Assembly (NCBI RefSeq): GCF_039533965.1
Contig: NZ_BAAAUN010000001.1
Span: 3,012,950-3,076,949 of the forward strand
Source: Microbacterium luteolum
GTDB lineage: Bacteria > Actinomycetota > Actinomycetes > Actinomycetales > Microbacteriaceae
DNA: 64,000 nt
Reading direction: 5' to 3'
The first letter of the stretch is position 1; every line of letters begins with the position of its first letter. Under the pieces are notes generated by a model that saw nothing but the letters and a program-made list of their open reading frames with translations, did no database searches and was not told the origin of the DNA. This document shows positions 1 through 64,000 of this stretch, piece by piece. The position numbers and the translations under genes were made by a program.

Positions 1-567
1 CTGCCCGGTGAGAGCGGAGACGGCGATGATGACGAAGATCGCGACGAAGACGAGCTCGATGGCGAGGAAGACGCGGTTCGCCACGGTGATCGAGCCGATG
101 CCGAGCACGTTGATGACGGTGTTGACCGCCACGCACAGGATCGCCCACAGCCACTCGGGGCTGTCGGGGAAGATCCCGCGCATCGACGAGGCGGCGAACA
201 CGTAGAGCAGCGTGGGCACGAGCAGGTAGTCCAGGAGGATCGCCCAGCCCGCGAAGAAGCCGGCGATCGGGTGAGTGCCGCGGCCGACGTACGAGAACAC
301 GGAGCCGGCCAGCGGGAAGGACTTCGCCATCTGCGAGTATCCGAGCGCGGTGAAGATCATCGCGACGAGACCCACGAGGTAGACGAGTGGGACCATCCCC
401 TTCGACTCGTTGAACACGACCCCGAAGATCGCCCACGGTGCGATGGGCACCATGAAGACCAGGCCGTACACGACGAGGTCGAAGGTGGAGACGGAGCGCT
501 TGAGCTCCTGCTTGTAGCCGAAGGATTCCAGCCGTGGCTGGCCGTCGGAGGCGGCGGTGGTGGTCAT
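1..567 (-). CDS. APC-family amino acid/polyamine permease (N-terminal part, cut by window edge)
   Basis: Cytoplasmic-membrane amino acid or amine transporter of the APC superfamily. Only the first 189 codons lie in the window; the gene runs off base 1, so no stop codon is seen. The translation starts MTTTAASDGQPRLESFGYKQ, a typical hydrophilic lead with the FGYKQ-L-R motif of this group. It then shows hydrophobic helices and the helix-1/helix-3 style segments APWAIFGVVF and GSVFSYVGRGTHP. It starts 34 bases after the stop of the upstream hydrolase gene on the same strand, so the two are probably co-transcribed and controlled by the divergent GntR gene. Substrate cannot be read from the sequence; the neighbour suggests amino acids or small peptides released by the peptidase. 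Confidence 0.85.
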   Translation of the reverse strand, partial: MTTTAASDGQPRLESFGYKQELKRSVSTFDLVVYGLVFMVPIAPWAIFGVVFNESKGMVPLVYLVGLVAMIFTALGYSQMAKSFPLAGSVFSYVGRGTHPIAGFFAGWAILLDYLLVPTLLYVFAASSMRGIFPDSPEWLWAILCVAVNTVINVLGIGSITVANRVFLAIELVFVAIFVIIAVSALTGQ

Positions 568-601
568 GGTGTCTCCTGGGTTCGGTTCAGGACTGCGGGT
601 G

Positions 602-1495
602 TCAGGGATGCTGTGCGAGGAAGTCGGCGATCACGCCGCGGAACTCGTGCGGCTGCTCGAGGTGGGTGCAGTGGCTGGCTCCAGGGAACACGTGTCCGAC
701 GGCGCCGGGGATGCGGTCGAGGAACGGCTGCCAGGTCGCCGCCGTGGCTTCGTCGTACTCGCCGGCGACGACGAGCGTCGGGGCCTGGATGTCGCGCAGG
801 CGGTCGATGACCGACCAGTCGCGGAGAGTGCCGATGACGTGGAACTCGTTCGGCCCGTTCATCGTGTGATAGACGGTCGGATCGGCGAGCATCTGCGCCT
901 CGCTGTCGACGAAGTCCTGCGGCATCGGCACGACGCGGCAGACGTGCCGCTCGTAGAAGAGCTGCGTCGCGGCCACGTAGTCGGGGTGATCCAGAGTGCC
1001 GGCAGCCTCGTGCTCTGCGAGGGCGTCGCGAGCGGCATCCGGCAGCGCATCGCGCAGCTTCCCGGCCTCGCTCACCCACAGCGGCATCGATGCGGGGGAG
1101 TTGCAGATCATCAGACCGAGCAGTCCCTCGGGCTGACGGACGGCGATCTCGGCGCCGAGCATGCCGCCCCAGGACTGACCGAGCACGTGGTAGTCGTCGA
1201 TGCCGAGATGCGCGCGCAGCGCGTCGAACTCCTCGACGAAGTACGCGGGGGTCCAGCGCTCGACCGGGGCATCGGGGTGGTGGGAGCTCCGCCCGCAGCC
1301 GATCTGGTCGTAGTGGATGACCGTTCGCCCCGTGAGGTCGGCGAGGTGGGCGATGTTCTGCACGTAGTCATGCGCCATGCCGGGGCCGCCGTGCAGAACG
1401 AAGACGGGAGCGAGGTCGCGGCTCTGATCGGGCGTCGTGACGCGGAACCAGGTGAAGCCGTCGTGGAACGGGACGGTGGACTCATGAACGTGCAT
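602..1495 (-). CDS. Proline iminopeptidase-family alpha/beta hydrolase
   Basis: Predicted cytoplasmic serine aminopeptidase of 297 residues (S33 family, usual length about 290-320) removing N-terminal residues, classically proline. The oxyanion motif HGGPG is at residues 35-39, the nucleophile elbow GQSWGG at 106-111 (Ser108), the acid probably the Asp in VVAGEYDEAT, and the His in GASHCTHLE near the C-terminus. The long open frame extends upstream into the divergent regulator, so I start at the ATG giving MHVHESTVPF; a GTG two codons earlier is possible. An APC permease gene follows 34 bases downstream and a GntR regulator diverges 78 bases away, suggesting a regulated peptide or amino-acid utilisation unit. 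Other S33 substrates remain possible. Confidence 0.88.
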   Translation of the reverse strand: MHVHESTVPFHDGFTWFRVTTPDQSRDLAPVFVLHGGPGMAHDYVQNIAHLADLTGRTVIHYDQIGCGRSSHHPDAPVERWTPAYFVEEFDALRAHLGIDDYHVLGQSWGGMLGAEIAVRQPEGLLGLMICNSPASMPLWVSEAGKLRDALPDAARDALAEHEAAGTLDHPDYVAATQLFYERHVCRVVPMPQDFVDSEAQMLADPTVYHTMNGPNEFHVIGTLRDWSVIDRLRDIQAPTLVVAGEYDEATAATWQPFLDRIPGAVGHVFPGASHCTHLEQPHEFRGVIADFLAQHP

Positions 1496-1573
1496 GAACA
1501 CATGTTGGCGATAAAAGGTCCGCGAGTAAACCATTTGCCGACAAGTTAACGTTGATGAAACACTGGGAGGGCC

Positions 1574-2293
1574 ATGACGGAGACCGACGAGACCCTGATC
1601 GATCGCATCACCGACCGGCTGATCACGGCCGTCGCGATCGGCGAATTCCTCCCCGGAGCCCGGCTGCCGGCCGAACGCGATCTCGCTCGCTCGCTCGGAG
1701 TCGGCCGCACCACCACGCGAGCCGCCCTGGAACGTCTGGTCGGCAGGGGCATCCTGGAGAAGCAGCGGGGGAGGTCGGGCGGCTCCTTCGTCACGGAGGA
1801 GTGGCCGAGCTCCGAGGTCGCCGCCGTCGCCCGCTGGTTCGAAGAGCAGTGGCCGCAGCTCGTCGACGCCGCGATCGCCGGGACGCACCTCCACGGCGCG
1901 ATCGCTCGTCTCGCGGCGAGCAACCGCACCGACGACGACATCGAGCGGCTCGAGAAGCGCCTCGACGACTTCCGGCAGGCCGAGAGCGGGGCCGCTCGTC
2001 AGCAGGCCGACAGCATCCTGCACCTGGCGATCATCGCCGCCGCGCACAACGAGACGCTGTCGGCGATCGTGCTCGACCACGAACGTCGGTTCACGATCAT
2101 CGCGCCTGCCCACCCCTGGGGCGATTCGTCGAGCCGTCCGGCGATGGAGGAGCGCGCCGGACGCGAGCACGGCGAGCTGGTCGCGGCGATCGTCGACGGC
2201 CGCGTCGACGATGCCGGGCGGATCGCGCAGCGCCACGTCGAGATCGACCTGGAGCTCCTCGACGCCGCCCGTCGCCGCGCCCTCACCCGCTGA
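1574..2293 (+). CDS. GntR-family transcriptional regulator, FadR/FCD type
   Basis: DNA-binding repressor or activator of 239 residues. The N-terminal winged helix (about residues 8-72) carries the GntR signature LPAERDLARSLGVGRTTTRA followed by ALERLVGRGILEKQRGRSGG. The rest is an all-helical effector domain of FadR/FCD type with spaced acidic and His residues, e.g. LHLAIIAAAHNETL. A GGGAGG ribosome site lies just before the ATG. It is divergent from the hydrolase-permease pair and is their likely regulator. Its TGA abuts the stop of the convergent UvrA-like gene with no spacing (bases 2291-2296). The effector is unknown. Confidence 0.88.
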   Translation: MTETDETLIDRITDRLITAVAIGEFLPGARLPAERDLARSLGVGRTTTRAALERLVGRGILEKQRGRSGGSFVTEEWPSSEVAAVARWFEEQWPQLVDAAIAGTHLHGAIARLAASNRTDDDIERLEKRLDDFRQAESGAARQQADSILHLAIIAAAHNETLSAIVLDHERRFTIIAPAHPWGDSSSRPAMEERAGREHGELVAAIVDGRVDDAGRIAQRHVEIDLELLDAARRRALTR

Positions 2294-4573
2294 TCAGCCG
2301 GCACGCACAGAGCTCGAAGCGAGCGCGCGTCCGGTGAGCGAGTCCCGGTCGGCCGCGAGTGCGGCCGGCGTTCCCGCGAACATCAGCCGCCCGCCGTCGG
2401 ACCCCGCTCCCGGGCCGATGTCGATCACGTGATCCGCGCGCGCGACGACGCGCATGTTGTGCTCCACCACGACCAGCGTCGCGCCGTCGTCGAGCAGATC
2501 GTCGAACAGGTGGTTGATCGTTTCGACATCGTTCGGATGGAGCCCGGAGGTCGGTTCGTCGAGGATGATCCGGTCGGCGGGATCGCGATGCGGGTCGCTG
2601 AGATGCCGCGCGAGCAGCAGGCGCTGCTTCTCGCCCCCGGACAGGGTGTCAAGCGAGCGACCGACCGGGATGTATCCGAGTCCGGTGCGCTGCACCCAGT
2701 CGAGCGCCGCCACGACGTCGGGGTGATCGCTCAGCAGCTCGCTGACCGCCTCCGGGGTCGAGGCGAGGACATCGGCGATCGACGAGCCGCCGACGCGGAC
2801 CTCGAGCGCCGTGTCGTTGAATCGGAGCCCCCCGCAGGCGTCGCAGGGCAGCGAGACGTCGTCGAGGAACGCGAGCTCGGTCGTGATGTGCCCGCGTCCG
2901 CGGCACGTCGGGCAGGCGCCCTTGCCGTTGAAGCTGAACCACGACGGGTCGAGGCCCGATGCTGCGGAGAACACCTCCCGGACGGTGTCGGCGATGCGCA
3001 GGATGCTCAGCGTGGTCGAGCGGATGCCGCCGCGCAGCGGGTCCTGGCCGACGACGGTGAACTCCGGATGCTGCCGCGGCAGCTCCACCGTCGCGAACGA
3101 GCTCTTGCCGGAACCGGCCACCCCGGTGATCGCGGTGAGCACGCCCACGGGGACGTCGACGTCGAAGCCCTGAAGGTTGTGGGAGCGGGCGTCGCGCACT
3201 GTGACGCGGTCTCGCGGCTCCCGGCCCGTCTCCGCGGGGCGCAGCGGCTCCGCGAGCAGCCGTCCGGTCAGGGTGTCGCTCCGGCGCAGCGCGGCGGGTG
3301 AACCCTCGAACTGCACCAGGCCGCCCGCGGAGCCGGCGCCGGGACCGAGGTCCACGACATGATCGGCGACCGCGATCACCTGCGGATGATGCTCGACGAC
3401 GAGGATCGTGTTGCCGGCATCGCGCAGGCGCTGCAGCAGCGCGACCAAGCGCTGGATGTCGGCGGGGTGGAGTCCGGTGCTGGGCTCGTCGAACACGTAG
3501 GTGACGTCGGTCAGTGCGCTCCCGAGGTGCCGAACGATCTTCACCCGCTGGGCCTCTCCGCCCGACAGCGTCGATGATTCGCGGCCGAGCGTCAAATAGC
3601 CGAGCCCGACGGAGAGGAGCGCGTCGAGCACATGACGGATGCCGTCGATCGCCGGTGCGACCCTGGGATCGGCGAGATCGTCGAGCAGCGCGCGCAGCTC
3701 CGCCACCGGCATCCGCATCCAGTCGACGATCGAGTGCCCGTCGATGAGGCTCGCCCGCGCCGCGGCGTTCACGCGGGCGCCCTGGCAGTCGGGACAGGTG
3801 TGGTGGGTCACCAGGCGGTCGAGCTCCTCGCGCACCTGCGCGGACATCTTCACGGGGCGCTGCTTCAGGAAGACCGCGCGCATGCGGGTGACCACGCCGT
3901 CGAACCGCGCGCTCTGCGGGAACCGCGGATCGGGGTCGATCAGCTTGAGCTGATCCGCGTAGAGGAAGAGGTCCATCTCCTCGGCGGTGTAGTCCTTCAG
4001 CGGCTTCTGTCGATCGAAAAGGCCGGCGTATGCGAATCGCTTCCAGCGGTACACGCCGGGCCGGAAGAGGCTGAAGCGCACGGGCCCCTCGTCGATGCTC
4101 TTCTCCTGATCGATGAGCGCATCGAGGTCGATGTCGTACACCGTGCCGAGCCCCTCGCACGTGGGGCACATGCCGGAGGGGTCGTTGAAGGAGTACGCCG
4201 GTGAGTAGCCGGCGGAGGGGGATCCGATCCGCGAGAACACCAGCCGCACCAGAGAGGCGAGGTCGGTCGCGGTCGCGACCGTCGAGCGGGCGTTCCCGGT
4301 GAACCGCCGCTGGTCGATGAGCACCGTGAAGGTCAGGCCGTCCATCGCCTGCACATCCGGAGCCGGCATCTGCGGCAGCCGAGAGCGGATGAAGGTCGAG
4401 TACGAGTCGTTCACGAGGCGCTGCGCCTCGGCGGCGATCGTGTCGAGCACGAGCGATGACTTGCCCGATCCGGAGACGCCGGTGAACACGGTCATCAGCT
4501 TCTTCGGGACGTCGAGCGATACGTCGCGCAGATTGTTGGTCCGCGCTCCGGTGATGCGGAGGAAGGAGTCCAT
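2294..4573 (-). CDS. Small UvrA paralogue (DrrC-like ABC excinuclease-type ATPase)
   Basis: 759-residue soluble tandem ABC ATPase of the UvrA superfamily, much shorter than housekeeping UvrA (about 940-960 residues) and close in size to the DrrC/UvrA2 drug-resistance group. First Walker A GVSGSGKS is at residues 32-39, with signatures LSGGEAQRV and LSGGEKQRLL and Walker B regions FDEPSTGLHP and LDEPTSGLHP. Cysteine pairs CPTC, CPDC, CPTC and CDAC form zinc modules. Known relatives bind DNA and protect against intercalating antibiotics; that role is inferred here. I choose the ATG at 4571-4573 over the adjacent GTG because a TAGCGT -10 box lies six bases upstream, the leaderless pattern of this genome. 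A strong hairpin separates it from the upstream nitroreductase gene. Confidence 0.9.
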   Translation of the reverse strand: MDSFLRITGARTNNLRDVSLDVPKKLMTVFTGVSGSGKSSLVLDTIAAEAQRLVNDSYSTFIRSRLPQMPAPDVQAMDGLTFTVLIDQRRFTGNARSTVATATDLASLVRLVFSRIGSPSAGYSPAYSFNDPSGMCPTCEGLGTVYDIDLDALIDQEKSIDEGPVRFSLFRPGVYRWKRFAYAGLFDRQKPLKDYTAEEMDLFLYADQLKLIDPDPRFPQSARFDGVVTRMRAVFLKQRPVKMSAQVREELDRLVTHHTCPDCQGARVNAAARASLIDGHSIVDWMRMPVAELRALLDDLADPRVAPAIDGIRHVLDALLSVGLGYLTLGRESSTLSGGEAQRVKIVRHLGSALTDVTYVFDEPSTGLHPADIQRLVALLQRLRDAGNTILVVEHHPQVIAVADHVVDLGPGAGSAGGLVQFEGSPAALRRSDTLTGRLLAEPLRPAETGREPRDRVTVRDARSHNLQGFDVDVPVGVLTAITGVAGSGKSSFATVELPRQHPEFTVVGQDPLRGGIRSTTLSILRIADTVREVFSAASGLDPSWFSFNGKGACPTCRGRGHITTELAFLDDVSLPCDACGGLRFNDTALEVRVGGSSIADVLASTPEAVSELLSDHPDVVAALDWVQRTGLGYIPVGRSLDTLSGGEKQRLLLARHLSDPHRDPADRIILDEPTSGLHPNDVETINHLFDDLLDDGATLVVVEHNMRVVARADHVIDIGPGAGSDGGRLMFAGTPAALAADRDSLTGRALASSSVRAG

Positions 4574-4579
4574 CACCTC

Positions 4580-4585
4580 ACGCTA
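4580..4585 (-). promoter_or_regulatory. -10 box of leaderless uvrA-like gene
   Basis: TAGCGT on the minus strand, six bases before the ATG at 4573, so transcription would begin at or next to the start codon. It overlaps the outer base of the terminator stem (4585). Confidence 0.55.
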
Positions 4586-4620
4586 ACGAGGCCCCCGGAC
4601 ATCCGTCCGGGGGCCTCGTT
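4585..4620. terminator. Strong hairpin terminator between nitroreductase and UvrA-like genes
   Basis: Perfect 16-bp inverted repeat (arms 4585-4600 and 4605-4620; loop ATCC) with a GC-rich core GAGGCCCCCGGAC and a TT end. It follows the nitroreductase stop on the minus strand and would separate that transcript from the UvrA-like gene. Confidence 0.8.
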
Positions 4621-4629
4621 GGCGGGCGA

Positions 4630-5217
4630 TCAGGCGCTGAGCAGGACCGTCTCGTCGATCGGACGGCGCACGCGCGGGGCGACCTCACGCTGCTGCAGGA
4701 CCTCGGGGAGGCTCTCGACGTCGCCGAACTCGCCGACGGCGATGACGGTCATCGGCACGAAGCGGGCCTCGAGGTCGGCGAACTCGCGCACGGCCTCGGC
4801 GTCGAAGCCGCTCATCTGGTGCACGACGAGACCGTCGTGGTGGGCCTGCACGGAGAAGTGGGCCACGGCCTGACCGAGGTCGTAGACGGCGTGGGTGATC
4901 GGCGTGCCGTCGGCTGCCGCGGTCTCGGCGATCGCGACGACGAGGACGCCCGCGTTGCCGGCCCATGTCTGGTTGAAGCCCATCAGCGCGTTCACGACCT
5001 GGGCATGCAGGGCGGTGCCCCGGCGGGCGACGATGAAGCGCCACGGCTGGGAGTTGTTCGCGGACGGGCTCCAGCGGGCGGCCTCGAGCGCGGTGGCGAG
5101 CTTGGCCTCGTCGATCGCGTTCTGCGCGTCGTAGGCGCGGGGGCTCCAGCGCCCGGCCAGGACGTCGAGGACGGGGTGCTCGGTCGGCGCGGTGCGATCG
5201 ATGACGGGAGTGCTCAC
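4630..5217 (-). CDS. Nitroreductase-family FMN oxidoreductase
   Basis: 195-residue predicted FMN- and NAD(P)H-dependent oxidoreductase, usual length for the family. The N-terminal motif RWSPRAYD (FMN phosphate-binding RRS/RFSP region, about residues 24-31) and ARWSPSANNSQPWRFIVARR (about 47-66) are diagnostic. A later GQAVAHFSVQAHHDGLVVHQ matches the helix before the C-terminal FMN-binding part. Start is a GTG with AAAGG about eight bases upstream. It is monocistronic: terminator downstream and about 84 bases of relatively AT-rich DNA upstream. Such enzymes reduce nitroaromatics, quinones or flavins; the true substrate is not evident. Confidence 0.9.
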   Translation of the reverse strand: MSTPVIDRTAPTEHPVLDVLAGRWSPRAYDAQNAIDEAKLATALEAARWSPSANNSQPWRFIVARRGTALHAQVVNALMGFNQTWAGNAGVLVVAIAETAAADGTPITHAVYDLGQAVAHFSVQAHHDGLVVHQMSGFDAEAVREFADLEARFVPMTVIAVGEFGDVESLPEVLQQREVAPRVRRPIDETVLLSA

Positions 5218-5301
5218 GGTGATGCCTTTCGAAAAGGAGTCGATCGGACTCCGTCGTCCGGCTTACAGAAGTCAGAACACATGTATGCGCATGTATATTC
5301 C
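5218..5301 (-). promoter_or_regulatory. Upstream region of the nitroreductase gene
   Basis: 84 bases, more AT-rich than surroundings, holding two close copies of an ATACATG-like heptamer around a GCGC centre (about 5280-5297) and the ribosome site for the GTG start. It could bind a redox or MarR/TetR-type regulator; no exact operator family is recognised. Confidence 0.35.
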
Positions 5302-6786
5302 TCAGCGACCGAGTGTCCAGAGGACCTTTCGACGCAGGATGCCGGCGCGCCGCCGCAGACGCACCGAGAGAGGCTGGTCACGTGCGGCGGCGAGGAGCTT
5401 GGCGTCGTAGGCCGCGCGCAGCTCTCGCGACCAGCGGCTCGTCACCGCCGCGTCCGAGAACTCGGCGGCCTTGGCGATCGCGCGCCGACGCATGCCCTCG
5501 ATCTGCGCGGGCGGCATCGACTGCAGTTCGACGATCCGCCGCGCCATGGCATCGATGTCCCCCTCCGGGATGAGGAAGCCGTCGACGCCGTCGCGGATCA
5601 TGTCTGCCGGGCCGTAACGGATGTCGTAGGCGATCGGGATGCATCCGGCGGCCATGCTCTCGACGAGCACGAGCGGCAGACCCTCCGAGGTGGACGTCAG
5701 CAGGCTGAAGCTGGCGGTGCGGAACGACAGGCGCGCGGCCGGATCGTGACCGCGCAGGCGCACATCATCCTCGACGCCGAGTCGGCGGATGCGCCGCCGG
5801 ATCACGGCTTCGCGCGGACCCTCGCCGAAGATGTCCGCCTCGACCCGCGGATCCGCGGCGTGCGCGGCGGCGATCGCCTCCACGGCATGGGTGAGGCGCT
5901 TGCGGGTGTTCAAGGAGGCCACGACGACGCCGTGCCCGGCCTCGCGGGCGATGTCGACGTCCGTGGGAAGGTCCACGCCGTTCGGGATCGTGCGTATCCT
6001 CGCCTCGACGCCGACGAGGTCGTCCGCGAGATCCGCCTGCTGCCGGGTGGTGAGCACGACGATCGCGTCGAACTCGCCCGCGCGGCGCATGACGTACTCG
6101 CGCGTCGGCCGCAGCTCTCCCGCCCGCCCGCCCTGGCGGTGCGAGGCGTGGACGATGTGGACGGTCGTGACGTTGTCTCGCCGGTAGCCGGCGACCGACC
6201 GTGCCGCCGTCTTCGAGTCGACCAGGAGGAAGCTCGGCTTGCCGCCGGTGAGCCGGTCGAACCACCAGCGGTACAGTCCCCAGCTCGTCTTCCACGATCG
6301 GATCGGGGTGCCGTCGACGGCGTACAGCACGATCTTCCGCTCAGCGTCCGAGCGCTCGGTGGCGAGCAGCGAGCCGTCGCGGCGGAACCGGTCGACCGCG
6401 ACGAGCCTGCCGTCCGCACCGCGCCGCACCCGGCTCAGGACCGTGCCGCCGTGCGACGCCACGACGTCGCCGTCTTCGGGGCGCAGCAGCTCCGGGACCG
6501 GCGGCATCGCTCCGCGCGGGGCGGGCAGCTTCTCCCGCAGCTCGTCCCAGAGATTGCGGATCCTCAGTCCGTCGATGAGCTCACCCGACGCGCGGAGGCG
6601 CTCCGCGTACTCCGGGTAGTCGGGGCGGTCGTCCAGCGTGAGGATGTCGACATCCACCCCGCCGATCTCCCGGAAGGAGCGCGAGCGGCGCAGCATGGCG
6701 GCCGTCATCCCGCCGTGCTGGTCCGCGAAACCCCACGTCAGGGCGAAATACCGTGCGGGTGGGAGACGGAGCGGGGAGCGGAGCAC
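5302..6786 (-). CDS. GT4 glycosyltransferase, TagE-like (poly-glycerolphosphate alpha-glucosyltransferase type)
   Basis: 494-residue cytoplasmic retaining GT-B glycosyltransferase. The N-terminus ALTWGFADQHGGMTAAMLRR matches the TagE group, which glucosylates wall teichoic acid. The C-terminal donor domain has STSEGLPLVLVESMAAGCIP and the YGPADMI segment, the GT4 EX7E region that binds the UDP-sugar. Start is a GTG preceded at seven bases by TATCGT, a leaderless arrangement. It has no obvious partner: a LysR gene lies 81 bases upstream on the same strand and nitroreductase downstream. The acceptor could be a wall glycopolymer, but actinobacterial wall polymers vary and this is inference. Confidence 0.85.
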   Translation of the reverse strand: MLRSPLRLPPARYFALTWGFADQHGGMTAAMLRRSRSFREIGGVDVDILTLDDRPDYPEYAERLRASGELIDGLRIRNLWDELREKLPAPRGAMPPVPELLRPEDGDVVASHGGTVLSRVRRGADGRLVAVDRFRRDGSLLATERSDAERKIVLYAVDGTPIRSWKTSWGLYRWWFDRLTGGKPSFLLVDSKTAARSVAGYRRDNVTTVHIVHASHRQGGRAGELRPTREYVMRRAGEFDAIVVLTTRQQADLADDLVGVEARIRTIPNGVDLPTDVDIAREAGHGVVVASLNTRKRLTHAVEAIAAAHAADPRVEADIFGEGPREAVIRRRIRRLGVEDDVRLRGHDPAARLSFRTASFSLLTSTSEGLPLVLVESMAAGCIPIAYDIRYGPADMIRDGVDGFLIPEGDIDAMARRIVELQSMPPAQIEGMRRRAIAKAAEFSDAAVTSRWSRELRAAYDAKLLAAARDQPLSVRLRRRAGILRRKVLWTLGR

Positions 6787-6793
6787 TCGAGCA

Positions 6794-6799
6794 ACGATA
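6794..6799 (-). promoter_or_regulatory. -10 box of leaderless glycosyltransferase gene
   Basis: TATCGT on the minus strand, seven bases before the GTG start at 6786; no ribosome site between. Confidence 0.5.
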
Positions 6800-6867
6800 G
6801 GCCTGCTGTCGTGGCGGCGACTGTGCGTCGGCTGTGTTCCTGCCGAGGAGCGGGGAGCGGATGCCGG

Positions 6868-7785
6868 CTACTCCGGCAGGTTGTGCGAGGCCGCATCCGC
6901 GAGGGCGCTGCGGACGGCCCTGATCGACGGCGCCGCGGCCGACACCCGCCGTGCCGAGGAGAAGATCTCGCGACGCGGGTCTTCGGGCAGTGGCGTCAGG
7001 TCGACCGTCGGGGTGTCGCCCGCCCACACGAGCTCGGGCAGCAGGCCGACCGCGAGGCCGGCATGGATCAGACGTACATGGGCGGTGAGGTCGGCGATCT
7101 CGAAGCGCACGTCGGGCTCGAAACCCGCGGTGCGGCAGAGCTGCTCGGCCCAGGCGCGAGAGGCCGTGCCCTCCGGCTCGAGCACCCAGGGCTCGTCACG
7201 CGTGGACCACAGGGCGGCGACGGCATCCGTGCGTTCCGCACTCGTCGCGCTGCCGGGTCGGCGGGCCAGGGCGATCGCGTCGTGGGCCAGCAGCACGCGG
7301 TCGAGGTCGGCGTGGATCGGCCGTGTGCGCCCCGGGTACTGCTCGGCGAGGATCAGGTCGAAGTCGCGACTAGAGACGCCGACGAGGCCGGTCTCGGGGT
7401 CGCTCTCGGTGACCTGCACACGCAACGCCGGGTGTCGATCCTTGAGCGCCTCGAGCGCCTGGGGGAGGAGCGAGTGGGCGGTCGACTGGAACACGGCGAT
7501 GTGCACCGTGCCGGTGACCTCGGTGAGCGATTCCGCGACCGCGACCTCGGCGTGCTCCAGCTGGTCGAGGATGCCGATGGCCTGGGCGACGAGCACGCTC
7601 CCCTGCGGTGTGAACTGCACTCCGCGGCCCACGCGGCGCAGCAGAGGGACGCCGACGTCGCGCTCCAGGGCGCTGAGCTGCTGCGATACCGAGGCCTTGC
7701 TGTAGGACAAGGCGTCGGCGACGGCGGAGAGCGTGCCGCGGCGGGAGAGCTCCACCAGCATCCGCAGACGATTGACGTCGAGCAT
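6868..7785 (-). CDS. LysR-family transcriptional regulator, divergent from putA
   Basis: 305-residue regulator. The winged-helix domain is at residues 1-62 (LRMLVELSRRGTLSAVADAL, then SYSKASVSQQLSALERDVGV), followed by the periplasmic-binding-like effector domain. It starts at MLDVNRLRML and is divergent from putA with 132 bases between. LysR proteins typically autorepress and activate the divergent gene, so it is the likely proline-responsive activator of putA (PutR-like in role). An inverted repeat GTTCA-N7-TGAAC lies just upstream of its start and is a candidate operator. The inducer is inferred from context only. Confidence 0.88.
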   Translation of the reverse strand: MLDVNRLRMLVELSRRGTLSAVADALSYSKASVSQQLSALERDVGVPLLRRVGRGVQFTPQGSVLVAQAIGILDQLEHAEVAVAESLTEVTGTVHIAVFQSTAHSLLPQALEALKDRHPALRVQVTESDPETGLVGVSSRDFDLILAEQYPGRTRPIHADLDRVLLAHDAIALARRPGSATSAERTDAVAALWSTRDEPWVLEPEGTASRAWAEQLCRTAGFEPDVRFEIADLTAHVRLIHAGLAVGLLPELVWAGDTPTVDLTPLPEDPRREIFSSARRVSAAAPSIRAVRSALADAASHNLPE

Positions 7786-7798
7786 GGCCGATCCGTTC

Positions 7799-7815
7799 GT
7801 TCAGCTTGAGTGAAC
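7799..7815. promoter_or_regulatory. Inverted repeat in lysR-putA intergenic region
   Basis: GTTCA (7799-7803), seven-base spacer, TGAAC (7811-7815): perfect five-base arms, spaced close to LysR T-N11-A geometry. It sits next to the lysR start and upstream of putA; candidate operator for the LysR protein. Confidence 0.4.
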
Positions 7816-7917
7816 AGAATTCACGCAATTCGGTTGATAGACGGAGCCTACCGAGCGGATGGACAATGATCCAGCCGCACACGACCCCGGGTGTGCGCTC
7901 ACTCCGGAAGGCCCGCC

Positions 7918-10900
7918 ATGACCGTCGACGTCGACACCGCCCCGCGCACCGATACCCCGCGTACCGAAGAGGTGGCCGCCCTCGTGCAGCGCTGGCTCGC
8001 CGAGAGCGAGTCCTACCCCGTCGAGCCCGCCGCCCAGCGGCTGTCCGAGGTGCTCAAGGATCCGAACGGCCTGGCCTTCACCGTCGGCTTCGTCGACGGC
8101 GTGATGCGTCCCGAGGATCTGCGCGTCGCCGGTCGCAAGCTCGCCGAGATCTCGGAGATCACCCCGACCCTGCTGCCCGGCTACCTGCGGGCCGCCATCA
8201 AGACCGGCGGATTCTGGGCGCCGAAGCTCCCCGGAATCGTCGTCCCGATCTCGCGCCGCGTGCTGCGCGCGATGGTCGGGCACCTCGTGCTCGACGCGAC
8301 TCCCTCGAAGCTCGGTCCCGCGATCGCGAAGCTGCGCAAGACCGGCAACCGGCTCAACCTGAACCTCCTCGGCGAGGCTGTGCTCGGCGAACGCGAGGCA
8401 GGCCGCCGCCTGCAGGGAACCAGCGACTTCCTCGCCCGCAACGACGTCGACTACGTGTCGATCAAGGTGTCGAGCGTCGTCAGCCAGCTGTCGATGTGGT
8501 CGTTCGACGAGGCGGTGGCGGATGTCGTCGCCAAGCTCACCCCGCTGTACCAGCTCGCGGCGCGCTCGGAGGCTGCGGGCAAGGCGAAGTTCATCAACCT
8601 CGACATGGAGGAGTACCGCGACCTCGACCTGACGATCGCGGCGTTCACGAGCATCCTCGACCAGCCGGGGCTGGAGAACCTCGAGGCCGGCATCGTGCTG
8701 CAGGCCTACCTGCCCGACGCGCTCGGAGCCATGCAGCACCTGCAGGAGTGGGCCACGGCCCGCCGAGCCAAGGGCGGAGCGCCGATCAAGGTGCGCGTCG
8801 TGAAGGGTGCCAACCTCGCGATGGAAGAGGTCGACGCCGCGATCCACGGCTGGCCGCTCGCGACCTACGGCACGAAGCAGGACTCCGACACCAACTACAA
8901 GCGGGTGCTGGACTGGGCGATGACGCCGGAGCGCCTGGATGCCGTGCGCATCGGCGTCGCGGGGCACAACCTCTTCGACATCGCCTACACCTGGCTGCTC
9001 GCGCAGGCGCGCGGCGTGGCCGGCCCTTCGACAGGCTCAGGGACCCAGGCCGACGCGGAGCCCCTCGTCGAGTACGAGATGCTGCTCGGCATGGCGACCG
9101 GTCAGGCCGCGGCCGTCCGCAAGGACGTCGGACGCCTCCTCCTCTACACGCCGGTCGTCAACCCGGCCGAGTTCGACGTCGCGATCGCGTACCTCGTGCG
9201 CCGTCTCGAGGAGAACGCGAGCCCGGAGAACTTCATGTCCGCCGTGTTCGAGCTCGCCTCGAACCCGACTCTGCTCACGCGCGAGCGGGAGCGGTTCGAA
9301 CGCTCGCTCGCGGGTCTCGAGGCCGACCGCTCGGTGCCGGCATCCCACCGCGTGCAGAACCGGCAGGCGGAGGACGCAGCCGAAGCCGGCACCACCGGCT
9401 TCGACAATCAGCCCGACACCGACCCCGCTCTCGCCGCCAACCGCACCTGGGGCCGCGAGATCCTCGGCCGGTCGGTGAGCTCGACTCTGGGTCTCGACAC
9501 CATCGCGATCGCCAAGGTCGAGACGGATGCCGAGCTCGACGATGTCTTCGCCGCCGCGACCGCCGCCGCCGAGAGGTGGGCGGCTCGGCCCGCCGCCGAG
9601 CGCGCCGCCGTGCTGCACCGTGCCGGCGACGAGCTCGCGGCCCGCCGCGGTCAGCTGATCGAGATCATGGCCCACGAGGCCGGCAAGACGATCGCCGAAG
9701 CCGATCCGGAGATCAGCGAGGCGATCGACTTCGCGCACTACTACGCCGAGCGCGCGCTCGACCTCGAGGCCGTCTCGGGTGCCGAGTTCGTGCCGTCGAA
9801 GGTCACGGTCGTCACGCCGCCGTGGAACTTCCCGGTCGCGATCCCCGCCGGCGGTGTGCTCGCCGGTCTGGCCTCGGGCTCGGGCGTCATCATCAAGCCG
9901 GCCAAGCTCACGCAGCGCTGCGGCGCCGTCATGGTCGAGGCGCTGTGGGCGGCCGGCGTGCCGCGCGACCTGCTCGCGCTCGTCGATCTGGCGTCGCGAG
10001 ACCTGGGTACGCGTCTGGTCGCGAGCCCCGCGGTCGACCGGGTGATCCTCACGGGGGCCTACGAGACGGCGCAGCTGTTCCGTTCCTTCCGCTCCGACCT
10101 CCCGCTGCTCGCCGAGACCAGTGGCAAGAACGCGATCATCGTCACGCCGTCGGCCGACCTCGACCTGGCCGCGGCCGATGTCGCCAAGAGCGCGTTCGGG
10201 CACGCGGGGCAGAAGTGCTCCGCCGCCTCCCTCGTGATCCTCGTCGGGTCGGTCGCCGAGTCGAAGCGGTTCGAGCGTCAGCTCGTGGATGCCGTGAGGT
10301 CGATGCGCGTGGGCCTGCCCGACGATCCCGCCACCCAGATGGGACCGATCATCGAGCCCGCGTCCGGGAAGCTCCTCACCGCGCTCACGAAGCTGGAGAA
10401 GGGCGAGCGCTGGCTCGTCGAGCCGCGCAAGCTCGACGCCGAGGGCAAGCAGTGGACCCCCGGTGTGAAGACCGGGGTGCGCGAGGGCTCGTACTTCCAC
10501 CTGACCGAGTTCTTCGGCCCGGTCCTCGGCGTGATGCACGCGAAGGACCTCGACGAGGCCATCCGTCTGCAGAACGCGGTGGACTACGGTCTCACGGCAG
10601 GACTCCACTCGCTCGACTCCGACGAGGTCTCGACCTGGCTCGACCGTGTCGAGGCGGGCAACCTCTACGTGAACCGCGGCATCACCGGCGCGATCGTGCA
10701 GCGCCAGCCGTTCGGCGGCTGGAAGCGCTCCGCGGTGGGTGCCGGCGCCAAGGCCGGCGGACCGAACTACCTCTTCGGCCTGGGCGAGTGGGTCTCGGCC
10801 GAGCTCCCGGCAGCGGCGGCGGACGCGGCCGTCCTGCCGGCGGTCGACGCCCTCCTCGCGGCCGCCACCCCCGACCTGGACCCCGTCGAGTCCGCCTGGG

Positions 10901-11418
10901 TGCATCGCGCCGCGGCATCCGACGAGCGGGCCTGGGTCGACGAGTTCGGCGCCGTGACCGACAAGTCGGGCCTCGGGGTCGAGCGCAACCTCTTCCGCTA
11001 CCGTCCGGTCGCGGTCGACGTGCGCATCGCGGAGCAGGCGCCTCTGGTCGACGGCATCCGCGTGCTCGCCGCGGCGCTCCGCAGCGGAAGCCCGTTCACG
11101 GTGTCGGCACCCGCGCTGCCCTCGCGCGTCGAGAAGACGCTGCGCGCGCACGGCGTGACCGTGAAGCACGAGACGGATGCCGCATGGACGAAGCGCTACG
11201 CCAAGGCGCAGCGCTCCTGGCAGCGCCTGCGGCTCGTCGGCGGCGACGCGTCGGCTCTGTTCGATGCCCTGGACGGCAGCCCGGATGTCGCCGTCTGGTC
11301 GCACGCCGTCACGGGTGCGGGTCGCGTCGAGATCCTGCCCTTCCTGCACGAGCAGGCCGTGTCGATCACGAACCACCGCTTCGGCAACCCGACCACGCTC
11401 ACGGACGGCGTGATCTGA
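7918..11418 (+). CDS. putA: Bifunctional proline dehydrogenase / L-glutamate gamma-semialdehyde dehydrogenase
   Basis: 1166-residue enzyme converting proline to glutamate in two steps with FAD then NAD+, allowing proline as carbon and nitrogen source. The N-terminal PRODH barrel (about residues 30-470) has VRVVKGANLAMEEVDA and YKRVLDWAMTPERLDAVRIG. The aldehyde dehydrogenase part (about 520-1010) has TPPWNFPVAIPAGG, catalytic Glu733 in LAETSGKNA and catalytic Cys767 in HAGQKCSAA. A further C-terminal module follows. Start is the ATG after GGAAG rather than the earlier GTG/ATG frame opening. Odd: residues 370-377 (PSTGSGTQ) are encoded by a copy of the genome's dispersed repeat, a tolerated in-frame insertion inside the PRODH domain. 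Confidence 0.95.
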   Translation: MTVDVDTAPRTDTPRTEEVAALVQRWLAESESYPVEPAAQRLSEVLKDPNGLAFTVGFVDGVMRPEDLRVAGRKLAEISEITPTLLPGYLRAAIKTGGFWAPKLPGIVVPISRRVLRAMVGHLVLDATPSKLGPAIAKLRKTGNRLNLNLLGEAVLGEREAGRRLQGTSDFLARNDVDYVSIKVSSVVSQLSMWSFDEAVADVVAKLTPLYQLAARSEAAGKAKFINLDMEEYRDLDLTIAAFTSILDQPGLENLEAGIVLQAYLPDALGAMQHLQEWATARRAKGGAPIKVRVVKGANLAMEEVDAAIHGWPLATYGTKQDSDTNYKRVLDWAMTPERLDAVRIGVAGHNLFDIAYTWLLAQARGVAGPSTGSGTQADAEPLVEYEMLLGMATGQAAAVRKDVGRLLLYTPVVNPAEFDVAIAYLVRRLEENASPENFMSAVFELASNPTLLTRERERFERSLAGLEADRSVPASHRVQNRQAEDAAEAGTTGFDNQPDTDPALAANRTWGREILGRSVSSTLGLDTIAIAKVETDAELDDVFAAATAAAERWAARPAAERAAVLHRAGDELAARRGQLIEIMAHEAGKTIAEADPEISEAIDFAHYYAERALDLEAVSGAEFVPSKVTVVTPPWNFPVAIPAGGVLAGLASGSGVIIKPAKLTQRCGAVMVEALWAAGVPRDLLALVDLASRDLGTRLVASPAVDRVILTGAYETAQLFRSFRSDLPLLAETSGKNAIIVTPSADLDLAAADVAKSAFGHAGQKCSAASLVILVGSVAESKRFERQLVDAVRSMRVGLPDDPATQMGPIIEPASGKLLTALTKLEKGERWLVEPRKLDAEGKQWTPGVKTGVREGSYFHLTEFFGPVLGVMHAKDLDEAIRLQNAVDYGLTAGLHSLDSDEVSTWLDRVEAGNLYVNRGITGAIVQRQPFGGWKRSAVGAGAKAGGPNYLFGLGEWVSAELPAAAADAAVLPAVDALLAAATPDLDPVESAWVHRAAASDERAWVDEFGAVTDKSGLGVERNLFRYRPVAVDVRIAEQAPLVDGIRVLAAALRSGSPFTVSAPALPSRVEKTLRAHGVTVKHETDAAWTKRYAKAQRSWQRLRLVGGDASALFDALDGSPDVAVWSHAVTGAGRVEILPFLHEQAVSITNHRFGNPTTLTDGVI
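9024..9048 (+). repeat. Dispersed repeat, copy 1, translated inside putA
   Basis: Begins CCCTTCGACAGGCTCAGGGA and continues to CCCAG. The same core recurs near 12.68, 13.71, 13.75, 55.18 and 62.0 kb. Here it is in frame and encodes PSTGSGTQ. Confidence 0.85.
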
Positions 11419-11420
11419 CG

Positions 11421-11500
11421 GCAGCCCGGCCGGGTCCCCCTCGCCGACACAAGTTCGGAGGCAGCCCGGCCGACTCCCGTCCGCCGACACAAGTTCGGAG
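11421..11500. repeat. 40-bp tandem duplication downstream of putA
   Basis: Two adjacent 40-base units (11421-11460 and 11461-11500), identical at 35 of 40 positions. Both begin GCAGCCCGGCCG and end CCGACACAAGTTCGGAG. Noncoding, between convergent genes. Confidence 0.85.
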
Positions 11501-11528
11501 ATTGATCGCCACACGGCGTCAGACAGGC

Positions 11529-11558
11529 GGATGCCGCGGCGTGTCGGCCGCGGCATCC
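11529..11558. terminator. Hairpin between convergent putA and ABC permease genes
   Basis: Perfect 12-bp stem GGATGCCGCGGC / GCCGCGGCATCC (11529-11540, 11547-11558) with a six-base loop. No T tract, but the position between convergent stops fits a bidirectional terminator. Confidence 0.6.
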
Positions 11559-11578
11559 GAAGTCGTGTCGGGAGGGAG

Positions 11579-12718
11579 TCAGCCGCGCAGGGCCTCGCCG
11601 AGCTTGACGCGGGATCCCATCTTGAGGAGCGAGTTCTCGTAGATCTTCGCGCCGATCACGATCGCCGCCACGCAGCTCGCGAGCAGGATCACCAGGGACA
11701 GCAGGGGCTCCCACCACTGCGCCTCGCCGACGAACAGCCGCATCGGCATCCCGACCGGAGCCGAGAACGGCACGTACGACATGATCGTCAGCACCAGCGG
11801 GTTGTCGTTGAAGATGATGACCAGCACGTACGGCGCCATGATGAGCATCGTGATCGGGGTCGTGGTCGAACCGATGTCCTCCTGACGCGACACCATCGAG
11901 GCCGCCGCCGCGAACAGGGCGGCGAGCAGGATGAACCCGAACAGGAAGAACACCGCGAACCAGATGATGGGCGACCCGAGCGTGGAGAGCACCTCGCGCT
12001 GACCCGTGACGATCAGGCCGATCGTGGCGATCGCCGCGAGCGCGAGGATCTGCCCCATCGCGAGGATCGTGTTGCCGATCACCTTGCCAGCCAGCAGCGT
12101 GCGGGCAGGGATGGCCGACAGCAGCACCTCGACCACGCGGGTCTGCTTCTCCTCGACGATGCTCTGGGCGATCGTGCCGCCGAAGGTGGCCGCGGCGCCC
12201 ATGAACACGATGCCGAAGGCGATCGCGATGAAGTAGCGCAGCAGAGGGTTGGCGGTCGCCGGTTCCAGGATCTGGACCTCGGGCGCCTGCGACAGCGCCG
12301 CGACGAGGTCGCCCGGCGCATCCTTCAGCGCGACGATCGTGAAGTCGGAGGCGCCGGTGCCCGGAAGCACGGCGGCGTCGACCTTCTCGTCGCGGACGAG
12401 CTTCTCGGCCTCGGCCTGATCGGAGACCTCGGTGACCGTGACGTTCGGCAGCGCCGAGACGGCGGCGGAGGTCTGCGACGTGACGGCGACCGGCATCGTC
12501 TCGGTGGCGGCGTTCTTGCTCGCGAATCCGCCGATCACGATGCCGGCGAGAGCCAGCAGCAGCAGGATGCCGGTAGAGATGAGGAAGGCCTTGCTGCGGA
12601 GCTTGGAACCGATCTCCCGCTCGGCGACGAGCCAGATGCCGTTCGCGACGGTGGGTGTGCCGTGGGTCCCTGAGTTCTGGGACCCTGAGCTTGTCGAAGG
12701 GCTGGTGGGAGTGCTCAC
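11579..12718 (-). CDS. ABC-2 type permease, NatB/YhaP-like
   Basis: 379-residue membrane half of an ABC exporter. One N-terminal helix (about residues 50-70, FLISTGILLLLALAGIVIGG) precedes a long extracytoplasmic domain. Helices then follow, including RYFIAIAFGIVFMGAAATFG and the conserved EEKQTRVVEVLLSAIPARTLLAGK motif of NatB/ABC-2 permeases. The start is GTG, overlapping the TGA of the ATPase gene by four bases. Relatives export Na+ or other cations or drugs; the substrate here is unknown. The first about 22 residues (TSPSTSSGSQN...) come from a dispersed repeat inserted at the gene start and are probably not functional. Confidence 0.88.
   Translation of the reverse strand: MSTPTSPSTSSGSQNSGTHGTPTVANGIWLVAEREIGSKLRSKAFLISTGILLLLALAGIVIGGFASKNAATETMPVAVTSQTSAAVSALPNVTVTEVSDQAEAEKLVRDEKVDAAVLPGTGASDFTIVALKDAPGDLVAALSQAPEVQILEPATANPLLRYFIAIAFGIVFMGAAATFGGTIAQSIVEEKQTRVVEVLLSAIPARTLLAGKVIGNTILAMGQILALAAIATIGLIVTGQREVLSTLGSPIIWFAVFFLFGFILLAALFAAAASMVSRQEDIGSTTTPITMLIMAPYVLVIIFNDNPLVLTIMSYVPFSAPVGMPMRLFVGEAQWWEPLLSLVILLASCVAAIVIGAKIYENSLLKMGSRVKLGEALRG
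12663..12701 (-). repeat. Dispersed repeat, copy 2 (plus a partial copy) at start of ABC permease gene
   Basis: On the plus strand GGGACCCTGAGCTTGTCGAA then GGG (12679-12701), preceded by a partial GGGTCCCTGAG copy. It encodes the poorly conserved N-terminus of the permease. Confidence 0.8.
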
Positions 12719-13608
12719 TGGATGACCTCCTTGAAGATCTGCGCGAGGGACGGATGCTTGGGGGCGAAGCTCGCGACGTCTCCGCGCTCCACGGCGGAGC
12801 GCAGCACGCGCTGCGCGGTCTCGGGTCCGTCGGCGTCGAAGAGCGCGTAGCCGCCCTCGAAGTCGACGACCGTGACACCCGGTTCGGTGCGCAGCCAGCC
12901 GGCGTCGCCCGTGGAGACGAGTTCGTAGCGGTCGCGGGCGTGCTCGGCGCGGAGGCCGTCGCGGGAGCCGGAGGCGCGGACCGTTCCGCCGGCGAGGATC
13001 ACCAGGTCGTCGCACAGGCGCTCGACGACATCGAGCTGATGCGAGGAGAAGAGGATCGACGCGCCCTTCGCCGCGCTCGCCTGCAGGACGCCGGCGACCA
13101 CGTCGACCGCGAGCGGGTCGAGGCCCGAGAACGGCTCGTCGAGGATCAGCACCTCGGGGTCGTGCACCAGCGATGCGGCGATCTGCGCGCGCTGCTGGTT
13201 GCCGAGCGAGAGCGACTCGATCGTGTCGTTCAGCCGCTCGCCCAGGCCCAGCTCGGTGAGCAGCTCGGTCGCGCGCGCCGTCGACTCGGCCTTGCCGTAG
13301 CCGTGCAGGCGGGCCAGATACACGATCTGCTCGAGCACCTTCATCTTCGGATAGAGCCCGCGCTCCTCCGGCATGTAGCCGAAAAGGCGGCGGTCGGCGG
13401 CGGTCAGGGGCGCGCCGTCGAGGTCGACGGTGCCGCCGTCGGACGAGAGCAGCCCGAGGACGATCCGCATCGTGGTGGTCTTGCCGGCGCCGTTGCCGCC
13501 GACGAAACCGGTCAGCCGCCCGGGCGAGACCGTGAAGGACACGTCATCGAGCACTCGCCGCGAGCCGTAGCTCTTGGTGATGCCCGCGAGTTCGAGTTTG
13601 CCTGTCAT
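12715..13608 (-). CDS. ABC transporter ATP-binding protein, NatA-like
   Basis: 297-residue cytoplasmic ATPase energising the adjacent permease. Walker A GGNGAGKT at residues 37-44, Q-loop-region motif GYMPEERGLYPKM, signature LSLGNQQR (LSGGQ variant), Walker B VLILDEPFSGLDP and H-switch LFSSHQ. The PEERGLYPKM segment is typical of the NatA/YhaQ group. A C-terminal extension follows the ABC fold. The -10 box TAGCGT six bases before the ATG indicates a leaderless message. It is translationally coupled to the permease by a GTGA overlap. Confidence 0.92.
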   Translation of the reverse strand: MTGKLELAGITKSYGSRRVLDDVSFTVSPGRLTGFVGGNGAGKTTTMRIVLGLLSSDGGTVDLDGAPLTAADRRLFGYMPEERGLYPKMKVLEQIVYLARLHGYGKAESTARATELLTELGLGERLNDTIESLSLGNQQRAQIAASLVHDPEVLILDEPFSGLDPLAVDVVAGVLQASAAKGASILFSSHQLDVVERLCDDLVILAGGTVRASGSRDGLRAEHARDRYELVSTGDAGWLRTEPGVTVVDFEGGYALFDADGPETAQRVLRSAVERGDVASFAPKHPSLAQIFKEVIQ

Positions 13609-13614
13609 GCCTCC

Positions 13615-13620
13615 ACGCTA
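13615..13620 (-). promoter_or_regulatory. -10 box of leaderless ABC ATPase gene
   Basis: TAGCGT on the minus strand, six bases before the ATG at 13608. Confidence 0.55.
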
Positions 13621-13703
13621 GGGACAGGCGGATGCCGGGACATCCCCCGCGCGGCGGACAGTCGGATGTCATCCCGACGGCGGATCGCGGTCAGCGCTGT
13701 GGC

Positions 13704-13728
13704 CTGGGTCCCTGAGCTTGTCGAAGGG
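13704..13728 (-). repeat. Dispersed repeat, copy 3
   Basis: Plus-strand CTGGGTCCCTGAGCTTGTCG then AAGGG, between the ABC ATPase promoter and the BenE-like gene end. Eleven bases from copy 4. Confidence 0.85.
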
Positions 13729-14922
13729 TCACCCCTTTGGTCTGGGGCCCTGAGCTCGTCGAAGGGTGAGTACCGCGCGCACGACCAGCCCGGCGACGAG
13801 CGCCCAGAAGGCGGCGCTGACGCCGAGCACCGAGATGCCGGATGCCGCGACGAGGAAGGTCACGACGGCGGGGATCCGCTCGCCCGGGTCGTCGATGGCC
13901 TGCTGCACGGCGGCGCCGAACGCGGCTAACAGCGCGAGGCCGGCCACGGCGGGGATCACCGCCTCGGGTGCGAGCGTCACCAGGGCGGCGAAGGCGGCCG
14001 AGAAGCCGCCGAGCACGAGGTAGGACGCCCCGGTCGAGACACCGGCGAGCCAGCGGCGCTTCGGGTCGGGGTCGGCATCCGGAGACGCGGCGAGAGCCGC
14101 ACTGATGGCGGCGAGGTTGATCGCATGGCCGCCCGCGGTGGCGCCGAGCGCGGTGCCGAGCCCGGTCACGAGCATCGCCGGACGCCAGGGCACCTCGTAT
14201 CCGAAGCTGCGCATGATCGCGATGCCCGGCACGTTCTGAGACGCCATGGTCACGATGAACAGCGGCAGCGCGAGGCCGACGAGCGCGCCGATCGTGAACG
14301 TCGGCGCGGTGAGCTCGACGTGCGGCAGCAGGACGGCCGGATCGAACGCCGCCTTCTCCCCGACCAGCGACACGGCGACCACGACGGCTGCGGCGACGAA
14401 CGCGAGGGGCACGGCCCAGCGCGGCGCGAGGCGCGCGAACATCAGCCAGGTGAGCACGACGGGGACGACGCCCCACGGGTTCGCGACGATGCCGGTGATC
14501 GGAGCGAGGCAGAGGGGCAGGAGAACGCCGGCGAGCATCGCCTGCGCGATCGACGGCGGGATGCGGGCGATGAGCGCGCCGAGCGTGGGCCAGAGCGCCG
14601 TCAGCAGGATCAGCGCGGCCGTGACGAGGAACGCGCCGACCGCCGCCGACCATCCTCCTTCGACGGCGCCGGTCGCCGCGAGCAGCGCCGCACCGGGAGT
14701 GGACCACGCGACGGTGATCGGCATCCGATAGCGCCACGCGAGCACGATGCAGGCGAGCCCCATGGTGAGGCTGACCGCGAGCAGCCCGCTCGCCGCCTGC
14801 GCGGGCGTCGCCCCGACCGCGTCGAGTCCGGTCAGCACGACAGCGAACGAGCTGGTGAACCCGACCAGCGCGGTCACCACGCCCGCCAGGATCGGGCGGG
14901 ACAGGGGAGCGGCGCCGGGCAT
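13729..14922 (-). CDS. BenE-family transporter (benzoate:H+ symporter type)
   Basis: 397-residue inner-membrane transporter, length normal for BenE (about 390-400), with about 12 predicted helices. Typical features are GFTSSFAVVLTGLDAVGATPAQAASG near the N-terminus and AWSTPGAALLA. The C-terminal half has ATAGGHAINLAAISAALAAS, the polar stretch conserved in the family. The known member imports benzoate, but no aromatic-degradation gene is nearby, so the substrate is open. The upstream open frame is discarded in favour of the ATG giving MPGAAPLSRP because TAACCT lies seven bases before it (leaderless). The last about ten residues (RRAQGPRPKG) come from a dispersed repeat, so the original stop was probably replaced. 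Confidence 0.87.
   Translation of the reverse strand: MPGAAPLSRPILAGVVTALVGFTSSFAVVLTGLDAVGATPAQAASGLLAVSLTMGLACIVLAWRYRMPITVAWSTPGAALLAATGAVEGGWSAAVGAFLVTAALILLTALWPTLGALIARIPPSIAQAMLAGVLLPLCLAPITGIVANPWGVVPVVLTWLMFARLAPRWAVPLAFVAAAVVVAVSLVGEKAAFDPAVLLPHVELTAPTFTIGALVGLALPLFIVTMASQNVPGIAIMRSFGYEVPWRPAMLVTGLGTALGATAGGHAINLAAISAALAASPDADPDPKRRWLAGVSTGASYLVLGGFSAAFAALVTLAPEAVIPAVAGLALLAAFGAAVQQAIDDPGERIPAVVTFLVAASGISVLGVSAAFWALVAGLVVRAVLTLRRAQGPRPKG
13741..13766 (-). repeat. Dispersed repeat, copy 4, forming the C-terminus of the BenE-like protein
   Basis: Plus-strand core GGGCCCTGAGCTCGTCGAAG with GG. Read on the minus strand it encodes part of the terminal RRAQGPRP residues. Confidence 0.8.
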
Positions 14923-14929
14923 GCGTACG

Positions 14930-14935
14930 AGGTTA
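14930..14935 (-). promoter_or_regulatory. -10 box of leaderless BenE-like gene
   Basis: TAACCT on the minus strand, seven bases before the ATG at 14922. It overlaps the stop codon region of the upstream methyltransferase gene. Confidence 0.5.
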
Positions 14936-15568
14936 TCGCGGAGGGTCGGCGACAGCGCCGTCTGCCTCCGCGGTCGGCTTCGTCCAGGACAGCAGGTAGC
15001 GGTAGTAGAGGCCGCGTCTGAGCTGTGCGCCGGGGAGCGACTCGCGAGCGATGGCACGGATATCCGCCACACTCTCCGTGGATTCTGCCGTGGGAACGCC
15101 GATGTCGCGCGACTCCCGGTGGAGCATCGATCCGAGCCGCACCCAGGGCAGCGCGAAGGCCGAGAGCATCCAGTCCGTGAACGTCCGATTGGCGGCCAGA
15201 CCGACGATGAGCAGCTTCCCGCCGGGGCGGAGGAGCGCCCTGGCCTTCGCCAGCGACGATCGCGTGTCCATGTGGTGGAGCGCGGCGACGAAGGTGATGA
15301 CGTCGAAGAGGCGGTCGCCGGCGTCGAAGGCCAGGAAGTCGGATCTCGTGACGGACGCGTTCGGCGTGTGCATCAGACGAGCACTCGCGCGCTCGGCCGC
15401 TCCCGGGTCGGGCTCGATTCCCGTCACCGTGGCGCACAGAGGCGCGAGCCTCTGCAGCAGCAGTCCCTCGCCGCATCCCACATCGAGCACATCGGGTGCG
15501 CGCATGCCGGACACCTTCCCGATGATCCACGGGTGGTACGCGGTGTTGTGATTCCAGTACTCGACCAC
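14933..15568 (-). CDS. Class I SAM-dependent methyltransferase
   Basis: 211-residue cytoplasmic methyltransferase. Motif I VLDVGCGEGLLLQRL is at about residues 27-41, motif II acidic residue in VTGIEPDP, motif post-II SDFLAFD, motif IV FDVITFVAALHHMD, and ALLRPGGKLLIVGL. This is a Methyltransf_11-type fold acting on small molecules or lipids, but nothing identifies the acceptor. Start is GTG. It lies seven bases downstream of the response regulator gene on the same strand, so it may be part of the two-component transcript. Confidence 0.85.
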   Translation of the reverse strand: MVEYWNHNTAYHPWIIGKVSGMRAPDVLDVGCGEGLLLQRLAPLCATVTGIEPDPGAAERASARLMHTPNASVTRSDFLAFDAGDRLFDVITFVAALHHMDTRSSLAKARALLRPGGKLLIVGLAANRTFTDWMLSAFALPWVRLGSMLHRESRDIGVPTAESTESVADIRAIARESLPGAQLRRGLYYRYLLSWTKPTAEADGAVADPPR

Positions 15569-15575
15569 GGTCGCC

Positions 15576-16253
15576 TCAGGCGAGACCCATCCGATGCGCC
15601 AGCACGACGGCCTGAACCCGGTCGCGCGCGCCCAGCTTCTGCAGGATGCGGGAGACGTGCGTCTTCACCGTGGCCTCGCCGATGAACAGCGCGGTCGCGA
15701 TCTCGGCGTTGGTGCGCGCGTCGGCGAGCAGAGCGAGTACCTCCGCCTCGCGGTCGGTGAGCGGCTCGGCCAGCGGGGTCGCGCTCCGAGGTCGTGCGGG
15801 CGCGGGCGCCAGGGAGGATGCTCCGGCGAACCGCGCCAGCACCCGGCGCGTGACCTCGGGCGCCAGCATCCCGTCGCCGGCGGCCAGGGCGCGCACGGCG
15901 GCGATCAGGTCCTCTGCGGCGGCGTTCTTCAGCAGGAAGCCGCTGGCTCCGGCATCCAGCGCCTGATAGAGGTAGTCGTCTTGGTCGAACGTGGTGACGA
16001 TCGCGATCGCCGCTCCGACGGCGGGATCGGCGACGATCCGACGGGTCGCCTCGATGCCGTCCATGTCGGGCATCTGCACGTCCATCGTGATGACGTCGGG
16101 GAGGAGGGCGGATGCCTGGGCGACGGCCTCGGCCCCCGTCGCCGCTTCGCCGACCACCGTGATGTCGGGCTGGATGTCGAGGATCGTGCGGAAGCCCGCG
16201 CGCAGCATCGAGTGGTCGTCGACGAGGAGGACGCGGATCTGCGGGTCTGTCAT
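15576..16253 (-). CDS. NarL/LuxR-family response regulator
   Basis: 225-residue regulator. The receiver domain (residues 5-120) has acidic pocket Asp12-Asp13, phospho-acceptor Asp58 in TMDVQMPDMDG, the Thr of IVTTFDQDDY and Lys in GFLLKNAAAEDL. A linker of about 20 residues leads to a LuxR-type helix-turn-helix (about 155-215: PLTDREAEVLALLADARTNA, then EIATALFIGEATVKTHV). It overlaps the kinase gene stop by four bases (ATGA), so the two form a translationally coupled pair. The regulon is unknown; the upstream kinase senses through membrane helices. Confidence 0.93.
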   Translation of the reverse strand: MTDPQIRVLLVDDHSMLRAGFRTILDIQPDITVVGEAATGAEAVAQASALLPDVITMDVQMPDMDGIEATRRIVADPAVGAAIAIVTTFDQDDYLYQALDAGASGFLLKNAAAEDLIAAVRALAAGDGMLAPEVTRRVLARFAGASSLAPAPARPRSATPLAEPLTDREAEVLALLADARTNAEIATALFIGEATVKTHVSRILQKLGARDRVQAVVLAHRMGLA

Positions 16254-17515
16254 CGGGTGCTCCTCGCATCGGCCGTCGCCGGCAGGGGCACGCGGGCGCG
16301 CACCCGCAGACCGCCGAGGGGGCGTGGGGTCACCTCGAGGCTGCCTCCGGATGCCGCGGCGCGCTCGCGCATGCCGAGCTGACCGAGGCCGGGTCGCAGC
16401 TGGGCGACCGCGCGTCCGGTGTTCACGATCTCGACCTCGACGCCGTCCTCGTCGTAGCGCACGCGCACGTCGGCCGTGGCTCCGGCGCCCGCGTGGCGGC
16501 GGGCGTTCGTGAGCGACTCCTGCGCGATGCGGTACAGGTTCACGGCGATGAGCGAGGGGACGGCGGCGGGCTCCCCGATCACGGCGTACTCGGTCGGAAG
16601 GCCGGCATCGGTCGACGCGGCCGCGAGCTCGGCGATGTCATCGAGCGTGAGAGTGGATGCCGGTTCGGCCGTGTCGCCGCCGGGGGTGCGCAGCGTCTCG
16701 AGCAGCTGCCGCAGCTCGCTGATGGCGTCGCGCGCCGACCCCTCGACGCCGGCGAGGATGCGCGCGGACTGCGCCGGATCCTGGTCGATCACGAGTCGCG
16801 CGGCCCCCGCCTGCACGCCCATGACCGATACGTGATGCGCGACGACGTCGTGCAGCTCGCGGGCGATGCGCACCCTGTCGAGCGCGACCGCCTGCGCCGC
16901 GGTGACCTCGCGCTCGCGCTCCAGCTCGCTCGTGCGCTGCTCGAGCACCTCGCGTTCGGCCGCCGAGTGCCAGGCGCGCTCGCCGAAGTAGTACGCCCCG
17001 CCGAAGTAGAGCGCGTTCAACAGGATCTGGATCATCATGAAGGCGATGTAGGGCGAGAAGGCGCCCGCGACGACATCGGCCTCGTCGGCCTGCTTGATCG
17101 CCTCGTAGTACATCGTGATCAGCAGCCAGGCGAACATGCCGACGATGATCGCGATGCGCACGATCATGGCGCGACGGCGGTCGTTCATCCACGCGCCCAC
17201 CGAGTACAGGCCGATGAACATCGCGATGTTGCCGACGTAGAGCTCGGGGATCTTCACGGTCACCGCGACGAAGTAGGCCGTCGCGGTGACGACCGCGACG
17301 ATGCCGGGCCAGCGGCGGCGGAACGCGAGCGGTGCGGTGACGACCACGGCGTAGACGACGGCCGTCCACAGTTCGGCCTGCTGATCGCCGTAGATCTGAG
17401 CGATCGACGAGAGCCCGGCGCTCAGGACGGCGCCGACGAACAGCACGCCGGCGAGCAGCAGATCGCTGCGGTGCTCTCGGGCGGTCGGCGTGCGGGTGAA
17501 GGGGACGGCGGGCAT
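16250..17515 (-). CDS. NarL-type sensor histidine kinase (HisKA_3)
   Basis: 421-residue membrane kinase. About five hydrophobic helices occupy residues 18-185 (e.g. LLLAGVLFVGAVLSAGL, WPGIVAVVTATAYFVAVTV). A coiled-coil ELEREREVTAAQAVALDRVR follows, then the HisKA_3 H-box RELHDVVAHHVSVMGVQAG with phospho-His222, and a HATPase domain with NARRHAGAG and GLGQLGMRERA. No extracellular sensing domain is visible, so it likely senses membrane state (LiaS/VraS-like in architecture; inference). The open frame continues far upstream, but the chosen ATG has TACGGT six bases before it, the leaderless pattern. Confidence 0.92.
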   Translation of the reverse strand: MPAVPFTRTPTAREHRSDLLLAGVLFVGAVLSAGLSSIAQIYGDQQAELWTAVVYAVVVTAPLAFRRRWPGIVAVVTATAYFVAVTVKIPELYVGNIAMFIGLYSVGAWMNDRRRAMIVRIAIIVGMFAWLLITMYYEAIKQADEADVVAGAFSPYIAFMMIQILLNALYFGGAYYFGERAWHSAAEREVLEQRTSELEREREVTAAQAVALDRVRIARELHDVVAHHVSVMGVQAGAARLVIDQDPAQSARILAGVEGSARDAISELRQLLETLRTPGGDTAEPASTLTLDDIAELAAASTDAGLPTEYAVIGEPAAVPSLIAVNLYRIAQESLTNARRHAGAGATADVRVRYDEDGVEVEIVNTGRAVAQLRPGLGQLGMRERAAASGGSLEVTPRPLGGLRVRARVPLPATADARSTR

Positions 17516-17521
17516 CCTCCC

Positions 17522-17527
17522 ACCGTA
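17522..17527 (-). promoter_or_regulatory. -10 box of leaderless kinase-regulator operon
   Basis: TACGGT on the minus strand, six bases before the ATG at 17515. Confidence 0.5.
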
Positions 17528-17653
17528 TGGGGGAGCGGATGCCGTGGCATCCCCCGCGCGGCGGATCCGGTAAGCCCATCGACAGCGCGGCAGAGGGTGC
17601 GTAGCGTTCGTCTCGGAGTCCTGATTCGCCGCACCGACAGTACGGAGCACGAC

Positions 17654-18289
17654 ATGAGCACGGCAGCATCCGGTCGCATCCTGATCGACCTCTTCATGAC
17701 CCTCGACGGTGTCGCGCAGGGGCCGGGCGGCACCGACGAAGACACCTCGGGCGGCTTCCGGTTCAGCGGCTGGCAGGCCGGGCACCCCTCGTCGGGCGTC
17801 GGACCCGAGGTCGAGAAGGGCATGCGGCAGCTCGACGCGCTGCTGCTCGGCCGCCGGACCTATGACATCTTCGCGTCGTACTGGCCGCACCACACCGAAG
17901 GCGAGTCCGGTGAGATCGGCACGCTCTTCAACCGTGTGCCCAAGTATGTGGCGACCCGGGATGCCGACTTCGCGCTCGACTGGGAGGGCAGCACCCGCGT
18001 CGGCGACGACCTGAGCGCGGAGATCGCCGCGATGCGCGAGAACCACCGCGAGGTGCACGTCATCGGCAGCGTCGACTTCGTGCACACGCTGCTCGCCGAA
18101 GGGCTGTTCGACGAGTTGAACCTCTGGGTGTATCCGATCCTCCTCGGCGCGGGCAAGAAGGTGTTCGACGACGGCGCACTGCCCTCGGTCCTCACGCTGC
18201 TCGAGCCGGCGAAGACCGACGACGGCGGCGTGACGCTGCTGCGGTACGGGCGCACGGAGAAGGTGCCGGAGGTCGGGACTTTCGACTAA
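17654..18289 (+). CDS. Dihydrofolate reductase-family (RibD C-terminal-like) protein
   Basis: 211-residue protein with the RibD_C/DHFR-like fold, probably an NADPH-dependent oxidoreductase of unknown substrate. Family marks: ILIDLFMTLDGVAQGPGGTDED near the N-terminus, LDALLLGRRTYDIFASYWPH, NRVPKYVATR, EVHVIGSVDFVHTLLAEGLF and LNLWVYPILLGAGKKVFDDG. Start ATG has GGAG a few bases upstream. It is divergent from the sensor kinase gene and alone on its transcript. Not a true folate enzyme by appearance; proteins like this are common in actinobacteria and poorly characterised. Confidence 0.87.
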   Translation: MSTAASGRILIDLFMTLDGVAQGPGGTDEDTSGGFRFSGWQAGHPSSGVGPEVEKGMRQLDALLLGRRTYDIFASYWPHHTEGESGEIGTLFNRVPKYVATRDADFALDWEGSTRVGDDLSAEIAAMRENHREVHVIGSVDFVHTLLAEGLFDELNLWVYPILLGAGKKVFDDGALPSVLTLLEPAKTDDGGVTLLRYGRTEKVPEVGTFD

Positions 18290-18389
18290 TGTGCGCCAGC
18301 CCCCAGGTTCTATACGATCCGCTCTGTGGGTGTACGGGGGACTTCGCGCCACGAAGAACGGGCCGACGTCTTCTAGATTGGAGGTCGCG

Positions 18390-18623
18390 ATGTCAGCCCA
18401 AGCAGTAGTAGGCGTGATTGTCGTCTGCGTCGGTGTCTTAGTGATCATTTTGAACCGACAGATTCCAAGACTTATCCACTTCGTGTTGCGTCTATTTTAT
18501 GGCGAACCAATGGCTGATGACGCCGTGAGACCGAATTCAACTTGGAAACACATCATCATAGTCGGGTGTGCGTTCATCGCATTTGGAGTATTTATGATCT
18601 TGGCTCCGGCAAACCCACGTTGA
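18390..18623 (+). CDS. Small two-helix membrane protein in Rhs-remnant region
   Basis: 77 residues: an N-terminal helix (SAQAVVGVIVVCVGVLVIIL), a short polar part with LRLFYGEPMADDAV, and a second helix near the C-terminus (HIIIVGCAFIAFGVFMILAP). GGAGG lies seven bases before the ATG, so I prefer this start over the earlier in-frame one. Its DNA is visibly AT-richer than the flanking housekeeping genes, which fits transfer. Position immediately before a broken Rhs core and toxin tip suggests an immunity or cargo gene left from a polymorphic-toxin locus. No family recognised. Confidence 0.6.
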   Translation: MSAQAVVGVIVVCVGVLVIILNRQIPRLIHFVLRLFYGEPMADDAVRPNSTWKHIIIVGCAFIAFGVFMILAPANPR

Positions 18624-18704
18624 CGGGTGCGAGGCTCGCTACTGGCGGCGCGGCAGTGGAGAAGCAGGCCCAATCGATGACCTTGCGATATCTCTACGGG
18701 TCTG

Positions 18705-19060
18705 GTGAAGCGTTCGACTTTGGGCACGGTGTCGACGGCGGCGTACACGTATCCGGCCGCGGGCGGGGATCGTCCGCATTCGGTGAACACGGTGACGGGG
18801 CCTGCGGGTGTGGGTCCGGGTTCGTATTCGTATGACGCGGCGGGGAACATGACGGGCCGTCCGGGTCAGACGATCACGTTCAACGATGTCGGGAAGGTGT
18901 CGAAGGTTGTTGCGGGTTCGGTGACGCAGGACTCGGTGTACAACGTGGACGGGAGCATCCTGTTGCGGACGAACACGGCGGAGGGTGCGTCGTTGTTCGT
19001 GGGGGATACGGTGTTGTCGCAGGCTGCGGGTTCTTCTGTGGCGGCGGGGTGGGACGGCGC
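18705..19060 (+). pseudogene. Rhs/YD-repeat core fragment
   Basis: Frame shows Rhs core sequence without a proper start or end. Visible parts are AYTYPAAGGDRPHSVNTVTG, YSYDAAGNMTGRPGQTITFN and ASLFVGDTVLSQAAG, matching the YD-repeat and LFxGxT segments preceding the Rhs-associated core domain. Everything usually after this (the YYLTDHLGS block, the DPxGRFLSPD hallmark) is missing and the frame ends shortly after. I read it as the leftover of a large secreted Rhs protein after deletion or of an orphan-tip cassette. The nominal start (GTG 18705) is just where homology becomes readable. Confidence 0.75.
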
Positions 19061-19287
19061 TGGGGGATTACTTCATCACCAAGATTGACACAACTCAAGC
19101 GATGGACGATGAACGTCTCATGTCTCATGAACAAGCGCACTCGAATCAGTGGGCAGGGTTCCAGGCGGACTATCCAGCTCTTTACGCGCGATTCGAGATG
19201 GAGTCGAATCTCGCCGGGCTTGGACCTGCATGTGGTAACTACTTTGAGTATTCGGCCGGACTGAGTGGAGGACACTACACGTGCTGA
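19045..19287 (+). pseudogene. Detached polymorphic-toxin C-terminal tip with HEQAH motif
   Basis: In a different frame from the Rhs fragment and joined to it near 19045-19060, about 80 residues from GTALGDYFITKIDTTQ through RLMSHEQAHSNQWAGF and FEMESNLAGLGPACGNYFEY to GGHYTC. HEQAH fits a zinc-metallopeptidase-like HExxH. The Tyr/Phe-rich remainder resembles tips found at the end of Rhs or other polymorphic toxins, though I cannot name the family. No start codon with a ribosome site, so expression is doubtful. Its stop overlaps the start of the next lipoprotein gene by seven bases, the tight pairing expected of toxin and immunity genes. Confidence 0.5.
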
Positions 19288-19802
19288 AGGCAGCGAAGCT
19301 CAAGCGTATTTGGTTCTGTTCGCTCATCGCATCCGGCGCAGTACTTGCGCCCGGTTGTTCGATCCTGCCGAGTACGCCCCTCGATCAACCGATCTCCCTA
19401 TCGGTTCGCGACGGTGAGCCTGTGGTCACTTGGTGTGGTGGATCGGCGGACCTTGTGCGTGTCCGGCTCTACTACGGCACGGCATCGGAAGATGATGCGC
19501 AACTGGTTCTGGATGCATCGGGTCAGACGTCGGTTGTCTCCGGCGATGAAGTTGCCCTTTCCCAGCTTCCGGACGACTGGAAGGTGGAGCGTAAAGCCTA
19601 TGCGGGCACGGAGGTAAGTGAAGTGGGCGTCACTTTGGAGTACACATCAATCGATGGAGCAGGAAAGAAGTATGAAGGTGGCTACTTGGCGGAATTTGAA
19701 TTTGAAGGCGCGGGTATCGAGTCGTGGCCGACCTCGTCGTGGCAGTGGGCGAACGGCCAGACGTCCTCCGACGCGTGTGGAATGCCCAGCTCGGTTCGAT
19801 AG
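19281..19802 (+). CDS. Putative lipoprotein, candidate immunity protein
   Basis: 173 residues beginning at GTG with GGAGG nine bases upstream. A signal peptide (KLKRIWFCSLIASGAV) ends in the lipobox LAPGC with Cys26 as the lipid-attachment residue, so the product should sit on the outer face of the membrane. The mature part is acidic and beta-rich with no recognised domain (e.g. VVTWCGGSADLVRVRLYY, WKVERKAYAGTEVSEVGV). It overlaps the toxin-tip frame by seven bases, and a surface-located lipoprotein is where an immunity factor against an extracellular-acting toxin would be placed. Function is inference. Confidence 0.65.
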   Translation: MLKAAKLKRIWFCSLIASGAVLAPGCSILPSTPLDQPISLSVRDGEPVVTWCGGSADLVRVRLYYGTASEDDAQLVLDASGQTSVVSGDEVALSQLPDDWKVERKAYAGTEVSEVGVTLEYTSIDGAGKKYEGGYLAEFEFEGAGIESWPTSSWQWANGQTSSDACGMPSSVR

Positions 19803-20098
19803 CACAGCGCTCGGAGGTGACGCTCAGGGGGCGATCCTGATGAGGGGGTGAACGAGGCTTTTTGGTCGTAATCACGACCAGCATCCGCAAGGCCCCCGCT
19901 TCGCTGGCGGCTCCCGCGGGCTTCGTGACGCTGGTACGAGTGACGGGCTCCGCTCCGGTTCGTCCGGCGAATCGACTATTCCCTTCCTCCGCCGGCATCC
20001 TCTAGATTCGATCCGTTGCCGCCGTTTCGGCAGAGGTACGAGGGCCGAGCGGGACAGCGTGAACGTTGTGCGCACGACCTCCTTCACGGGGTGGGACG
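19803..20098. other. Noncoding stretch between Rhs remnant and surface protein gene
   Basis: 296 bases without a convincing gene. It holds a small hairpin TGGTCGT-AATC-ACGACCA (19863-19880) after a CTTTT run, usable as a terminator or operator, and repetitive GCTTCGCTGGCGG / GGCTCCGCTCC-like sequence. The end supplies the leader of the next gene. Confidence 0.5.
19863..19880. terminator. Small hairpin after the lipoprotein gene
   Basis: Seven-base arms TGGTCGT and ACGACCA around AATC, preceded by CTTTTT. Weak terminator, or an operator-like dyad. Confidence 0.35.
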
Positions 20099-21814
20099 AT
20101 GACGCGACGACGCGGGACGATGCGGGCGATACTCGGCGGAATGGCGGCATTCGCGCTCGCCCTGGGCGGTGCGACGACGGCGGCTGCAGCCGGAGCGGAG
20201 GAAGCCGCGGCGTCCGGCTCCATCAGCGGAGTGGTCACGCGCGAGGACGACGGCACGCCGCTCGAGGGTGTCACTGTCTCGGCGGGCGGGGAGGGGGCGG
20301 CCTGGGTATCGACGGAGACGGACGAGACGGGAGCCTACTCACTGACCGGTCTGGCACCCGGCTCCCACCTGGTCTCATTCACCCCCGAAGGCACCGATCT
20401 GAAGTCGGAGTACTGGGAGAACGCCGAGCGCTGGGATGCTGCGACTCCGGTCGTCATCGTCGACGGCACCGTCGTCGCTGGCATCGACGCCGCGTTGAGC
20501 GTGGGAGGCACGATCACGGGTGTCGTCACCCGCGAGGACGACAGCTCCCCGCTCGAGAACGTCTCGGTATCCGCTCTCGATGCGCACAATGAGATCGTCG
20601 GAGCGACCCGGACGGATGCGGCGGGTGAGTACCACCTCGGCGGGCTCCCCGATGGTTCGTACCGGCTGCGCTTCGGCTCTCCGGATCCGGAGCTGCTGTC
20701 CGAGTTCTGGGAGAACCAGTACCGGGGGAATTCCGCTACCGTCATCGCTGTCGTCAGCGGGCAGACGACTGCGGGCGTGGACGCGGCTCTCGCCGCTGCG
20801 GGGTATATCAGTGGCACGGTGACCAGTGGGGCCGACGGGCAGCCGCTGTTCTCCTCGGTGCTGGTCTACGACGTCGACGAGCGGTTCGACTTCGAGTTCA
20901 GCTACACGGAGGTCGACGGCGGCTACCGCGTCGCAGTTCCGGCCGGAACCTACAAGGTGCTCTTCCGCTCTTCCGGCCTCGCGGAGGAGTGGTGGAACGA
21001 TGCGCCGGTCTGGGACGCTGCGACTCCCGTCACCATCTCGACGGGCGAGGAGGTCGAGGGCGTCGACGCCGTGCTCGACGAGATCGCAACCGTCAACGGC
21101 ACGGTGACGGTCGACGGCGGCGCAGCGTCGGAGATTCGCGTGGAAGCCTGGAGTGACGGCATCCAGGTCGCGAACAAGTATGCCGACCCGACCACGGGCG
21201 CCTACTCGATGCCGCTCCAGAAGGGGACATACATCCTGAAGGCCACGGCCACGTTCACGGATGGCACGACGGCCACGATCTCGCAGTTCTTCGACGGGGT
21301 CGAGACGGCTGCCGAGGCGACGCCGCTGTCCCTCTCCCCGGGTGACATCGTGCAGGGGATCGACTTCCTGCTCACGGCCGACACGGAGCCAGAGCCGGCT
21401 CTCGTGCTTTCCTCCGCAACGATGCAGGCCGGAGGCAGCATCGCCGTCTCGGGAACCGGCTTCACGCCCGACCAGGAGATCACGTTCGAACTGCACTCCG
21501 ACCCGATCGTGCTCGGCACGCTGACGGCAGACGCGGGAGGCGTGCCGAAGGGCTCGTTCACGATTCCGGCCGGCGCTCCGGCCGGCACCCACACGCTGGT
21601 CGCGCTTTCCGGGACCACGGTGATCGCGAGCGCACCGCTCACCGTCACGGCAGCGGGTGCGGGTGGTACCGGATCCGGTGCGGCCGGCACGGGAGGCGCC
21701 GCCGGCGCCCTCGCGACCACGGGATCTGACGCGCCGGTCGTCGCGGCGACCGCTGCGCTTCTGCTGCTGTTCGCCGGCCTGACGCTGGTTCGTCGCCGTC
21801 GCGCGAAGGCCTGA
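20099..21814 (+). CDS. Sortase-anchored surface protein with carboxypeptidase-regulatory/Cna-B-like repeats
   Basis: 571-residue secreted protein. A basic signal region (MTRRRGTMRAILGGMAAFAL) with cleavage near AAAA-GAEE is followed by three or four beta-sandwich repeats. Each starts GxVTREDDGTPLEGVTVSA or similar and ends with YSLTGLAPGSHLVSF and STG...GVDAVL phrases (about residues 35-125, 125-220, 220-310, 310-400). A further Ig-like domain starts at LVLSSATMQAGGSIAVSGTG. The end has LATTG at 538-542, a hydrophobic helix and RRRRAKA, matching class E-type LAxTG sortase sorting. The ATG at 20099 is preferred to an upstream GTG because the basic signal lead begins there. No sortase gene is in the window. 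Ligand unknown. Confidence 0.85.
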   Translation: MTRRRGTMRAILGGMAAFALALGGATTAAAAGAEEAAASGSISGVVTREDDGTPLEGVTVSAGGEGAAWVSTETDETGAYSLTGLAPGSHLVSFTPEGTDLKSEYWENAERWDAATPVVIVDGTVVAGIDAALSVGGTITGVVTREDDSSPLENVSVSALDAHNEIVGATRTDAAGEYHLGGLPDGSYRLRFGSPDPELLSEFWENQYRGNSATVIAVVSGQTTAGVDAALAAAGYISGTVTSGADGQPLFSSVLVYDVDERFDFEFSYTEVDGGYRVAVPAGTYKVLFRSSGLAEEWWNDAPVWDAATPVTISTGEEVEGVDAVLDEIATVNGTVTVDGGAASEIRVEAWSDGIQVANKYADPTTGAYSMPLQKGTYILKATATFTDGTTATISQFFDGVETAAEATPLSLSPGDIVQGIDFLLTADTEPEPALVLSSATMQAGGSIAVSGTGFTPDQEITFELHSDPIVLGTLTADAGGVPKGSFTIPAGAPAGTHTLVALSGTTVIASAPLTVTAAGAGGTGSGAAGTGGAAGALATTGSDAPVVAATAALLLLFAGLTLVRRRRAKA

Positions 21815-21817
21815 GCA

Positions 21818-21853
21818 GAGCCCGCGTGGCCTCGACAGGTCGCGCGGGCCTCA
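21818..21853. terminator. Hairpin after the surface protein gene, partly built from the left 32-bp repeat
   Basis: GCCCGCG and CGCGGGC arms with a roughly 16-base loop spanning about 21820-21851. It is the natural boundary between the surface gene and the convergent HAD gene before the islet entered. Confidence 0.45.
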
Positions 21854-21868
21854 GCCGAGCATCCGCTC
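21837..21868. repeat. Left 32-bp direct repeat (att-like)
   Basis: Identical at all 32 positions to 23466-23497; begins AGGTCGCGCGGGCCTCAGCC. It contains a copy of the last codons of the HAD gene (ERMLG-stop on the minus strand), separated here from the rest of that gene by the islet. Confidence 0.9.
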
Positions 21869-21885
21869 AGATCGGTGATGATCAT

Positions 21886-22509
21886 ATGTACGGTCCGGGG
21901 ACCCTGGTTTCGATTGCGCGAGGTGAAGGCCTCAACTGGTCGAGGATTTCCCTCCGCCAGGGGTCTCGAGTTTCGAGACAAGTGGCAGGGAGGCTCGATC
22001 CTGATCGTGTCCACGCGTATGCGATCCTGCCGCGAGATCGAGCAGGCATCGAGGTCGCCGATTTCGCTCGATCTGTAGGGGTCAGCGATGCGGATCGTGT
22101 TCTGGGGAAGATCCTTCAAGCGCTGTCCGCAATCTCTGACGGCATTCTCGTGGTCGACGACGACTTAGCACGTCGTGGTGATCCCGGACTCGATGACGTG
22201 TCGTTCGTCGACGACAGAGTCATTCGTTGGCTCGACCTGCGCTCAGCTCCCGACGAACTGACACGCCTCATACGAATCGGAGCGTCCGGGTATCCGTTGA
22301 ACGCGTTCATCTGCGACAACAGCTCTGGTGAGGCGTTTCGCCCCTCAGCCCGCTCGCTGTCCGAATCGGAAGTCGACTTGCTGGCAGGCGAGGTGCGACT
22401 CGTCATTCACTCGATCTTCGACGCGGAATCATTCCTGCTTCTCGCCATCGACGACGGAATCGAAGAACTGTTGGAGTCGATCACGTCGTCTGTCGATCCT
22501 CCGCCATAA
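21886..22509 (+). CDS. Orphan protein of unknown function in the islet
   Basis: 207 residues from the ATG giving MYGPGTLVSIARGEGLNW; an earlier in-frame start would lie inside the direct repeat and is less likely. Soluble and acidic in its C-terminal half, with no signal peptide or membrane helix. A notable acidic patch is ISDGILVVDDDLARRGDPGL, and the ending LLAIDDGIEELLESITSS looks helical. I recognise no domain. It reads in the same direction as the toxin-antitoxin genes 85 bases downstream and belongs to the inserted islet, so a defence, addiction or accessory role is possible but unsupported. Confidence 0.6.
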   Translation: MYGPGTLVSIARGEGLNWSRISLRQGSRVSRQVAGRLDPDRVHAYAILPRDRAGIEVADFARSVGVSDADRVLGKILQALSAISDGILVVDDDLARRGDPGLDDVSFVDDRVIRWLDLRSAPDELTRLIRIGASGYPLNAFICDNSSGEAFRPSARSLSESEVDLLAGEVRLVIHSIFDAESFLLLAIDDGIEELLESITSSVDPPP

Positions 22510-22575
22510 GACGATTCGGGATCGGTGCCCCGAGCGCACCGCTCCAGCACGATGGGTGTGGCTCGCCGCTGATCG

Positions 22576-22583
22576 GATATATC
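22576..22583. promoter_or_regulatory. Palindrome in the MNT/HEPN promoter
   Basis: GATATATC, a perfect 8-bp palindrome in an AT-rich patch 12 bases before the antitoxin ATG; likely -10 region and possible autoregulatory site for its XRE domain. Confidence 0.35.
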
Positions 22584-22594
22584 ATCGTCGAATA

Positions 22595-23062
22595 ATGAAG
22601 ACCTTCGACACGGCGGATGCTGGCGCGCTTCTCCTCGACGCACGCCGCGATGCGGCGTTGACGCAGGCGAAGCTCGCTGAACTCGCGGCGACGAGTCAGC
22701 CGAGCATCGCGGCGATCGAGCGAGGCAAGCGTCAGCCCTCTGCGGAGCTGCTGGAGCGGATCCTGCGCGCGGCGGACTACCGGCCGGGTATCGCCCTGGC
22801 GCGGTTCGATGCGCCGATCAGGCGCCTCGGCGCGCAGTACGGCATCTCGAACATCCGAGTGTTCGGGTCCGTGTCGCGGGGATCCGACCACTACGGGTCG
22901 GACATCGATCTGCTCGTCGACGTGGAACCGAATCGTTCGTACTTCGACATCGGAGGATTCGTCGCCGATGTCGAGGCGCTGACGGGGTTCCCCGTCGACA
23001 TCGTGGTCGACGGCCCGAGCCGCCCGGCGTTCCTCACCGATGATCAGCTGGTGCCTCTGTGA
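22595..23062 (+). CDS. XRE-HTH fused to MNT nucleotidyltransferase (antitoxin of a HEPN/MNT pair)
   Basis: 155 residues. The N-terminal XRE helix-turn-helix (about residues 10-62) has LDARRDAALTQAKLAELAAT and SQPSIAAIERGKRQPS. The C-terminal minimal nucleotidyltransferase (about 70-155) has GSVSRG at 91-96 and the metal-binding pair Asp103-x-Asp105 in GSDIDLLVDV. In known HEPN/MNT modules the MNT protein neutralises the HEPN RNase, in studied cases by adenylylating it; the fused HTH would add autoregulation. The ATG 22595 is chosen because the upstream extension lacks homology. It overlaps the HEPN gene by four bases (GTGA). Confidence 0.88.
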   Translation: MKTFDTADAGALLLDARRDAALTQAKLAELAATSQPSIAAIERGKRQPSAELLERILRAADYRPGIALARFDAPIRRLGAQYGISNIRVFGSVSRGSDHYGSDIDLLVDVEPNRSYFDIGGFVADVEALTGFPVDIVVDGPSRPAFLTDDQLVPL

Positions 23063-23466
23063 GCGACCAGCCGGACGATGGGGCTCTGCGCTTCCCGCGA
23101 TCGTCCCGTGGCGAGTCGGAGGTCGATCGGCGCGAGAACGCACGCGCCAGGTTCCTCGACAGCCTCGAAGACATCGACAGTTATCTGGCTGTAGCGAGGC
23201 GTGGGGGACCGGACGAGTTCGAGCCGCGCACTGCGCGCTACGCGGCAGCGAGTCTGGCGATCGTGCGTGTGGCGTCCCTGTTCGAGAACGACGACTTCGC
23301 GGTCTACCTGGACAGCGTGCCAGACGGTGCACGTCGGGGCGTCATCGCCACCCGCAACATCGTGGCTCATGCGGGCTACGTAGCCATGGATGACCAACTG
23401 TTCTGGCGGACGATCGACGTCGACCTGCCGCCACTTCTCGAACGTCTGCGTGACGCCGAGCACTGA
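23059..23466 (+). CDS. HEPN-domain RNase toxin (DUF86-like)
   Basis: 135-residue all-helical protein whose RX4H catalytic motif is R99-N-I-V-A-H104 within ATRNIVAHAGY, the hallmark of HEPN endoribonucleases paired with MNT antitoxins. Start is a GTG overlapping the antitoxin stop; the order antitoxin then toxin is usual for this class. The last base of its stop codon is the first base of the right direct repeat, so the gene ends exactly at the islet boundary. Targets in relatives are RNA (mRNA or tRNA); not determinable here. Confidence 0.88.
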   Translation: MSDQPDDGALRFPRSSRGESEVDRRENARARFLDSLEDIDSYLAVARRGGPDEFEPRTARYAAASLAIVRVASLFENDDFAVYLDSVPDGARRGVIATRNIVAHAGYVAMDDQLFWRTIDVDLPPLLERLRDAEH

Positions 23467-23497
23467 GGTCGCGCGGGCCTCAGCCGAGCATCCGCTC
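23466..23497. repeat. Right 32-bp direct repeat (att-like)
   Basis: Exact copy of 21837-21868. It includes the terminal codons and stop of the HAD gene (stop at 23480-23482, minus strand). Confidence 0.9.
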
Positions 23498-24283
23498 GAT
23501 CACCTGCGCGACCCCGTCGTCGTCGTTCGACGCGGTCGTCTCGTCGGCGGCGTCCTGCACGACGGCCTCTGCTCCGGCCATCGCGACGCCGTGCCCCGCC
23601 CAGCGGAGCATCTCGACGTCGTTGAGCGCATCGCCGAACGCCACGACGTCGGCGCGGTCGATGCCGAGGTGCGCGCAGAGTCGGGCGAGACCCGTGGCCT
23701 TCGTGACTCCCTCGGCCATGACCTCGACGAACGGCGCACCCGATAACGTCGCCTCGAAACCGGTGAGGCCGAGGGAGCGCAGGGTGTCGAACAGTGCGGC
23801 GGGGGCGAGCTCCGGATGCCGGATCACGAACTTCAGGCTCGGCGCGTCCAGCACCTGCTCCAGCGGCACGCCGCCCATCGTCTTCGGGTCGCGCTTGTGG
23901 TCGGAGAGGTCGGCGATCTCGGCGTAGCCGTGCTGCGCCACGAACGTCTCCCCGGCATCGCGCACGCTGGCGAAGAGCAGACCGGGGATGCTGGCGCGCA
24001 GCGCCTCGGCGAGCGTGCGGATCGTGTCGGCGGGGAGCTCCTCGGCGAACAGCATCCGTCCGTCGGTCAGGTGCACGGCATACGCCCCGTTGCTGCAGAG
24101 CGCCCAGCCGTCGAACGCCGCATCGGCCGCGATCGCGCGCAGACCGATCGGCTGGCGTGCCGTCACCGGGACGACGTGGATGCCGCGCTCACGGGCCGCA
24201 TCCAGTGCCGCGCGCGTGCGCGGGGAGACGTGGGATGACGAATCGAGAAGTGTGCCGTCGAGGTCGGTGGCGATCAGGCGCAT
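23480..24283 (-). CDS. HAD-superfamily Cof-type phosphatase
   Basis: 267-residue cytoplasmic phosphohydrolase. Motif I DLDGTLLD (Asp nucleophile and acid, residues 6-13), motif II Thr in VVPVTARQP, a C2-type cap, motif III Lys in GVTKATGLARL and motif IV VVAFGDALNDVEML. These are the marks of the Cof/YbiV sugar-phosphate phosphatase group. The frame opens 12 codons earlier with a low-complexity SERSETKRRDE sequence that looks like intergenic repeat, so I start at MRLIATDLDG. Its 3' end is the apparent insertion site of the neighbouring islet. Substrate unknown. Confidence 0.88.
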   Translation of the reverse strand: MRLIATDLDGTLLDSSSHVSPRTRAALDAARERGIHVVPVTARQPIGLRAIAADAAFDGWALCSNGAYAVHLTDGRMLFAEELPADTIRTLAEALRASIPGLLFASVRDAGETFVAQHGYAEIADLSDHKRDPKTMGGVPLEQVLDAPSLKFVIRHPELAPAALFDTLRSLGLTGFEATLSGAPFVEVMAEGVTKATGLARLCAHLGIDRADVVAFGDALNDVEMLRWAGHGVAMAGAEAVVQDAADETTASNDDDGVAQVIERMLG

Positions 24284-24332
24284 TTCGTCTCGACGTTTCG
24301 TCTCGCTTCGCTCGCTCAATGACCGAGAGGCG

Positions 24333-25178
24333 TCAGGAGAAGATCATCGGCAGGTCGTCGTCGTCTTCGGCCTTGCCGAGATCGAGGTCGACGACGACGG
24401 GCACGTGGTCGCTGGGCTGCTCGCCCTTGCGCTCGTTGCGGTGGATCGAGGCGCCGGTGACGGCATCGGCGAACGTGCGCGAACCGAGCACGAAGTCGAT
24501 GCGGATGCCCTCGTTGCGGGGGAACTTGAGCCGCTGGTAGTCCCAGTACGTGTACCCCTCGGGGAGGAGCGGGCGCACGACGTCGGTCACACCGGCGTCT
24601 TCGAACGCGAAGAAGGCGGCGCGCTCCGGCGGCGAGACGTGCGTGGAGCGGCCGACCACGATGTCGGGATCGCCGTTGTCGTGGTCGAAGGGGATGATGT
24701 TGAAGTCGCCGACCAGGGCGAGCGGCAGCTCGGGGTTCGCCGCGAGCTCGGCCGCGGTGGAGTTTCGCAGCGCCTCGAGCCAGTGCAGCTTGTACGCGAG
24801 GTGCGGATCGTCGAGCGAGCGCCCGTTCGGCACGTACAGGCTCCACACCCGCACACCGTCGACCAGCACGCCCAGCGCGCGGGCCTCGAGCGGAGCATCC
24901 GGACCCTCATGGCCCTTCGCGAAGCCCGGCATCCCCTCGAACGCGGTGCGCACGTCGGTGATCGGCAGGCGGCTCGCGATCGCGACACCGTTCCACTGAT
25001 TCAGGCCGTGCACCTCGACGTGGTACCCGGCCTCTTCGAACGGGCCGTACGGGAACTGCTCCGGCTTGCACTTGATCTCCTGCATCGCCAGCACGTCGAT
25101 GTCTTCGCGGACGGCGAATTCGACGGTGCGGGTGACGCGGGTGCGGATGGAGTTGACGTTCCAGGTGGCCAAGCGCAT
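24333..25178 (-). CDS. xthA: Exodeoxyribonuclease III
   Basis: 281-residue endonuclease/exonuclease/phosphatase-fold enzyme of base-excision repair that incises apurinic sites and trims 3' ends with Mg2+. Motifs: LATWNVNSIRTR at the N-terminus, LAMQEIKCK with the metal-binding Glu34, VWSLYVPNGRSLDDPHLAYK, LVGDFNIIPFDHD with the catalytic Asp/Asn, and a C-terminal SDHVPVVVDLDL carrying the general-base Asp-His pair. TAGGCT lies six bases before the ATG and overlaps the stop of malate synthase, so the gene has its own leaderless promoter inside the end of its neighbour. Confidence 0.95.
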   Translation of the reverse strand: MRLATWNVNSIRTRVTRTVEFAVREDIDVLAMQEIKCKPEQFPYGPFEEAGYHVEVHGLNQWNGVAIASRLPITDVRTAFEGMPGFAKGHEGPDAPLEARALGVLVDGVRVWSLYVPNGRSLDDPHLAYKLHWLEALRNSTAAELAANPELPLALVGDFNIIPFDHDNGDPDIVVGRSTHVSPPERAAFFAFEDAGVTDVVRPLLPEGYTYWDYQRLKFPRNEGIRIDFVLGSRTFADAVTGASIHRNERKGEQPSDHVPVVVDLDLGKAEDDDDLPMIFS

Positions 25179-25184
25179 GCGACC

Positions 25185-25190
25185 AGCCTA
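25185..25190 (-). promoter_or_regulatory. -10 box of leaderless xthA, overlapping glcB stop
   Basis: TAGGCT on the minus strand, six bases before the xthA ATG; its first three bases are the TAG stop of glcB. Confidence 0.55.
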
Positions 25191-27380
25191 GTTGCGGGCT
25201 CCGACAGCGGCCGCCTGCTCCGCCTTCTTCTCGCGGCGCAGGCCGTGCAGCAGCGGCTCGGTGTATCCGCTCGGCTGCGCCGCACCCTCGACGATCAGTC
25301 GCCTCGCGGCTGTGTACGCGATCCCGGGCCGGCCGCCTTCGGGGAAGGCGAGCGGCTCGTACGCGGCATCGCCGGCGTTCTGCGCGTCGACGACCGGTGC
25401 CAGGCGCCGCAGGCTGTCGTCGATCTGCGCCTCGGTGATGACGCCGTGCGTGAGCCAGTTGGCCAGCAGCTGGCTGGAGATGCGCAGGGTCGCCCTGTCT
25501 TCCATGAGGCCGACGCCGCGGATGTCGGGCACCTTCGAGACGCCGATGCCCTGGTCGATCCAGCGCACGACGTAGCCGAGGATCGACTGCACGTTGTTGT
25601 CGATCTCATCGACGACGACCTCGGGCGTGAGGTCGCCCTCTCCGGCGAGCGGCGGCGTGAGCAGCACGTCCAGCGAGGTCTCGTCGACGGCGGGCAGCGT
25701 CTCCCGCACGGCGAACGCATCGACCTGGTGGTAGTGCAGCGCGTGCAGGGTCGCCGCGGTCGGCGACGGGACCCAGGCGGTGGAGGCCCCGGACCGCACG
25801 TGCGCGATCTTCTTCTCGAGCATGTCGTGCATGAGGTCGGGCTCCGCCCACATGCCCTTGCCGATCTGCGCGCGACCGCCGAGTCCGGCGGCCAGCCCGA
25901 TCGCGACGTTGCGGGCCTCGTAGGCCGTCATGAACGGCTGCGCCTTGATGCCGGCCTTCGGCAGGAAGGGACCAGCGTGCAGCGACGTGTGGATCTCGTC
26001 GCCGGTGCGGTCCAGGAACCCCGTGTTGATGAAGACGACGCGATCGGATGCCGCGGCGATGCAGGCCGCGAGGTTCACGGAGGTGCGGCGCTCCTCATCC
26101 ATGATCCCGATCTTCATGGCGCGCGCGGGCAGCCCGAGCAGCTGCTCCACGCGACCGAAGAGCTCTGCCGTGAACGCGACCTCCTCCGGACCGTGCATCT
26201 TCGGCTTGACGATGTACATCGAGCCCGTGCGCGAGTTGCGTCCGCGGTTCGGCCCGTCGAGCTCGGGGAGGGTGCCGAGGGCTGTCATGATCGCGTCGAG
26301 CATCCCCTCGAAGGTCTGCTCGCCGTCGCGGTCGAGCACAGCGTCGGTGCGCATGAGGTGGCCGACGTTGCGGACGAAGAGGACCGCTCGTCCCGGCAGC
26401 GTCAGCTCGTCTCCGCCGGGCGTGCGGTAGGTGCGGTCGGGGGCGAGCTCGCGGAGGAACGTGCGCCCGGCCTTGGTGACGGACTCGGTGAGCGTGCCGT
26501 CCATGAACCCGCGCCAGTTGCGGTAGCCGAGGGCCTTGTCGTCGGCGTCGACGGCGGCGACCGAGTCCTCCAGATCGAGGATCGCGGTGAGTGCGGACTC
26601 GAGGAGGATGTCCTGCACGCCCGCCTCCTCGGTGCGCCCGATCGAGCCCTCGTGGTCGATCACGATCTCGGCGTGCAGGCCGTGGTGACGCAGCAGCACG
26701 GCGGTCGGGGCGTCGGCTTCTCCAGTGAAGCCGACGAAGCCCTCCGGGGCGGCGAGGCGGCGGTCGCCCCCGGGCGTCTGCACCGCGAGGCCGTCCGCGT
26801 CCACGCGGTAGCCCGTCGCGTCGTGGTGCGAACCCGCAGCCAGCGGGGCGATCTCGTCGAGCAGGTCCCGCCCGCGGGCGACGACCGCGGCGGCGCGGAC
26901 CGGGTTGTGCTGGTCGCCGGGAGCCAGGTCGCCGGTCTGGTCGACGGCGTCGGTGCCGTACAGCGCGTCGTACAGGGAGCCCCAGCGGGCGTTGGCGGCG
27001 TTCAGCGCGAACCGGGCGTTCAGCAGCGGAACGACCAGCTGCGGGCCGGCCATCGTCGCGATCTCCGCGTCGACGTCCTCCGTCGTCACGGAGACGGCAT
27101 CCGGAACCGGGACGAGATAGCCGATCTCGGTGAGCAGAGCCCGGTACGCGTCGCGGTCGGGGGCGCCGGGGTTCGCGCGGTGGAAGTCGTCGATGCGCTG
27201 CTGGAGCTCGGCACGTCTCTGCAGCAGCTGCGCGTTCCGAGGACCGAGGTCGTGGATGATCGCACTGGCCTCGCGCCAGAAGGCCTCGGAGTCGCGCCCG
27301 GCGTCGGCGAGCGACGCCTCGGCGAACTCGACGATCGGCGCGGCCACCGAGAGGTCTGCTCGGGTGAGATACGAGGTCAT
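25188..27380 (-). CDS. glcB: Malate synthase G
   Basis: 730-residue monomeric enzyme condensing glyoxylate with acetyl-CoA to malate, the second step of the glyoxylate shunt; family length about 720-730. Marks: the N-terminal helical clasp, GRTEEAGVQDILLESALTAI followed by LDLEDSVAAVDADDK (Mg-binding Glu/Asp), GSMYIVKPKMHGPEEVAF, GIMDEERRTSVNL with metal and acyl-binding residues, and FINTGFLDRTGDEIHTS. The catalytic Asp lies near DKGIGVSKVPD-type sequence (WIDQGIGVSKVPDI). It overlaps the GlcG-like gene by four bases and follows it. No isocitrate lyase gene is in the window. Supports growth on acetate or glycolate. Confidence 0.95.
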   Translation of the reverse strand: MTSYLTRADLSVAAPIVEFAEASLADAGRDSEAFWREASAIIHDLGPRNAQLLQRRAELQQRIDDFHRANPGAPDRDAYRALLTEIGYLVPVPDAVSVTTEDVDAEIATMAGPQLVVPLLNARFALNAANARWGSLYDALYGTDAVDQTGDLAPGDQHNPVRAAAVVARGRDLLDEIAPLAAGSHHDATGYRVDADGLAVQTPGGDRRLAAPEGFVGFTGEADAPTAVLLRHHGLHAEIVIDHEGSIGRTEEAGVQDILLESALTAILDLEDSVAAVDADDKALGYRNWRGFMDGTLTESVTKAGRTFLRELAPDRTYRTPGGDELTLPGRAVLFVRNVGHLMRTDAVLDRDGEQTFEGMLDAIMTALGTLPELDGPNRGRNSRTGSMYIVKPKMHGPEEVAFTAELFGRVEQLLGLPARAMKIGIMDEERRTSVNLAACIAAASDRVVFINTGFLDRTGDEIHTSLHAGPFLPKAGIKAQPFMTAYEARNVAIGLAAGLGGRAQIGKGMWAEPDLMHDMLEKKIAHVRSGASTAWVPSPTAATLHALHYHQVDAFAVRETLPAVDETSLDVLLTPPLAGEGDLTPEVVVDEIDNNVQSILGYVVRWIDQGIGVSKVPDIRGVGLMEDRATLRISSQLLANWLTHGVITEAQIDDSLRRLAPVVDAQNAGDAAYEPLAFPEGGRPGIAYTAARRLIVEGAAQPSGYTEPLLHGLRREKKAEQAAAVGARN

Positions 27381-27808
27381 GCGGGCATTCCTTCTCTTCG
27401 GGCGCCGAGGCGCTGCAGTGTCTCGAGGGCGATCTCCGCATCCTGCACGGGCGTTCCTCCGGCCACACCCAGCCCGCCGACGTGCACGTCGCCGAAGAAG
27501 ATCGGCACGCCGCCGTCGACGGTCGTGAGGGTGCCGCCGGTGGCGAGCGGCAGGGTGATGCTGAGCGCTTCCGGGATCATCCCGGTGCGACGACGAGTGG
27601 ATGCCGAGGTCGCGGCCTTGCGGCGGCTGGTCTCGGCGCTGTGCGGGGTGGCTCCATCGGTCATGCCGTAGGCGATGAGCGTCATCGAAGGATCGGCGAC
27701 GGCGACGACGGTCTTGACGCCGTGGCTCTCTCCCACCTCCATCGCGATGGCGACGGCGCGGACGGCCGTCTCGTAGTTGATCGCGGCGATCTGGCGGTGG
27801 GTAGACAC
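27377..27808 (-). CDS. GlcG/HbpS-family heme-binding-like protein
   Basis: 143-residue small protein of the GlcG/DUF336 family often linked to glycolate/glyoxylate genes; members bind heme or cobalamin-like ligands or act as sensors, role here unknown. Typical sequence: VAIAMEVGESHGVKTVVAVA, followed by DPSMTLIAYGMTDGATPHS, and the glycine-rich GGVPIFFGDVHVGGLGVAGG near the end. Start is GTG with AGGAGA six bases upstream (an upstream frame extension exists but lacks homology). It is the first gene of a two-gene operon with malate synthase G, overlapping by TCAT on the plus strand. Confidence 0.88.
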   Translation of the reverse strand: MSTHRQIAAINYETAVRAVAIAMEVGESHGVKTVVAVADPSMTLIAYGMTDGATPHSAETSRRKAATSASTRRRTGMIPEALSITLPLATGGTLTTVDGGVPIFFGDVHVGGLGVAGGTPVQDAEIALETLQRLGARREGMPA

Positions 27809-27855
27809 GATGTCTCCTCTTCTCGATCTCAACTATTCACACAGCGAACGCTAAC

Positions 27856-27870
27856 TTCCGTATGACGGAA
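27856..27870. promoter_or_regulatory. Palindromic operator candidate between glcG-glcB and pyrE
   Basis: TTCCGT-ATG-ACGGAA, perfect six-base arms with a three-base centre, 48 bases from the GlcG-like start. The geometry resembles IclR-type operators; no such regulator is in the window. Confidence 0.45.
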
Positions 27871-27908
27871 TCATATGCCACCGGGCTCGGCCGGTTCAAC
27901 CGTGCTTC

Positions 27909-27914
27909 TACACT
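27909..27914 (+). promoter_or_regulatory. -10 box of leaderless pyrE
   Basis: TACACT seven bases before the GTG at 27922; supports the shorter pyrE start. Confidence 0.5.
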
Positions 27915-27921
27915 GGATGCC

Positions 27922-28482
27922 GTGACCGCACTCGACGCAGACCGCCAGACGCTTCTCGACCTGATCAAGGACGAGGCGGTGTTCCACGGCGACTTCACCC
28001 TCTCCAGCGGCAAGAAGGCGACGTACTACGTCGACATGCGCAAGCTGACCCTCGATCACCGGGCTGCTCCCGCGATCGGGCGGATCATGCTCGACCTCAT
28101 CGGCGACCTCGACATCGTCGCCGTCGGCGGGCTCACGCTCGGCGCCGACCCGATCGCGAACTCGGTGCTGCACGCCTCGGTCGCCGCCGACCGCCCCCTC
28201 GACGCGTTCGTCGTGCGCAAGGAGCCGAAGGACCACGGCCGCGGCCGTCAGATCGAGGGTGCCGACGTCAAGGGCAAGCGCGTCGTCGTGCTGGAGGACA
28301 CATCCACCACCGGGCAGTCCGCCCTCAAGGCCGTCGAGGCCCTCCGTCGCGAAGGTGCCGAGATCGTCGCCGTCGCCGTCATCGTCGACCGCAAGACCGG
28401 TGCCCAGGCCGCGATCGAAGCCGAGGGCCTCGAGTGGCGTGCCGCCTTCGACCTCGACGACCTCGGACTCGACCCGCAGTGA
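27922..28482 (+). CDS. pyrE: Orotate phosphoribosyltransferase
   Basis: 186-residue enzyme joining orotate and PRPP to OMP in pyrimidine synthesis. The PRPP-binding loop VVVLEDTSTTGQSALKAVEA is at about residues 118-137, the flexible catalytic loop VRKEPKDHGRGRQIEG precedes it, and DFTLSSGKKATYYVDMRKL is the N-terminal signature. An in-frame ATG at 27862 would add 20 unconserved residues and lies inside the operator palindrome; the GTG with TACACT seven bases upstream gives a normal-length protein. It overlaps the ROK kinase gene by four bases. Confidence 0.94.
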   Translation: MTALDADRQTLLDLIKDEAVFHGDFTLSSGKKATYYVDMRKLTLDHRAAPAIGRIMLDLIGDLDIVAVGGLTLGADPIANSVLHASVAADRPLDAFVVRKEPKDHGRGRQIEGADVKGKRVVVLEDTSTTGQSALKAVEALRREGAEIVAVAVIVDRKTGAQAAIEAEGLEWRAAFDLDDLGLDPQ

Positions 28483-29381
28483 CTCGCTATGCCCTGGCCG
28501 TCGATGTGGGCGGCACGAAGATGGAGGCCGCGCTCGTCGGCGAAGACGGCGCGCTCGTCGCGGGCAGCCGCAGCAGGCAGGCGACCGGCCGTCAGGCGAC
28601 CTTCGAGTCGCTGACCGCCGCCGTGCAGGCGATCGTCGCTCACGCGCTCGCCGCCCTGCCCGACGGTGCCGAGGTCGTCGGCGCCGGAGCGGGAAGCGCC
28701 GGACCCATCGACCGTGTCGCAGGCGCGATCATGCCCGTGAACATGCCTCTGGCGCGGGGTTTCGGCCTGGCCGCGGCAGTGCGCGAGGCGGCGTCCGCCG
28801 GCGTGGGGCGCGAGGTGCCGACCGTGCTCGGGCACGACGGCGGAGCCCTCGCGCTCGCCGAATCGTGGCTCGGTGCCACGCAGGATGCCGGTGCGTCCCT
28901 GTCGATCGTCGTGTCGACGGGTGTCGGCGGCGGGTTTGTCGTGAACGGCGCCTACATCCCCGGTGCCACCGGCAATGCCGGCCATCTGGGCCAGGTGCGC
29001 CGCGAGGGCGGGCTGACGCTCGAGGAGATCGCCTCCGGCCCCGCGAGCGCGGCCTGGGCGCAGCAGCAGGGCTGGAACGGCGCGACCGGCGAGGATCTCG
29101 CCCGGGATGCTGCAGCGGGCGTCGCCGTCGCGCGCGCTGCGATCGAGCGCTCGGCGAAGGCCGTCGGCGAGGCGCTGGCGGATGCCGCGACCCTCGTCGA
29201 CCTCGACACGGTCGCCATCGGCGGGGGGTTCTCCCGCGTCTCCGACGACTACATCGACCTCGTGCAGCAGGCGCTCACCGCGAGCGCCGCCCACGAGTAC
29301 TCCCGTCGTGCGCGCGTCGTGCGCTCCGGTCTGGGCGATGAAGGTCCGCTGATCGGCGCTGCGGCCCTCGTGCTGCGCTAG
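28479..29381 (+). CDS. ROK-family sugar kinase, lacking the usual zinc-cysteine motif
   Basis: 300-residue ATP-dependent hexose kinase-fold protein. ATP phosphate loop ALAVDVGGTKMEAALV is at the N-terminus, the catalytic-base region LGHDGGALALAESWLGAT in the middle, then STGVGGGFVVNG. The ROK zinc site, normally GHxxxxxxGxxCxCGxxGCxE, reads GHLGQVRREGGLTLEEIASG: His kept, cysteines lost. Such variants occur in N-acetylmannosamine or glucokinase-like branches, and catalysis may remain. GTG start overlaps the pyrE stop by four bases. Substrate not assigned. Confidence 0.85.
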   Translation: MTRYALAVDVGGTKMEAALVGEDGALVAGSRSRQATGRQATFESLTAAVQAIVAHALAALPDGAEVVGAGAGSAGPIDRVAGAIMPVNMPLARGFGLAAAVREAASAGVGREVPTVLGHDGGALALAESWLGATQDAGASLSIVVSTGVGGGFVVNGAYIPGATGNAGHLGQVRREGGLTLEEIASGPASAAWAQQQGWNGATGEDLARDAAAGVAVARAAIERSAKAVGEALADAATLVDLDTVAIGGGFSRVSDDYIDLVQQALTASAAHEYSRRARVVRSGLGDEGPLIGAAALVLR

Positions 29382-29653
29382 CTGCTCGCGGTGACGAGGT
29401 GGCGGGGCGGTCCTTCGAGCCTCGCGATCGCGATCTTCACTCCGGTGACCTCGTCGGCCAGGGCGTCGATGCGGGCGCTGAGCTTCTCCTCGACAGAGTC
29501 GATGCGGGCGCTGAGCTTCTTGTCGACGGCGTCGATGCGCTCGTCGATGTGGCGCACCATCCAGGCGAAACCCGCGAACAGGCTCGCCCCGAGGGTCAGC
29601 ACGATGCCGATCGCGCTGATGACGATCGTCAAGGTCTCTGCGGACACGTACAC
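29378..29653 (-). CDS. Small membrane-anchored coiled-coil protein
   Basis: 91 residues: one N-terminal membrane helix (TLTIVISAIGIVLTLGASLF then AGFAWMV) followed by a charged heptad region repeating KLSARIDSVEEKLSARIDAL, predicted coiled coil. Start GTG is preceded by GGGAGC and by a CAGAAT -10-like box, so it may be leaderless. It overlaps the end of the convergent ROK kinase gene by four bases. Similar in layout to the protein at 51.1-51.4 kb. Function unknown; such proteins often scaffold membrane complexes. Confidence 0.7.
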   Translation of the reverse strand: MYVSAETLTIVISAIGIVLTLGASLFAGFAWMVRHIDERIDAVDKKLSARIDSVEEKLSARIDALADEVTGVKIAIARLEGPPRHLVTASS

Positions 29654-29795
29654 GCTCCCATTCTGCGGCTCAGGTTCGGGATACGCCAGCAGGTTATCGA
29701 AGAAACCAATATTCCCGGTGACCAGGAAAATACGTGCTCAGCGATGGTGGACGAAGTGACCATTGCGCCGCGCTGTGGAGGAGAAGTCGCGCCGG

Positions 29796-30941
29796 TCAGT
29801 TCGTCGTGGAGGTCCTCTGCCGCGCCCGTGCCGCGATCAGCACGAGCACCGGCACGACGGCGCACAGCGCGGCCGAGACGATCAGCGTCGTGCTCGATGC
29901 CGGGTCGCGGCCGATCAGCAGCACGAGGCTCGGGACGAACGTGCCGCCCACGGCTCCGCACGCCACCAGGGTGCCCGTCACGGCGGCGCTGCGCGCGGCG
30001 TCGAGACGGTCGAGTGCGAGTCCGAGGATGAGGCCGTAGCTCGGAGCCAGGAGGACCACGGATGCCGCGAGGGCGACGAGTGCGCCCGCGGGCGCATCGT
30101 TCACCAGCAGCCCCGCGGCAGTCATCAGACAGGCGGCGCCGATCGTACCGACGGCGAGGATCGCGCTCGGCGACACCGCGCGGCGTCGGAGCCCGGCGGC
30201 CCCGAACCGGCCGACGGCCATCAGCGCCCAGAAGGCGGAGGTCCCGAGGGCTGCGGCGGCAGGGTCGAGGGTGAGTGCTCGCGCCGGGATGACCGCCGAC
30301 CATCCGGACAGCACGGTCTCGACGCCGACGTACAGCGGTAGGGCGATCGCGAACGGCAGAAGCGGGAGCAGCGCCCGCACCTCGCGTCGCGCAGGCGCAT
30401 CGGACGCGGATGCCGACGGCTCGTGCCCTCCCGCGAGCAGGGCGATGGTTCCGAGGGGGACGACGGCGAGGATGCTGAGCACCGGCATCGCCGCAGCTCC
30501 GGCGGCCACGGCGAGCGGCGTGAGCGCGGCGCAGACGGCCACGGTGCCCATGAGCGCGCTGAGCAGCCCGGTCGCGCTGCCGGTCGCCGCGGCCTTGGCG
30601 GCGACGGAGCCCGCGGCCTCGACGAGCCCGAACCCGAGTCCTGCCAGCGCGGCTGCGGCGATGAAGAGTGCAGGGTCGCCCGCCCATGCGGCGGCGACGA
30701 GCGCGACCGCCTGGAGCGCGCTGCCGAGGATCAGCGTCACTCGCGCGGGACGCCGCACGAGCAGCGGTCCGGAGAGCAGCACGCCGACGAGGAGCCCGGC
30801 GAACAGCGCCGGCACGGCTGCGCTGAGCTCGGCCGACAGCATCCGCTCCGCCGACGGCAGCACCGCGGGGATGAACGCCGCGGTCACGCCGAGGCTCGCG
30901 AAGGCGGCGAAGAGCCCTGTGCGGTTGCGGCTGCTCGTCAC
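29796..30941 (-). CDS. MFS transporter co-transcribed with MurR-like regulator
   Basis: 381-residue permease with about 11-12 hydrophobic helices. Its N-terminal half includes LFAGLLVGVLLSGPLLVRRP, with the helix 2-3 loop in shortened form, and its C-terminal half has FAIALPLYVGVETVLSGWSA. It resembles sugar/fucose-type or FsrC-like MFS proteins rather than drug pumps, but substrate assignment is not safe. GTG start overlaps the regulator stop by four bases, so it is expressed with the MurR-like protein and probably handles a metabolite of the muropeptide pathway, such as a released amino sugar (inference). Confidence 0.85.
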   Translation of the reverse strand: MTSSRNRTGLFAAFASLGVTAAFIPAVLPSAERMLSAELSAAVPALFAGLLVGVLLSGPLLVRRPARVTLILGSALQAVALVAAAWAGDPALFIAAAALAGLGFGLVEAAGSVAAKAAATGSATGLLSALMGTVAVCAALTPLAVAAGAAAMPVLSILAVVPLGTIALLAGGHEPSASASDAPARREVRALLPLLPFAIALPLYVGVETVLSGWSAVIPARALTLDPAAAALGTSAFWALMAVGRFGAAGLRRRAVSPSAILAVGTIGAACLMTAAGLLVNDAPAGALVALAASVVLLAPSYGLILGLALDRLDAARSAAVTGTLVACGAVGGTFVPSLVLLIGRDPASSTTLIVSAALCAVVPVLVLIAARARQRTSTTN

Positions 30942-31840
30942 GCGCCGCCCGCTCTGACGCGGTGCACGGCGGCGTAGGTGTCGCGCAGCGCCTCCATCGA
31001 GCGGTCGTAGTTCGACTGGGCGACGCCGATGAAGATGCAGTCGACGACCATGAGCTGGGCGATCCGGCTGCCGAGAGCCCCCGAGCGGAACCCGGTCTCC
31101 CTGGCTGCCGTGGTGAGCACGATGTCGGCCTGGTCGGCGAGCGGAGCTCCGGCGTGGTTGGTGATCGCGATCGTGGTGGCTCCCGCGCGGCGGGCCAGCA
31201 GGAGGAACTCGATCGTGTCGGTCGTCGCGCCGCTGTGCGAGACCGCGATGGCGACGTTGCCGGGTCCGAGGGTGGCCGCGGACGTCCACGCGGCATGCGG
31301 ATCGGACCAGTCCAGGGCGGTCCGGCCGATGCGGGTGAGCTTGCGCTGCAGGTCGAGCCCGACGATCGAGCTCGCGCCGACGCCGAAGATGTCGACCCTC
31401 GACGTGGAGTTGATCGCGTCGACGGTCGCGCGCAGCGCGTCGGTGTCGAGCACCTTGGCGGTGTCGGCCAGCGACAGGGTCTCGGCGAGCGACACCTTCG
31501 CGACGATGTCGGCGAGGGTGTCGTTGCGGTCGATGTCGCCGGAGACGTCGGGGAGGGCCGCGGTGTCGAAGGTCTCGCGCTCCACGTCGCGCAGGACGTG
31601 GTTGCGCAGCTCGCGCACGTGGTCGTAGCCGAGCCGCTTGCAGAATCGCACGACGGAGGTGGTCGAGGTGTCGCACCGCTGCGCCAGTTCGGCGATGGAC
31701 AGCCCTGCCGTCTCGGCGGGGCTCGCGAGGAAGAGATCGGCGATCCGCTGCTCGCTGGGGCGCAGCTCGGGGCGGATCGCGCGCATGCGCACGAGAACAG
31801 GGTGCCCGCCGGCGTCGTCGAGGGCGGCGTGATGGGGCAT
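30938..31840 (-). CDS. RpiR/MurR-family regulator with SIS domain
   Basis: 300 residues: an N-terminal RpiR helix-turn-helix (about residues 15-90; LRPSEQRIADLFLASPAETA, RCDTSTTSVVRFCKRLGYDH) and a C-terminal SIS sugar-phosphate-binding domain (about 130-270; VDIFGVGASSIVGLDLQRKL, AIAVSHSGATTDTIEF). MurR in E. coli and Bacillus senses MurNAc-6-phosphate. Divergence from an operon containing murQ and anmK makes this the likely muropeptide-responsive repressor. Start MPHHAALDD has GGAGA upstream; the longer frame is rejected. It leads a two-gene transcript with the MFS gene. Confidence 0.9.
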   Translation of the reverse strand: MPHHAALDDAGGHPVLVRMRAIRPELRPSEQRIADLFLASPAETAGLSIAELAQRCDTSTTSVVRFCKRLGYDHVRELRNHVLRDVERETFDTAALPDVSGDIDRNDTLADIVAKVSLAETLSLADTAKVLDTDALRATVDAINSTSRVDIFGVGASSIVGLDLQRKLTRIGRTALDWSDPHAAWTSAATLGPGNVAIAVSHSGATTDTIEFLLLARRAGATTIAITNHAGAPLADQADIVLTTAARETGFRSGALGSRIAQLMVVDCIFIGVAQSNYDRSMEALRDTYAAVHRVRAGGA

Positions 31841-31876
31841 GGAGGTCTCCGATCGATGTTTCATAACACTAGAGGA

Positions 31877-31896
31877 ACTTCTGTTACATAAGAAGT
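31877..31896. promoter_or_regulatory. Dyad over the -35 region of the muropeptide operon promoter
   Basis: ACTTCT-N8-AGAAGT, perfect six-base arms covering the -35 element of the rightward promoter and lying in the divergent murR intergenic region; candidate MurR operator. Confidence 0.5.
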
Positions 31897-31912
31897 GAGT
31901 TTCGTGTACTTT
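31884..31912 (+). promoter_or_regulatory. Promoter of the muropeptide ABC/recycling operon
   Basis: -35-like TTACAT (31884-31889), 17-base spacer, -10 TACTTT (31907-31912). Transcription would start near 31919, giving a leader of about 90 bases before the ABC binding-protein gene. Confidence 0.5.
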
Positions 31913-31924
31913 TGGTACCACCAA
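31912..31924. promoter_or_regulatory. Second dyad at the operon transcription start
   Basis: TTGGT-ACC-ACCAA, perfect five-base arms overlapping the predicted start point; second candidate regulator site. Confidence 0.4.
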
Positions 31925-32008
31925 GACCGACGATGTTCGCGGGCGAGCAGGCGCAAGCGCCTCCCCGACGCCACGGCGACGCGTCCCAGCCAGCAGGAGG
32001 AATCAGCA

Positions 32009-33556
32009 ATGAGCACAGCACGGCGGGCGTCACTGGGCGCTCTCACCGCGACGGGCGCCATCTTGGCCCTCGTCATGACCGGGTGCTCCGCCCCGGCATC
32101 CGATCCGTCCCCCTCGGAGGGCACCGCAGGCGGCGATCTCGTCATCGGCGTCACCAGCGACCCCGACACCCTGTTCCCCTGGAAGGCCACGCAGTTCCAG
32201 GCCGTCAACGTCCTGCAGAACCTCTACGGCACCCTCACCGAGTTCGACGAGGAGCTCAACGTCGTCCCCGGGCTGGCCGAGTCCTGGGACGTCTCGGAGG
32301 ACGGGCTCACCGTCACCCTCAAGCTGCGCGAGGGCGTGACCTTCGCGGATGGCAGCACGTTCGGATCCGAGGACGTCAAGTACTCGCTCGACGCGATCGC
32401 CCTCGAGGCCACCGCCGCCGTCGCACGCAGCTCGCTCGCGTCGGTCACGGCCGTCGAGGCGACCGACGAGTCGACCGTGACGCTCACGCTGAGCGCCCCC
32501 GACGCCGCGCTTCCCGCCAACCTCGCCGTGATCAACATGGCGATGCTCTCCTCGGACGACACCGAGGAGGCGCTGAACACCACGCCGAACGGCACCGGAC
32601 CCTTCGTCCTCGAGGACCGTTCGCCGAGCCAGTCGCTCACGCTCGCGAAGAACGACGACTACTGGGGCGACACCGCGCTGCTCGACACGGTCGAGTTCCG
32701 CGTCATCCCCGACGAGTCCTCGATCGTCTCGGCGATGCAGTCCGGCAACGTCCAGCTCGCCGTGTTCGACGACCCGCTGGTCGCCCAGACCGCCGAGGGC
32801 GCGAACGTCGAGGTCGCGACCACCCCGCAGCTCAGCTACCACGCCCTGCAGCTGAACGCGACGCGCGGCGACCTCGCCGACGTCAACGTGCGTCTCGCCA
32901 TCCAGTGCGCGATCGACCGTCAGGAAGTCCTCGACACCGCCGCCCTCGGCGAGGGAGAGGTCACGGGGCCGATCACGTCGCCGGCGTACAAGTCCGACCC
33001 CGACGCGCGCCCCTGCCCGGAGCGCGACCTCGACAAGGCGGCCGAGTACCTGAAGAAGGCGGGCAAGGAGGACGGCGTCACGATCAACGCGATCGTCTCG
33101 CAGGGCGAGTACGCCACCTCGGTGAACGAGGCCCAGAACCTCAAGGCCCAGCTCGCCGACGCCGACATCACCCTCGAGATCGAGGTGCTCGAGTCCGGTG
33201 CGTTCGTCGACCGCTGGATCGCCGCGGACTTCGATGCCGCGGTCGCCCTCAACGGCGGACGCCCCGACCCCGACGGCATGTACGGCCGGTACTTCACCAG
33301 CACCGGAAACCTGAACAAGGTCGCCGGGTACTCCTCGCCCGAGCTCGACGCGCTGTTCGCCGAGGGCCGTCAGACGGCGGATGCCGATGAGCGCAAGGAC
33401 ATCTACGCGCAGGTCTCCGAGAACCTCGAGGACAACGCCGCGTGGATCTGGCTGTTCACCAGCTACACCTACACCGCGACGGCGTCGTCCGTCGACGGTT
33501 TCGTTCCGATGGTGAACGGCTCGCTCCAGTACCTGCGGACGACCTCCATCAAGTAG
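32009..33556 (+). CDS. ABC transporter substrate-binding lipoprotein, oligopeptide (family 5) type, muropeptide candidate
   Basis: 515-residue extracytoplasmic receptor. Signal peptide ASLGALTATGAILALVMTGC ends with a lipobox and lipid-attachment Cys about residue 26. The mature domain is SBP family 5: LYGTLTEFDEELNVVPGLAE, SWDVSEDGLTVTLKLREGVT, TPNGTGPFVLE, VRLAIQCAIDRQEVL. These proteins bind di- to oligopeptides or related compounds; MppA of E. coli, a family member, binds murein tripeptide. GGAGG is well placed before the ATG. First gene of a nine-gene operon with both permeases next and the ATPase last, so a muropeptide ligand is inferred from context. Confidence 0.9.
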   Translation: MSTARRASLGALTATGAILALVMTGCSAPASDPSPSEGTAGGDLVIGVTSDPDTLFPWKATQFQAVNVLQNLYGTLTEFDEELNVVPGLAESWDVSEDGLTVTLKLREGVTFADGSTFGSEDVKYSLDAIALEATAAVARSSLASVTAVEATDESTVTLTLSAPDAALPANLAVINMAMLSSDDTEEALNTTPNGTGPFVLEDRSPSQSLTLAKNDDYWGDTALLDTVEFRVIPDESSIVSAMQSGNVQLAVFDDPLVAQTAEGANVEVATTPQLSYHALQLNATRGDLADVNVRLAIQCAIDRQEVLDTAALGEGEVTGPITSPAYKSDPDARPCPERDLDKAAEYLKKAGKEDGVTINAIVSQGEYATSVNEAQNLKAQLADADITLEIEVLESGAFVDRWIAADFDAAVALNGGRPDPDGMYGRYFTSTGNLNKVAGYSSPELDALFAEGRQTADADERKDIYAQVSENLEDNAAWIWLFTSYTYTATASSVDGFVPMVNGSLQYLRTTSIK

Positions 33557-33629
33557 CGGACGGATGCGGCGCCGGTGCACGACCGGCCGGCGCCGCCTCC
33601 TCCCCGACGACAGGCAGCCTCACACTCGC

Positions 33630-34601
33630 ATGTTCAGACAGATCCTCCGCAACACCGTGCTGCGCCGCATCCTCGCAGCCCTCGGCACGCTCCTCGGCGT
33701 GGCCGTCTTCGTCTTCCTGATGCTGCGCGCCATCCCCGGCGACCAGATCAGCTCGGGCCTCGGCACCGAGGCAGCCGCCCTCACACCCGCGCAGCGCGCC
33801 GCTCTCGAGGCCTACTACGGTCTCGACCAGCCGCTGTTCGTGCAGTTCTTCTCGTGGCTCGGCAACATCTTCACCGGCAACCTCGGCTTCTCCTCGCGCG
33901 CGCAGACCAGCGTGCTCGACCTCACCCTCGCCGCCCTGCCGGTGACCTTCGAGCTCGCGATCTTCTCGATCGTGATCGCCCTCGCCATCGGCATCCCGCT
34001 CGGCATGCTCTCCGCCTCGAAGCCCGACTCGGTCCGCGACGGCTTCGGCCAGGTCGTCGGGCTCGCCGGGCTCTCGATCCCCGCGTTCCTGCTCGGCACC
34101 GCGCTGCTCGCGATCCTGGCCTCCTCGTTCGGGTTCAACCCCAACGGTCAGGGCTTCGCCACGCTCTTCCAGGACCCGCTGCTGAACCTCCAGCAGATGC
34201 TGCTCCCGTCGATCGTCCTCGGCTTCGGCATCGCCGCCCCGATCATGCGGACCACGCGCACCGCCGTGCTGGAGATCCGCGCCAACGACTTCATCCGCAC
34301 CGCGCGCGCGAAGGGCGTGCCACCGCGTCGCCTGCAGATCCGGCACGTGCTGCGCAACGCGCTCGTGCCGATCGTCACCATGACGGGCCTGCAGTTCGGC
34401 TACCTCCTCGGCGGTGCGGTCGTGGTGGAGCAGATCTTCTCGCTCCCCGGCATCGGCCGCCAGGTGCTCCTCGGCATCCAGCAGAAGGAGTACGCGCTCG
34501 TGCAGAGCACCGTGCTGGTGATCGCGCTCGCGTTCGTCATCGTCAACCTGCTCACCGACCTGCTGTACCGGGTCATCGATCCTCGGGTGCGTGCCGCATG
34601 A
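33630..34601 (+). CDS. ABC transporter permease, DppB-like
   Basis: 323-residue inner-membrane permease with about six helices. The N-terminal TLLGVAVFVFLMLRAIPGDQ is typical of DppB/OppB, and the EAA cytoplasmic loop is NDFIRTARAKGVPPRRLQIRHVL. The end VEQIFSLPGIGRQVLLGIQQ is also diagnostic. The ATG chosen gives MFRQILRNTV; the upstream 22-residue extension is proline/arginine-rich and intergenic. It forms a heterodimeric channel with the next permease and overlaps it by four bases. Confidence 0.92.
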   Translation: MFRQILRNTVLRRILAALGTLLGVAVFVFLMLRAIPGDQISSGLGTEAAALTPAQRAALEAYYGLDQPLFVQFFSWLGNIFTGNLGFSSRAQTSVLDLTLAALPVTFELAIFSIVIALAIGIPLGMLSASKPDSVRDGFGQVVGLAGLSIPAFLLGTALLAILASSFGFNPNGQGFATLFQDPLLNLQQMLLPSIVLGFGIAAPIMRTTRTAVLEIRANDFIRTARAKGVPPRRLQIRHVLRNALVPIVTMTGLQFGYLLGGAVVVEQIFSLPGIGRQVLLGIQQKEYALVQSTVLVIALAFVIVNLLTDLLYRVIDPRVRAA

Positions 34602-35485
34602 CCGACATCTCTCAGACCCCTGCTCTCGCCCCCGGCGGCGGACGCACGATGGAGCGCGTGCGGCTGCTGCTGCGCAGCAGGAGCGGTCTCACCGGACTCG
34701 TCATCGTCGTCCTCCTCGGTGTGCTCAGCATCGTCTCGGCGTTCGGGCTGCTGCCGTTCGATCCACTCGCTCAGGACCCGCCGTCGCGCCTGCAGCCGCC
34801 GTCGGGTGCGCACTGGTTCGGCACCGACCAGTTCGGCCGCGATGTGTTCTCCCGCGTGGCCGCCGGCGTCGCGAACTCCGCCCTGATCTCGCTCGTCGCC
34901 GTCGCCTTCGCCACGGTCGTCGGCACGGTGTGCGGTCTGATCGCCGGCTTCTACCGCGGCTTCTCCGACGGCGCGATCACGGCGGTCACGAACGTGCTCT
35001 TCGCGTTCCCGCCGCTGCTGCTCGCCCTCTCGCTGGCCTCGGTCTTCGAGCGCAACTGGTTCACTATCGCCGTGGCCATCGCGATCGTCTACGTGCCGAT
35101 CTTCATCCGGGTGACCCGCGGTCCTGTGCTGTCGCTCCGCGAGGTCGAGTACGTCAAGGCCGCGAAGAGCACCGGGCAGAGCCGCATGGCGACCATGTTC
35201 CGCCATGTGCTGCCCAACATCACGTCGATCATCATCGTGCAGGTGACGCTCTCGCTGTCGTGGGCCGTGCTCACCGAGGCGTCGCTGAGCTTCCTCGGCC
35301 TGGGGACGCCGCCGCCGGCGCCGTCGCTCGGATCGATGATCTTCGAGGCGCGCACGCTCGTGACCATCGCCCCCTGGACGATGATCGCCCCCGGTGTGAT
35401 CGTGGTCCTGCTCGTGGTGGGCCTGAACCTGCTCGGCGACGGACTGCGCGACAGTCTCGACCCGCGGAACAGGGGCAAGCGATGA
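34598..35485 (+). CDS. ABC transporter permease, DppC-like
   Basis: 295-residue second permease subunit. DppC/OppC marks: an N-terminal helix then HWFGTDQFGRDVFSRVAAGV and the EAA loop REVEYVKAAKSTGQSRMATM-FRHVLPN. Also ASLSFLGLGTPPPAPSLGSM and NLLGDGLRDSLDPRNRG at the C-terminus. Starts inside the stop of the DppB-like gene (ATGA) and ends inside the start of murQ (ATGA), so transport and catabolism are translationally coupled. Confidence 0.93.
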   Translation: MTDISQTPALAPGGGRTMERVRLLLRSRSGLTGLVIVVLLGVLSIVSAFGLLPFDPLAQDPPSRLQPPSGAHWFGTDQFGRDVFSRVAAGVANSALISLVAVAFATVVGTVCGLIAGFYRGFSDGAITAVTNVLFAFPPLLLALSLASVFERNWFTIAVAIAIVYVPIFIRVTRGPVLSLREVEYVKAAKSTGQSRMATMFRHVLPNITSIIIVQVTLSLSWAVLTEASLSFLGLGTPPPAPSLGSMIFEARTLVTIAPWTMIAPGVIVVLLVVGLNLLGDGLRDSLDPRNRGKR

Positions 35486-36387
35486 CGATGGAGGATCTCG
35501 GCGGACTCGCCACCGAGGCGAGCGACCCGCGCTATGCGGAACTCGACCTGATGAGCGTCGCCCAGCTCGCGCAGACGATGAACGACGCGGATGCCACGGT
35601 GCCCGGTGCCGTGCAGCGGGCGCTCCCGCAGATCGTCCCGGCCATCGAGGCGACCTCCGAGCGCATGGCTCGCGGCGGGCGGCTCGTCTACGTCGGCGCG
35701 GGGACGCCGGGACGCATCGGGGTCGTCGACGCCTCGGAGTGCCCGCCGACGTTCAGCACTCCGCCGGAGCTCGTCTTCGCGATCATGGCCGGCGGCCCCG
35801 GAGCGATCGTGAATCCGGTCGAGGGCGCTGAGGACGACGCCGACGCGGGCAGCGCCGCGATCGACGAGGCGGGCATCGGCCCGCTCGACACCGTGATCGG
35901 CATCGCCTCCAGCGGACGCACGCCCTACGTCGTGGCCGCGATCCGGCGTGCGCGGGAGCGCGGCGCACTGACCGTCGGGCTGTCCTGCAACACGGGCACC
36001 GTGCTCAGCGCGGCCGCGGAGCACGGCATCGAGGTCGAGGTCGGCCCCGAGGTGCTCTCCGGCTCGACGCGCCTCAAGTCGGGCACCGCGCAGAAGCTGG
36101 TGCTCAACATGTTCTCGACCATCGTCATGGTGCGAGGCGGCAAGGCCTACGGCAACCTGATGGTCGACCTGAAGGCGACCAACCACAAGCTCCGCGAGCG
36201 CGCCACCCGTATGGTGCAGTCGATCGCCGCCGTCGATCGGGAAGCCGCGATCGGCGCCCTCGAGACGGCGGGCTACGACGTGAAGATCGCGTCGATCATG
36301 CTCCGCCGCGGCGAGGACCTCACCGAGGCCACCGCACGGATCACCGCCGCCGACGGCCGGCTGCGGACAGCACTGGAGGAGAACTGA
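35482..36387 (+). CDS. murQ: N-acetylmuramic acid 6-phosphate etherase
   Basis: 301-residue SIS-fold lyase cleaving the D-lactyl ether of MurNAc-6-phosphate to GlcNAc-6-phosphate and D-lactate. N-terminal TEASDPRYAELDLMSVAQLA corresponds to the TE-N-ID signature. Then come VYVGAGTPGRIGVVDASECP, the SIS core IGIASSGRTPYVVAAIRRAR and GPEVLSGSTRLKSGTAQKLV, followed by KAYGNLMVDLKATNHKLRER, diagnostic of MurQ, and a C-terminal UBA-like helical segment. Placed directly after the permease genes (ATGA overlap) and one base before anmK, it marks the operon as muropeptide recycling. Confidence 0.93.
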   Translation: MTMEDLGGLATEASDPRYAELDLMSVAQLAQTMNDADATVPGAVQRALPQIVPAIEATSERMARGGRLVYVGAGTPGRIGVVDASECPPTFSTPPELVFAIMAGGPGAIVNPVEGAEDDADAGSAAIDEAGIGPLDTVIGIASSGRTPYVVAAIRRARERGALTVGLSCNTGTVLSAAAEHGIEVEVGPEVLSGSTRLKSGTAQKLVLNMFSTIVMVRGGKAYGNLMVDLKATNHKLRERATRMVQSIAAVDREAAIGALETAGYDVKIASIMLRRGEDLTEATARITAADGRLRTALEEN

Positions 36388-37577
36388 TGCGCGTCCTGGG
36401 ACTCATCTCCGGCACCTCGCACGACGGGATCGATGCGGCCGTCGTGGATTTCACGGCGAACGACGCCCCCTCGGCATCCGGTGTCGCTCTGCGGGGGACC
36501 GTCCTCGCCTCGACGAGCGTGCCGTACGCCGCCGAGCTCCGCGCCAGGCTGATCGCCGCGCTCCCGCCCGCGCAGACCACGCTCGCCGAGGTCGCCGAGC
36601 TCGACACGCTCATCGGGCAGGCGTTCGCCGAGGTCGCCGCCGACATCTCCGCCGAGGTCGGCGGCGTCGACGCGATCTGCTCGCACGGGCAGACCGTCTA
36701 CCACTGGGTCGACGGCGCGCACGCGCTCGGAACGCTGCAGATCGGGCAGCCCGCCTGGATCGCCGAGCGCGTCGGAGCCCCGGTCGTCTCCGACATCCGC
36801 ATCCGCGACATCACGGCGGGCGGGCACGGCGCACCCCTGGTCTCGTTCCTCGACGAGCTGCTGCTGCGCACGCACGCCGGGGTCTCGGCGGCCCTGAACC
36901 TGGGCGGCATCTCGAACATGACGGTGGTGCGACCCGACGGCCTCGTCGCGTACGACATCGGCCCGGCGAACGCGCTCGTCGACGCGGTCATCGTGGAGCA
37001 TGGTCTCAACCCGCTCGGGTACGACGACGACGCCCGGATCGCGCGCACGGGGCACGTCGACGACGCGCTGCTCGCGGCGCTGCTCGCCGACCCGTACTAC
37101 GCGCTGACCCCGCCGAAGAGCACGGGCAAGGAGCACTTCCACCTCGGCTACGTGCACGAGCACCTCGCGGCGCAGGGGCGCGAGATCCCGGTCGAAGACG
37201 TCGTGCGCACGCTCACCGAGCTCACGGTGCAGACCGTCGCGCGCGATGTGGCGACGGCCGGCATCGAGTTCCTCGCGGTGTCGGGAGGCGGATGCCGCAA
37301 TCCGCTGATCCTCGACGGACTGCGCGCAGCCCTGCCGGGCACGCGGGTCGTCCTCGCCGATGAGCTCGGCGCCCCGGCGGACAGCAAGGAGGCGATCCTC
37401 CTCGCGCTGATCGGCTGGTGCACGATGCACGGCGTCTCGGCCATCGTCCCCGGCGGCACCGGGGCGCGGGAACCGCGCATCCTCGGCACGATCACCCCGG
37501 GTGCCGGTCCGCTCGTGATGCCGCAGCCCGTGTCCGGCATCGACTCTCTCACGCTCGCGGAGGCCGCGGCATCGTGA
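36387..37577 (+). CDS. anmK: Anhydro-N-acetylmuramic acid kinase
   Basis: 396-residue kinase that hydrolyses and phosphorylates 1,6-anhydroMurNAc to MurNAc-6-phosphate, the MurQ substrate. Visible: VLGLISGTSHDGIDAAVVDF (ATP P-loop with catalytic-region Asp; family GTSxDGID), CSHGQTVYHW, LQIGQPAWIAERVGAPVVSD, AALNLGGISNMTVV, YDIGPANALVDAV and SGGGCRNPLI. The ATG shares its A with the murQ stop (TGATG). Its presence implies the cell uses anhydro-muropeptides, products of lytic transglycosylases, possibly from other bacteria. Confidence 0.94.
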   Translation: MRVLGLISGTSHDGIDAAVVDFTANDAPSASGVALRGTVLASTSVPYAAELRARLIAALPPAQTTLAEVAELDTLIGQAFAEVAADISAEVGGVDAICSHGQTVYHWVDGAHALGTLQIGQPAWIAERVGAPVVSDIRIRDITAGGHGAPLVSFLDELLLRTHAGVSAALNLGGISNMTVVRPDGLVAYDIGPANALVDAVIVEHGLNPLGYDDDARIARTGHVDDALLAALLADPYYALTPPKSTGKEHFHLGYVHEHLAAQGREIPVEDVVRTLTELTVQTVARDVATAGIEFLAVSGGGCRNPLILDGLRAALPGTRVVLADELGAPADSKEAILLALIGWCTMHGVSAIVPGGTGAREPRILGTITPGAGPLVMPQPVSGIDSLTLAEAAAS

Positions 37578-38062
37578 ACGTCGAGGTGCGCCCTGCGACC
37601 CCGGACGACCTGTCCGGGGTGCTCGGCGTGTTTCTGGGATGCTGGCGGGAGAGCTACCGCGGCATCCTGCCCGCATCCGCGATCGACGCGATGACCGATG
37701 AGCGCGCTGAGGCCCTGTGGCGACGTGTGCTGGCCGACCCGGTCGGCGAGTTGCTGGTCGCCGAGCGCGACGGCGAGGTCGTCGGCCTCACCCGCTACGC
37801 CGTGAGCGACGGCGAGGGGGCGGTGCACTCCCTGTACGTCTCGCCGCGCACGCACGGCGGCGGGGTCGGCACGGCGCTGCTGTCGACGGCCGCCGAGGCC
37901 CTCCGCGCGGCGGGGGCGGATGCCGCCACGCTCTGGGTCTTCGCTGCCAACGCGCCCTCCATCGGCTTCTACGAGTCCCGCGGCTGGCAGGCCGACGGAG
38001 CGACCCGCACCCAGCCCGACTTCGGCGAACCGGAGCAGCGGATGCGCAGGGAGTGGGCATGA
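37574..38062 (+). CDS. GNAT-family N-acetyltransferase in the muropeptide operon
   Basis: 162-residue acetyl-CoA-dependent acetyltransferase. Motif A is VHSLYVSPRTHGGGVGTALL (about residues 87-106), the pyrophosphate-binding Q/RxxGxG/A variant HGGGVG, followed by AAGADAATLWVFAANAPSIG and FYESRGW, the motif B end. GTG start overlaps the anmK stop. A possible job is acetylating an amino group of imported peptides, amino sugars or amino acids, protecting or inactivating them; inferred only from operon membership. Confidence 0.85.
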   Translation: MNVEVRPATPDDLSGVLGVFLGCWRESYRGILPASAIDAMTDERAEALWRRVLADPVGELLVAERDGEVVGLTRYAVSDGEGAVHSLYVSPRTHGGGVGTALLSTAAEALRAAGADAATLWVFAANAPSIGFYESRGWQADGATRTQPDFGEPEQRMRREWA

Positions 38063-39213
38063 GCGTCGTGGAGCGGATGCGCGTGCTGCGGGTGTCGTCG
38101 CCGCTGGTGCGACCCTTCGTCACGGCGGTGCGCCGCACGGATCGCCTCGACGTGGTGCTCGTCGAGGCCACCGATGCGGATGGCCGCGTCGGCTGGGGCG
38201 AGGCGGCGGTGAGCTGGCGTGTCACGGGGGAGAGCCCGCAGAGCGTCGCCGCCGCGGTGACCGGACCGCTCGGTGCCGCGGTCGCCGGGAGGCGAGCCGG
38301 CGACCCTGCGCTGGCCGGCGTCATCGCCGCGTCGATCTGGGGGAATGCGGCCGCTCGCAGCGGGGTCGCGTGCGCGGTGGCGGATCTCGCCGCGCGACAG
38401 CGGGGGCTGTCCGTCGCGGAGGCGCTTCTGGGGAACGGCGCGACGGCGCCGTCGCGCCTCCGCACGGACATGACGCTGTCGACCGCGCCTCCGCCGGAGT
38501 TGGCGGAACAGGCGATCGCGCACGTCGCGGCCGGATTCGGCTGCCTCAAGATCAAGGCCTCCGCCGCGCACGACACGGTCGCGGGTCTCCGGGCCGTGCG
38601 CGCCGCCGTCGGCCCGGCGATCACGCTTCGTATCGATGCGAACCAGGCCTGGGACCCGGAGACCGCGATCCGGGTGATCCGCGCCCTCGAGGACGAGGGG
38701 CTCGACATCGAGCTGGTCGAGCAGCCCGTCGCGGCATCCGACCTCGAAGGGCTGGCGACGGTCACGGCGGCCGTCGGCACCCCGATCATGGCCGACGAGG
38801 CCGTGCGCACCGAACGCGACGTCCGGGCGATCGCGGACCGCGGCGCCGCCGACCTCGTGAACATCAAGCTGGCGAAGACCGGCGGTCCGACCGAGGCCGT
38901 CGCGGCGGCCCGTGCCGCGCAGGAAGCCGGGCTCGGCATCGTGTTCGGCTGCATGATGGAGTCTCCGGTCGGGGTCACCGCCACCGCGCATCTCGCGGCG
39001 GTCCTGGCTCCCGACGAGGTGCACGATCTGGACGCGGCGCTCTGGCTCCGGCGGTCGCCCGTGATCGGCGGCATCCGCTCCGAGGGTGACGTGCTCGAGC
39101 TCGGCGCCGGCCTCGGATTCGGCATCGATGCGCTCGCGCCCGACGTCGAAGCCGAGGTGCTCGCGGACATCCGGCCCGCGCACAGCCGGATCCATGAGGA
39201 GGTGCGCGCATGA
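38059..39213 (+). CDS. Dipeptide epimerase, enolase superfamily (L-Ala-D/L-Glu epimerase type)
   Basis: 384-residue enzyme of the muconate-lactonising subgroup. The catalytic KxK is K164-I-K166, the other acid/base K270 (VNIKLAKTGG), and the Mg2+ ligands Asp193 (RIDANQAW), Glu221 (ELVEQP) and Asp246 (IMADEAV). A CMMESP motif follows. This residue pattern fits dipeptide epimerases such as YcjG, which convert L-Ala-D-Glu from murein to L-Ala-L-Glu so that peptidases can use it. ATGA overlaps on both sides. Specificity is inferred from context. Confidence 0.88.
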   Translation: MSVVERMRVLRVSSPLVRPFVTAVRRTDRLDVVLVEATDADGRVGWGEAAVSWRVTGESPQSVAAAVTGPLGAAVAGRRAGDPALAGVIAASIWGNAAARSGVACAVADLAARQRGLSVAEALLGNGATAPSRLRTDMTLSTAPPPELAEQAIAHVAAGFGCLKIKASAAHDTVAGLRAVRAAVGPAITLRIDANQAWDPETAIRVIRALEDEGLDIELVEQPVAASDLEGLATVTAAVGTPIMADEAVRTERDVRAIADRGAADLVNIKLAKTGGPTEAVAAARAAQEAGLGIVFGCMMESPVGVTATAHLAAVLAPDEVHDLDAALWLRRSPVIGGIRSEGDVLELGAGLGFGIDALAPDVEAEVLADIRPAHSRIHEEVRA

Positions 39214-40319
39214 GCGCCGTGCAGGCTGTCGAGGCCGTGTTGGCAGGGTCTTCCGCTCCGGCGGGCGTCGTGGTCGGCATCGCTTCGCCGTCCGGGCGCG
39301 ACGTGGCCGCCGGCGGTCACGCCGACGTCGCGGGAGCGCCGATGACGGGGGATACCGCGTTCGACATCGCCTCCGTGACCAAGGTTGCCGCGACCACGAC
39401 GGCCGTGCTCGCCCTGGTCGGCCGTGGCGACCTCCGCTTCGACGACCTCGTCTCGCGCTTCCTTCCCGGCACCGCATGCGCGCCGCCGACGACGCTCCGC
39501 CACCTGCTGCAGCATCGCGCCGGTCTCTGGGAATGGCAGCCGCTGTATCTGGACCCGCGCGACCCGGTCACCGCCATGGACGCCATGCCCCTGCGCTACG
39601 CACTCGACGAGGGGCGCCAGTACTCCGATCTCGGCTTCCTGCTGCTCGGCCGCATCGTCGCCGCCGTCACGGGCATGCCGCTGGACGCCGCGGTCCGCGA
39701 CCTCGTGACCACGCCGCTCGGACTCGACCGCACGGGCTTCGGGCCCGTGGCGACCCCGGTCGCATCGACCGCGGTCGGCGATATCGCGGAGCGCCGCATG
39801 GTGGCCACGGGCGAGCCCTATCCGATCCTCACCTCCCGACGTCACTTCGCCTGGCGCGAGGAGGAGATCGCCGGGGCGGCGAACGACGGCAACTGCTTCC
39901 ATGCGTTCGGCGGGATCGCCGGGCACGCCGGACTGTTCAGCACCGCCGACGACCTGCTCACGCTCGGCACGGCGCTCGCCGCTCCCGCGCAGCACGCCGA
40001 TCTGTGGAATCCGGATGCCGTCGCCGAGCTGTTCCGCGACGGACCCGACTCCGGCCAGGCGCTCGGCTGGCGCAGCGACACGGTCCGGGTCGACGGTCAC
40101 GAACAGCGGATGCTGTGGCACCCCGGCTTCACCGGCTGTGCCCTCGGCATCATCCCCGGCGCCGGCATGGCCGTCGTGATGCTCGGCAACCGCCTCCTCG
40201 CCACCGAACCGGCCACGACCGAGACCCTGTGGCGATCGGTCCTCCCCGCACTCCTGGGCGACCAGACATCCCGTGACACCGCGACTTCCCGTGAAACCGA
40301 AGGAACGAGAACACCATGA
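39210..40319 (+). CDS. Beta-lactamase-fold serine hydrolase, AmiE (YbbE)-like
   Basis: 369-residue class C-like serine hydrolase. The SxxK motif is Ser55-V-T-Lys58 in DIASVTKVAA, Tyr138 in RQYSDLGFLLLGRI is the YxN-equivalent, and HAGLFSTADDLLTLG follows. No signal peptide, so it acts in the cytoplasm. In Bacillus subtilis the murQ-murR-murP operon encodes YbbE/AmiE of this fold, reported as an N-acetylmuramyl-L-alanine amidase. An equivalent here could split imported MurNAc-peptides into sugar for AnmK/MurQ and peptide for the epimerase. Unlike the secreted Bacillus enzyme, the location fits ABC uptake of intact muropeptides. Esterase or peptidase activity is the alternative. Confidence 0.82.
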   Translation: MSAVQAVEAVLAGSSAPAGVVVGIASPSGRDVAAGGHADVAGAPMTGDTAFDIASVTKVAATTTAVLALVGRGDLRFDDLVSRFLPGTACAPPTTLRHLLQHRAGLWEWQPLYLDPRDPVTAMDAMPLRYALDEGRQYSDLGFLLLGRIVAAVTGMPLDAAVRDLVTTPLGLDRTGFGPVATPVASTAVGDIAERRMVATGEPYPILTSRRHFAWREEEIAGAANDGNCFHAFGGIAGHAGLFSTADDLLTLGTALAAPAQHADLWNPDAVAELFRDGPDSGQALGWRSDTVRVDGHEQRMLWHPGFTGCALGIIPGAGMAVVMLGNRLLATEPATTETLWRSVLPALLGDQTSRDTATSRETEGTRTP

Positions 40320-41947
40320 GCATCACCGAGCCCGTGCTGAGCATCAAGGGCCTGGCGGTCGCCTTCCGGACCGGCTCCGAGCTGGTCACCGCGATCAGCG
40401 ACGTCAACATCGACGTCGCCGCGGGAGAGACGGTCGCCGTGGTCGGCGAGTCCGGATCCGGGAAGTCCACGACGGCTGCGGCCGTCAACCGGCTCCTCCC
40501 GGACAACGGAGTGATCACCGCCGGCAGCATCCGCTTCGACGGGCGCGAGCTCACCGAGCTCGGCGAGAACGCGATGATCTCGCTGCGCGGCGCGGGGATC
40601 GGCCTCGTCCCGCAGGACCCGATGTCCAACCTCGACCCGCTCATGCGGGTCGGCGACCAGATCGGCGAGGCGCTCGAGGTGCACGGCCGCACGTCGGGCG
40701 ACGCCACGACGGCCCGGGTCGTCGAGCTGCTCGAGATGGTGGGGATCGCGGATGCCGCGAACCGCGCGCGCCAGTACCCGCACGAGTTCTCCGGCGGCAT
40801 GCGCCAGCGGGTGCTGATCGCCATGGGGCTCGCCTGCACGCCGCGGCTGCTCATCGCCGACGAGCCGACCTCCGCTCTCGACGTCACCGTGCAGCGCCGC
40901 ATCCTCGACCAGCTCGACGAGCTGACCGACGAGCTCGGCACCGCGGTGTTCCTCATCACGCACGACCTGGCGCTCGCCGCCGAGCGCGCCGACCGCATCG
41001 TCGTGATGTTCCGCGGCAAGATCGTCGAAGAGGGCACCTCGGCCGAGGTGCTCGGAAACCCGCAGCACGAGTACACCCGGCAGCTGCTCGCGGCCGCGCC
41101 CAGCCTCGCGTCCCGTCGTGACCCGTTGCCGCAGCGCGAGTCCGTCGCGTCGGAGACGCCGTTCGTCGAGGTACGGGACCTCCGTAAAGAGTTCGCGCTG
41201 CGCTCGCCGAAGCCGGGCGAGGCGCAGAGCTTCACCGCCGTCGACGGCGTGAGCTTCTCGATCCGTCGCGGCACGACCGTGTCGATCGTGGGGGAGTCGG
41301 GCTCGGGCAAGTCGACGACCGCCAACATGGTGCTGGGTCTCGAGGACGTCACATCGGGATCCATCCTGTTCGACGGCCTCGATCTGACCGGACTCCGCCG
41401 CAAGGAGCTCTTCGCGTTGCGCCGGAGGGTCCAGCCGGTGTTCCAGAACCCCTACGCCTCGCTCGACCCGCGCTACACGGTCGAGCAGTCGATCGCGGAG
41501 CCCTTGCGGGTGCACCGCATCGGCACCGCGACCACCCGGCACGCCCGCGTCCTGGAGCTCCTGGAGCAGGTCGCTCTTCCCGCGGCCATGGCCGAGCGCC
41601 TGCCGCACGAGCTCTCGGGTGGGCAGCGGCAGCGCGTGGCCATCGCCAGGGCGCTCGCCCTCGAGCCGGAGCTCGTGGTCCTCGACGAAGCGGTGTCGGC
41701 CCTCGACGTGCTGGTGCAGGCGCAGATCCTCGACCTGCTCGCCGACCTTCAGCGACGTCTCGGGCTCAGCTACCTGTTCATCAGCCATGACCTCGCGGTC
41801 GTGCGGATGATCTCCGACGAGGTGCACGTCATGCAGCGGGGCGTCGTCGTGGAGAGCGGAACTCCGGAGCGCATCTTCGACGATCCGCAGCATCCGTACA
41901 CGAAGGAGCTGTTGGCGGCGATCCCGGGGGCCTCGCTGGCGTCCTGA
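40316..41947 (+). CDS. Fused double ATP-binding subunit of the oligopeptide-type ABC importer (DppD-DppF)
   Basis: 543 residues with two complete ABC domains. The first Walker A is at 44-51 (GESGSGKS), with signature FSGGMRQRVL and Walker B LLIADEPTSALDVT. The second Walker A is at 325-333, with signature LSGGQRQRVAIARALA and Walker B VVLDEAVSALDVL. Each half has the oligopeptide-family phrases QDPMSNLDP or QNPYASLDPRYTV and a short C-terminal extension. GsiA-like fused ATPases power family-5 importers. It closes the operon, overlapping the hydrolase stop by four bases, and supplies the only ATPase for the permeases at 33.6-35.5 kb. Confidence 0.93.
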   Translation: MSITEPVLSIKGLAVAFRTGSELVTAISDVNIDVAAGETVAVVGESGSGKSTTAAAVNRLLPDNGVITAGSIRFDGRELTELGENAMISLRGAGIGLVPQDPMSNLDPLMRVGDQIGEALEVHGRTSGDATTARVVELLEMVGIADAANRARQYPHEFSGGMRQRVLIAMGLACTPRLLIADEPTSALDVTVQRRILDQLDELTDELGTAVFLITHDLALAAERADRIVVMFRGKIVEEGTSAEVLGNPQHEYTRQLLAAAPSLASRRDPLPQRESVASETPFVEVRDLRKEFALRSPKPGEAQSFTAVDGVSFSIRRGTTVSIVGESGSGKSTTANMVLGLEDVTSGSILFDGLDLTGLRRKELFALRRRVQPVFQNPYASLDPRYTVEQSIAEPLRVHRIGTATTRHARVLELLEQVALPAAMAERLPHELSGGQRQRVAIARALALEPELVVLDEAVSALDVLVQAQILDLLADLQRRLGLSYLFISHDLAVVRMISDEVHVMQRGVVVESGTPERIFDDPQHPYTKELLAAIPGASLAS

Positions 41948-41956
41948 GCGCTGCGG

Positions 41957-42124
41957 TCAGCGCTTCGGGTCGTCTTCGTCCCAGGGGCCTTCCCACCAGT
42001 TGCCGCCGCGGCCGTCGCCCTGGCCGCCGCGTCGGCGGGAGCGTACGAACTGCACGATGATCACCGTCAGCGAGCTGAGCAGGATCAGGAAGACGACGAG
42101 GAACAGCACGTCGCTCTGGTTCAT
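41957..42124 (-). CDS. Small single-helix membrane protein
   Basis: 55 residues, start MNQSDVLFLV. One membrane helix (VLFLVVFLILLSSLTVIIVQ) is followed by a basic turn RSRRRGG and a glycine/tryptophan-rich acidic tail NWWEGPWDEDDPKR. It overlaps the stop of the upstream YdeI-like gene by four bases and must be translated with it. No family recognised; the tail looks suited to protein-protein contact at the membrane surface. Confidence 0.7.
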   Translation of the reverse strand: MNQSDVLFLVVFLILLSSLTVIIVQFVRSRRRGGQGDGRGGNWWEGPWDEDDPKR

Positions 42125-42702
42125 GGGCGTTTCCCCTCCGCGGCATCCGCCACGATCTTCGCGATGCGCGCCGACCGCGTATCGGGTCGCTTCGCCATCG
42201 CGATGTGCGTGAGTCCGAACTTCTTGACCGACTTCGGGAACGCGTCCCAGTTCTCCCGCGCCGCGGGCACGGCGTCGAGCGCTGCGGCGAACTCGTCGGG
42301 CTCGATCCCGGCCTCCGGTCCGTCGAGCACCGTCCAGGACCCGTTGGCCTTCGCGACCTCCAGCACCCGGATGCCGGCCGGCGCGAGCAGCCCTTCCGCC
42401 TCGAGCAGGGCGATGCGCGCCTTGTTCGTCGCGGCCCATCCGCTGCCGGGGCGGCGCGGCGAGAACCATTGCCCGTTGGCGCGGTCGTCGCTTCCCTCGT
42501 CGAAGACGCGCACCGGGCCGTCGATCCATCCGAAGCAGAGCGCCTGCCGCACGGCGTCCTCGTAGCCGACGCCGCCGGCGTCCGTGCCGCGCACGCTCAG
42601 GAGCCAGACGCCGGCCGCGCGTTCGTGGTTCTCCTCGAGCCAGGCGCGCCATGCCGCGGCATCCGCCGCGCGGATCCGCTCGCCCTCGTCAAGCGCGCCC
42701 AC
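42121..42702 (-). CDS. YdeI/OmpD-associated-family protein
   Basis: 193-residue soluble protein of the YdeI/OmpD-associated family, sometimes called bacteriocin-protection or DUF1905-linked proteins; biochemical role unclear. Typical features: AWRAWLEENHERAAGVWLLS near the N-terminus, YEDAVRQALCFGWIDGPVRV, FSPRRPGSGWAATNKARIAL, and the C-terminal WDAFPKSVKKFGLTHIAMAK with RSARIAKIVADAAEGKRP. It lies directly downstream of the NagD-type phosphatase gene on the same strand and is coupled to the small membrane protein by a four-base overlap. Confidence 0.82.
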   Translation of the reverse strand: MGALDEGERIRAADAAAWRAWLEENHERAAGVWLLSVRGTDAGGVGYEDAVRQALCFGWIDGPVRVFDEGSDDRANGQWFSPRRPGSGWAATNKARIALLEAEGLLAPAGIRVLEVAKANGSWTVLDGPEAGIEPDEFAAALDAVPAARENWDAFPKSVKKFGLTHIAMAKRPDTRSARIAKIVADAAEGKRP

Positions 42703-42705
42703 GCG

Positions 42706-43518
42706 TCACTTCTTCGTCTTGACCGTCGTGATCGTGTCGGTGATCCGCGGCAGCAGGTCGGCGACCGACTGCACGATCTCGTCGGGCCGGAACGGGTACT
42801 TCTCGATCTCGGCCTGGTCGCTGATGCCGGTGAGCACGAGCACGGTGTGCAGGCCCGCCTCGATGCCGGCGACCACGTCGGTGTCCATGCGGTCGCCGAT
42901 CATGCCGGTGCGCTTCGAGTGCGCGCCGATCTTGTTCAGCGCGGAGCGGAACATCATCGGGTTCGGCTTGCCGACGACGTACGGCTCCTTGCCCGTGGCC
43001 TTCGTGATGAGGGCGGCGATCGCCCCCGTCGCCGGCAGCGGGCCGTCGGCGCTCGGTCCGGTCGCGTCGGGGTTCGTGACGATGAAGCGCGCGCCGCCGA
43101 TGATGAGGCGGATGGCCTTCGTGATGGCCTCGAACGAGTAGTTGCGCGTCTCGCCGACGACGACGAAGTCGGGGTTCGTCTCGGTCATGATGAAGCCGGC
43201 GTCGTGCAGGGCGGTGAGGATGCCGGCCTCGCCGATCACGAACGCCGAGCCGCCGGGGAGCTGCTGCTGCAGGAACGATGCGGTGGCGAGGGCCGAGGTC
43301 CAGATCCGCTCCTCCGGCACGTGCAGTCCGCTCGTGCGGAGGCGTGCCGACAGGTCGCGGGCGGTGAAGATCGAGTTGTTGGTGAGCACCAGGTACGGGA
43401 TGCCGGCGGTCTCCCAGCCGGCGAGCAGCTCGGATGCTCCGGGGATGGCGTCGTTCTCATGGACGAGCACGCCGTCCATGTCGGTGAGCCAGCATTCGAT
43501 GTCGTCTCGTTGGGCCAT
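42706..43518 (-). CDS. HAD-IIA phosphatase, NagD-like
   Basis: 270-residue phosphohydrolase. Motif I is CWLTDMDGVLVHEN (Asp-x-Asp), motif II Thr-Asn in LVLTNNSIFT, then a C2 cap, Lys in YVVGKPNPMM and motif IV MIGDRMDTDVVAG. NagD relatives dephosphorylate UMP, p-nitrophenyl phosphate or other small phosphates; the natural substrate is unknown. I start at MAQRDDIECW because TAGGCT lies six bases upstream. This -10 overlaps the TetR gene's stop codon. Confidence 0.9.
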   Translation of the reverse strand: MAQRDDIECWLTDMDGVLVHENDAIPGASELLAGWETAGIPYLVLTNNSIFTARDLSARLRTSGLHVPEERIWTSALATASFLQQQLPGGSAFVIGEAGILTALHDAGFIMTETNPDFVVVGETRNYSFEAITKAIRLIIGGARFIVTNPDATGPSADGPLPATGAIAALITKATGKEPYVVGKPNPMMFRSALNKIGAHSKRTGMIGDRMDTDVVAGIEAGLHTVLVLTGISDQAEIEKYPFRPDEIVQSVADLLPRITDTITTVKTKK

Positions 43519-43524
43519 GTGCAC

Positions 43525-43530
43525 AGCCTA
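43525..43530 (-). promoter_or_regulatory. -10 box of leaderless NagD-like gene
   Basis: TAGGCT on the minus strand, six bases before the ATG at 43518; its TAG is also the stop of the upstream TetR gene. Confidence 0.55.
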
Positions 43531-44214
43531 GAGGGACGGGGTGACCGCCGGAGGTCTGATGTCCGCGGGCGGGACGGCCCAGGCGGCGAGGCCGGTGATG
43601 AGGGCACGCAAGCCGATGCGGAAGGTCGCCGCGGCGGGGTCGTCGCCGGCCGCCGCGCGGAGGCGCTCGGACTCGGCGTAGCGGGGGAACTCGTCGGCCA
43701 GTGCACCGGGAGACATGTTGTCCCCGGGGGCGAGCGCGTCGAGGGCGGAGCCGATGATGAAGGACTCGAGGGCGACGATCGTGTCGAGGGTCCGCGCCGA
43801 AGGCCAGCCGGCCGCGAGCAGTCGATCGGTGACCGCCTCGTACTGCACGAAGGACTCCCGATCCGCGTCGATGGGGAGGGTGGCCAGGAGCACGATCGCC
43901 CCCGGTGCGGTGAGCAGGGCCTTGCGATAGCTGACGCCCCATCCGAACAGCGCCTCCACGGCATCGGCATCCTGCAGCGGCGCGAGATCGGTGAGCCGGC
44001 CGATGCGCGCCCGCATCCCGCGGATCACCGCATCGCGGTTCGCGTAGTGGTGGTACAGAGCCGAGGTCCGCACGCCGAGCGCTGCGGCGAGCGCGGTCAT
44101 GGTGAACTGCGCGGGTCCGCGCGATCCCGCCACGCGGAACGCCGCCTTGAGGATCTTCTCCTCGGTCAGGACGGTGGCGCTCGGGCGACCGGCGCTGCGC
44201 TGCTGCTTTGTCAT
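43528..44214 (-). CDS. TetR-family transcriptional regulator
   Basis: 228-residue repressor. The N-terminal helix-turn-helix spans about residues 18-62 (EEKILKAAFRVAGSRGPAQF, TMTALAAALGVRTSALYHHY, ANRDAVIRG), followed by an all-helical ligand domain with the TetR_C-like end FRIGLRALITGLAAWAVPP. The open frame begins 11 residues earlier, but MTKQQRSAGRP is the conserved kind of start. Divergent from the amidohydrolase-antiporter pair with 64 bases between, including a palindrome, so it likely represses that pair and itself. Confidence 0.88.
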   Translation of the reverse strand: MTKQQRSAGRPSATVLTEEKILKAAFRVAGSRGPAQFTMTALAAALGVRTSALYHHYANRDAVIRGMRARIGRLTDLAPLQDADAVEALFGWGVSYRKALLTAPGAIVLLATLPIDADRESFVQYEAVTDRLLAAGWPSARTLDTIVALESFIIGSALDALAPGDNMSPGALADEFPRYAESERLRAAAGDDPAAATFRIGLRALITGLAAWAVPPADIRPPAVTPSL

Positions 44215-44235
44215 GGACCCGTTCTCTGTTACTTT

Positions 44236-44252
44236 ATTGAAACTCATTCAAT
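44236..44252. promoter_or_regulatory. TetR operator candidate
   Basis: ATTGAA-ACTCA-TTCAAT, perfect six-base arms with a five-base centre in the AT-rich gap between the TetR gene and the amidohydrolase gene. Confidence 0.5.
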
Positions 44253-44278
44253 TAAACCCTCTGCCGGGAGCCCCCGCC

Positions 44279-45895
44279 ATGACCATTGTCGCCGCTGACG
44301 TGATCATCACAGGAGCGCGGATCGTCACCATGGATCCGCGTCGCCCGCTCGCCTCCGCGCTCGCGGTGCGGGACGGACGCATCCTCGCCGTGGGCGACGA
44401 TGCGACAGTCGCCGAGTTCCGCGGTGCGGGCACCGAGGTGCGAGACCACCGTGGGAAGACGCTGACGCCCGGGCTCATCGACGCGCATCTGCATCCGATC
44501 CAGGGGCTCGAGCTCGCGGTCGGAGCCGATCTCGGCGGGATCACCGAGGCGCGCGCCCTCCTCGCCGCCCTCCGCGCCGAGGCGGACCGCGCGCTGGCCG
44601 AGGACGCGGACCCGTGGGTGCGCGGCTGGAATCTCGACTACGACGTGTTCCACGCGCTGCCCTGCACGGCGGCCGCGATCGACGACGCGGTGCGCGGCCT
44701 ACCCGCGCTGCTGGTGATGTACGACGGACACACCGCCCTCGCGAGCTCCGCCGGTCTCATCCGCGGGGGGATCACCGGCGCGTGCGACTTCGCCGACACC
44801 TCGGTCATCGTCGTCGACGCCCACGGCGCGCCCACGGGCGAGCTCCGCGAGATGTCGGCCTACGAGCCCGTCCGCCTCGCCGCCCCCGCGCTCAGCCGCG
44901 AGCAGACCCTCGACGCGACGCATCAGCTGCTGCGCGGCCTCGGCTCGTCGGGCCTCACCGGCGGATGCATCATGGACGGATCCTTCGGCACCCTCGACCT
45001 GCTGCGCGAGCTCGACGAGAGCGGGCGCCTCCCCATCCGCATCGTGTCGGCCGTCGACCACGAGCCGTCGTTCGATGCCGAGCGGATGGCGGCGAACCTC
45101 GCCGTGCGCGACCTCGGCGGCGCGCACTGGCGCGGTGGACTCGTGAAGCTCTACGCCGACGGTGTCGTCGAGACCGGAACCGCCTGGCTCTACGAGCCGG
45201 ACACCGCGGGAGCAGGCCTCGAGCCGTTCTGGAAGGACCACGCGGCCTACGCCCGCACCGTCGACGCGTACGCCAGGGCCGGATTCCAGGTGGCGACGCA
45301 CGCGATCGGCGACCGCGCCATCGGCAGCGCCGTCGACGCGTATCTTCAGGCCGGGCCGAGAGCAGCGAACGGGGCGCCGCACCGCATCGAGCACCTCGAG
45401 ACCACGGCCGATCGCGACTTGGCGCGCATCGCCGCCGCCGGTATCACCGCCTCGATGCAGCCCCTGCACCTGCAGTGGCGCAAGGCCGACGCGGGGGACG
45501 ACTGGGCGCACCGCCTGGGCCCCGAGCGCACGGCACGCGCGTGGCGGGTGCGCGACTTCTGGGACGCCGGCGCCGCGGTCGCCCTCGGCTCGGACTGGCC
45601 GATCGCGCAGAACGACGCGAGGATCGGCCTCGCCTGGGCGATGCTGCGTCGACGGCCCGGCGCTCCCGACGCTCCGGTGTTCGAACCGGAGCAGCGCCTC
45701 ACCGCCTACCAGGCGCTGCACGGCTACACCGTCGGTGCGGCGCGCGCACAGGGCGACGTCGATCTCGGTCGGCTCGCCCCCGGGTACCGCGCCGACTATG
45801 CGGTGTGGGATGCCGATCCGCTCCAGGTCTCCGCCGACGAATTCGTCGACGTTCCCGTATCCGAGACCGCCGTCGGCGGCCTCGTCGTCTCCTGA
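44279..45895 (+). CDS. YtcJ-like metal-dependent amidohydrolase
   Basis: 538-residue enzyme of the amidohydrolase_3/YtcJ group. N-terminal beta-sandwich ITGARIVTMDPRRPLASALA is followed by the metal-binding LTPGLIDAHLHPIQ (HxH), a carboxylated-Lys candidate in RGGLVKLYADGVVETGTAW, and downstream His residues in VATHAIGDRAI and HRIEHLE. The catalytic Asp is in ALGSDWPIAQND. These enzymes hydrolyse amide, formamide or ester bonds of small molecules; the substrate is unknown. It is followed 16 bases later by an NhaC antiporter gene under the divergent TetR regulator, suggesting uptake and hydrolysis of one compound. Confidence 0.87.
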   Translation: MTIVAADVIITGARIVTMDPRRPLASALAVRDGRILAVGDDATVAEFRGAGTEVRDHRGKTLTPGLIDAHLHPIQGLELAVGADLGGITEARALLAALRAEADRALAEDADPWVRGWNLDYDVFHALPCTAAAIDDAVRGLPALLVMYDGHTALASSAGLIRGGITGACDFADTSVIVVDAHGAPTGELREMSAYEPVRLAAPALSREQTLDATHQLLRGLGSSGLTGGCIMDGSFGTLDLLRELDESGRLPIRIVSAVDHEPSFDAERMAANLAVRDLGGAHWRGGLVKLYADGVVETGTAWLYEPDTAGAGLEPFWKDHAAYARTVDAYARAGFQVATHAIGDRAIGSAVDAYLQAGPRAANGAPHRIEHLETTADRDLARIAAAGITASMQPLHLQWRKADAGDDWAHRLGPERTARAWRVRDFWDAGAAVALGSDWPIAQNDARIGLAWAMLRRRPGAPDAPVFEPEQRLTAYQALHGYTVGAARAQGDVDLGRLAPGYRADYAVWDADPLQVSADEFVDVPVSETAVGGLVVS

Positions 45896-45911
45896 TCACA
45901 ACGAGGTGAAC

Positions 45912-47375
45912 ATGTTCGCTGAGGCGACAACACTCCCCGCCGTCGGCGGCTTCGTGCTCCTTCCCATCCTGGTCATCCTGCTCGTCGCCGTGCTGACACG
46001 CAGGACGCTCTTCGCGCTGTTCTGCGGCACCCTCGTCGGTGCGCTGCTGCTGACCGGCTGGGGCGCCTTCGACACCTGGGTCGAGTACTTCGGCAAGTCG
46101 CTCGCGAACGAGACGGCCCAGTGGCTCCTGCTGATCGTGGTGCTGTTCGGCATCCTGATCACACTGTTCGAGCGCTCCGGGATCGTCTCGGACTTCGCCC
46201 GCTGGACCGAGCGGTTCGTGAACTCGCGGCGCAAGTCGACCCTGCTGACGTTCTTCCTCTCCGTGGTCCTCTTCGTCGACGACTACCTGAACGTCCTCAC
46301 TGTCGGCACATCGCTGAAGTCCCTCACCGACCGCTACGCCGTGCCCCGCACGCAGCTCGGCTCGATCATGAAGATGACGGCGGCGCCGATCGCCGTGATC
46401 GTGCCGTTCTCGACCTGGGCGCTCTTCTTCTCCGGCCTCTTCGAGGCGCAGGGCGTGACCGTCGGGGGATCCGGCTTCGGTGCGTATCTGCAGGCGATCC
46501 CGTACATCTTCTTCGGCTGGATCGCGATCGTGGTGGCTTTTCTGATGAGCGCGGGGTGGCTTCCGCGGATCGGCGCGACCAAGCGCGACGCCGTGCGCGC
46601 CGAGCGCGACGGCGACGTGTTCCCGCTCGGCACGACCGCGGAGGAGCGCGAGGCCGAGGGGGCGGTCCTCCTCCAGGAGATCCGAGCGACGGATGCCGAC
46701 GGCTCGACCGCTCAGCGCGTCGCGGCGGCCCTCGAGACCGAGGTCGAGGTGAAGCGCCCGCAGGCCTGGCCGTTCCTCCTGGCGATGGTCACCCTCGTCG
46801 GGGTCACGATCCTGACCGAGGCGAACGTCGTGAAGGGCACGGCTGCCGCCCTCGTCGTCACGATCGTGATCACTCTCATCCAGCGACGCCTGCGCATCCG
46901 CGAGGTGCTCGAATCAGCGCTCGCCGGCATCGAGAGCATGCTGTTCGTCGCCGTGCTCACGGTGCTCGCCTTCATGGTGCAGGAGATGAACATGTCCCTC
47001 CACCTCGCCGACTGGGTCATCGCGGTCACGGAGCCCGTGCTCACACCGGCGCTGCTTCCCGCGATCGTGTTCGCCGTCTGCGGGATCTACGCGTACGCGA
47101 CCGGCTCGTTCTGGGACCTCGCGGCCGTCATCACCCCGGTCGTGCTGCCACTGGCGATCGCGCTCGGCGCCGACCCGATCCTCGCCGGTGCGGCCGTGTT
47201 CTCCGGTGCCGCACTGGGCAGCACGACCTGCCTCTACGGGGACGGGATCATCCTCGCGTCGCGCTCGATCGGCATCAAGCCGCACAACCTCATGCTCGCG
47301 ATCCTGCCGTACGCGGGCATCGCGGCGGGCCTGTCGTTCGTGATGTACCTCATCGTCGGCGTGATCGGAGCCTGA
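45912..47375 (+). CDS. NhaC-family Na+/H+ antiporter-like transporter
   Basis: 487-residue membrane protein with about 11-12 helices. NhaC marks: VVLFVDDYLNVLTVGTSLKS (FxDDYxN, cation-site acids), KMTAAPIAVIVPFSTWALFF, YATGSFWDLAAVITPVVLPL and SGAALGSTTCLYGDGIILAS. A large cytoplasmic acidic loop (about residues 225-290) separates the halves. Start ATG follows AGGTGA. Besides Na+/H+ exchange, the family includes carboxylate or amine exchangers (e.g. malate-lactate), and the neighbouring amidohydrolase plus TetR control suggests an organic substrate here. Confidence 0.88.
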   Translation: MFAEATTLPAVGGFVLLPILVILLVAVLTRRTLFALFCGTLVGALLLTGWGAFDTWVEYFGKSLANETAQWLLLIVVLFGILITLFERSGIVSDFARWTERFVNSRRKSTLLTFFLSVVLFVDDYLNVLTVGTSLKSLTDRYAVPRTQLGSIMKMTAAPIAVIVPFSTWALFFSGLFEAQGVTVGGSGFGAYLQAIPYIFFGWIAIVVAFLMSAGWLPRIGATKRDAVRAERDGDVFPLGTTAEEREAEGAVLLQEIRATDADGSTAQRVAAALETEVEVKRPQAWPFLLAMVTLVGVTILTEANVVKGTAAALVVTIVITLIQRRLRIREVLESALAGIESMLFVAVLTVLAFMVQEMNMSLHLADWVIAVTEPVLTPALLPAIVFAVCGIYAYATGSFWDLAAVITPVVLPLAIALGADPILAGAAVFSGAALGSTTCLYGDGIILASRSIGIKPHNLMLAILPYAGIAAGLSFVMYLIVGVIGA

Positions 47376-47386
47376 GCGCGGCCGAC

Positions 47387-47404
47387 CCGGCGGCCGACCG
47401 CCGG
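47387..47404. terminator. Hairpin between convergent nhaC-like and DtxR-like genes
   Basis: CCGGCGG-CCGA-CCGCCGG, perfect seven-base stem with a four-base loop, between two convergent stop codons. Confidence 0.6.
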
Positions 47405-47412
47405 ACGTCGTT

Positions 47413-48045
47413 CTAGGCCGAGAGCCAGACCACGTCGTCGCTGCCGTCCGGAAGCACGGTGTCCGTTCCGCCCAGGCGCACGCCGTCGGCGGTCACGGCG
47501 AGGGTGGTCCCGATCTCCACTCCCGCGCCCTCCAGGGCGCGGAGGAGATCCGGATCCCGGTCGTCCACCCGGAGCACGTGGCCCACGTGGCCGGCCGGGG
47601 CATCCGCCAGCAGCACGAAGGGCTCGCGCTCGACCACTCCGGAGGCGTCGGGGATCGCGTCACCGTGCGGGTCGAACCGCGGGCGGCCCAGTCGCTCGTC
47701 GATGCCCTCCAGCAGCCGGTCGCTGATCGTGTGCTCGAGAACCTCGGCCTCGTCGTGCACTTCGTCCCAGCCGTAGTCGAACTCGCGCACGAGCCACGTC
47801 TCGATCAGGCGGTGGCGGCGCACCATCGCGAGGGCCCGCTGCGTCCCGGCATCCGTCAGCCGCACCGCGCCGTAGGGCACGTGCGAGACGAGGCCTGCGG
47901 CCGCGAGCTTCTTCACCATCTCGGTGACCGAGGACGGGGCGATGCCGAGCTTTCCGGCGAGGACCGACGGGGTGATCGGCGCGTCCTGCCATTCGGTGTG
48001 GGCGTAGACGGTCTTCAGGTAGTCGTCTGCTGCGGGGGAAGCCAC
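47413..48045 (-). CDS. DtxR/MntR-family metal-dependent repressor
   Basis: 210-residue regulator. A winged helix spans about residues 4-65 (DDYLKTVYAHTEWQDAPITP, KLGIAPSSVTEMVKKLAAAG). The metal-binding dimerisation domain has RHRLIETWLVREFDYGWDEV and HDEAEVLEHTISDRLLEGID, supplying Glu and His ligands, then DPHGDAIPD. A C-terminal FeoA/SH3-like domain follows (about 145-210). Asp at the MntR-type position (DYGWDEVHDEAE) favours manganese sensing. GTG start with TAGACT seven bases upstream (leaderless). Likely represses mntH at 48.4-49.7 kb, whose promoter has two matching boxes. Confidence 0.9.
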   Translation of the reverse strand: MASPAADDYLKTVYAHTEWQDAPITPSVLAGKLGIAPSSVTEMVKKLAAAGLVSHVPYGAVRLTDAGTQRALAMVRRHRLIETWLVREFDYGWDEVHDEAEVLEHTISDRLLEGIDERLGRPRFDPHGDAIPDASGVVEREPFVLLADAPAGHVGHVLRVDDRDPDLLRALEGAGVEIGTTLAVTADGVRLGGTDTVLPDGSDDVVWLSA

Positions 48046-48052
48046 GGGAGCC

Positions 48053-48058
48053 AGTCTA
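48053..48058 (-). promoter_or_regulatory. -10 box of leaderless DtxR-like gene
   Basis: TAGACT on the minus strand, seven bases before the GTG at 48045. Confidence 0.5.
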
Positions 48059-48078
48059 AATGAGGGTGGGGGCGGCGC

Positions 48079-48378
48079 TCAGTTCGCGACCGCGACCAGC
48101 ACGCCCCAGGCGACCTGCCCCGCGAAGAAGATCACGAGGAATCCGAGGAGGGCCGCCGCCAAGGACAGGCGTCCGTCGTAGTCGGGGATCTCGGCGATGC
48201 CGACCCGACGGGCGCGGAACGACAGCACGAGCGTCGCGATGCCGAGCGCGAGCTGCACCCACGGGCCGCCGACCGGCAGCACCTGCGGGAACGCGATCAG
48301 CAGGCCGCCGATGACACCGGCGGCGAGTCCGCTCCAGCTGAGGAGGCGGACGTTGCGGCGGGCGGTGTCGGCAGACAT
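48079..48378 (-). CDS. Small three-helix membrane protein
   Basis: 99 residues with helices LLSWSGLAAGVIGGLLIAFP, GPWVQLALGIATLVLSFRAR and LSLAAALLGFLVIFFAGQVA. A polar stretch VGIAEIPDYDGR lies between the second and third. TAGGCT is seven bases before the ATG, so the gene is leaderless and separate from the manganese regulator gene just downstream. Resembles the hypothetical small membrane proteins common in actinobacteria; no function can be given. Confidence 0.7.
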   Translation of the reverse strand: MSADTARRNVRLLSWSGLAAGVIGGLLIAFPQVLPVGGPWVQLALGIATLVLSFRARRVGIAEIPDYDGRLSLAAALLGFLVIFFAGQVAWGVLVAVAN

Positions 48379-48385
48379 GACATCG

Positions 48386-48391
48386 AGCCTA
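48386..48391 (-). promoter_or_regulatory. -10 box of leaderless small membrane protein gene
   Basis: TAGGCT on the minus strand, seven bases before the ATG at 48378. Confidence 0.5.
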
Positions 48392-48414
48392 TCCGCGCCG
48401 CGGACCGCGCTTTC

Positions 48415-49713
48415 TCAAGCGCCGGTGAGCACCAGCCAGAGCAGCGCGCCGTTCAGCGCGATCAGCAGGACGGATGCCACGATGCCGGCTGCCGTCGTCC
48501 ACACCCTGTTGGCCCAGGCGCCGAGGGTGCGGCGCTGCGCCGTGAGCGCCACCAGGGGGATGAGCGCGAACGGGATGCCGAACGACAGCACCACCTGGCT
48601 GAGGACGAGGGCGAGGGTCGGATCCACGCCGATCCCGAGGATCACGAGCGCCGGGATCAGGGCCACCAGACGGCGGGCGAGCAGGGGGATGCGCACGTGG
48701 AGCAGGCCGTGCATGATCTCGGCGCCCGCGTACGCGCCGACCGAGGTCGATGCCAGGCCGGAGGCGAGCAGGCCCACGGCGAAGAAGGTGGCGACGACGG
48801 GACCGAGACCGGCGGCGAGGGCCGCGTGCGCGCCCTCCAGCGAATCGGTGCCCTCGACACCGGCGAGGTTCGCCGCGGCCAGCAGCAGGATGCCGAGGTT
48901 CACGGAGCCCGCGATGACCATGGCGATCGAGACGTCCCAGCGGGTCGCGGTGAGGAGGCGGCGGATGCGCGAGGTCTCGGTGCGCACCGCTTCGTCGCCC
49001 GCGTGCGCGGTCGTCGCGCCGAAGCGGTCGCGGGCGAGGGAGGAGTGCGCGTAGATCGCGTGCGGCATGATCGTCGCGCCCAGGATGGATGCCGCGAGCA
49101 GCACGGATCCCGTCCCCTCGAAGCGGGGCACGAGGCCGCCGACGACGCCCGCGGGGTCTGGCGGGGCCACGAAGACACCCGCCACGAAGCCCACGGTGAT
49201 GATGACCATCAGTCCGATGATCACGAACTCGAAGGGGCGCGCGCCGCGGCGGCTCTGCACCGCCAGCAGGATCATCGACACGGCACCCGTGATGACGCCG
49301 CCCAGCAGCAGCGGGATGTCGAAGAGCAGGTACAGCGCGACCGCACCGCCGATGACCTCGGCGAGGTCTGTCGCCATTGCCACCAGCTCGGCCTGCAGCC
49401 AGTACGCGCGACGGGCCCACGGTCGCCGCAGCCGGGTGCCCAGCACCTCGGGCAGGCTCTGGCCCGTGACGACGCCGAGCTTCGCGGAGAGGTACTGGAT
49501 CAGCCAGGCCATCACGTTGCCGGCGACCACGACCCACACCAGGAGGTAGCCGTACTGGGCGCCCGCCGTCATGTTGCTCGCGACGTTGCCGGGGTCGAGG
49601 TACGCGACGCCCGCGACGAGGGCGGGGCCGAGGAGCCACAGGCTGCGGGGCGCGGTGCTGCGGGGAGCGGTGCGGACGGACGGCGTCAGCACTGACGAGG
49701 AATTTTTAGGCAC
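48415..49713 (-). CDS. mntH: Nramp-family Mn2+/divalent metal:H+ symporter
   Basis: 432-residue inner-membrane metal importer with 11 predicted helices. The helix-1 metal-binding motif DPGN is in LVAGVAYLDPGNVASNMTAG, and the helix-6 motif is MPHAIYAHSSL (His and the Met-Pro-His variant of Nramp). GQSLPEVLGTRLRRPWARRA is the conserved loop. The frame stays open far upstream, but the GTG giving VPKNSSSVLT has TATGGT six bases before it and lies inside a palindromic operator, so I take it as a leaderless start. Repression by the nearby DtxR/MntR-like protein when manganese is ample is strongly suggested by two boxes. Confidence 0.93.
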   Translation of the reverse strand: MPKNSSSVLTPSVRTAPRSTAPRSLWLLGPALVAGVAYLDPGNVASNMTAGAQYGYLLVWVVVAGNVMAWLIQYLSAKLGVVTGQSLPEVLGTRLRRPWARRAYWLQAELVAMATDLAEVIGGAVALYLLFDIPLLLGGVITGAVSMILLAVQSRRGARPFEFVIIGLMVIITVGFVAGVFVAPPDPAGVVGGLVPRFEGTGSVLLAASILGATIMPHAIYAHSSLARDRFGATTAHAGDEAVRTETSRIRRLLTATRWDVSIAMVIAGSVNLGILLLAAANLAGVEGTDSLEGAHAALAAGLGPVVATFFAVGLLASGLASTSVGAYAGAEIMHGLLHVRIPLLARRLVALIPALVILGIGVDPTLALVLSQVVLSFGIPFALIPLVALTAQRRTLGAWANRVWTTAAGIVASVLLIALNGALLWLVLTGA

Positions 49714-49720
49714 ACCGAAA
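49705..49720. promoter_or_regulatory. MntR/DtxR box 1, overlapping the mntH start codon
   Basis: TTTAGGCACACCGAAA, a 16-base imperfect palindrome of TTTnGG-N4-CCnAAA form. The mntH GTG (49711-49713) lies inside it. Confidence 0.6.
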
Positions 49721-49725
49721 CCATA
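49720..49725 (-). promoter_or_regulatory. -10 box of leaderless mntH
   Basis: TATGGT on the minus strand, six bases before the GTG at 49713, lying between the two operator boxes. Confidence 0.5.
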
Positions 49726-49731
49726 GCGTGT

Positions 49732-49747
49732 TTTCGGTGTACCTAAA
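49732..49747. promoter_or_regulatory. MntR/DtxR box 2
   Basis: TTTCGGTGTACCTAAA, an inverted near-copy of box 1 starting 12 bases from it. Together they flank the mntH -10 box. Confidence 0.6.
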
Positions 49748-49783
49748 AGTGGGAACGGTGCCGGTTTGGGTTCACTTGTCGGG

Positions 49784-49838
49784 CGACACGCCAGATGTCG
49801 GACCGAATCGGCGATGGCGTCCGACATCTGGCGTGTCG
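49784..49838. repeat. 19-bp perfect inverted repeat between mntH and SpoU methylase genes
   Basis: Arms 49784-49802 and 49820-49838 (CGACACGCCAGATGTCGGA and its exact complement) with a 17-base loop; a further CGACATCTG copy follows. Located between divergent promoters, so not a terminator for either gene. Confidence 0.85.
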
Positions 49839-49859
49839 GCCGACATCTGTGCCGGCGGA

Positions 49860-49865
49860 TAGCCT
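49860..49865 (+). promoter_or_regulatory. -10 box of leaderless SpoU methylase gene
   Basis: TAGCCT six bases before the ATG at 49872. Confidence 0.5.
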
Positions 49866-49871
49866 GGCGTG

Positions 49872-50540
49872 ATGGATGAGCAGACGGCCGCACCGGATGC
49901 CGAACCGACCTCGCACACCGGTTCGGTGCCGCAGCCCGGGTACGGCGTCGGGCCCTGGCCGGGTGGGTCGGATGCCTGGCCGCTCGACGACCACTACGAC
50001 CCCGACCTGCTGGCGGCGGGGGACACCCGCAACGTCATCGACCGCTACCGCTACTGGCGCATGGAGGCGATCGTCGCGGATCTCGACACCCAGCGGCATC
50101 CGTTCCACGTCGCGATCGAGAACTGGCAGCACGACATGAACATCGGCTCGATCGTGCGCAGCGCCAATGCGTTCCTCGCCGACACCGTGCACATCATCGG
50201 TCGCCGCCGCTGGAACAAGCGCGGCGCCATGGTCACGGACCGCTACCAGCACGTCGTGCACCATGAGGACGTCGAGACGTTCGCGGCGTGGGCCGCCGAG
50301 CAGGGCCTCCCGATCATCGCGGTCGACAACGTCGAGGGGGCGGTGCCGGTGGATCGCGCCGACCTTCCGCAGACGTGCGTGCTGCTGTTCGGTCAGGAGG
50401 GACCCGGACTGTCGGCGGAGGCGCTCGCCGCGGCATCCGCCCATATCGAGATCACGCAGTACGGCTCGACGCGCTCGATCAACGCCAGTGCGGCGGCGGC
50501 CGTGATCATGTACGAGTGGTGCCGGAGATACGCCGACTGA
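49872..50540 (+). CDS. SpoU/TrmH-family RNA 2'-O-methyltransferase
   Basis: 222-residue SPOUT methyltransferase acting on tRNA or rRNA ribose with SAM. Motif 1 is HDMNIGSIVRSANAFLADTV (N-x3-R with Asn and Arg), motif 2 LLFGQEGPGLSAEAL (FGxEGxGL), and motif 3 ITQYGSTRSINASAAAAVIM (SLNVSxA variant). These form the trefoil knot cofactor site. A 50-residue low-complexity lead precedes the fold. I use the ATG rather than the overlapping GTG because of the -10 spacing. The exact target nucleotide is not inferable. Confidence 0.88.
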   Translation: MDEQTAAPDAEPTSHTGSVPQPGYGVGPWPGGSDAWPLDDHYDPDLLAAGDTRNVIDRYRYWRMEAIVADLDTQRHPFHVAIENWQHDMNIGSIVRSANAFLADTVHIIGRRRWNKRGAMVTDRYQHVVHHEDVETFAAWAAEQGLPIIAVDNVEGAVPVDRADLPQTCVLLFGQEGPGLSAEALAAASAHIEITQYGSTRSINASAAAAVIMYEWCRRYAD

Positions 50541-50610
50541 TCGCGTGGAGGAACCCCCTCGACACGCGGTGCCCGCGGGCGTAGCGTGAGTGCCGATCGA
50601 GGAGGCCGAC

Positions 50611-51078
50611 ATGGCAGGTCCTACACCCATCCGTCCGTATCTCTGGTTCCACGACTCCGCGCAGGAGGCGATGGAGTACTACGTTTCGGTGTTCCCGAAC
50701 TCGTCGATCGACCAGGTGACGCTCTACCCCGACGAGAACCTCAGCGAGCACTTCGAGGGCATGGGCGGGAAGGTCATCAACGGCGAGTTCACCCTGAACG
50801 GCACGCGGTTCGGCTGCATCGACGGGGGACCCGTCTTCACGTTCAACGAGGCCGTCTCCTTCGTGATCGAGTGCGCCGACCAGGCCGAGATCGACCACTA
50901 CTGGCAGGCGCTGTCCGCGGTGCCGGAGGCGGAGGCGTGCGGGTGGTGCAAGGACCGGTTCGGCGTGAGCTGGCAGGTCGTCCCGGCCGGCCTCGATCTG
51001 CTGCAGCAGCGTCCGGAGCAGATCCAGGCGCTCATGCACATGAAGAAGATCGTGATCTCGGAGCTCGAGATCGCCTGA
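50611..51078 (+). CDS. VOC-superfamily PhnB-like protein
   Basis: 155-residue glyoxalase/dioxygenase-fold protein of the PhnB/3-demethylubiquinone-methyltransferase-like group. Typical: IRPYLWFHDSAQEAMEYYVS, FPNSSIDQ, NGEFTLNGTRFGCIDGGPVF, FTFNEAVSFVIECADQAEID and YWQALSA, with a final WCKDRFGVSWQVVP. Metal or ligand residues are of the degenerate kind; activity unknown. The ATG after GAGGAGG is preferred to a GTG seven codons earlier. A TAGCGT box about 25 bases upstream gives a short normal leader. Confidence 0.85.
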   Translation: MAGPTPIRPYLWFHDSAQEAMEYYVSVFPNSSIDQVTLYPDENLSEHFEGMGGKVINGEFTLNGTRFGCIDGGPVFTFNEAVSFVIECADQAEIDHYWQALSAVPEAEACGWCKDRFGVSWQVVPAGLDLLQQRPEQIQALMHMKKIVISELEIA

Positions 51079-51096
51079 CTCGGTTCGGGTGGTCGC

Positions 51097-51405
51097 TCAT
51101 CCGCGATCGACGCCGAAGAGGTGGCGATAGATCGCGTTGACGTCGCGGTCCAGGTGATCAATGCGTCCGTGCACGGCCTTGATCTCCGTCCGCACGGCGG
51201 CGAATTCGCTTCTGAACTCCGTTCGCACATTTGCGAACTCGGTCCGCACGCCCGCGAACTCGCTCTTGAACTCGTTCCTCACGCCGTCGAACCCGTTCTG
51301 CATCATGCGCACGAACATGGTCGACATCAGCGTGATCGTGCCGAACATCCCCGCGGCGAAGACGCCGATCAGCGTCCAGATCTGTGGTTCATTCATCCCC
51401 AGCAT
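51097..51405 (-). CDS. Small membrane-anchored coiled-coil protein
   Basis: 102 residues: an N-terminal helix (IWTLIGVFAAGMFGTITLMS) followed by a long heptad-rich charged region built of repeats EFKSEFAGVRTEFANVRTEF and EFRSEFAAVRTEIKAVHGRI, predicted coiled coil, ending HLFGVDRG. Another ATG three codons in is possible. Convergent with the VOC gene. Same design as the 91-residue protein at 29.4-29.7 kb though not obviously homologous. Function unknown. Confidence 0.7.
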   Translation of the reverse strand: MLGMNEPQIWTLIGVFAAGMFGTITLMSTMFVRMMQNGFDGVRNEFKSEFAGVRTEFANVRTEFRSEFAAVRTEIKAVHGRIDHLDRDVNAIYRHLFGVDRG

Positions 51406-51512
51406 CCCCCCATTGTGACTCCCGTGATTCGAGGATGCCAGGGGCCGGAAGCGCTGTATATCGCGGAGCCGGAGGCTGTGAACAACCCGGTTTCAGCCGC
51501 TCCGGTGCAGTA

Positions 51513-52835
51513 CTAGACGGTGGCGGCGAGCCAGCGTCCTGACCGCACGCGCCAACCCAGCGTCGCGAGCCGCGCCAGCAGATACACGCCGAAGAACGCG
51601 AGCGCAAGCCAGACGAGGCCGGCACGGCCATCGACGCCGACCGCGGCGATGATCCACAGCGCGGGCAGGAACGGCACGAGGTTCAGCGCGCCGGCGATCG
51701 CGAGGTACCGCGCGTCGTTCGCCCCCATCAGCACGCCGTCGAGCACGAACACGATTCCGGCGACGGGCTGTGCGGCGGCCAGCAGGATGAGCGCCGGCTG
51801 CACGAGCGCCGCGATCTCCGGGTCGCCGGTGAAGACGATGCCGAGCACGCCCGAGGTCGCGGCGATCAGCGCGCCGACGGCGAGGCCGAACCACGCACCC
51901 CAGGCCACGGTGCGGCCGAGCACGCGGTGCACCTGCTTCTCGTCGCCGGCGCCGAGCTCCTTGCCGATCAGCGCCTGCGCGGCGATCGCGAGCGCGTCGA
52001 GCGCGAAGGCCGCGGCCGAGAAGATCGTGAAGACGATCTGCCAGCCGGCGAGCTCCTCGGTCCCGATGCCCGTGGCGACGGCGACCGTCGCGAGGAGGGC
52101 GACGCGCAGGCTCACGGTGCGCAGGAACAGCCAGCCGCCCGAGGCGGCAGTGCTGCGCATGCCTGCCCGCTGCGCGCGGAGAGACGCGCTGTGCCGGGTG
52201 GCGAGCCGACGAACGACCAGCACGTACGCGGCGACCATGCCCCACTGCGCGGCCACGGTGCCCGCGGCGGATCCGGCGATGCCCCACCCGAGTCCGTAGA
52301 TGAAGAGCCAGTTGAGGAGCGCGTTGGCACCGAAGCCGAGCCCGGCGATCCACAGCGGCGTCACGGTGTCCTGCATCCCGCGCAGCAGACCCGTCGCGGC
52401 GAACACGATCAGCATCGCCGGCAGCCCCCACATCGAGATGACGAGATAGGCGTTCGCCTGCTCGGCGACCGCTTCCCCCGCTCCGAACAGCGAGACGAGC
52501 CACGGCGACGCGACGGTGCCGACGACCGCGAGCGCCGCACCCAGCGCGAGAGCGAGCCACATCCCGTTCACGCCCACCGTCACGGCATCGCCCGGCCGTC
52601 CGGCACCGAAGCGACGAGCGACCGCCGGGGTGGTCGAGTAGGCGAGGAAGACCATCAGACCGACGATCGTCTGCAGCACGGCACCGGCGATGCCGAGTCC
52701 GGCGAGCGGCGTCGTGCCCAGGTGCCCGACCAGAGCCGCGTCGACGATGAGGAAGGCGGGCTCCGCGATCAGCGCGCCCAGCGCGGGAACGGCGAGCCGC
52801 AGGATCTCTCGGTTGAGGGAGCGGCGCGCGGTCAT
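51513..52835 (-). CDS. MATE-family efflux transporter, DinF-like
   Basis: 440-residue pump with about 12 helices that exports drugs or metabolites using Na+ or H+. The N-terminus RSLNREILRLAVPALGALIA then EPAFLIVDAALVGHLGTTPL matches DinF-type MATE proteins. Internal repeat halves are visible (YLVISMWGLPAMLIVFAATG, LLRGMQDTVTPLWIAGLGFG). Start ATG has CGGAGG directly before it and TAAGCT at six bases, so translation could be leaderless. Monocistronic, divergent from the DUF1992 gene. Substrate unknown. Confidence 0.92.
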   Translation of the reverse strand: MTARRSLNREILRLAVPALGALIAEPAFLIVDAALVGHLGTTPLAGLGIAGAVLQTIVGLMVFLAYSTTPAVARRFGAGRPGDAVTVGVNGMWLALALGAALAVVGTVASPWLVSLFGAGEAVAEQANAYLVISMWGLPAMLIVFAATGLLRGMQDTVTPLWIAGLGFGANALLNWLFIYGLGWGIAGSAAGTVAAQWGMVAAYVLVVRRLATRHSASLRAQRAGMRSTAASGGWLFLRTVSLRVALLATVAVATGIGTEELAGWQIVFTIFSAAAFALDALAIAAQALIGKELGAGDEKQVHRVLGRTVAWGAWFGLAVGALIAATSGVLGIVFTGDPEIAALVQPALILLAAAQPVAGIVFVLDGVLMGANDARYLAIAGALNLVPFLPALWIIAAVGVDGRAGLVWLALAFFGVYLLARLATLGWRVRSGRWLAATV

Positions 52836-52841
52836 CCTCCG

Positions 52842-52847
52842 AGCTTA
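52842..52847 (-). promoter_or_regulatory. -10 box of MATE transporter gene
   Basis: TAAGCT on the minus strand, six bases before the ATG at 52835. Confidence 0.45.
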
Positions 52848-52884
52848 GGGTGGGGAGGGAACGCGGATGCTGCGGAGGTGCATC

Positions 52885-53433
52885 ATGACGGATCCACGCG
52901 AGAGTGCGGCGCGATATCGGGCGCGGCAGCAGCAGGGCTCGACGGATGACGACGACGAGGGCGTCGCCCCGGGCGCCGCGGCCGCCGTCGATCGGGCGGC
53001 CTTCATCGAGACCGCGATCCAGGTGGCGATCCGCCGCGGCGAGTTCGACGACCTGCCGGGTGCCGGCAAGCCACTGGAGGGCCTCGGTACCCACCACGAC
53101 CCGGACTGGTGGATCCGCCGCAAGATCGAGACCGAGAACCTCACCGGGCTCGGCCCACCGGCCATCCTGCTGCGCAATGAGGACCGCGAACTCGACGATC
53201 AGCTCGACCTGCTCGGTCGGGAGTCCGACGTGCGCGATGTGCTGGCCGACTTCAACCGGCGCGTGATCGAGGCGCGGCGCCAGCTCCAGGGCGGGCCGCC
53301 GGTCGTCACGCCGCCGCGCGACATCGACGCCGCGGTGGCGGCCTGGCGCGAGCGCCGCGCCGCCCGGCCCGCGGCATCCGCCCCCGAGCCGGAACGTCGC
53401 CGCCGTCGCTGGGGGATCCGCAAGGCCGAATGA
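52885..53433 (+). CDS. DUF1992 (DnaJ-homologue subfamily C-like) protein
   Basis: 182 residues. The DUF1992 core (about residues 35-105) has AAFIETAIQVAIRRGEFDDL followed by PGAGKPL, the family hallmark, then DPDWWIRRKIETENLTGLGP and PAILLRNEDRELD. The rest is charged and helical, ending in an Arg-rich tail. GGAGG lies before this ATG; a start six codons earlier is possible. The domain is shared with eukaryotic DNAJC28-type proteins but has no known activity. Next gene starts 25 bases downstream with its own promoter. Confidence 0.85.
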   Translation: MTDPRESAARYRARQQQGSTDDDDEGVAPGAAAAVDRAAFIETAIQVAIRRGEFDDLPGAGKPLEGLGTHHDPDWWIRRKIETENLTGLGPPAILLRNEDRELDDQLDLLGRESDVRDVLADFNRRVIEARRQLQGGPPVVTPPRDIDAAVAAWRERRAARPAASAPEPERRRRRWGIRKAE

Positions 53434-53446
53434 CGGAGGCTCGTCA

Positions 53447-53452
53447 TAGGCT
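53447..53452 (+). promoter_or_regulatory. -10 box of leaderless M13 peptidase gene
   Basis: TAGGCT six bases before the ATG at 53459. Confidence 0.55.
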
Positions 53453-53458
53453 GTTCGC

Positions 53459-55441
53459 ATGACTGACGTTCTTCCCGTGGGCCTCGCCCTTGACGAGTTC
53501 AGCTCCGACATCCGCCCGCAGGACGACCTGTACCGCCACGTGAACGGCGCCTGGCTCGCTCGCACCGAGATCCCGGGCGACAAGGCCCGTTGGGGTTCCT
53601 TCCACCTGCTCGCGGAGCAGGCCGAGAAAGACGTCAGGACGATCATCGAGGAGTCGCAGGATGCCGAGGACGGCACCCTCGCCCGCAAGATCGGCGACCT
53701 CTTCGCGAGCTTCATGGACACCGCGCGCATCGACGCGGCCGGTGTGACCCCGCTCGCCGACACCCTCGCCGAGATCGCCGCGATCGACAGCATCCCCTCG
53801 TTCCTGCGCACGGTCGGCACCTACGACCGCGACGGTCGCGCGCACCTGATCGGGTTCTACGTCGACGGCGACCCGGGCGACCCGGAGCGCTACGTACCGG
53901 TCATCGTGCAGTCGGGCCTGTCGCTGCCCGACGAGAGCTACTTCCGCCTCGACACGTTCGAGGAGACGAGGGCCAAGTACCGCACGCACCTCGAGCGTCT
54001 GCTCGCGCTCGCCGGAATCGCGGATGCCGCCGCCGAGGCCGACCGCGCGATCACGCTCGAGACCGAGCTGGCCGGCCACCACTGGGACAACGTGAAGAGC
54101 CGCGACGCGGTCGCGACCTACAACCTGAAGAACTGGACCGAGATCCAGGAGCTCGCCGGCGTCGACCTCGCCCCCTGGCGCGAGGCGGTCGCCCCGTCCA
54201 ACCCGCGAGCCTTCGACGAGGCCGTCGTCTCCCAGCCGAGCTACCTCGAGGGCCTCGGCACGCTTCTCACCGCCGAGCGCCTCGACGACTGGAAGGCGTG
54301 GCTGCGCGCGCAGGTCGTGCATGCCGCGGCCCCGTACCTGACCGACGACTTCGTGCAGGAGAACTTCTCGTTCTACGGGACCGAGCTCACCGGCGTCCCG
54401 ACGATCCGCGAGCGCTGGAAGCGCGGCGTCTCGGTGACCGAGGGCGCCCTGAGCGAGGCGATCGGCAAGGTCTACGTCGAGCGCCACTACCCGCCGACGG
54501 CGAAGGCCGCGATGGACGAGCTCGTCGCGAACCTCATCGAGGCGTACCGGCAGAGCATCACGGACCTCGAGTGGATGACCGCCGAGACGCGCGAGCGCGC
54601 GCTTGCCAAGCTCGACTCCTTCACCCCCAAGATCGGCCACCCGGCCGTGTGGCGCGACTACTCGAGCCTCACGATCGATCGGGACGACCTGTTCGGCAAC
54701 ATCCGCCGCGCGGCGATCTTCGAGCACGACCGCCACGTCGACAAGGTCGGGAAGCCGATCGACCGCGACGAGTGGCACATGCCGCCGCAGATGGTGAACG
54801 CGTACTACAACCCCTCGATGAACGAGATCGTGTTCCCCGCCGCGATCCTCCAGTACCCGTTCTTCGACGCAGGGCGCGACGCCGCCGCGAACTACGGTGG
54901 CATCGGTGCGGTCATCGGCCACGAGATCGGCCACGGCTTCGACGATCAGGGCAGCCGTTACGACGGTTCCGGGCGGCTCCATGACTGGTGGACGGATGCC
55001 GATCGCGCGGCGTTCGAGGAGCGCACCAAGGCGCTCATCGCGCAGTACGACGAGCTCGTGCCCGAGGGGCTGGACGCGGAGCATCACGTCAACGGCGCCC
55101 TGACGATCGGCGAGAACATCGGCGACCTCGGGGGCCTGGGCATCGCGCTGAAGGCCTATGAGCTGTCGCTCGACCCTTCGTCGGGCTCAGGGACCGTTGA
55201 AGGGCCCGTGATCGACGGGCTCACGGGCGTGCAGCGCCTGCTGCTCTCCTGGGCGCAGGTCTGGCAGCAGAAGAGTCGCGACGCCGAGACCCTGCGGCTC
55301 CTCACGATCGACCCGCACTCGCCGAACGAGTTCCGCTGCAACCAGATCGTGCGTAACATCGACGCCTTCTACGCCGCATTCGACGTGAGCGACGCCGATG
55401 CCCTCTGGCTGCCGCAGGAGTCCCGGGTGACCATCTGGTGA
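53459..55441 (+). CDS. M13-family (neprilysin/PepO-like) zinc metallopeptidase
   Basis: 660-residue oligopeptidase, usual PepO length about 630-660. Zinc motif HEIGH at residues 488-492 within VIGHEIGHGFDDQGSRYDG, third ligand Glu in TIGENIGDLGGLGIALKA, and substrate-binding NAYYNPSMNEIVFPAAIL. N-terminal M13 domain begins VRPQDDLYRHVNGAWL-like (IRPQDDLYRHVNGAWLARTE). No signal peptide, so cytoplasmic. Odd: about residues 573-582 (PSSGSGTVEG) come from a dispersed repeat inserted after the zinc site, apparently tolerated. Leaderless by its TAGGCT box. Degrades peptides; no operon partner. Confidence 0.93.
   Translation: MTDVLPVGLALDEFSSDIRPQDDLYRHVNGAWLARTEIPGDKARWGSFHLLAEQAEKDVRTIIEESQDAEDGTLARKIGDLFASFMDTARIDAAGVTPLADTLAEIAAIDSIPSFLRTVGTYDRDGRAHLIGFYVDGDPGDPERYVPVIVQSGLSLPDESYFRLDTFEETRAKYRTHLERLLALAGIADAAAEADRAITLETELAGHHWDNVKSRDAVATYNLKNWTEIQELAGVDLAPWREAVAPSNPRAFDEAVVSQPSYLEGLGTLLTAERLDDWKAWLRAQVVHAAAPYLTDDFVQENFSFYGTELTGVPTIRERWKRGVSVTEGALSEAIGKVYVERHYPPTAKAAMDELVANLIEAYRQSITDLEWMTAETRERALAKLDSFTPKIGHPAVWRDYSSLTIDRDDLFGNIRRAAIFEHDRHVDKVGKPIDRDEWHMPPQMVNAYYNPSMNEIVFPAAILQYPFFDAGRDAAANYGGIGAVIGHEIGHGFDDQGSRYDGSGRLHDWWTDADRAAFEERTKALIAQYDELVPEGLDAEHHVNGALTIGENIGDLGGLGIALKAYELSLDPSSGSGTVEGPVIDGLTGVQRLLLSWAQVWQQKSRDAETLRLLTIDPHSPNEFRCNQIVRNIDAFYAAFDVSDADALWLPQESRVTIW
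55174..55195 (+). repeat. Dispersed repeat, copy 5, translated inside the M13 peptidase
   Basis: CCCTTCGTCGGGCTCAGGGA then CC, in frame, encoding part of PSSGSGT. Confidence 0.8.
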
Positions 55442-55554
55442 CCGATCACCGCAGTCTGTGACGATCTTCCCGGCGGCGGGGTTACGATATCCCTGCCGCT
55501 GGGGAGCGCATCCTCTCGGTATCCCGCAATCCCCATCCCCCCTAAGGATCACGC

Positions 55555-56496
55555 GTGGGCGCTCCCGAGCCTTTCGAAGGGTTCCGCAACTCCTCGGCCC
55601 CGGCCTCAGCCGGCGGACGCCGCTCGCAGCGCGCCAGCAGGCGCCTCCCGCGCCGGGCCGCCGTCGGGCGCCGCTCGTTCACCTCGACCCTGCGGTCGCT
55701 CGAGGAGCTGGCGGATGCCGGGGCGCAGGTCTCGGTGCATGTCGTCGACCTCGACAACCATGTGCACGTGCTCGCCGGCGACGACCATGTCACCATGCCG
55801 GTCGCGGGACTCGGCGTGGTGCCGCTGCTGATCGAGGTCGCGGCAGGCTTCGAGAACGGCACGCTGGATCCGCTGGAGATCGTCGACCGCACGGTCGTGG
55901 AGGCTGTGGAGACGTCGGGGCTGTGGCGGAACCTGCATGCACCCGCGCTGCCCCTCGAAGATCTCGCCGTGCTGGCCGCGACCGCCGGCGACCCGATCGC
56001 GGTGAACGCGCTGCTGCAGCGGGTCGGCCACGACCGTGTGCGTCAGCGCATCGAGTCGCTCGGGCTGCGCCGCACCGCTCTTCTCGACCGCTTCCGCGAC
56101 CAGCGCGGACCGGATGACGCTCCTCAGGTCGCCGTGGGGTCGGCCCGTGAATTCGCCGGTCTCTTCTCAGCGCTCGTGAACTCGCAGGTCGTCGACGCCG
56201 CCGTCAGCGCGCAGGTCTCGGAATGGCTCAGCCTCAACCAGGATCTGAGTCTCGTGGCGGCATCCACGGGTCTCGACCCGTTCGCGCACGACCACGACGC
56301 GCACGGTCTGCTCTTCATCAACAAGACGGGCCGCGACCGCGGCGTGCGCGCCGAGGCCGGCGTGCTCGCGGGGCCACGGGCCGGTATCGCTTACTCCCTC
56401 ATCGTCTGCTTCGACGATCTCTCCATCACGCACCGTCTGCGCGCCCATGACGCGTTCCGGGTGCTCGGCGTCGAGCTCATGGAGTACACGCACTGA
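55555..56496 (+). CDS. Class A beta-lactamase-like protein with lost SxxK residues
   Basis: 313 residues, GTG start after AAGGA. The fold is that of class A beta-lactamase/serine hydrolases: VVDLDNHVHVLAGDDHVTMP, then the nucleophile helix, GDPIAVNALLQRVG, and KTG at 257-259 in FINKTGRDRGVRAEAGVLAG with IAYSLIVCFDD after. The place where SxxK should sit reads GLGV (about residues 85-88), so both the Ser nucleophile and Lys base are absent. No signal peptide; the lead (residues 1-42) is Arg/Ser-rich. Probably a non-enzymatic ligand-binding paralogue. A TACGAT -10-like box lies at 55483. Confidence 0.75.
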   Translation: MGAPEPFEGFRNSSAPASAGGRRSQRASRRLPRRAAVGRRSFTSTLRSLEELADAGAQVSVHVVDLDNHVHVLAGDDHVTMPVAGLGVVPLLIEVAAGFENGTLDPLEIVDRTVVEAVETSGLWRNLHAPALPLEDLAVLAATAGDPIAVNALLQRVGHDRVRQRIESLGLRRTALLDRFRDQRGPDDAPQVAVGSAREFAGLFSALVNSQVVDAAVSAQVSEWLSLNQDLSLVAASTGLDPFAHDHDAHGLLFINKTGRDRGVRAEAGVLAGPRAGIAYSLIVCFDDLSITHRLRAHDAFRVLGVELMEYTH

Positions 56497-56520
56497 GAGC
56501 GGTCGCTCCCGGCCGAAGCG

Positions 56521-57960
56521 TCAGCCGGGCAGCGACGGATGCTGCTCGGCGCTGCGCTGGCGCGGGATGAACAGCGACAGCACCACGGCGACGAGGCCTG
56601 CGGCGATCGCGAGCCAGAAGCACACGTCGAAGGCGGCGCGCGTGGGCACGGCGACCCCGCCGGCATCCACGCTCATCGCCGCGAGGATCCCGCCCATCAC
56701 GGCTGACGCGCTGGACGTGCCGATCGAGCGGAACAGGGCGTTCAGGCCGTTCGAGGCGCCGGTCTCGTTCGCGGGGACCGACCGCATGATGATCATCGGC
56801 ATGGCCGCGAAGCTGAAGCCGATACCCACGCCGATGAGGATGTTGGCGACGAAGATGTGCCAGACCTCACTCGACCACAGCAGCACGAACAGGTAGGAGA
56901 GCACGATCGCGGTGGCACCGATCGTGAAGAGCGGGCGGGGACCGACCGTGCGCTCCAGCCGGCCGGAGAGCGGCGAGATGACCATCATCACCAGGCCGGC
57001 GGGCATCACGATGAGCGACGCCCCGACCATGTCGAGGCCGAACCCCGAGCTCGACGCGGGCATCTCGAGGAGCTGCGGGAACGTGATGTTCGATCCGAAC
57101 AGCGCGAAGCCCATCCCGATCGCGGCGATGTTCGTGAAGAGCACGGCGGGCCGCGCCGCGACCCGCAGGTCGAGCAGCGGGTCCTTCGTGCGCAGCTGGT
57201 ACCAGCCCCAGACCAGCAGGACGATGACGCCGCCGATGATGCACGCGAGCGTCACGGGTGACGTCCAGCCCCATTCCGCGCCGCGGGAGACGAAGAGGAG
57301 GATCCCGGTGAGGCCGATCGCGAGGCCGATGGCGCCGAGCACGTCGAGGCGGCCGGGAGAGCGCAGCACGTCCTCCGGGATGACGGCCAGCACGAGCGCG
57401 AGTCCCACCACGCCGAGCGCGGCGGCGAGCCAGAAGAGCATGTGCCAGTCGGCGTGCTCGGCGAGCAGCGCGGCGACCGGAAGCCCGATCGCGCCGCCGA
57501 CCCCCATCGTGGCGCTCATCAGCGCGACGGCGGTGCCGAGGCGTGCGGGCGGGAGGACGTCGCGCATGATGGCGATGCCGAGCGGCACGACGCCCGTCAC
57601 CGCGCCCTGCAGCGCTCGCCCGATGATGACGCCGACGATCGATCCCGAGAGCGCCGCGATGAGGGAGCCCGCGATGAGGAGGGCGAGCAGCACGATCACG
57701 ACGCGGCGCTTGCCGTACATGTCGCCGAGGCGTCCGGAGATCGGAGTGGCCACGGCGGCGACCAGGAGCGTGATCGTGACGACCCAGGTGGTGTCCTCGC
57801 GCGAGGCGTTCAGCAGCTGCGGGAGCTCCGCCTGCAGCGGCACCACGAGCGTGAACATGAACGACGAGCAGAGTCCGGCGAACGCGAGGACCGCGACGAT
57901 CGCCCACTTCGGCGGGGTTCTCGAGAGACGTCTTCTGGCCTTGTCCTCGTTCGCACCCAC
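56521..57960 (-). CDS. MFS drug exporter, DHA2/EmrB-QacA type
   Basis: 479-residue proton-driven exporter with about 14 predicted helices. Motifs: the loop 2-3 signature SGRLGDMYGKRRVVIVLLAL, helix 5 motif C ATMGVGGAIGLPVAALLAEH, LQGAVTGVVPLGIAIMRDVL (motif B with Arg) and FAAMPMIIMRSVPANETGAS in the C-terminal half. Start GTG with TAGCCT six bases upstream (leaderless); divergent from the flavoenzyme gene by 61 bases. Substrates are likely cationic or hydrophobic toxic compounds; not determinable here. Confidence 0.92.
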   Translation of the reverse strand: MGANEDKARRRLSRTPPKWAIVAVLAFAGLCSSFMFTLVVPLQAELPQLLNASREDTTWVVTITLLVAAVATPISGRLGDMYGKRRVVIVLLALLIAGSLIAALSGSIVGVIIGRALQGAVTGVVPLGIAIMRDVLPPARLGTAVALMSATMGVGGAIGLPVAALLAEHADWHMLFWLAAALGVVGLALVLAVIPEDVLRSPGRLDVLGAIGLAIGLTGILLFVSRGAEWGWTSPVTLACIIGGVIVLLVWGWYQLRTKDPLLDLRVAARPAVLFTNIAAIGMGFALFGSNITFPQLLEMPASSSGFGLDMVGASLIVMPAGLVMMVISPLSGRLERTVGPRPLFTIGATAIVLSYLFVLLWSSEVWHIFVANILIGVGIGFSFAAMPMIIMRSVPANETGASNGLNALFRSIGTSSASAVMGGILAAMSVDAGGVAVPTRAAFDVCFWLAIAAGLVAVVLSLFIPRQRSAEQHPSLPG

Positions 57961-57966
57961 CGACCA

Positions 57967-57972
57967 AGGCTA
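57967..57972 (-). promoter_or_regulatory. -10 box of leaderless MFS exporter gene
   Basis: TAGCCT on the minus strand, six bases before the GTG at 57960. Confidence 0.55.
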
Positions 57973-58009
57973 TCGGCGCTCCCGAGCGGCGGGGTCGAAC
58001 GGCCGTGAC

Positions 58010-58015
58010 TAACAT
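58010..58015 (+). promoter_or_regulatory. -10 box of leaderless flavoenzyme gene
   Basis: TAACAT six bases before the ATG at 58022. Confidence 0.55.
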
Positions 58016-58021
58016 GTGGTC

Positions 58022-59347
58022 ATGGTCACGAGCAGCGTCGCTCCGGACGATCCCGCCGCCGGCCGCGGCATCTCCCGGCGTACCCAGTCCGACATCTACC
58101 GCGCCGGCATCAGCGGAACGAAGCCGGCGGTGCCCGTCGCTTCCGCGGCGCTGGAGTCCGAGGCCCGGAAGGAGCTGAGCGCCGAGGCCTTCGCGTACAT
58201 CGCGGGCGGGGCGGGCGCCGAGCGCACCATGGCGGCGAACCGCGCGGCCTTCGGGCGGTGGCAGGTGTGGCCGCGACCGCTGCGCGACGTCTCCGAGCGC
58301 GATCTCGGCGTCGACTTCCTCGGCAGGAGGCGCCCGACGCCGCTCCTGCTCGCGCCCCTCGGGGTCATGGAGATGGCGCACGCCGACGCGGATCTCGCGG
58401 TGGCGAGGGCAGCGGCATCCGTTGGCATCCCGTACACGCTCTCGAACCAGGCGTCGTTCCCGATGGAGCAGGTGGCGGATGCCGCGCCACAGGGCTCCCG
58501 CCTGTTCCAGCTGTACTGGTCGGCGTCGGACGACCTGAACCGCTCGCTGCTCGCCCGGGCCGAGGCGTCCGGCTGCGAGGCGATCGTCGTCACTCTCGAC
58601 ACGCACCTGCTGGGCTGGCGCACGCGCGATCTCGATCTCGCGTATCTGCCGTTCACGCGGGGGATGGGGATCGCCCAGTACACGAGCGACCCGGTCTTCC
58701 AGCAGCTCGTCCGCGAACGCGCGTCGGTGCCGAAGGCGGATGCCGCAGCCGTGAAGGTCACGCCGAAAGCTGTCGCCGCTGCACTCACGATCGCGAGGAA
58801 GGGCGCGCCGCTCACCGGAGGCGGCTCGCTGCGCGACAATCTGCGGTCCCCGCTGCCGCGGGCCGCGGTCGAGACCTTCCTCGACGTGTTCTCGACCCCG
58901 GCGGTCACCTGGGACGATCTGGCGAAGGCGCGGGAATGGACGAGCCTGCCGATCATCCTCAAGGGCATCGTGCACCCCGACGACGCGCAGAGCGCTCTGG
59001 ATGCCGGGATGGACGGCATCTGGATCTCCAACCACGGCGGCCGACAGATCGATCAGTCGGTGCCGACGCTCGCGGTGCTGCCCGAGATCGCCGAACGCGT
59101 GGCCGGGCGGGTGCCGATCGTCTTCGACTCCGGCGTGCGGGGAGGGGCGGATGCCGCCATCGCCCTCGCGCTGGGTGCCACGGTCGTCGCCCTCGGGCGC
59201 CCTTACGCCTACGGCCTCGGCATCGCGGGGGAGACGGGTGTGCGCGAGGTCGTGCGCAACGTGCTCGCCGAACTCGACATCACCCTGGGTCTCGCGGGCC
59301 TGACGTCGGTCTCGCAGCTCGATCGCGACGCACTGCGCGAGGTGTGA
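58022..59347 (+). CDS. FMN-dependent alpha-hydroxy acid oxidase, lactate 2-monooxygenase type
   Basis: 441-residue FMN TIM-barrel enzyme oxidising L-lactate or another 2-hydroxy acid; lactate monooxygenase yields acetate, CO2 and water. Visible: AFAYIAGGAGAERTMAANRA, APLGVMEMAHADADLAVARA, YTLSNQASFPMEQVA, QLYWSASDDL, VVTLDTHLLGWRTRDLDLAY, LPIILKGIVHPDDAQSALDA, and catalytic His338 in ISNHGGRQIDQS, then GALALGATVVALGRP-like FMN phosphate site. The extended insert between LPFTRGMG and DVFSTPAVTW is typical of the monooxygenase subgroup. Leaderless ATG; divergent from an MFS exporter. Confidence 0.87.
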   Translation: MVTSSVAPDDPAAGRGISRRTQSDIYRAGISGTKPAVPVASAALESEARKELSAEAFAYIAGGAGAERTMAANRAAFGRWQVWPRPLRDVSERDLGVDFLGRRRPTPLLLAPLGVMEMAHADADLAVARAAASVGIPYTLSNQASFPMEQVADAAPQGSRLFQLYWSASDDLNRSLLARAEASGCEAIVVTLDTHLLGWRTRDLDLAYLPFTRGMGIAQYTSDPVFQQLVRERASVPKADAAAVKVTPKAVAAALTIARKGAPLTGGGSLRDNLRSPLPRAAVETFLDVFSTPAVTWDDLAKAREWTSLPIILKGIVHPDDAQSALDAGMDGIWISNHGGRQIDQSVPTLAVLPEIAERVAGRVPIVFDSGVRGGADAAIALALGATVVALGRPYAYGLGIAGETGVREVVRNVLAELDITLGLAGLTSVSQLDRDALREV

Positions 59348-59384
59348 TCGCGGGTTCCGATTCCTCGAACCGGCCGAGGAGGGG

Positions 59385-59390
59385 CAGACT
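59385..59390 (+). promoter_or_regulatory. -10-like box before the GNAT gene
   Basis: CAGACT six bases before the GTG at 59397; weaker than the other leaderless boxes. Confidence 0.35.
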
Positions 59391-59396
59391 GGGTTC

Positions 59397-60086
59397 GTGC
59401 GAACCATCCGCGATCTCGACACCGTTGAACTCATCCTCGACGCGCAGGGTCTGCTCGACTCCATCAGGGGGCCGCAGCGCGTCGTCGATGCCGGCACCCT
59501 GCGCGCCCTGCAGCAGTCCGGGAACTACGTCGTCGGCTTCTTCGACGGCGAGGGCGACGACGAGCGCATGGTCGGTGCATCCATCGCCTTCTTCGGAGAG
59601 CCGGCCCGGCGCGCGATGCACTCGCACATCACCGCGCTGCTGCCCGAGTACCGCGGCCGCGGCTGGGGCCGCGAGCTCAAGGAGCACCAGCGGCAGTGGG
59701 CGTTCTCGCGCGACGTCGGCCGCATCACGTGGACGTTCGATCCGCTCGTGGCGCGCAACGCGCATTTCTTCTTCTCGGTGCTGGGAGCCCGGGCCACCGG
59801 ATACTCGGTCAACCATTACGGCATCTTCGGCGGCGGGGACGCGGGCGACGAGAGCGACCGCCTCGACGTCGAGTGGGCGCTCGCCGACATCGCGAAGCCC
59901 CCGGTATCCGACACGGTCGTCCAGACCCTCGAGATCCCCGCGGACATCGAGTCGCTGCGCGTCTCCGACCCCGACGCCGCCCACGAATGGCGCATGCGTC
60001 TGCGGGGCGAGATGGAAGGGCTGCTCGGTCGCGGCCTCCGCATCGCCGGGTTCGACGTCGAGCGGGGCTACCTCTTCACCGAGTGA
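59397..60086 (+). CDS. GNAT-family acetyltransferase, YP_/COG3375-like
   Basis: 229-residue putative N-acetyltransferase. The acetyl-CoA motif is HSHITALLPEYRGRGWGREL followed by KEHQRQWAFSRDVGRITWTF (RGxG loop R-G-R-G-W-G). DPLVARNAHFFFSVLGARAT, SVNHYGIFGGGDAGDESDRL and DVEW resemble the conserved family of longer GNAT proteins with a C-terminal extension seen beside o-succinylbenzoate genes, though such genes are absent here. Start GTG. Target unknown. Confidence 0.82.
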   Translation: MRTIRDLDTVELILDAQGLLDSIRGPQRVVDAGTLRALQQSGNYVVGFFDGEGDDERMVGASIAFFGEPARRAMHSHITALLPEYRGRGWGRELKEHQRQWAFSRDVGRITWTFDPLVARNAHFFFSVLGARATGYSVNHYGIFGGGDAGDESDRLDVEWALADIAKPPVSDTVVQTLEIPADIESLRVSDPDAAHEWRMRLRGEMEGLLGRGLRIAGFDVERGYLFTE

Positions 60087-60096
60087 CGCAGGGCTC

Positions 60097-60510
60097 TCAG
60101 CGCGGAGGCAGCACGAAGTCTCCGGTTTCGCCCGGATTCACCGCGATCTCCCAACGGAATCCGTCGGGGTCGCTGAAATAGCCCGAGTATCCGCCCCACT
60201 CGCGGCGCTGCCCCGAGACGACCGGTGCGCCCAGCCGTGCGGCTTCGGACAGCACGGCATCGACCTCGGCGGGGGTCGCCAGGTTGTGCGCGAGGGTGAC
60301 CGGCGCGACCCCGGATGCGGGAGCTTCACCGATCTCGGCCGTGAACCCCTCGATCGACCACAGGGACAGGATCATCCGGTCGGCGACCGGGAACATGATC
60401 ACGTCGTCCCCGGAGAAGATCGGCTCCCAGCCGAGACCGTCGACGTAGAACTCGCGACTGCGCGCCAGATCCGAGACGGCGAGGGTGAGGAAGCTCATGC
60501 GCTGTTCCAT
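60097..60510 (-). CDS. VOC-superfamily glyoxalase-like protein
   Basis: 137-residue single-domain VOC protein. Pattern: RMSFLTLAVSDLARSREFYV then DGLGWEPIF, MFPVADRMILSLWS, VTLAHNLATPAEVDAVLSEA, GYSGYFSDPDGFRWEIAVNP. The terminal YFxDPDGxxWE carries the usual metal-ligand Glu. It follows the POT transporter gene and shares one base with its stop (TGATG), so they are co-translated. May modify or detoxify a compound brought in by the transporter; inference. Confidence 0.85.
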   Translation of the reverse strand: MEQRMSFLTLAVSDLARSREFYVDGLGWEPIFSGDDVIMFPVADRMILSLWSIEGFTAEIGEAPASGVAPVTLAHNLATPAEVDAVLSEAARLGAPVVSGQRREWGGYSGYFSDPDGFRWEIAVNPGETGDFVLPPR

Positions 60511-61979
60511 CAGCGCACGCCCTTCATGAGCTTCAGGACCGGCTTCACGGCCAGCAGCAGGCCGACGCCGACGACGATGGCGATGACGCCGAGGATCGAG
60601 AAGTACGGCACCTCGTTCTCCGGGTCGTAGAAGGCCACGAGCTGCCCGGAGATCGCGGTGCCCAGCGCGACCGAGAGGAAGAACAGGGCCACCATCTGCG
60701 TCTGGAACACGGCCGGAGCGAGCTTCGTGCTCGCCGACAGCCCGACGGGCGAGAGCAGCAGCTCGGCGACGGTGAACACGAACAGGATGCCGACGATCGC
60801 CAGCACCGGTGTGGTGTTCTCTCCTCCGCCCGCGAACGGGAGGAACAGCAGGAATGCCGAGCCCATGATGATCGCGGCGAGGCCGAACTTCACCGGCGTC
60901 GAGGGCTGCCGCTTCCCCAGCCTGGTCCAGAGGGCGGCGAAGACGCCGGACAGGATGATGATGAAGACCGGGTTGATCGACTGCACCCACGAGACCGGCA
61001 TCTCCCAGCCGAAGAGCGAGCGGTCCAGGCGCTTGTCGGAGTAGATCGTGAGCACCGTGAACTGCTGCTGGTACAGCGACCAGAACGCCACGCTGGTGAT
61101 GAACAGCGGCAGGAAGCCCCATACGCGCGACCGCTCGGTCGCGTCGATGCGGGGACTGCGCAGGATCACCGTGAAATACGCGATCGCTGCGACGACCGTG
61201 ACGCCGATGACGATGGGGGCGAGGTTGTCGGCGCGGATGACTCCGAGCAGCACGAGCACCGCGATGAGCACGACGGCGGTGACCGCGATCACGATGACGA
61301 GACGGTAGCGCGACGAGGGCAGCGGGTTCGGCACCACACGTGCGGCTGCCGGCAGGGACCGGCGGCCGAACGAGTACTGCACCAGGCCGAGGGTCATTCC
61401 GACAGCCGCCAGACCGAAGCCCCAGTGGAAGCCCAGGGTCGACTGCAGGATGCCGGTCAGGATGGGGCCGAGGAAGCCGCCGAGGTTGATCCCGAGGTAG
61501 AACAGCGAGAAGCCGGCGTCGCGCCGGGTGTCGTCCGGCGCGTAGAGCGTTCCGACGACCGAGGTGGCGTTCGCCTTGAGCCCACCGGAGCCGAGGGCGA
61601 CGAGCACCAGGCCGACGCCGACGCCGAGGACGCCGGGGATCAACGCGAGTGCGATGTGACCGGCGACGATCACGATGGCGCTGACGAACAGCACGCGCTC
61701 GGAACCGAACAGTCGATCCGCGAGCCAGGCGCCGAGGATGGTGGCGAGGTAGACCGATCCGCCGTAGGCGCCGACGATGCCACCGGCCACGGCTTCGGGG
61801 ATGCCGAGTCCACCCTGGGTGGCGGAGTAGTAGAGGTAGATGAGCAGGATGCCCTGCATGCCGTAGAAGCTGAACCGCTCCCACATCTCCACGCCGAAGA
61901 TGTGGACCAGCGACCAGGGTTGTCCGAAGAATCGGGTGTCGTCGTCGCGGGTCCGACCGGTCGGCTGCGCAGTGCTCAT
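60510..61979 (-). CDS. POT/PTR-family proton-dependent peptide transporter
   Basis: 489-residue MFS transporter importing di- and tripeptides with protons. Marks: N-terminal [20 protein letters not shown] then [10 protein letters not shown] (the ExxERFxYYG motif of helix 1), [38 protein letters not shown] (PTR2 GxGGIKP variant) and [18 protein letters not shown] (FxxFYxxINxG). All PTR hallmarks are intact. The chosen ATG has TACCGT six bases upstream (leaderless); the longer open frame reads through a dispersed repeat and is rejected. First gene of a pair with a VOC protein. Confidence 0.94.
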
Positions 61980-61985
61980 CCCAAG

Positions 61986-61991
61986 ACGGTA
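61986..61991 (-). promoter_or_regulatory. -10 box of leaderless POT transporter gene
   Basis: TACCGT on the minus strand, six bases before the ATG at 61979, directly adjoining a dispersed repeat. Confidence 0.5.
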
Positions 61992-62015
61992 CCCTTCGAC
62001 GGGCTCAGGGACCCA
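61992..62015 (+). repeat. Dispersed repeat, copy 6
   Basis: CCCTTCGACGGGCTCAGGGA then CCCA, in the gap between the POT promoter and the glyS promoter; untranslated. Confidence 0.85.
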
Positions 62016-62048
62016 GTTCTCGGCCGAGGGACCCCGCATCGTGGCGGA

Positions 62049-62054
62049 TAGAAT
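62049..62054 (+). promoter_or_regulatory. -10 box of glyS
   Basis: TAGAAT; predicted start near 62061, giving a leader of about 45 bases with a small CCCGT-GCTC-ACGGG hairpin and GGAG before the ATG. Unlike many neighbours this gene has a normal leader. Confidence 0.45.
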
Positions 62055-62104
62055 GGAGGTGCCCGTGCTCACGGGTTCTCCCGCTTCCGACCATTGGAGC
62101 CACC

Positions 62105-63490
62105 ATGGCCGAACAGTCCCGCCTCGAAAAGGTCATCGCCCTCGCCCGCCACCGCGGGTTCGTGTTCCAGGCCGGTGAGATCTACGGCGGCTCCCGTTCT
62201 GCATGGGACTACGGCCCCCTCGGCACCGAGCTCAAGGAGAACATCCGTCGGCAGTGGTGGCAGACGTTCGTGCGCGGCCGCGGCGACATGGTCGGCCTCG
62301 ACTCCTCGATCATCCTCCCCAAGCGCGTATGGGAGGCATCAGGTCACGTCGCGACCTTCACCGACCCGCTGGTCGAGTGCCTGCAGTGCCACAAGCGCTT
62401 CCGTGCCGACAACCTCATCGAGGACTTCGAGGCGCGCAAGGGCCGCAAGGCCGAGAACGGCCTCGCCGACATCCCGTGCCCCAACTGCGGCACGAAGGGC
62501 CAGTACACCGAGCCCAAGGCCTTCTCCGGTCTCGTGAAGACTTATCTCGGCGTGGTGGACGACGAGTCCGGGATGTACTTCCTGCGCCCCGAGACCGCGC
62601 AGGGCATCTTCGTGAACTTCTCGAACGTGCTCACCGCGAGCCGCAAGAAGCCGCCGTTCGGCATCGGCCAGGTCGGCAAGGCGTTCCGCAACGAGATCAC
62701 TCCCGGTAACTTCATCTTCCGCACCCGCGAGTTCGAGCAGATGGAGATCGAGTTCTTCACGCCGCCCGCCGATGCGCAGCAGTGGTTCGAGCACTGGGTC
62801 GAGGCGTGCTGGAACTGGTTCATCGATCTGGGCATCGACCCCGAGAACATGCGTCAGTTCGATGTGCCGGAGGACGACCGCGCACACTACTCCGCCGGCA
62901 CCATCGACGTCGAGTACAAGTTCGGCTTCACCGGCAAGGAGTGGGGCGAGCTCATGGGCGTCGCCAACCGCACCGACTACGACCTGTCGAGCCACAGCGA
63001 GGCATCCGGCACGAGCCTGACGTACTTCGACCAGGCCACGGGCGAGCGCTACACCCCGTACGTGATCGAGCCGTCGTTCGGCCTCACGCGCGCCATGATG
63101 GCGTTCCTCGTCGACGCGTACCGCGAGGAGGAGGTGCCGAACGCGAAGGGCGGCTCCGACGTGCGCACCGTGCTGAAGCTCGACCCGCGTCTCGCCCCCG
63201 TCAAGGCCGCGGTGCTGCCGCTCTCGCGCAACGAGCGGCTCTCGCCGCTCGCGCGTGAGGTCGCGGACACCCTCCGCAGCTCGTGGGCGGTCGACTTCGA
63301 CGACGCCGGCGCCATCGGTCGCCGCTACCGCCGCCAGGACGAGATCGGCACGCCGTTCTGTGTCACGGTCGACTTCGACTCGCTCGACGACCACGCCGTC
63401 ACCGTGCGCGACCGCGACACGATGGCGCAGGAGCGCGTCTCGATCGACGGCCTGCACGCCTACCTCGCGGAGCGTCTGAAGGGCGCCTGA
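62105..63490 (+). CDS. glyS: Glycyl-tRNA synthetase (alpha2 dimeric, class II)
   Basis: 461-residue enzyme charging tRNA-Gly; single-chain type of actinobacteria and eukaryotes. Visible: N-terminal [20 protein letters not shown] then [20 protein letters not shown] (motif 1 area), two zinc-type cysteine pairs [13 protein letters not shown] and CPNCGTKG, motif 2 [20 protein letters not shown] and [11 protein letters not shown], and motif 3 [16 protein letters not shown]. The C-terminal anticodon-binding domain starts at [15 protein letters not shown]. An SD GGAG is seven bases before the ATG. Essential housekeeping gene. Confidence 0.96.
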
Positions 63491-63500
63491 TCGCCGCCGC

Positions 63501-63506
63501 TATGCT
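63501..63506 (+). promoter_or_regulatory. -10 box of leaderless four-helix membrane protein gene
   Basis: TATGCT six bases before the ATG at 63513. Confidence 0.55.
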
Positions 63507-63512
63507 GGCGGC

Positions 63513-63995
63513 ATGATCGAGGAGTGGAGCGAGTTCAACGTCGCGATGGCGGGTGCGACGGCCGCACTGGTGGGTCTCGTGATCGTCGCCTCGAGCGTGA
63601 ACATCGGCGAGATCATCAAGTCGCGCACGCTCACCGCACGACTGCTGGCAGGTATCGCCGCGCTCGTGCTCGCCCTGGCGGTCTCGGCCATCAGCCTCGT
63701 GCCCGGGATCGACCGGTTCTGGTTCGGGGTGGTGACCATCTTCGTGACGGTCCTGGCGGCGATCTTCCAGGTGCACGCGACACGGCTCATCGCGACCGAC
63801 CCCGACCCCGCCGATCAGGCCCGCCCGCTCAAGTACCTGGTGGGCTTCCTGCCGCTGTTCGCCTACCTCGCCGCCGGCGCGCTGGTCTGGGCCGGACACC
63901 CCGCGGGGCTGTACCTCGCCGCGGCCGGCTGCCTGTTGGCGATCGTCTCCGCGATCGTGGTGTCATGGGTCGCGCTGGTCGAAGTGCTGCGCTGA
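63513..63995 (+). CDS. Four-helix membrane protein of unknown function
   Basis: 160 residues with four hydrophobic helices: NVAMAGATAALVGLVIVASS, AGIAALVLALAVSAISLVPG with GIDRFWFGVVTIFVTVLAAI, LKYLVGFLPLFAYLAAGALV and LYLAAAGCLLAIVSAIVVSW. The lead MIEEWSEFNVAMAGATAALV resembles small modulator-like membrane proteins common in actinobacteria; no function can be assigned. It starts 22 bases after glyS but has its own leaderless -10 box. Confidence 0.75.
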   Translation: MIEEWSEFNVAMAGATAALVGLVIVASSVNIGEIIKSRTLTARLLAGIAALVLALAVSAISLVPGIDRFWFGVVTIFVTVLAAIFQVHATRLIATDPDPADQARPLKYLVGFLPLFAYLAAGALVWAGHPAGLYLAAAGCLLAIVSAIVVSWVALVEVLR

Positions 63996-64000
63996 ACCGG

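Follow-up and report, generated by a model that had tools for sequence, protein, structure and literature searches.

Results

The window (the whole 64,000-nucleotide stretch analysed) had been described in a first-pass annotation as holding eleven genes at this locus, a MurR-like regulator and an MFS gene diverging from a run of nine, and all eleven were located by an ORF and profile scan:

29796..30941, minus strand: MFS transporter, optional partner (weak Pfam MFS_1)
30938..31840, minus strand: MurR/RpiR-family regulator (HTH_6 and SIS), divergent from the operon
31906..31913, plus strand: GTACTTTT, candidate operator half-site between the regulator and SBP genes
32009..33556, plus strand: family-5 substrate-binding lipoprotein (SBP; SBP_bac_5)
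33630..34601, plus strand: Dpp/Opp-type permease, DppB-like (BPD_transp_1)
34598..35485, plus strand: Dpp/Opp-type permease, DppC-like (BPD_transp_1)
35482..36387, plus strand: MurQ, MurNAc-6-phosphate etherase (TIGR00274, over cut-off)
36387..37577, plus strand: AnmK, anhydro-MurNAc kinase (PF03702; NF007146, over cut-off)
37574..38062, plus strand: GNAT acetyltransferase, optional (Acetyltransf_1)
38059..39213, plus strand: dipeptide epimerase of the L-Ala-D/L-Glu epimerase type, optional (MR_MLE)
39210..40319, plus strand: serine hydrolase of the PBP4B (YfeW)/AmiE kind, proposed cytoplasmic muramoyl-L-alanine amidase (Beta-lactamase PF00144)
40316..41947, plus strand: fused double ABC ATPase, DppD-DppF-like (two ABC_tran stretches and oligo_HPY)

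The run is ordered SBP5, permease, permease, MurQ, AnmK, GNAT, epimerase, serine hydrolase and fused ATPase, and its junctions are, as had been claimed, mostly four-base overlaps (6/8). The MurQ and AnmK genes overlap by 1 base, and a 73-base gap separates the SBP and permease genes if the permease start listed above is taken; an in-frame ATG also lies further upstream, at position 33564. The MFS and regulator genes also overlap by 4 bases.

The sugar enzymes belong to families whose reactions are established: MurQ scored 341.6 bits against TIGR00274 (cut-off 302), and AnmK scored 349 against PF03702 (cut-off 24) and 516.2 bits against NF007146 (cut-off 440). Neither MurP nor AmpG was found among the operon products with Pfam and NCBIfam profiles, and nothing among the window ORFs scanned with Pfam contradicted the earlier statement that NagZ, AmpD, LdcA and MurK are missing from the window. 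Elsewhere in the same genome lie genes for two GH3 proteins with the NagZ motif (one begins with an apparent signal peptide, the other does not), one S66/LdcA-family gene and a BadF-type kinase gene adjoining a second MurQ gene. Since genes for NagA, NagB and D-lactate-dehydrogenase-like, NagZ-like and LdcA-family proteins sit outside the operon, calling it ‘complete’ was too strong.

The serine hydrolase carries the SxxK, YSD and H-x-G catalytic motifs of PF00144, with S55, K58, Y138, S139, H304 and G306 invariant in 37 aligned sequences. PBP4B was the best NCBIfam model for all four orthologs scanned; the window's hydrolase reached 97.3 bits against the PBP4B/YfeW model NF002968, far below the cut-off of 385, and is 29% identical to YfeW over 317 residues. 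Among the proteins nearest to it in fold are DD-peptidases, esterases and D-amino acid amidases, and PF00144 also contains B. subtilis AmiE, which the cited part of the source describes as a MurNAc-L-Ala amidase acting outside the cell (PMC10653849). The hydrolase of the window showed no recognisable signal peptide by hydrophobicity, by a stricter signal-peptide rule or in its model, which is ordered from residue 1. The catalytic Ser of YfeW is residue 102, whereas in 73 hydrolase sequences it falls within residues 32-80 (median 55), which leaves scant room for a signal peptide. The stricter rule flagged 5/73 hydrolases (L074, L100, L103, L104 and L193; not that of the window) versus 69/71 SBPs, although peak N-terminal hydrophobicity failed to separate the hydrolases from YfeW (several at 1.9-2.1 versus 2.0) and a loose lipobox pattern also matched the hydrolases of L069, L074 and L082. 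The window's hydrolase appears from these sequence features to be cytoplasmic and, as no signal peptide was recognised on it, would differ in location from B. subtilis AmiE.

The SBP_bac_5 protein, the two BPD_transp_1 permeases and the two ABC domains with oligo_HPY identify a Dpp/Opp-type ABC importer. According to the cited part of PMC12136057, the Asp at the DppA D436 site binds the free N-terminal amine of a dipeptide, and dipeptide binding is lost in the R383D+D436R double mutant of DppA. OppA and MppA also have Asp at this site; the window's SBP has Arg, as do 63/71 SBP orthologs in our alignment (Asp, 0/71), so that the amine-binding Asp of dipeptide/oligopeptide importers of the DppA/OppA/MppA type is absent. 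Loss of the Asp is not specific, since GsiB, NikA and YejA also lack it, and in a noisy alignment the genome's other alignable SBP5 proteins had Asp in 5/21 and Arg in 1/21. The uncharged scoop-loop positions of the DppB-like permease are likewise common to NikB. The SBP is closer to GsiB and DppA (27%) than to E. coli YejA, to which it aligned weakly and over only part of its length (24% over 255 residues, E 4e-9), and its structural neighbours include the murein-tripeptide binders MppA (3o9p) and DppE (8ay0) as well as a sialic acid binder (5z99), AgaA (6hlx) and AccA (6i7w). For the fused ATPase the best NCBIfam models were GsiA and YejF, both below cut-off (YejF, 525 bits); two separate ATPase genes occur in L175, L186, L189, L193, L194, L200 and L206. 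The listed SBP relatives bear the record names ‘ABC transporter substrate-binding protein’ and ‘peptide/nickel transport system substrate-binding protein’.

In an alignment with 1jpm, the B. subtilis enzyme, the epimerase retains the KxK motif, three metal ligands, a second Lys and the DxD motif, which we take to be the catalytic residues, and it did not reach curated equivalog cut-offs. The MFS protein fell just below the Pfam MFS_1 cut-off (31.3 versus 33.4) and weakly matched TsgA, not AmpG; its relatives adjoin dehydrogenase or NagB genes in L104, L105, L106, L173 and L202. The regulator is an RpiR-family SIS protein (PF01418 and PF01380 over cut-off) that scored 141.7 bits against the E. 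coli-type MurR equivalog NF012026 (cut-off 408), and it is called MurR-like from context only. Exact copies of GTACTTTT occurred in 35/63 intergenic regions shorter than 400 bases (66 regions were collected) versus 0.2 expected in single-base shuffles, the motif having been picked from the same data and many of the regions coming from near relatives.

Conserved synteny had been put forward as one check on the import-and-recycling reading, which would have fallen had the gene order been confined to this strain. The core is kept in distant relatives: SBP and both permeases are present in 48/80 named AnmK loci, 46 of which have MurQ (not found near AnmK in L076 and L081), 46 the hydrolase, 47 the ATPase, 47 the regulator, 34 the GNAT and 18 the epimerase. 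The core of the nine-gene operon therefore extends beyond the strain, with the epimerase and GNAT reduced to optional parts. In six loci of a low-GC family the gene order differs, but the SBP, permeases, AnmK, hydrolase and two split ATPases are all retained, with MurQ in 5/6 and the epimerase in 5/6. We also surveyed 91 AnmK loci across the class (25 oligopeptide-ABC, 13 sugar-ABC, 16 MHS, 14 SSS and 23 others). The hydrolase lay near AnmK in 22/25 oligopeptide-ABC loci versus 0/13 sugar-ABC, 0/16 MHS and 0/14 SSS loci (0/43 for these other recognised transporters together) and 3/23 others; the epimerase was found in 11/25 oligopeptide-ABC loci versus 0/66 of the rest, and a GH3 NagZ-like gene in 9/13 sugar-ABC, 0/25 oligopeptide-ABC and 3/23 other loci. 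The three oligopeptide-ABC loci in which no hydrolase was found have an MFS gene in its place (L177), an aminotransferase gene after the ATPase genes (L206) or a contig end (L231), and MurQ was not found near AnmK in 2/25 (L175 and L191). Relative to AnmK the regulator gene lies on the opposite strand in 19 of these 25 loci and on the same strand in five, and was not found in one. Also near AnmK in the 25 were NagA (3), NagB (6) and a D-lactate-dehydrogenase-like gene (9), and in L173, of the same genus, the operon runs on into an FAD/Fe-S dehydrogenase (D-lactate-dehydrogenase-like) gene and NagA, with NagB behind the MFS gene. The nearest named relatives belong to Microbacterium. Among 149 genomes of the genus, AnmK is present in each of the 13 that carry the SBP (E <= 1e-100), and none of the 45 with AnmK lacks a MurQ. 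On the AnmK tree the transporter types have few origins (the oligopeptide-ABC label needs four changes for 24 rows); the loci are therefore not independent trials, and the pattern, as read from this tree, is one of deep conservation and not of many independent events.

Discussion

The first-pass annotation had proposed that an oligopeptide-type ABC importer, a cytoplasmic amidase, AnmK and MurQ act together on intact anhydro-muropeptides. Synteny beyond the strain, the matching of transporter and partner enzyme, the missing signal peptide and the changed binding site support this central part of the annotation. We consider the operon's probable role to be the import of intact (anhydro)muropeptides, of which monomeric 1,6-anhydroMurNAc-peptides are the likeliest, for dismantling inside the cell. 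In the order of steps that we infer, anhydro-muropeptides would be released by lytic enzymes of the cell itself or of other bacteria, and GlcNAc could be removed either outside or inside the cell, as only one of the two NagZ-like proteins has an apparent signal peptide. The sugar-peptide, its N-terminus blocked by the muramoyl amide, would be captured by the lipoprotein SBP and imported through the two permeases and the fused ATPase, whereupon the cytoplasmic serine hydrolase would cut the MurNAc-L-Ala (or Gly) amide. AnmK would convert anhydroMurNAc to MurNAc-6-P, MurQ would yield GlcNAc-6-P and D-lactate, and the final steps would fall to NagA, NagB and a D-lactate-dehydrogenase-like enzyme, whose genes lie at other places in the genome. 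Where present, the epimerase would handle the dipeptide after other peptidases, and the MurR-like protein may repress the operon until sugar phosphate appears.

The comparisons incline us, by a little over an even chance, to a broader view in which an importer dedicated to anhydro-muropeptides exists in Actinomycetota. It would be a Dpp-like ABC system in which Arg has taken the place of the amine-binding Asp so that N-blocked sugar-peptides are taken, and it would share one operon with a cytoplasmic AmiE-type amidase. Within the class, transporter and opening enzyme would be exchanged together in AnmK operons: an amidase accompanies the peptide ABC, NagZ the sugar ABC, and neither enzyme the MHS and SSS symporters, so that the partner enzyme tells the cargo. 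The peptide-ABC version would reach small-genome, low-GC actinobacteria.

It is quite conceivable, if somewhat short of an even chance, that the same machinery mainly scavenges foreign peptidoglycan for carbon and nitrogen and does not recycle the cell's own wall. The NagA, NagB and dehydrogenase-like genes near AnmK in some oligopeptide-ABC loci, with all three in L173, point this way, as do the patchy distribution within the genus (13/149 genomes) and the optional epimerase. The walls of many Microbacterium contain Gly at position 1 and N-glycolylmuramate, a composition that an L-Ala-D-Glu epimerase would not suit. Our data do not separate own from foreign fragments, but scavenging concerns use and not mechanism, and is compatible with muropeptide import.

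We think it unlikely that the ABC system imports free murein peptides, as do Opp with MppA and B. subtilis Dpp with ykf, while the sugar enzymes serve a separate anhydroMurNAc supply. The Dpp/Opp/Gsi kind of SBP and permeases, the structural likeness to MppA and DppE and an epimerase that acts on dipeptides would suit such cargo; against this, the amine-holding Asp of DppA/OppA/MppA is present in none of the 71 orthologs, the epimerase is absent from 30/48 named ABC loci, and the amidase and AnmK would have no substrate from the transporter, yet both mostly stay with it. Import of free anhydroMurNAc or MurNAc, with the hydrolase serving as a DD-carboxypeptidase, an esterase or in detoxification, seems less probable still: the sugar alone would suffice for AnmK and MurQ, other AnmK operons have single-gene transporters (MHS, SSS) and no amidase, and the SBP has structural neighbours in the SBP5 family that bind sugar acids and opines, but the restriction of the hydrolase to oligopeptide-ABC loci among the recognised transporter types is what one would expect of a cargo that includes a peptide. 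That an unrelated peptide or nickel nutrient transporter neighbours AnmK and MurQ by chance, as the general names of the SBP relatives might suggest, is highly improbable: the MurQ and AnmK genes sit inside the transporter run, flanked by the permease and ATPase genes and joined by overlapping codons, and the same set persists across deep divergence and where the genes have been reshuffled.

Muropeptide import by this operon would bear on the question of how monoderm actinobacteria move muramic-acid fragments across the membrane. Passages cited from the literature state that uptake in mycobacteria occurs ‘by an unknown transporter’ (a 2026 study, PMC13041923) and that S. coelicolor recycles MurNAc with no MurP ortholog (PMC5061867). 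The operon is a candidate for this missing uptake step in cell-wall recycling; it points to a specific transporter, a proposed amidase and a route for the sugar, all within a single transcription unit of culturable soil-type bacteria. If correct, our reading would provide a case of peptide-ABC muropeptide import beyond Agrobacterium, call for re-annotation of the listed binding proteins now named ‘ABC transporter’ or ‘peptide/nickel transport’, and provide a rule predicting cargo from partner enzyme.

Several known systems share parts of this arrangement. The B. subtilis Dpp system with YkfABC, which imports free murein peptides, likewise joins an oligopeptide-type ABC transporter to an Ala-Glu epimerase; to our knowledge it has no MurQ, AnmK or amidase, unlike the operon described here with MurQ, AnmK and a proposed amidase. 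As annotated, E. coli murR diverges from murQ-murP-yfeW, which resembles our operon in its divergent regulator, murQ and PBP4B-family gene (yfeW) in the same run; E. coli, however, has a PTS transporter, YfeW begins with a signal sequence, and no anmK was found within the 12 kb examined. S. coelicolor SCO4305-4308 is, in the cited part of PMC5061867, likewise an actinobacterial MurR-MurQ cluster without MurP, but two of its genes are of unknown function and no transporter gene is assigned there. The B. subtilis cluster murQ-murR-murP-amiE-nagZ-ybbC, as outlined in the cited parts of PMC5061867 and PMC10653849, similarly groups MurR, MurQ and a PF00144 protein (there a MurNAc-L-Ala amidase); AmiE and NagZ act outside the cell and the sugar enters via the PTS MurP, whereas here the hydrolase appears cytoplasmic and an ABC importer and AnmK are present. 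YejBEF-YepA of Agrobacterium tumefaciens is described in the cited part of PMC9790009 as importing anhydro-muropeptides through a peptide-type ABC transporter that has a dedicated peptidoglycan SBP and works with a cytosolic amidase, AmpD, and with NagZ, YepA being reported there from Alphaproteobacteria only. Peptide-type ABC import of muropeptides is already known, and the operon described here would be a variant of it: its transporter is likewise of the peptide type, and YejF is among the best models, below cut-off, for its ATPase, but, in contrast to the system as described there, the proposed amidase is a PF00144 serine hydrolase and not AmpD, and transporter, proposed amidase, MurQ and AnmK share one operon.

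Results

The operon and its conservation across genera

The first-pass annotation had described a MurR-like regulator gene and an MFS gene diverging from nine genes for muropeptide uptake and recycling, and gene ends, overlaps and family profile matches bore this content out, with all operon genes present in the window. MurQ and AnmK passed curated equivalog cut-offs in the profile search, structure neighbour lists (VIA, Foldseek) showed, among the matches listed, the expected superfamilies, and the nearest named relatives were from Microbacterium. The operon and other genes noted in the window (contig positions 3012950-3076949 of a 4.14 Mb genome) are:

28434-29381, ROK-family kinase gene, upstream of the operon and flanked by a phosphoribosyltransferase gene and the MFS gene
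29796-41947, the operon, with the MurR-like and MFS genes divergent from the binding protein (SBP), two permeases, MurQ, AnmK, GNAT, epimerase, hydrolase and ATPase genes
55555-56496, gene for a protein of the Beta-lactamase2 family (PF13354)
60510-62072, gene for a POT-family peptide transporter, roughly 18 kb away from the operon

The same annotation had read the operon genes as one unit, and a synteny search beyond the strain agreed, since the operon core is kept across genera and matched sets are retained among the 91 class loci described below. Window proteins were compared by tblastn with 80 named AnmK loci, and a gene was counted at ≥38% identity and ≥60 bits. The SBP and both permeases were found in 48 of the 80, a fraction that is not a frequency in nature, as these loci are the nearest AnmK relatives by choice. 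The 48 loci with ABC genes contained MurQ (46), the hydrolase (46), the ATPase (47), the regulator (47), GNAT (34) and the epimerase (18, hence missing from 30), and span Microbacterium, Agromyces, Mycetocola, Propionibacteriaceae, Nonomuraea, Sphaerisporangium, Cellulomonas, Psychromicrobium, a Bifidobacteriaceae MAG, an Anaerolinea MAG (L097, rearranged) and others. A hydrolase was not counted in two of them: L084, where the contig stops after AnmK, and L097, where a 30% match lies on the opposite strand. Among the 32 loci without ABC genes, L030, L077 and L086 are truncated by contig ends and have other operon genes; L033 (Microbacterium) retains only MurR, MurQ and AnmK, a search there for the SBP, permeases, hydrolase and ATPase finding none; and tblastn detected neither MurQ nor the hydrolase in the remaining 28. 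A chance neighbourhood of transporter and AnmK/MurQ was rejected in view of this conservation in named and class loci. Relatives of the ROK kinase occur near AnmK in many Microbacterium loci, including 25 of the 32 that lack the ABC genes in the named set, and are often found near the solitary AnmK genes of other Microbacterium; the gene lies outside the core conserved beyond Microbacterium.

Two gene sets count for more than the rest as evidence. A locus of the same genus (L173) reads SBP-permease-permease-MurQ-AnmK-epimerase-hydrolase-ATPase, followed almost without gaps by an FAD/Fe-S dehydrogenase of 940 residues and GlcD/D-2-hydroxyacid type and then NagA, with NagB on the opposite side behind the MFS gene. 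This NagB passed NF001684 (390 vs 326 bits), NagA fell slightly below its cut-off (205 vs 226 bits) and the dehydrogenase far under those of its best models (GlcD, 195 vs 568 bits). The MurQ reaction releases D-lactate, which we infer to be the dehydrogenase substrate. In six loci of one family (44–50% GC, genomes of 1.3–2.2 Mb), the SBP, permeases, AnmK and hydrolase occur together with two separate ATPases in an order that differs from the window, with MurQ in five, the epimerase in five and a GNAT-like gene on the opposite strand in all six.

Recycling genes across the genus and elsewhere in the genome

Among 149 genomes of the genus, the SBP was found in 13, AnmK in 45 and MurQ in 72; AnmK accompanies the SBP in every one of the 13, and none of the 45 AnmK genomes lacks MurQ, although the MurQ of many of these 45 is of a second type, with about 50% identity to the window MurQ. 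Solitary AnmK genes in other Microbacterium were therefore dismissed as a contradiction. The second MurQ of the window's genome (L267) adjoins a BadF-type kinase and a MurR-like gene, and selected ORFs searched for a transporter near it gave unrelated or no families; this locus is plausibly a route for free MurNAc. Genes for the handling of GlcNAc and peptide are found elsewhere in the genome, outside the operon: one S66 peptidase, NagA, NagB, a D-lactate-dehydrogenase-like gene and two GH3 proteins that carry the NagZ motif, one with an apparent N-terminal signal peptide and one without. A search for Rpf enzymes as a source of anhydro ends gave zero PF06737 matches in the genome.

Transporter types and partner enzymes at AnmK loci of the class

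Among 394 genomes of the class 73 contained AnmK, and among 199 of the family 20 did, the two sets having two genomes in common; all 91 distinct loci were read around AnmK, a sample less biased than the 80 named nearest relatives. Transporter and enzyme family names were set by scanning example proteins against Pfam and NCBIfam, with other members assigned by BLAST similarity to these examples.

Genes near AnmK in 91 loci, by transporter type
Oligopeptide ABC (25 loci): hydrolase (AmiE/YfeW-like) 22, GH3 NagZ-like 0, epimerase 11, MurQ 23
Sugar-type (CUT1-like) ABC (13 loci; L112-L116, L197, L215, L217-L220, L230, and L102, whose weak sugar-ABC matches, 27–32%, are probably unrelated): hydrolase 0, GH3 9 (9/12 without L102), epimerase 0, MurQ 11
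MHS-type MFS (metabolite/H+ symporter family) (16 loci; L108, L109, L110, L228, L229, L159, L160, L161, L163, L164, L166-L171): hydrolase 0, GH3 0, epimerase 0, MurQ 6
Sodium:solute symporter (14 loci; L111, L157, L172, L176, L178, L184, L185, L192, L196, L199, L203, L210, L213, L223): hydrolase 0, GH3 0, epimerase 0, MurQ 2
Other (23 loci): hydrolase 3, GH3 3, epimerase 0, MurQ 5

Fisher tests gave 7e-15 for the hydrolase, 9e-8 for the epimerase and 2e-7 for GH3 with the sugar ABC, values that overstate the case because an AnmK tree (89 of the 91 rows, leaving out the short AnmK pieces of L221 and L223) requires so few label changes: four suffice for the oligopeptide-ABC label, and 12 when all five labels are scored. 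With so few changes, the matched sets are deeply retained and were lost a few times, instead of having been gained independently on many occasions.

The other transporter types carry partners of their own. In the sugar-ABC loci, the N-terminus of the GH3 protein is not signal-peptide-like and a BadF kinase occurs in most of the nine, and this ABC system is a candidate importer of GlcNAc-anhydroMurNAc. The MHS-type transporter is a candidate anhydroMurNAc symporter; no amidase or NagZ was found near AnmK in its 16 loci, where NagB occurs in five. Two symporter loci, L111 and L199, also have a BadF-type kinase, MurQ, NagA and NagB. At L201, L204 and L205, MurQ adjoins a more distantly related Dpp-type ABC, a few kb away from AnmK, which may be another uptake variant; L205 additionally has a GHL10-family glycoside hydrolase.

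The binding protein and the hydrolase

The N-terminus of the SBP marks it as a lipoprotein. The SBP model (pLDDT 89) matched, among the matches listed, DppA, AapF, AgaA and many further family-5 proteins. In E. coli DppA, D436 and R383 hold the amino and carboxyl ends of the dipeptide (PMC12136057). Across 71 SBP orthologs the D436 site was Arg in 63, Ser in three, Gln in two, Lys in two, Asn in one and Asp in none, with identical counts in two further alignments; the R383 site was Gln in 63, in a region where the alignment is less certain. Loss of the Asp argues against free peptides as the ligand. The Asp is present in E. coli OppA and MppA and absent from GsiB, NikA and YejA, and among the 21 other SBP5 proteins of the genome aligned there, five have Asp and one Arg, so the change at this site is by itself insufficient to indicate a muropeptide. 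The charged pair of the DppB scoop loop is missing from the operon's permease family; covariation with the SBP site was set aside as carrying little weight, since NikB also lacks the pair.

The hydrolase belongs to PF00144 and has SxxK, YSD and H-x-G motifs; B. subtilis AmiE is another member of PF00144 (PMC10653849). PBP4B was the best NCBIfam model, below cut-off, for all four orthologs scanned, and PBP4B (yfeW) is part of the E. coli murQ run. The start of the window hydrolase gene overlaps the epimerase gene by 4 bases, and its predicted structure is ordered from the first residue. A simple signal-peptide rule flagged 69 of 71 SBPs, YfeW and five of 73 hydrolases, the window hydrolase being unflagged; by peak hydrophobicity alone, hydrolases and YfeW could not be told apart. 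In the 73 hydrolases the catalytic Ser is found between residues 32 and 80 (median 55), in YfeW at residue 102. The window hydrolase is apparently cytoplasmic, and we infer it to be an amidase; an amidase for muropeptides in the cytoplasm would be of use only if muropeptides entered the cell intact.

Epimerase, GNAT and operator

The epimerase aligned over 352 residues with the L-Ala-D/L-Glu epimerase of B. subtilis, and the catalytic residues matched. No more than 9 kb from AnmK, a GNAT family member is present at 13 of 25 oligopeptide-ABC loci vs two of 66 others; the nearest GNAT profiles and structures indicated no substrate, and our guess is that it restores the acetyl group of de-N-acetylated amino sugars ahead of the MurQ step. 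An inverted-repeat search of the intergenic regions for an operator gave no single palindrome common to all; a candidate half-site (GTACTTTT), picked after inspection of the data, was counted over 63 of 66 intergenic regions.

Comparison with known systems

A literature search covering titles and abstract openings, with most subscription journals outside its scope, recognised no earlier description of the operon. YejBEF-YepA is a precedent for muropeptide import via a peptide-type ABC system (PMC9790009). Unlike YejBEF-YepA, the genes here form a single operon, the SBP appears to belong to another branch, the phylum is different and a PF00144 enzyme, apparently cytoplasmic, stands in place of AmpD, and it is in these respects that the present system seems to be new.
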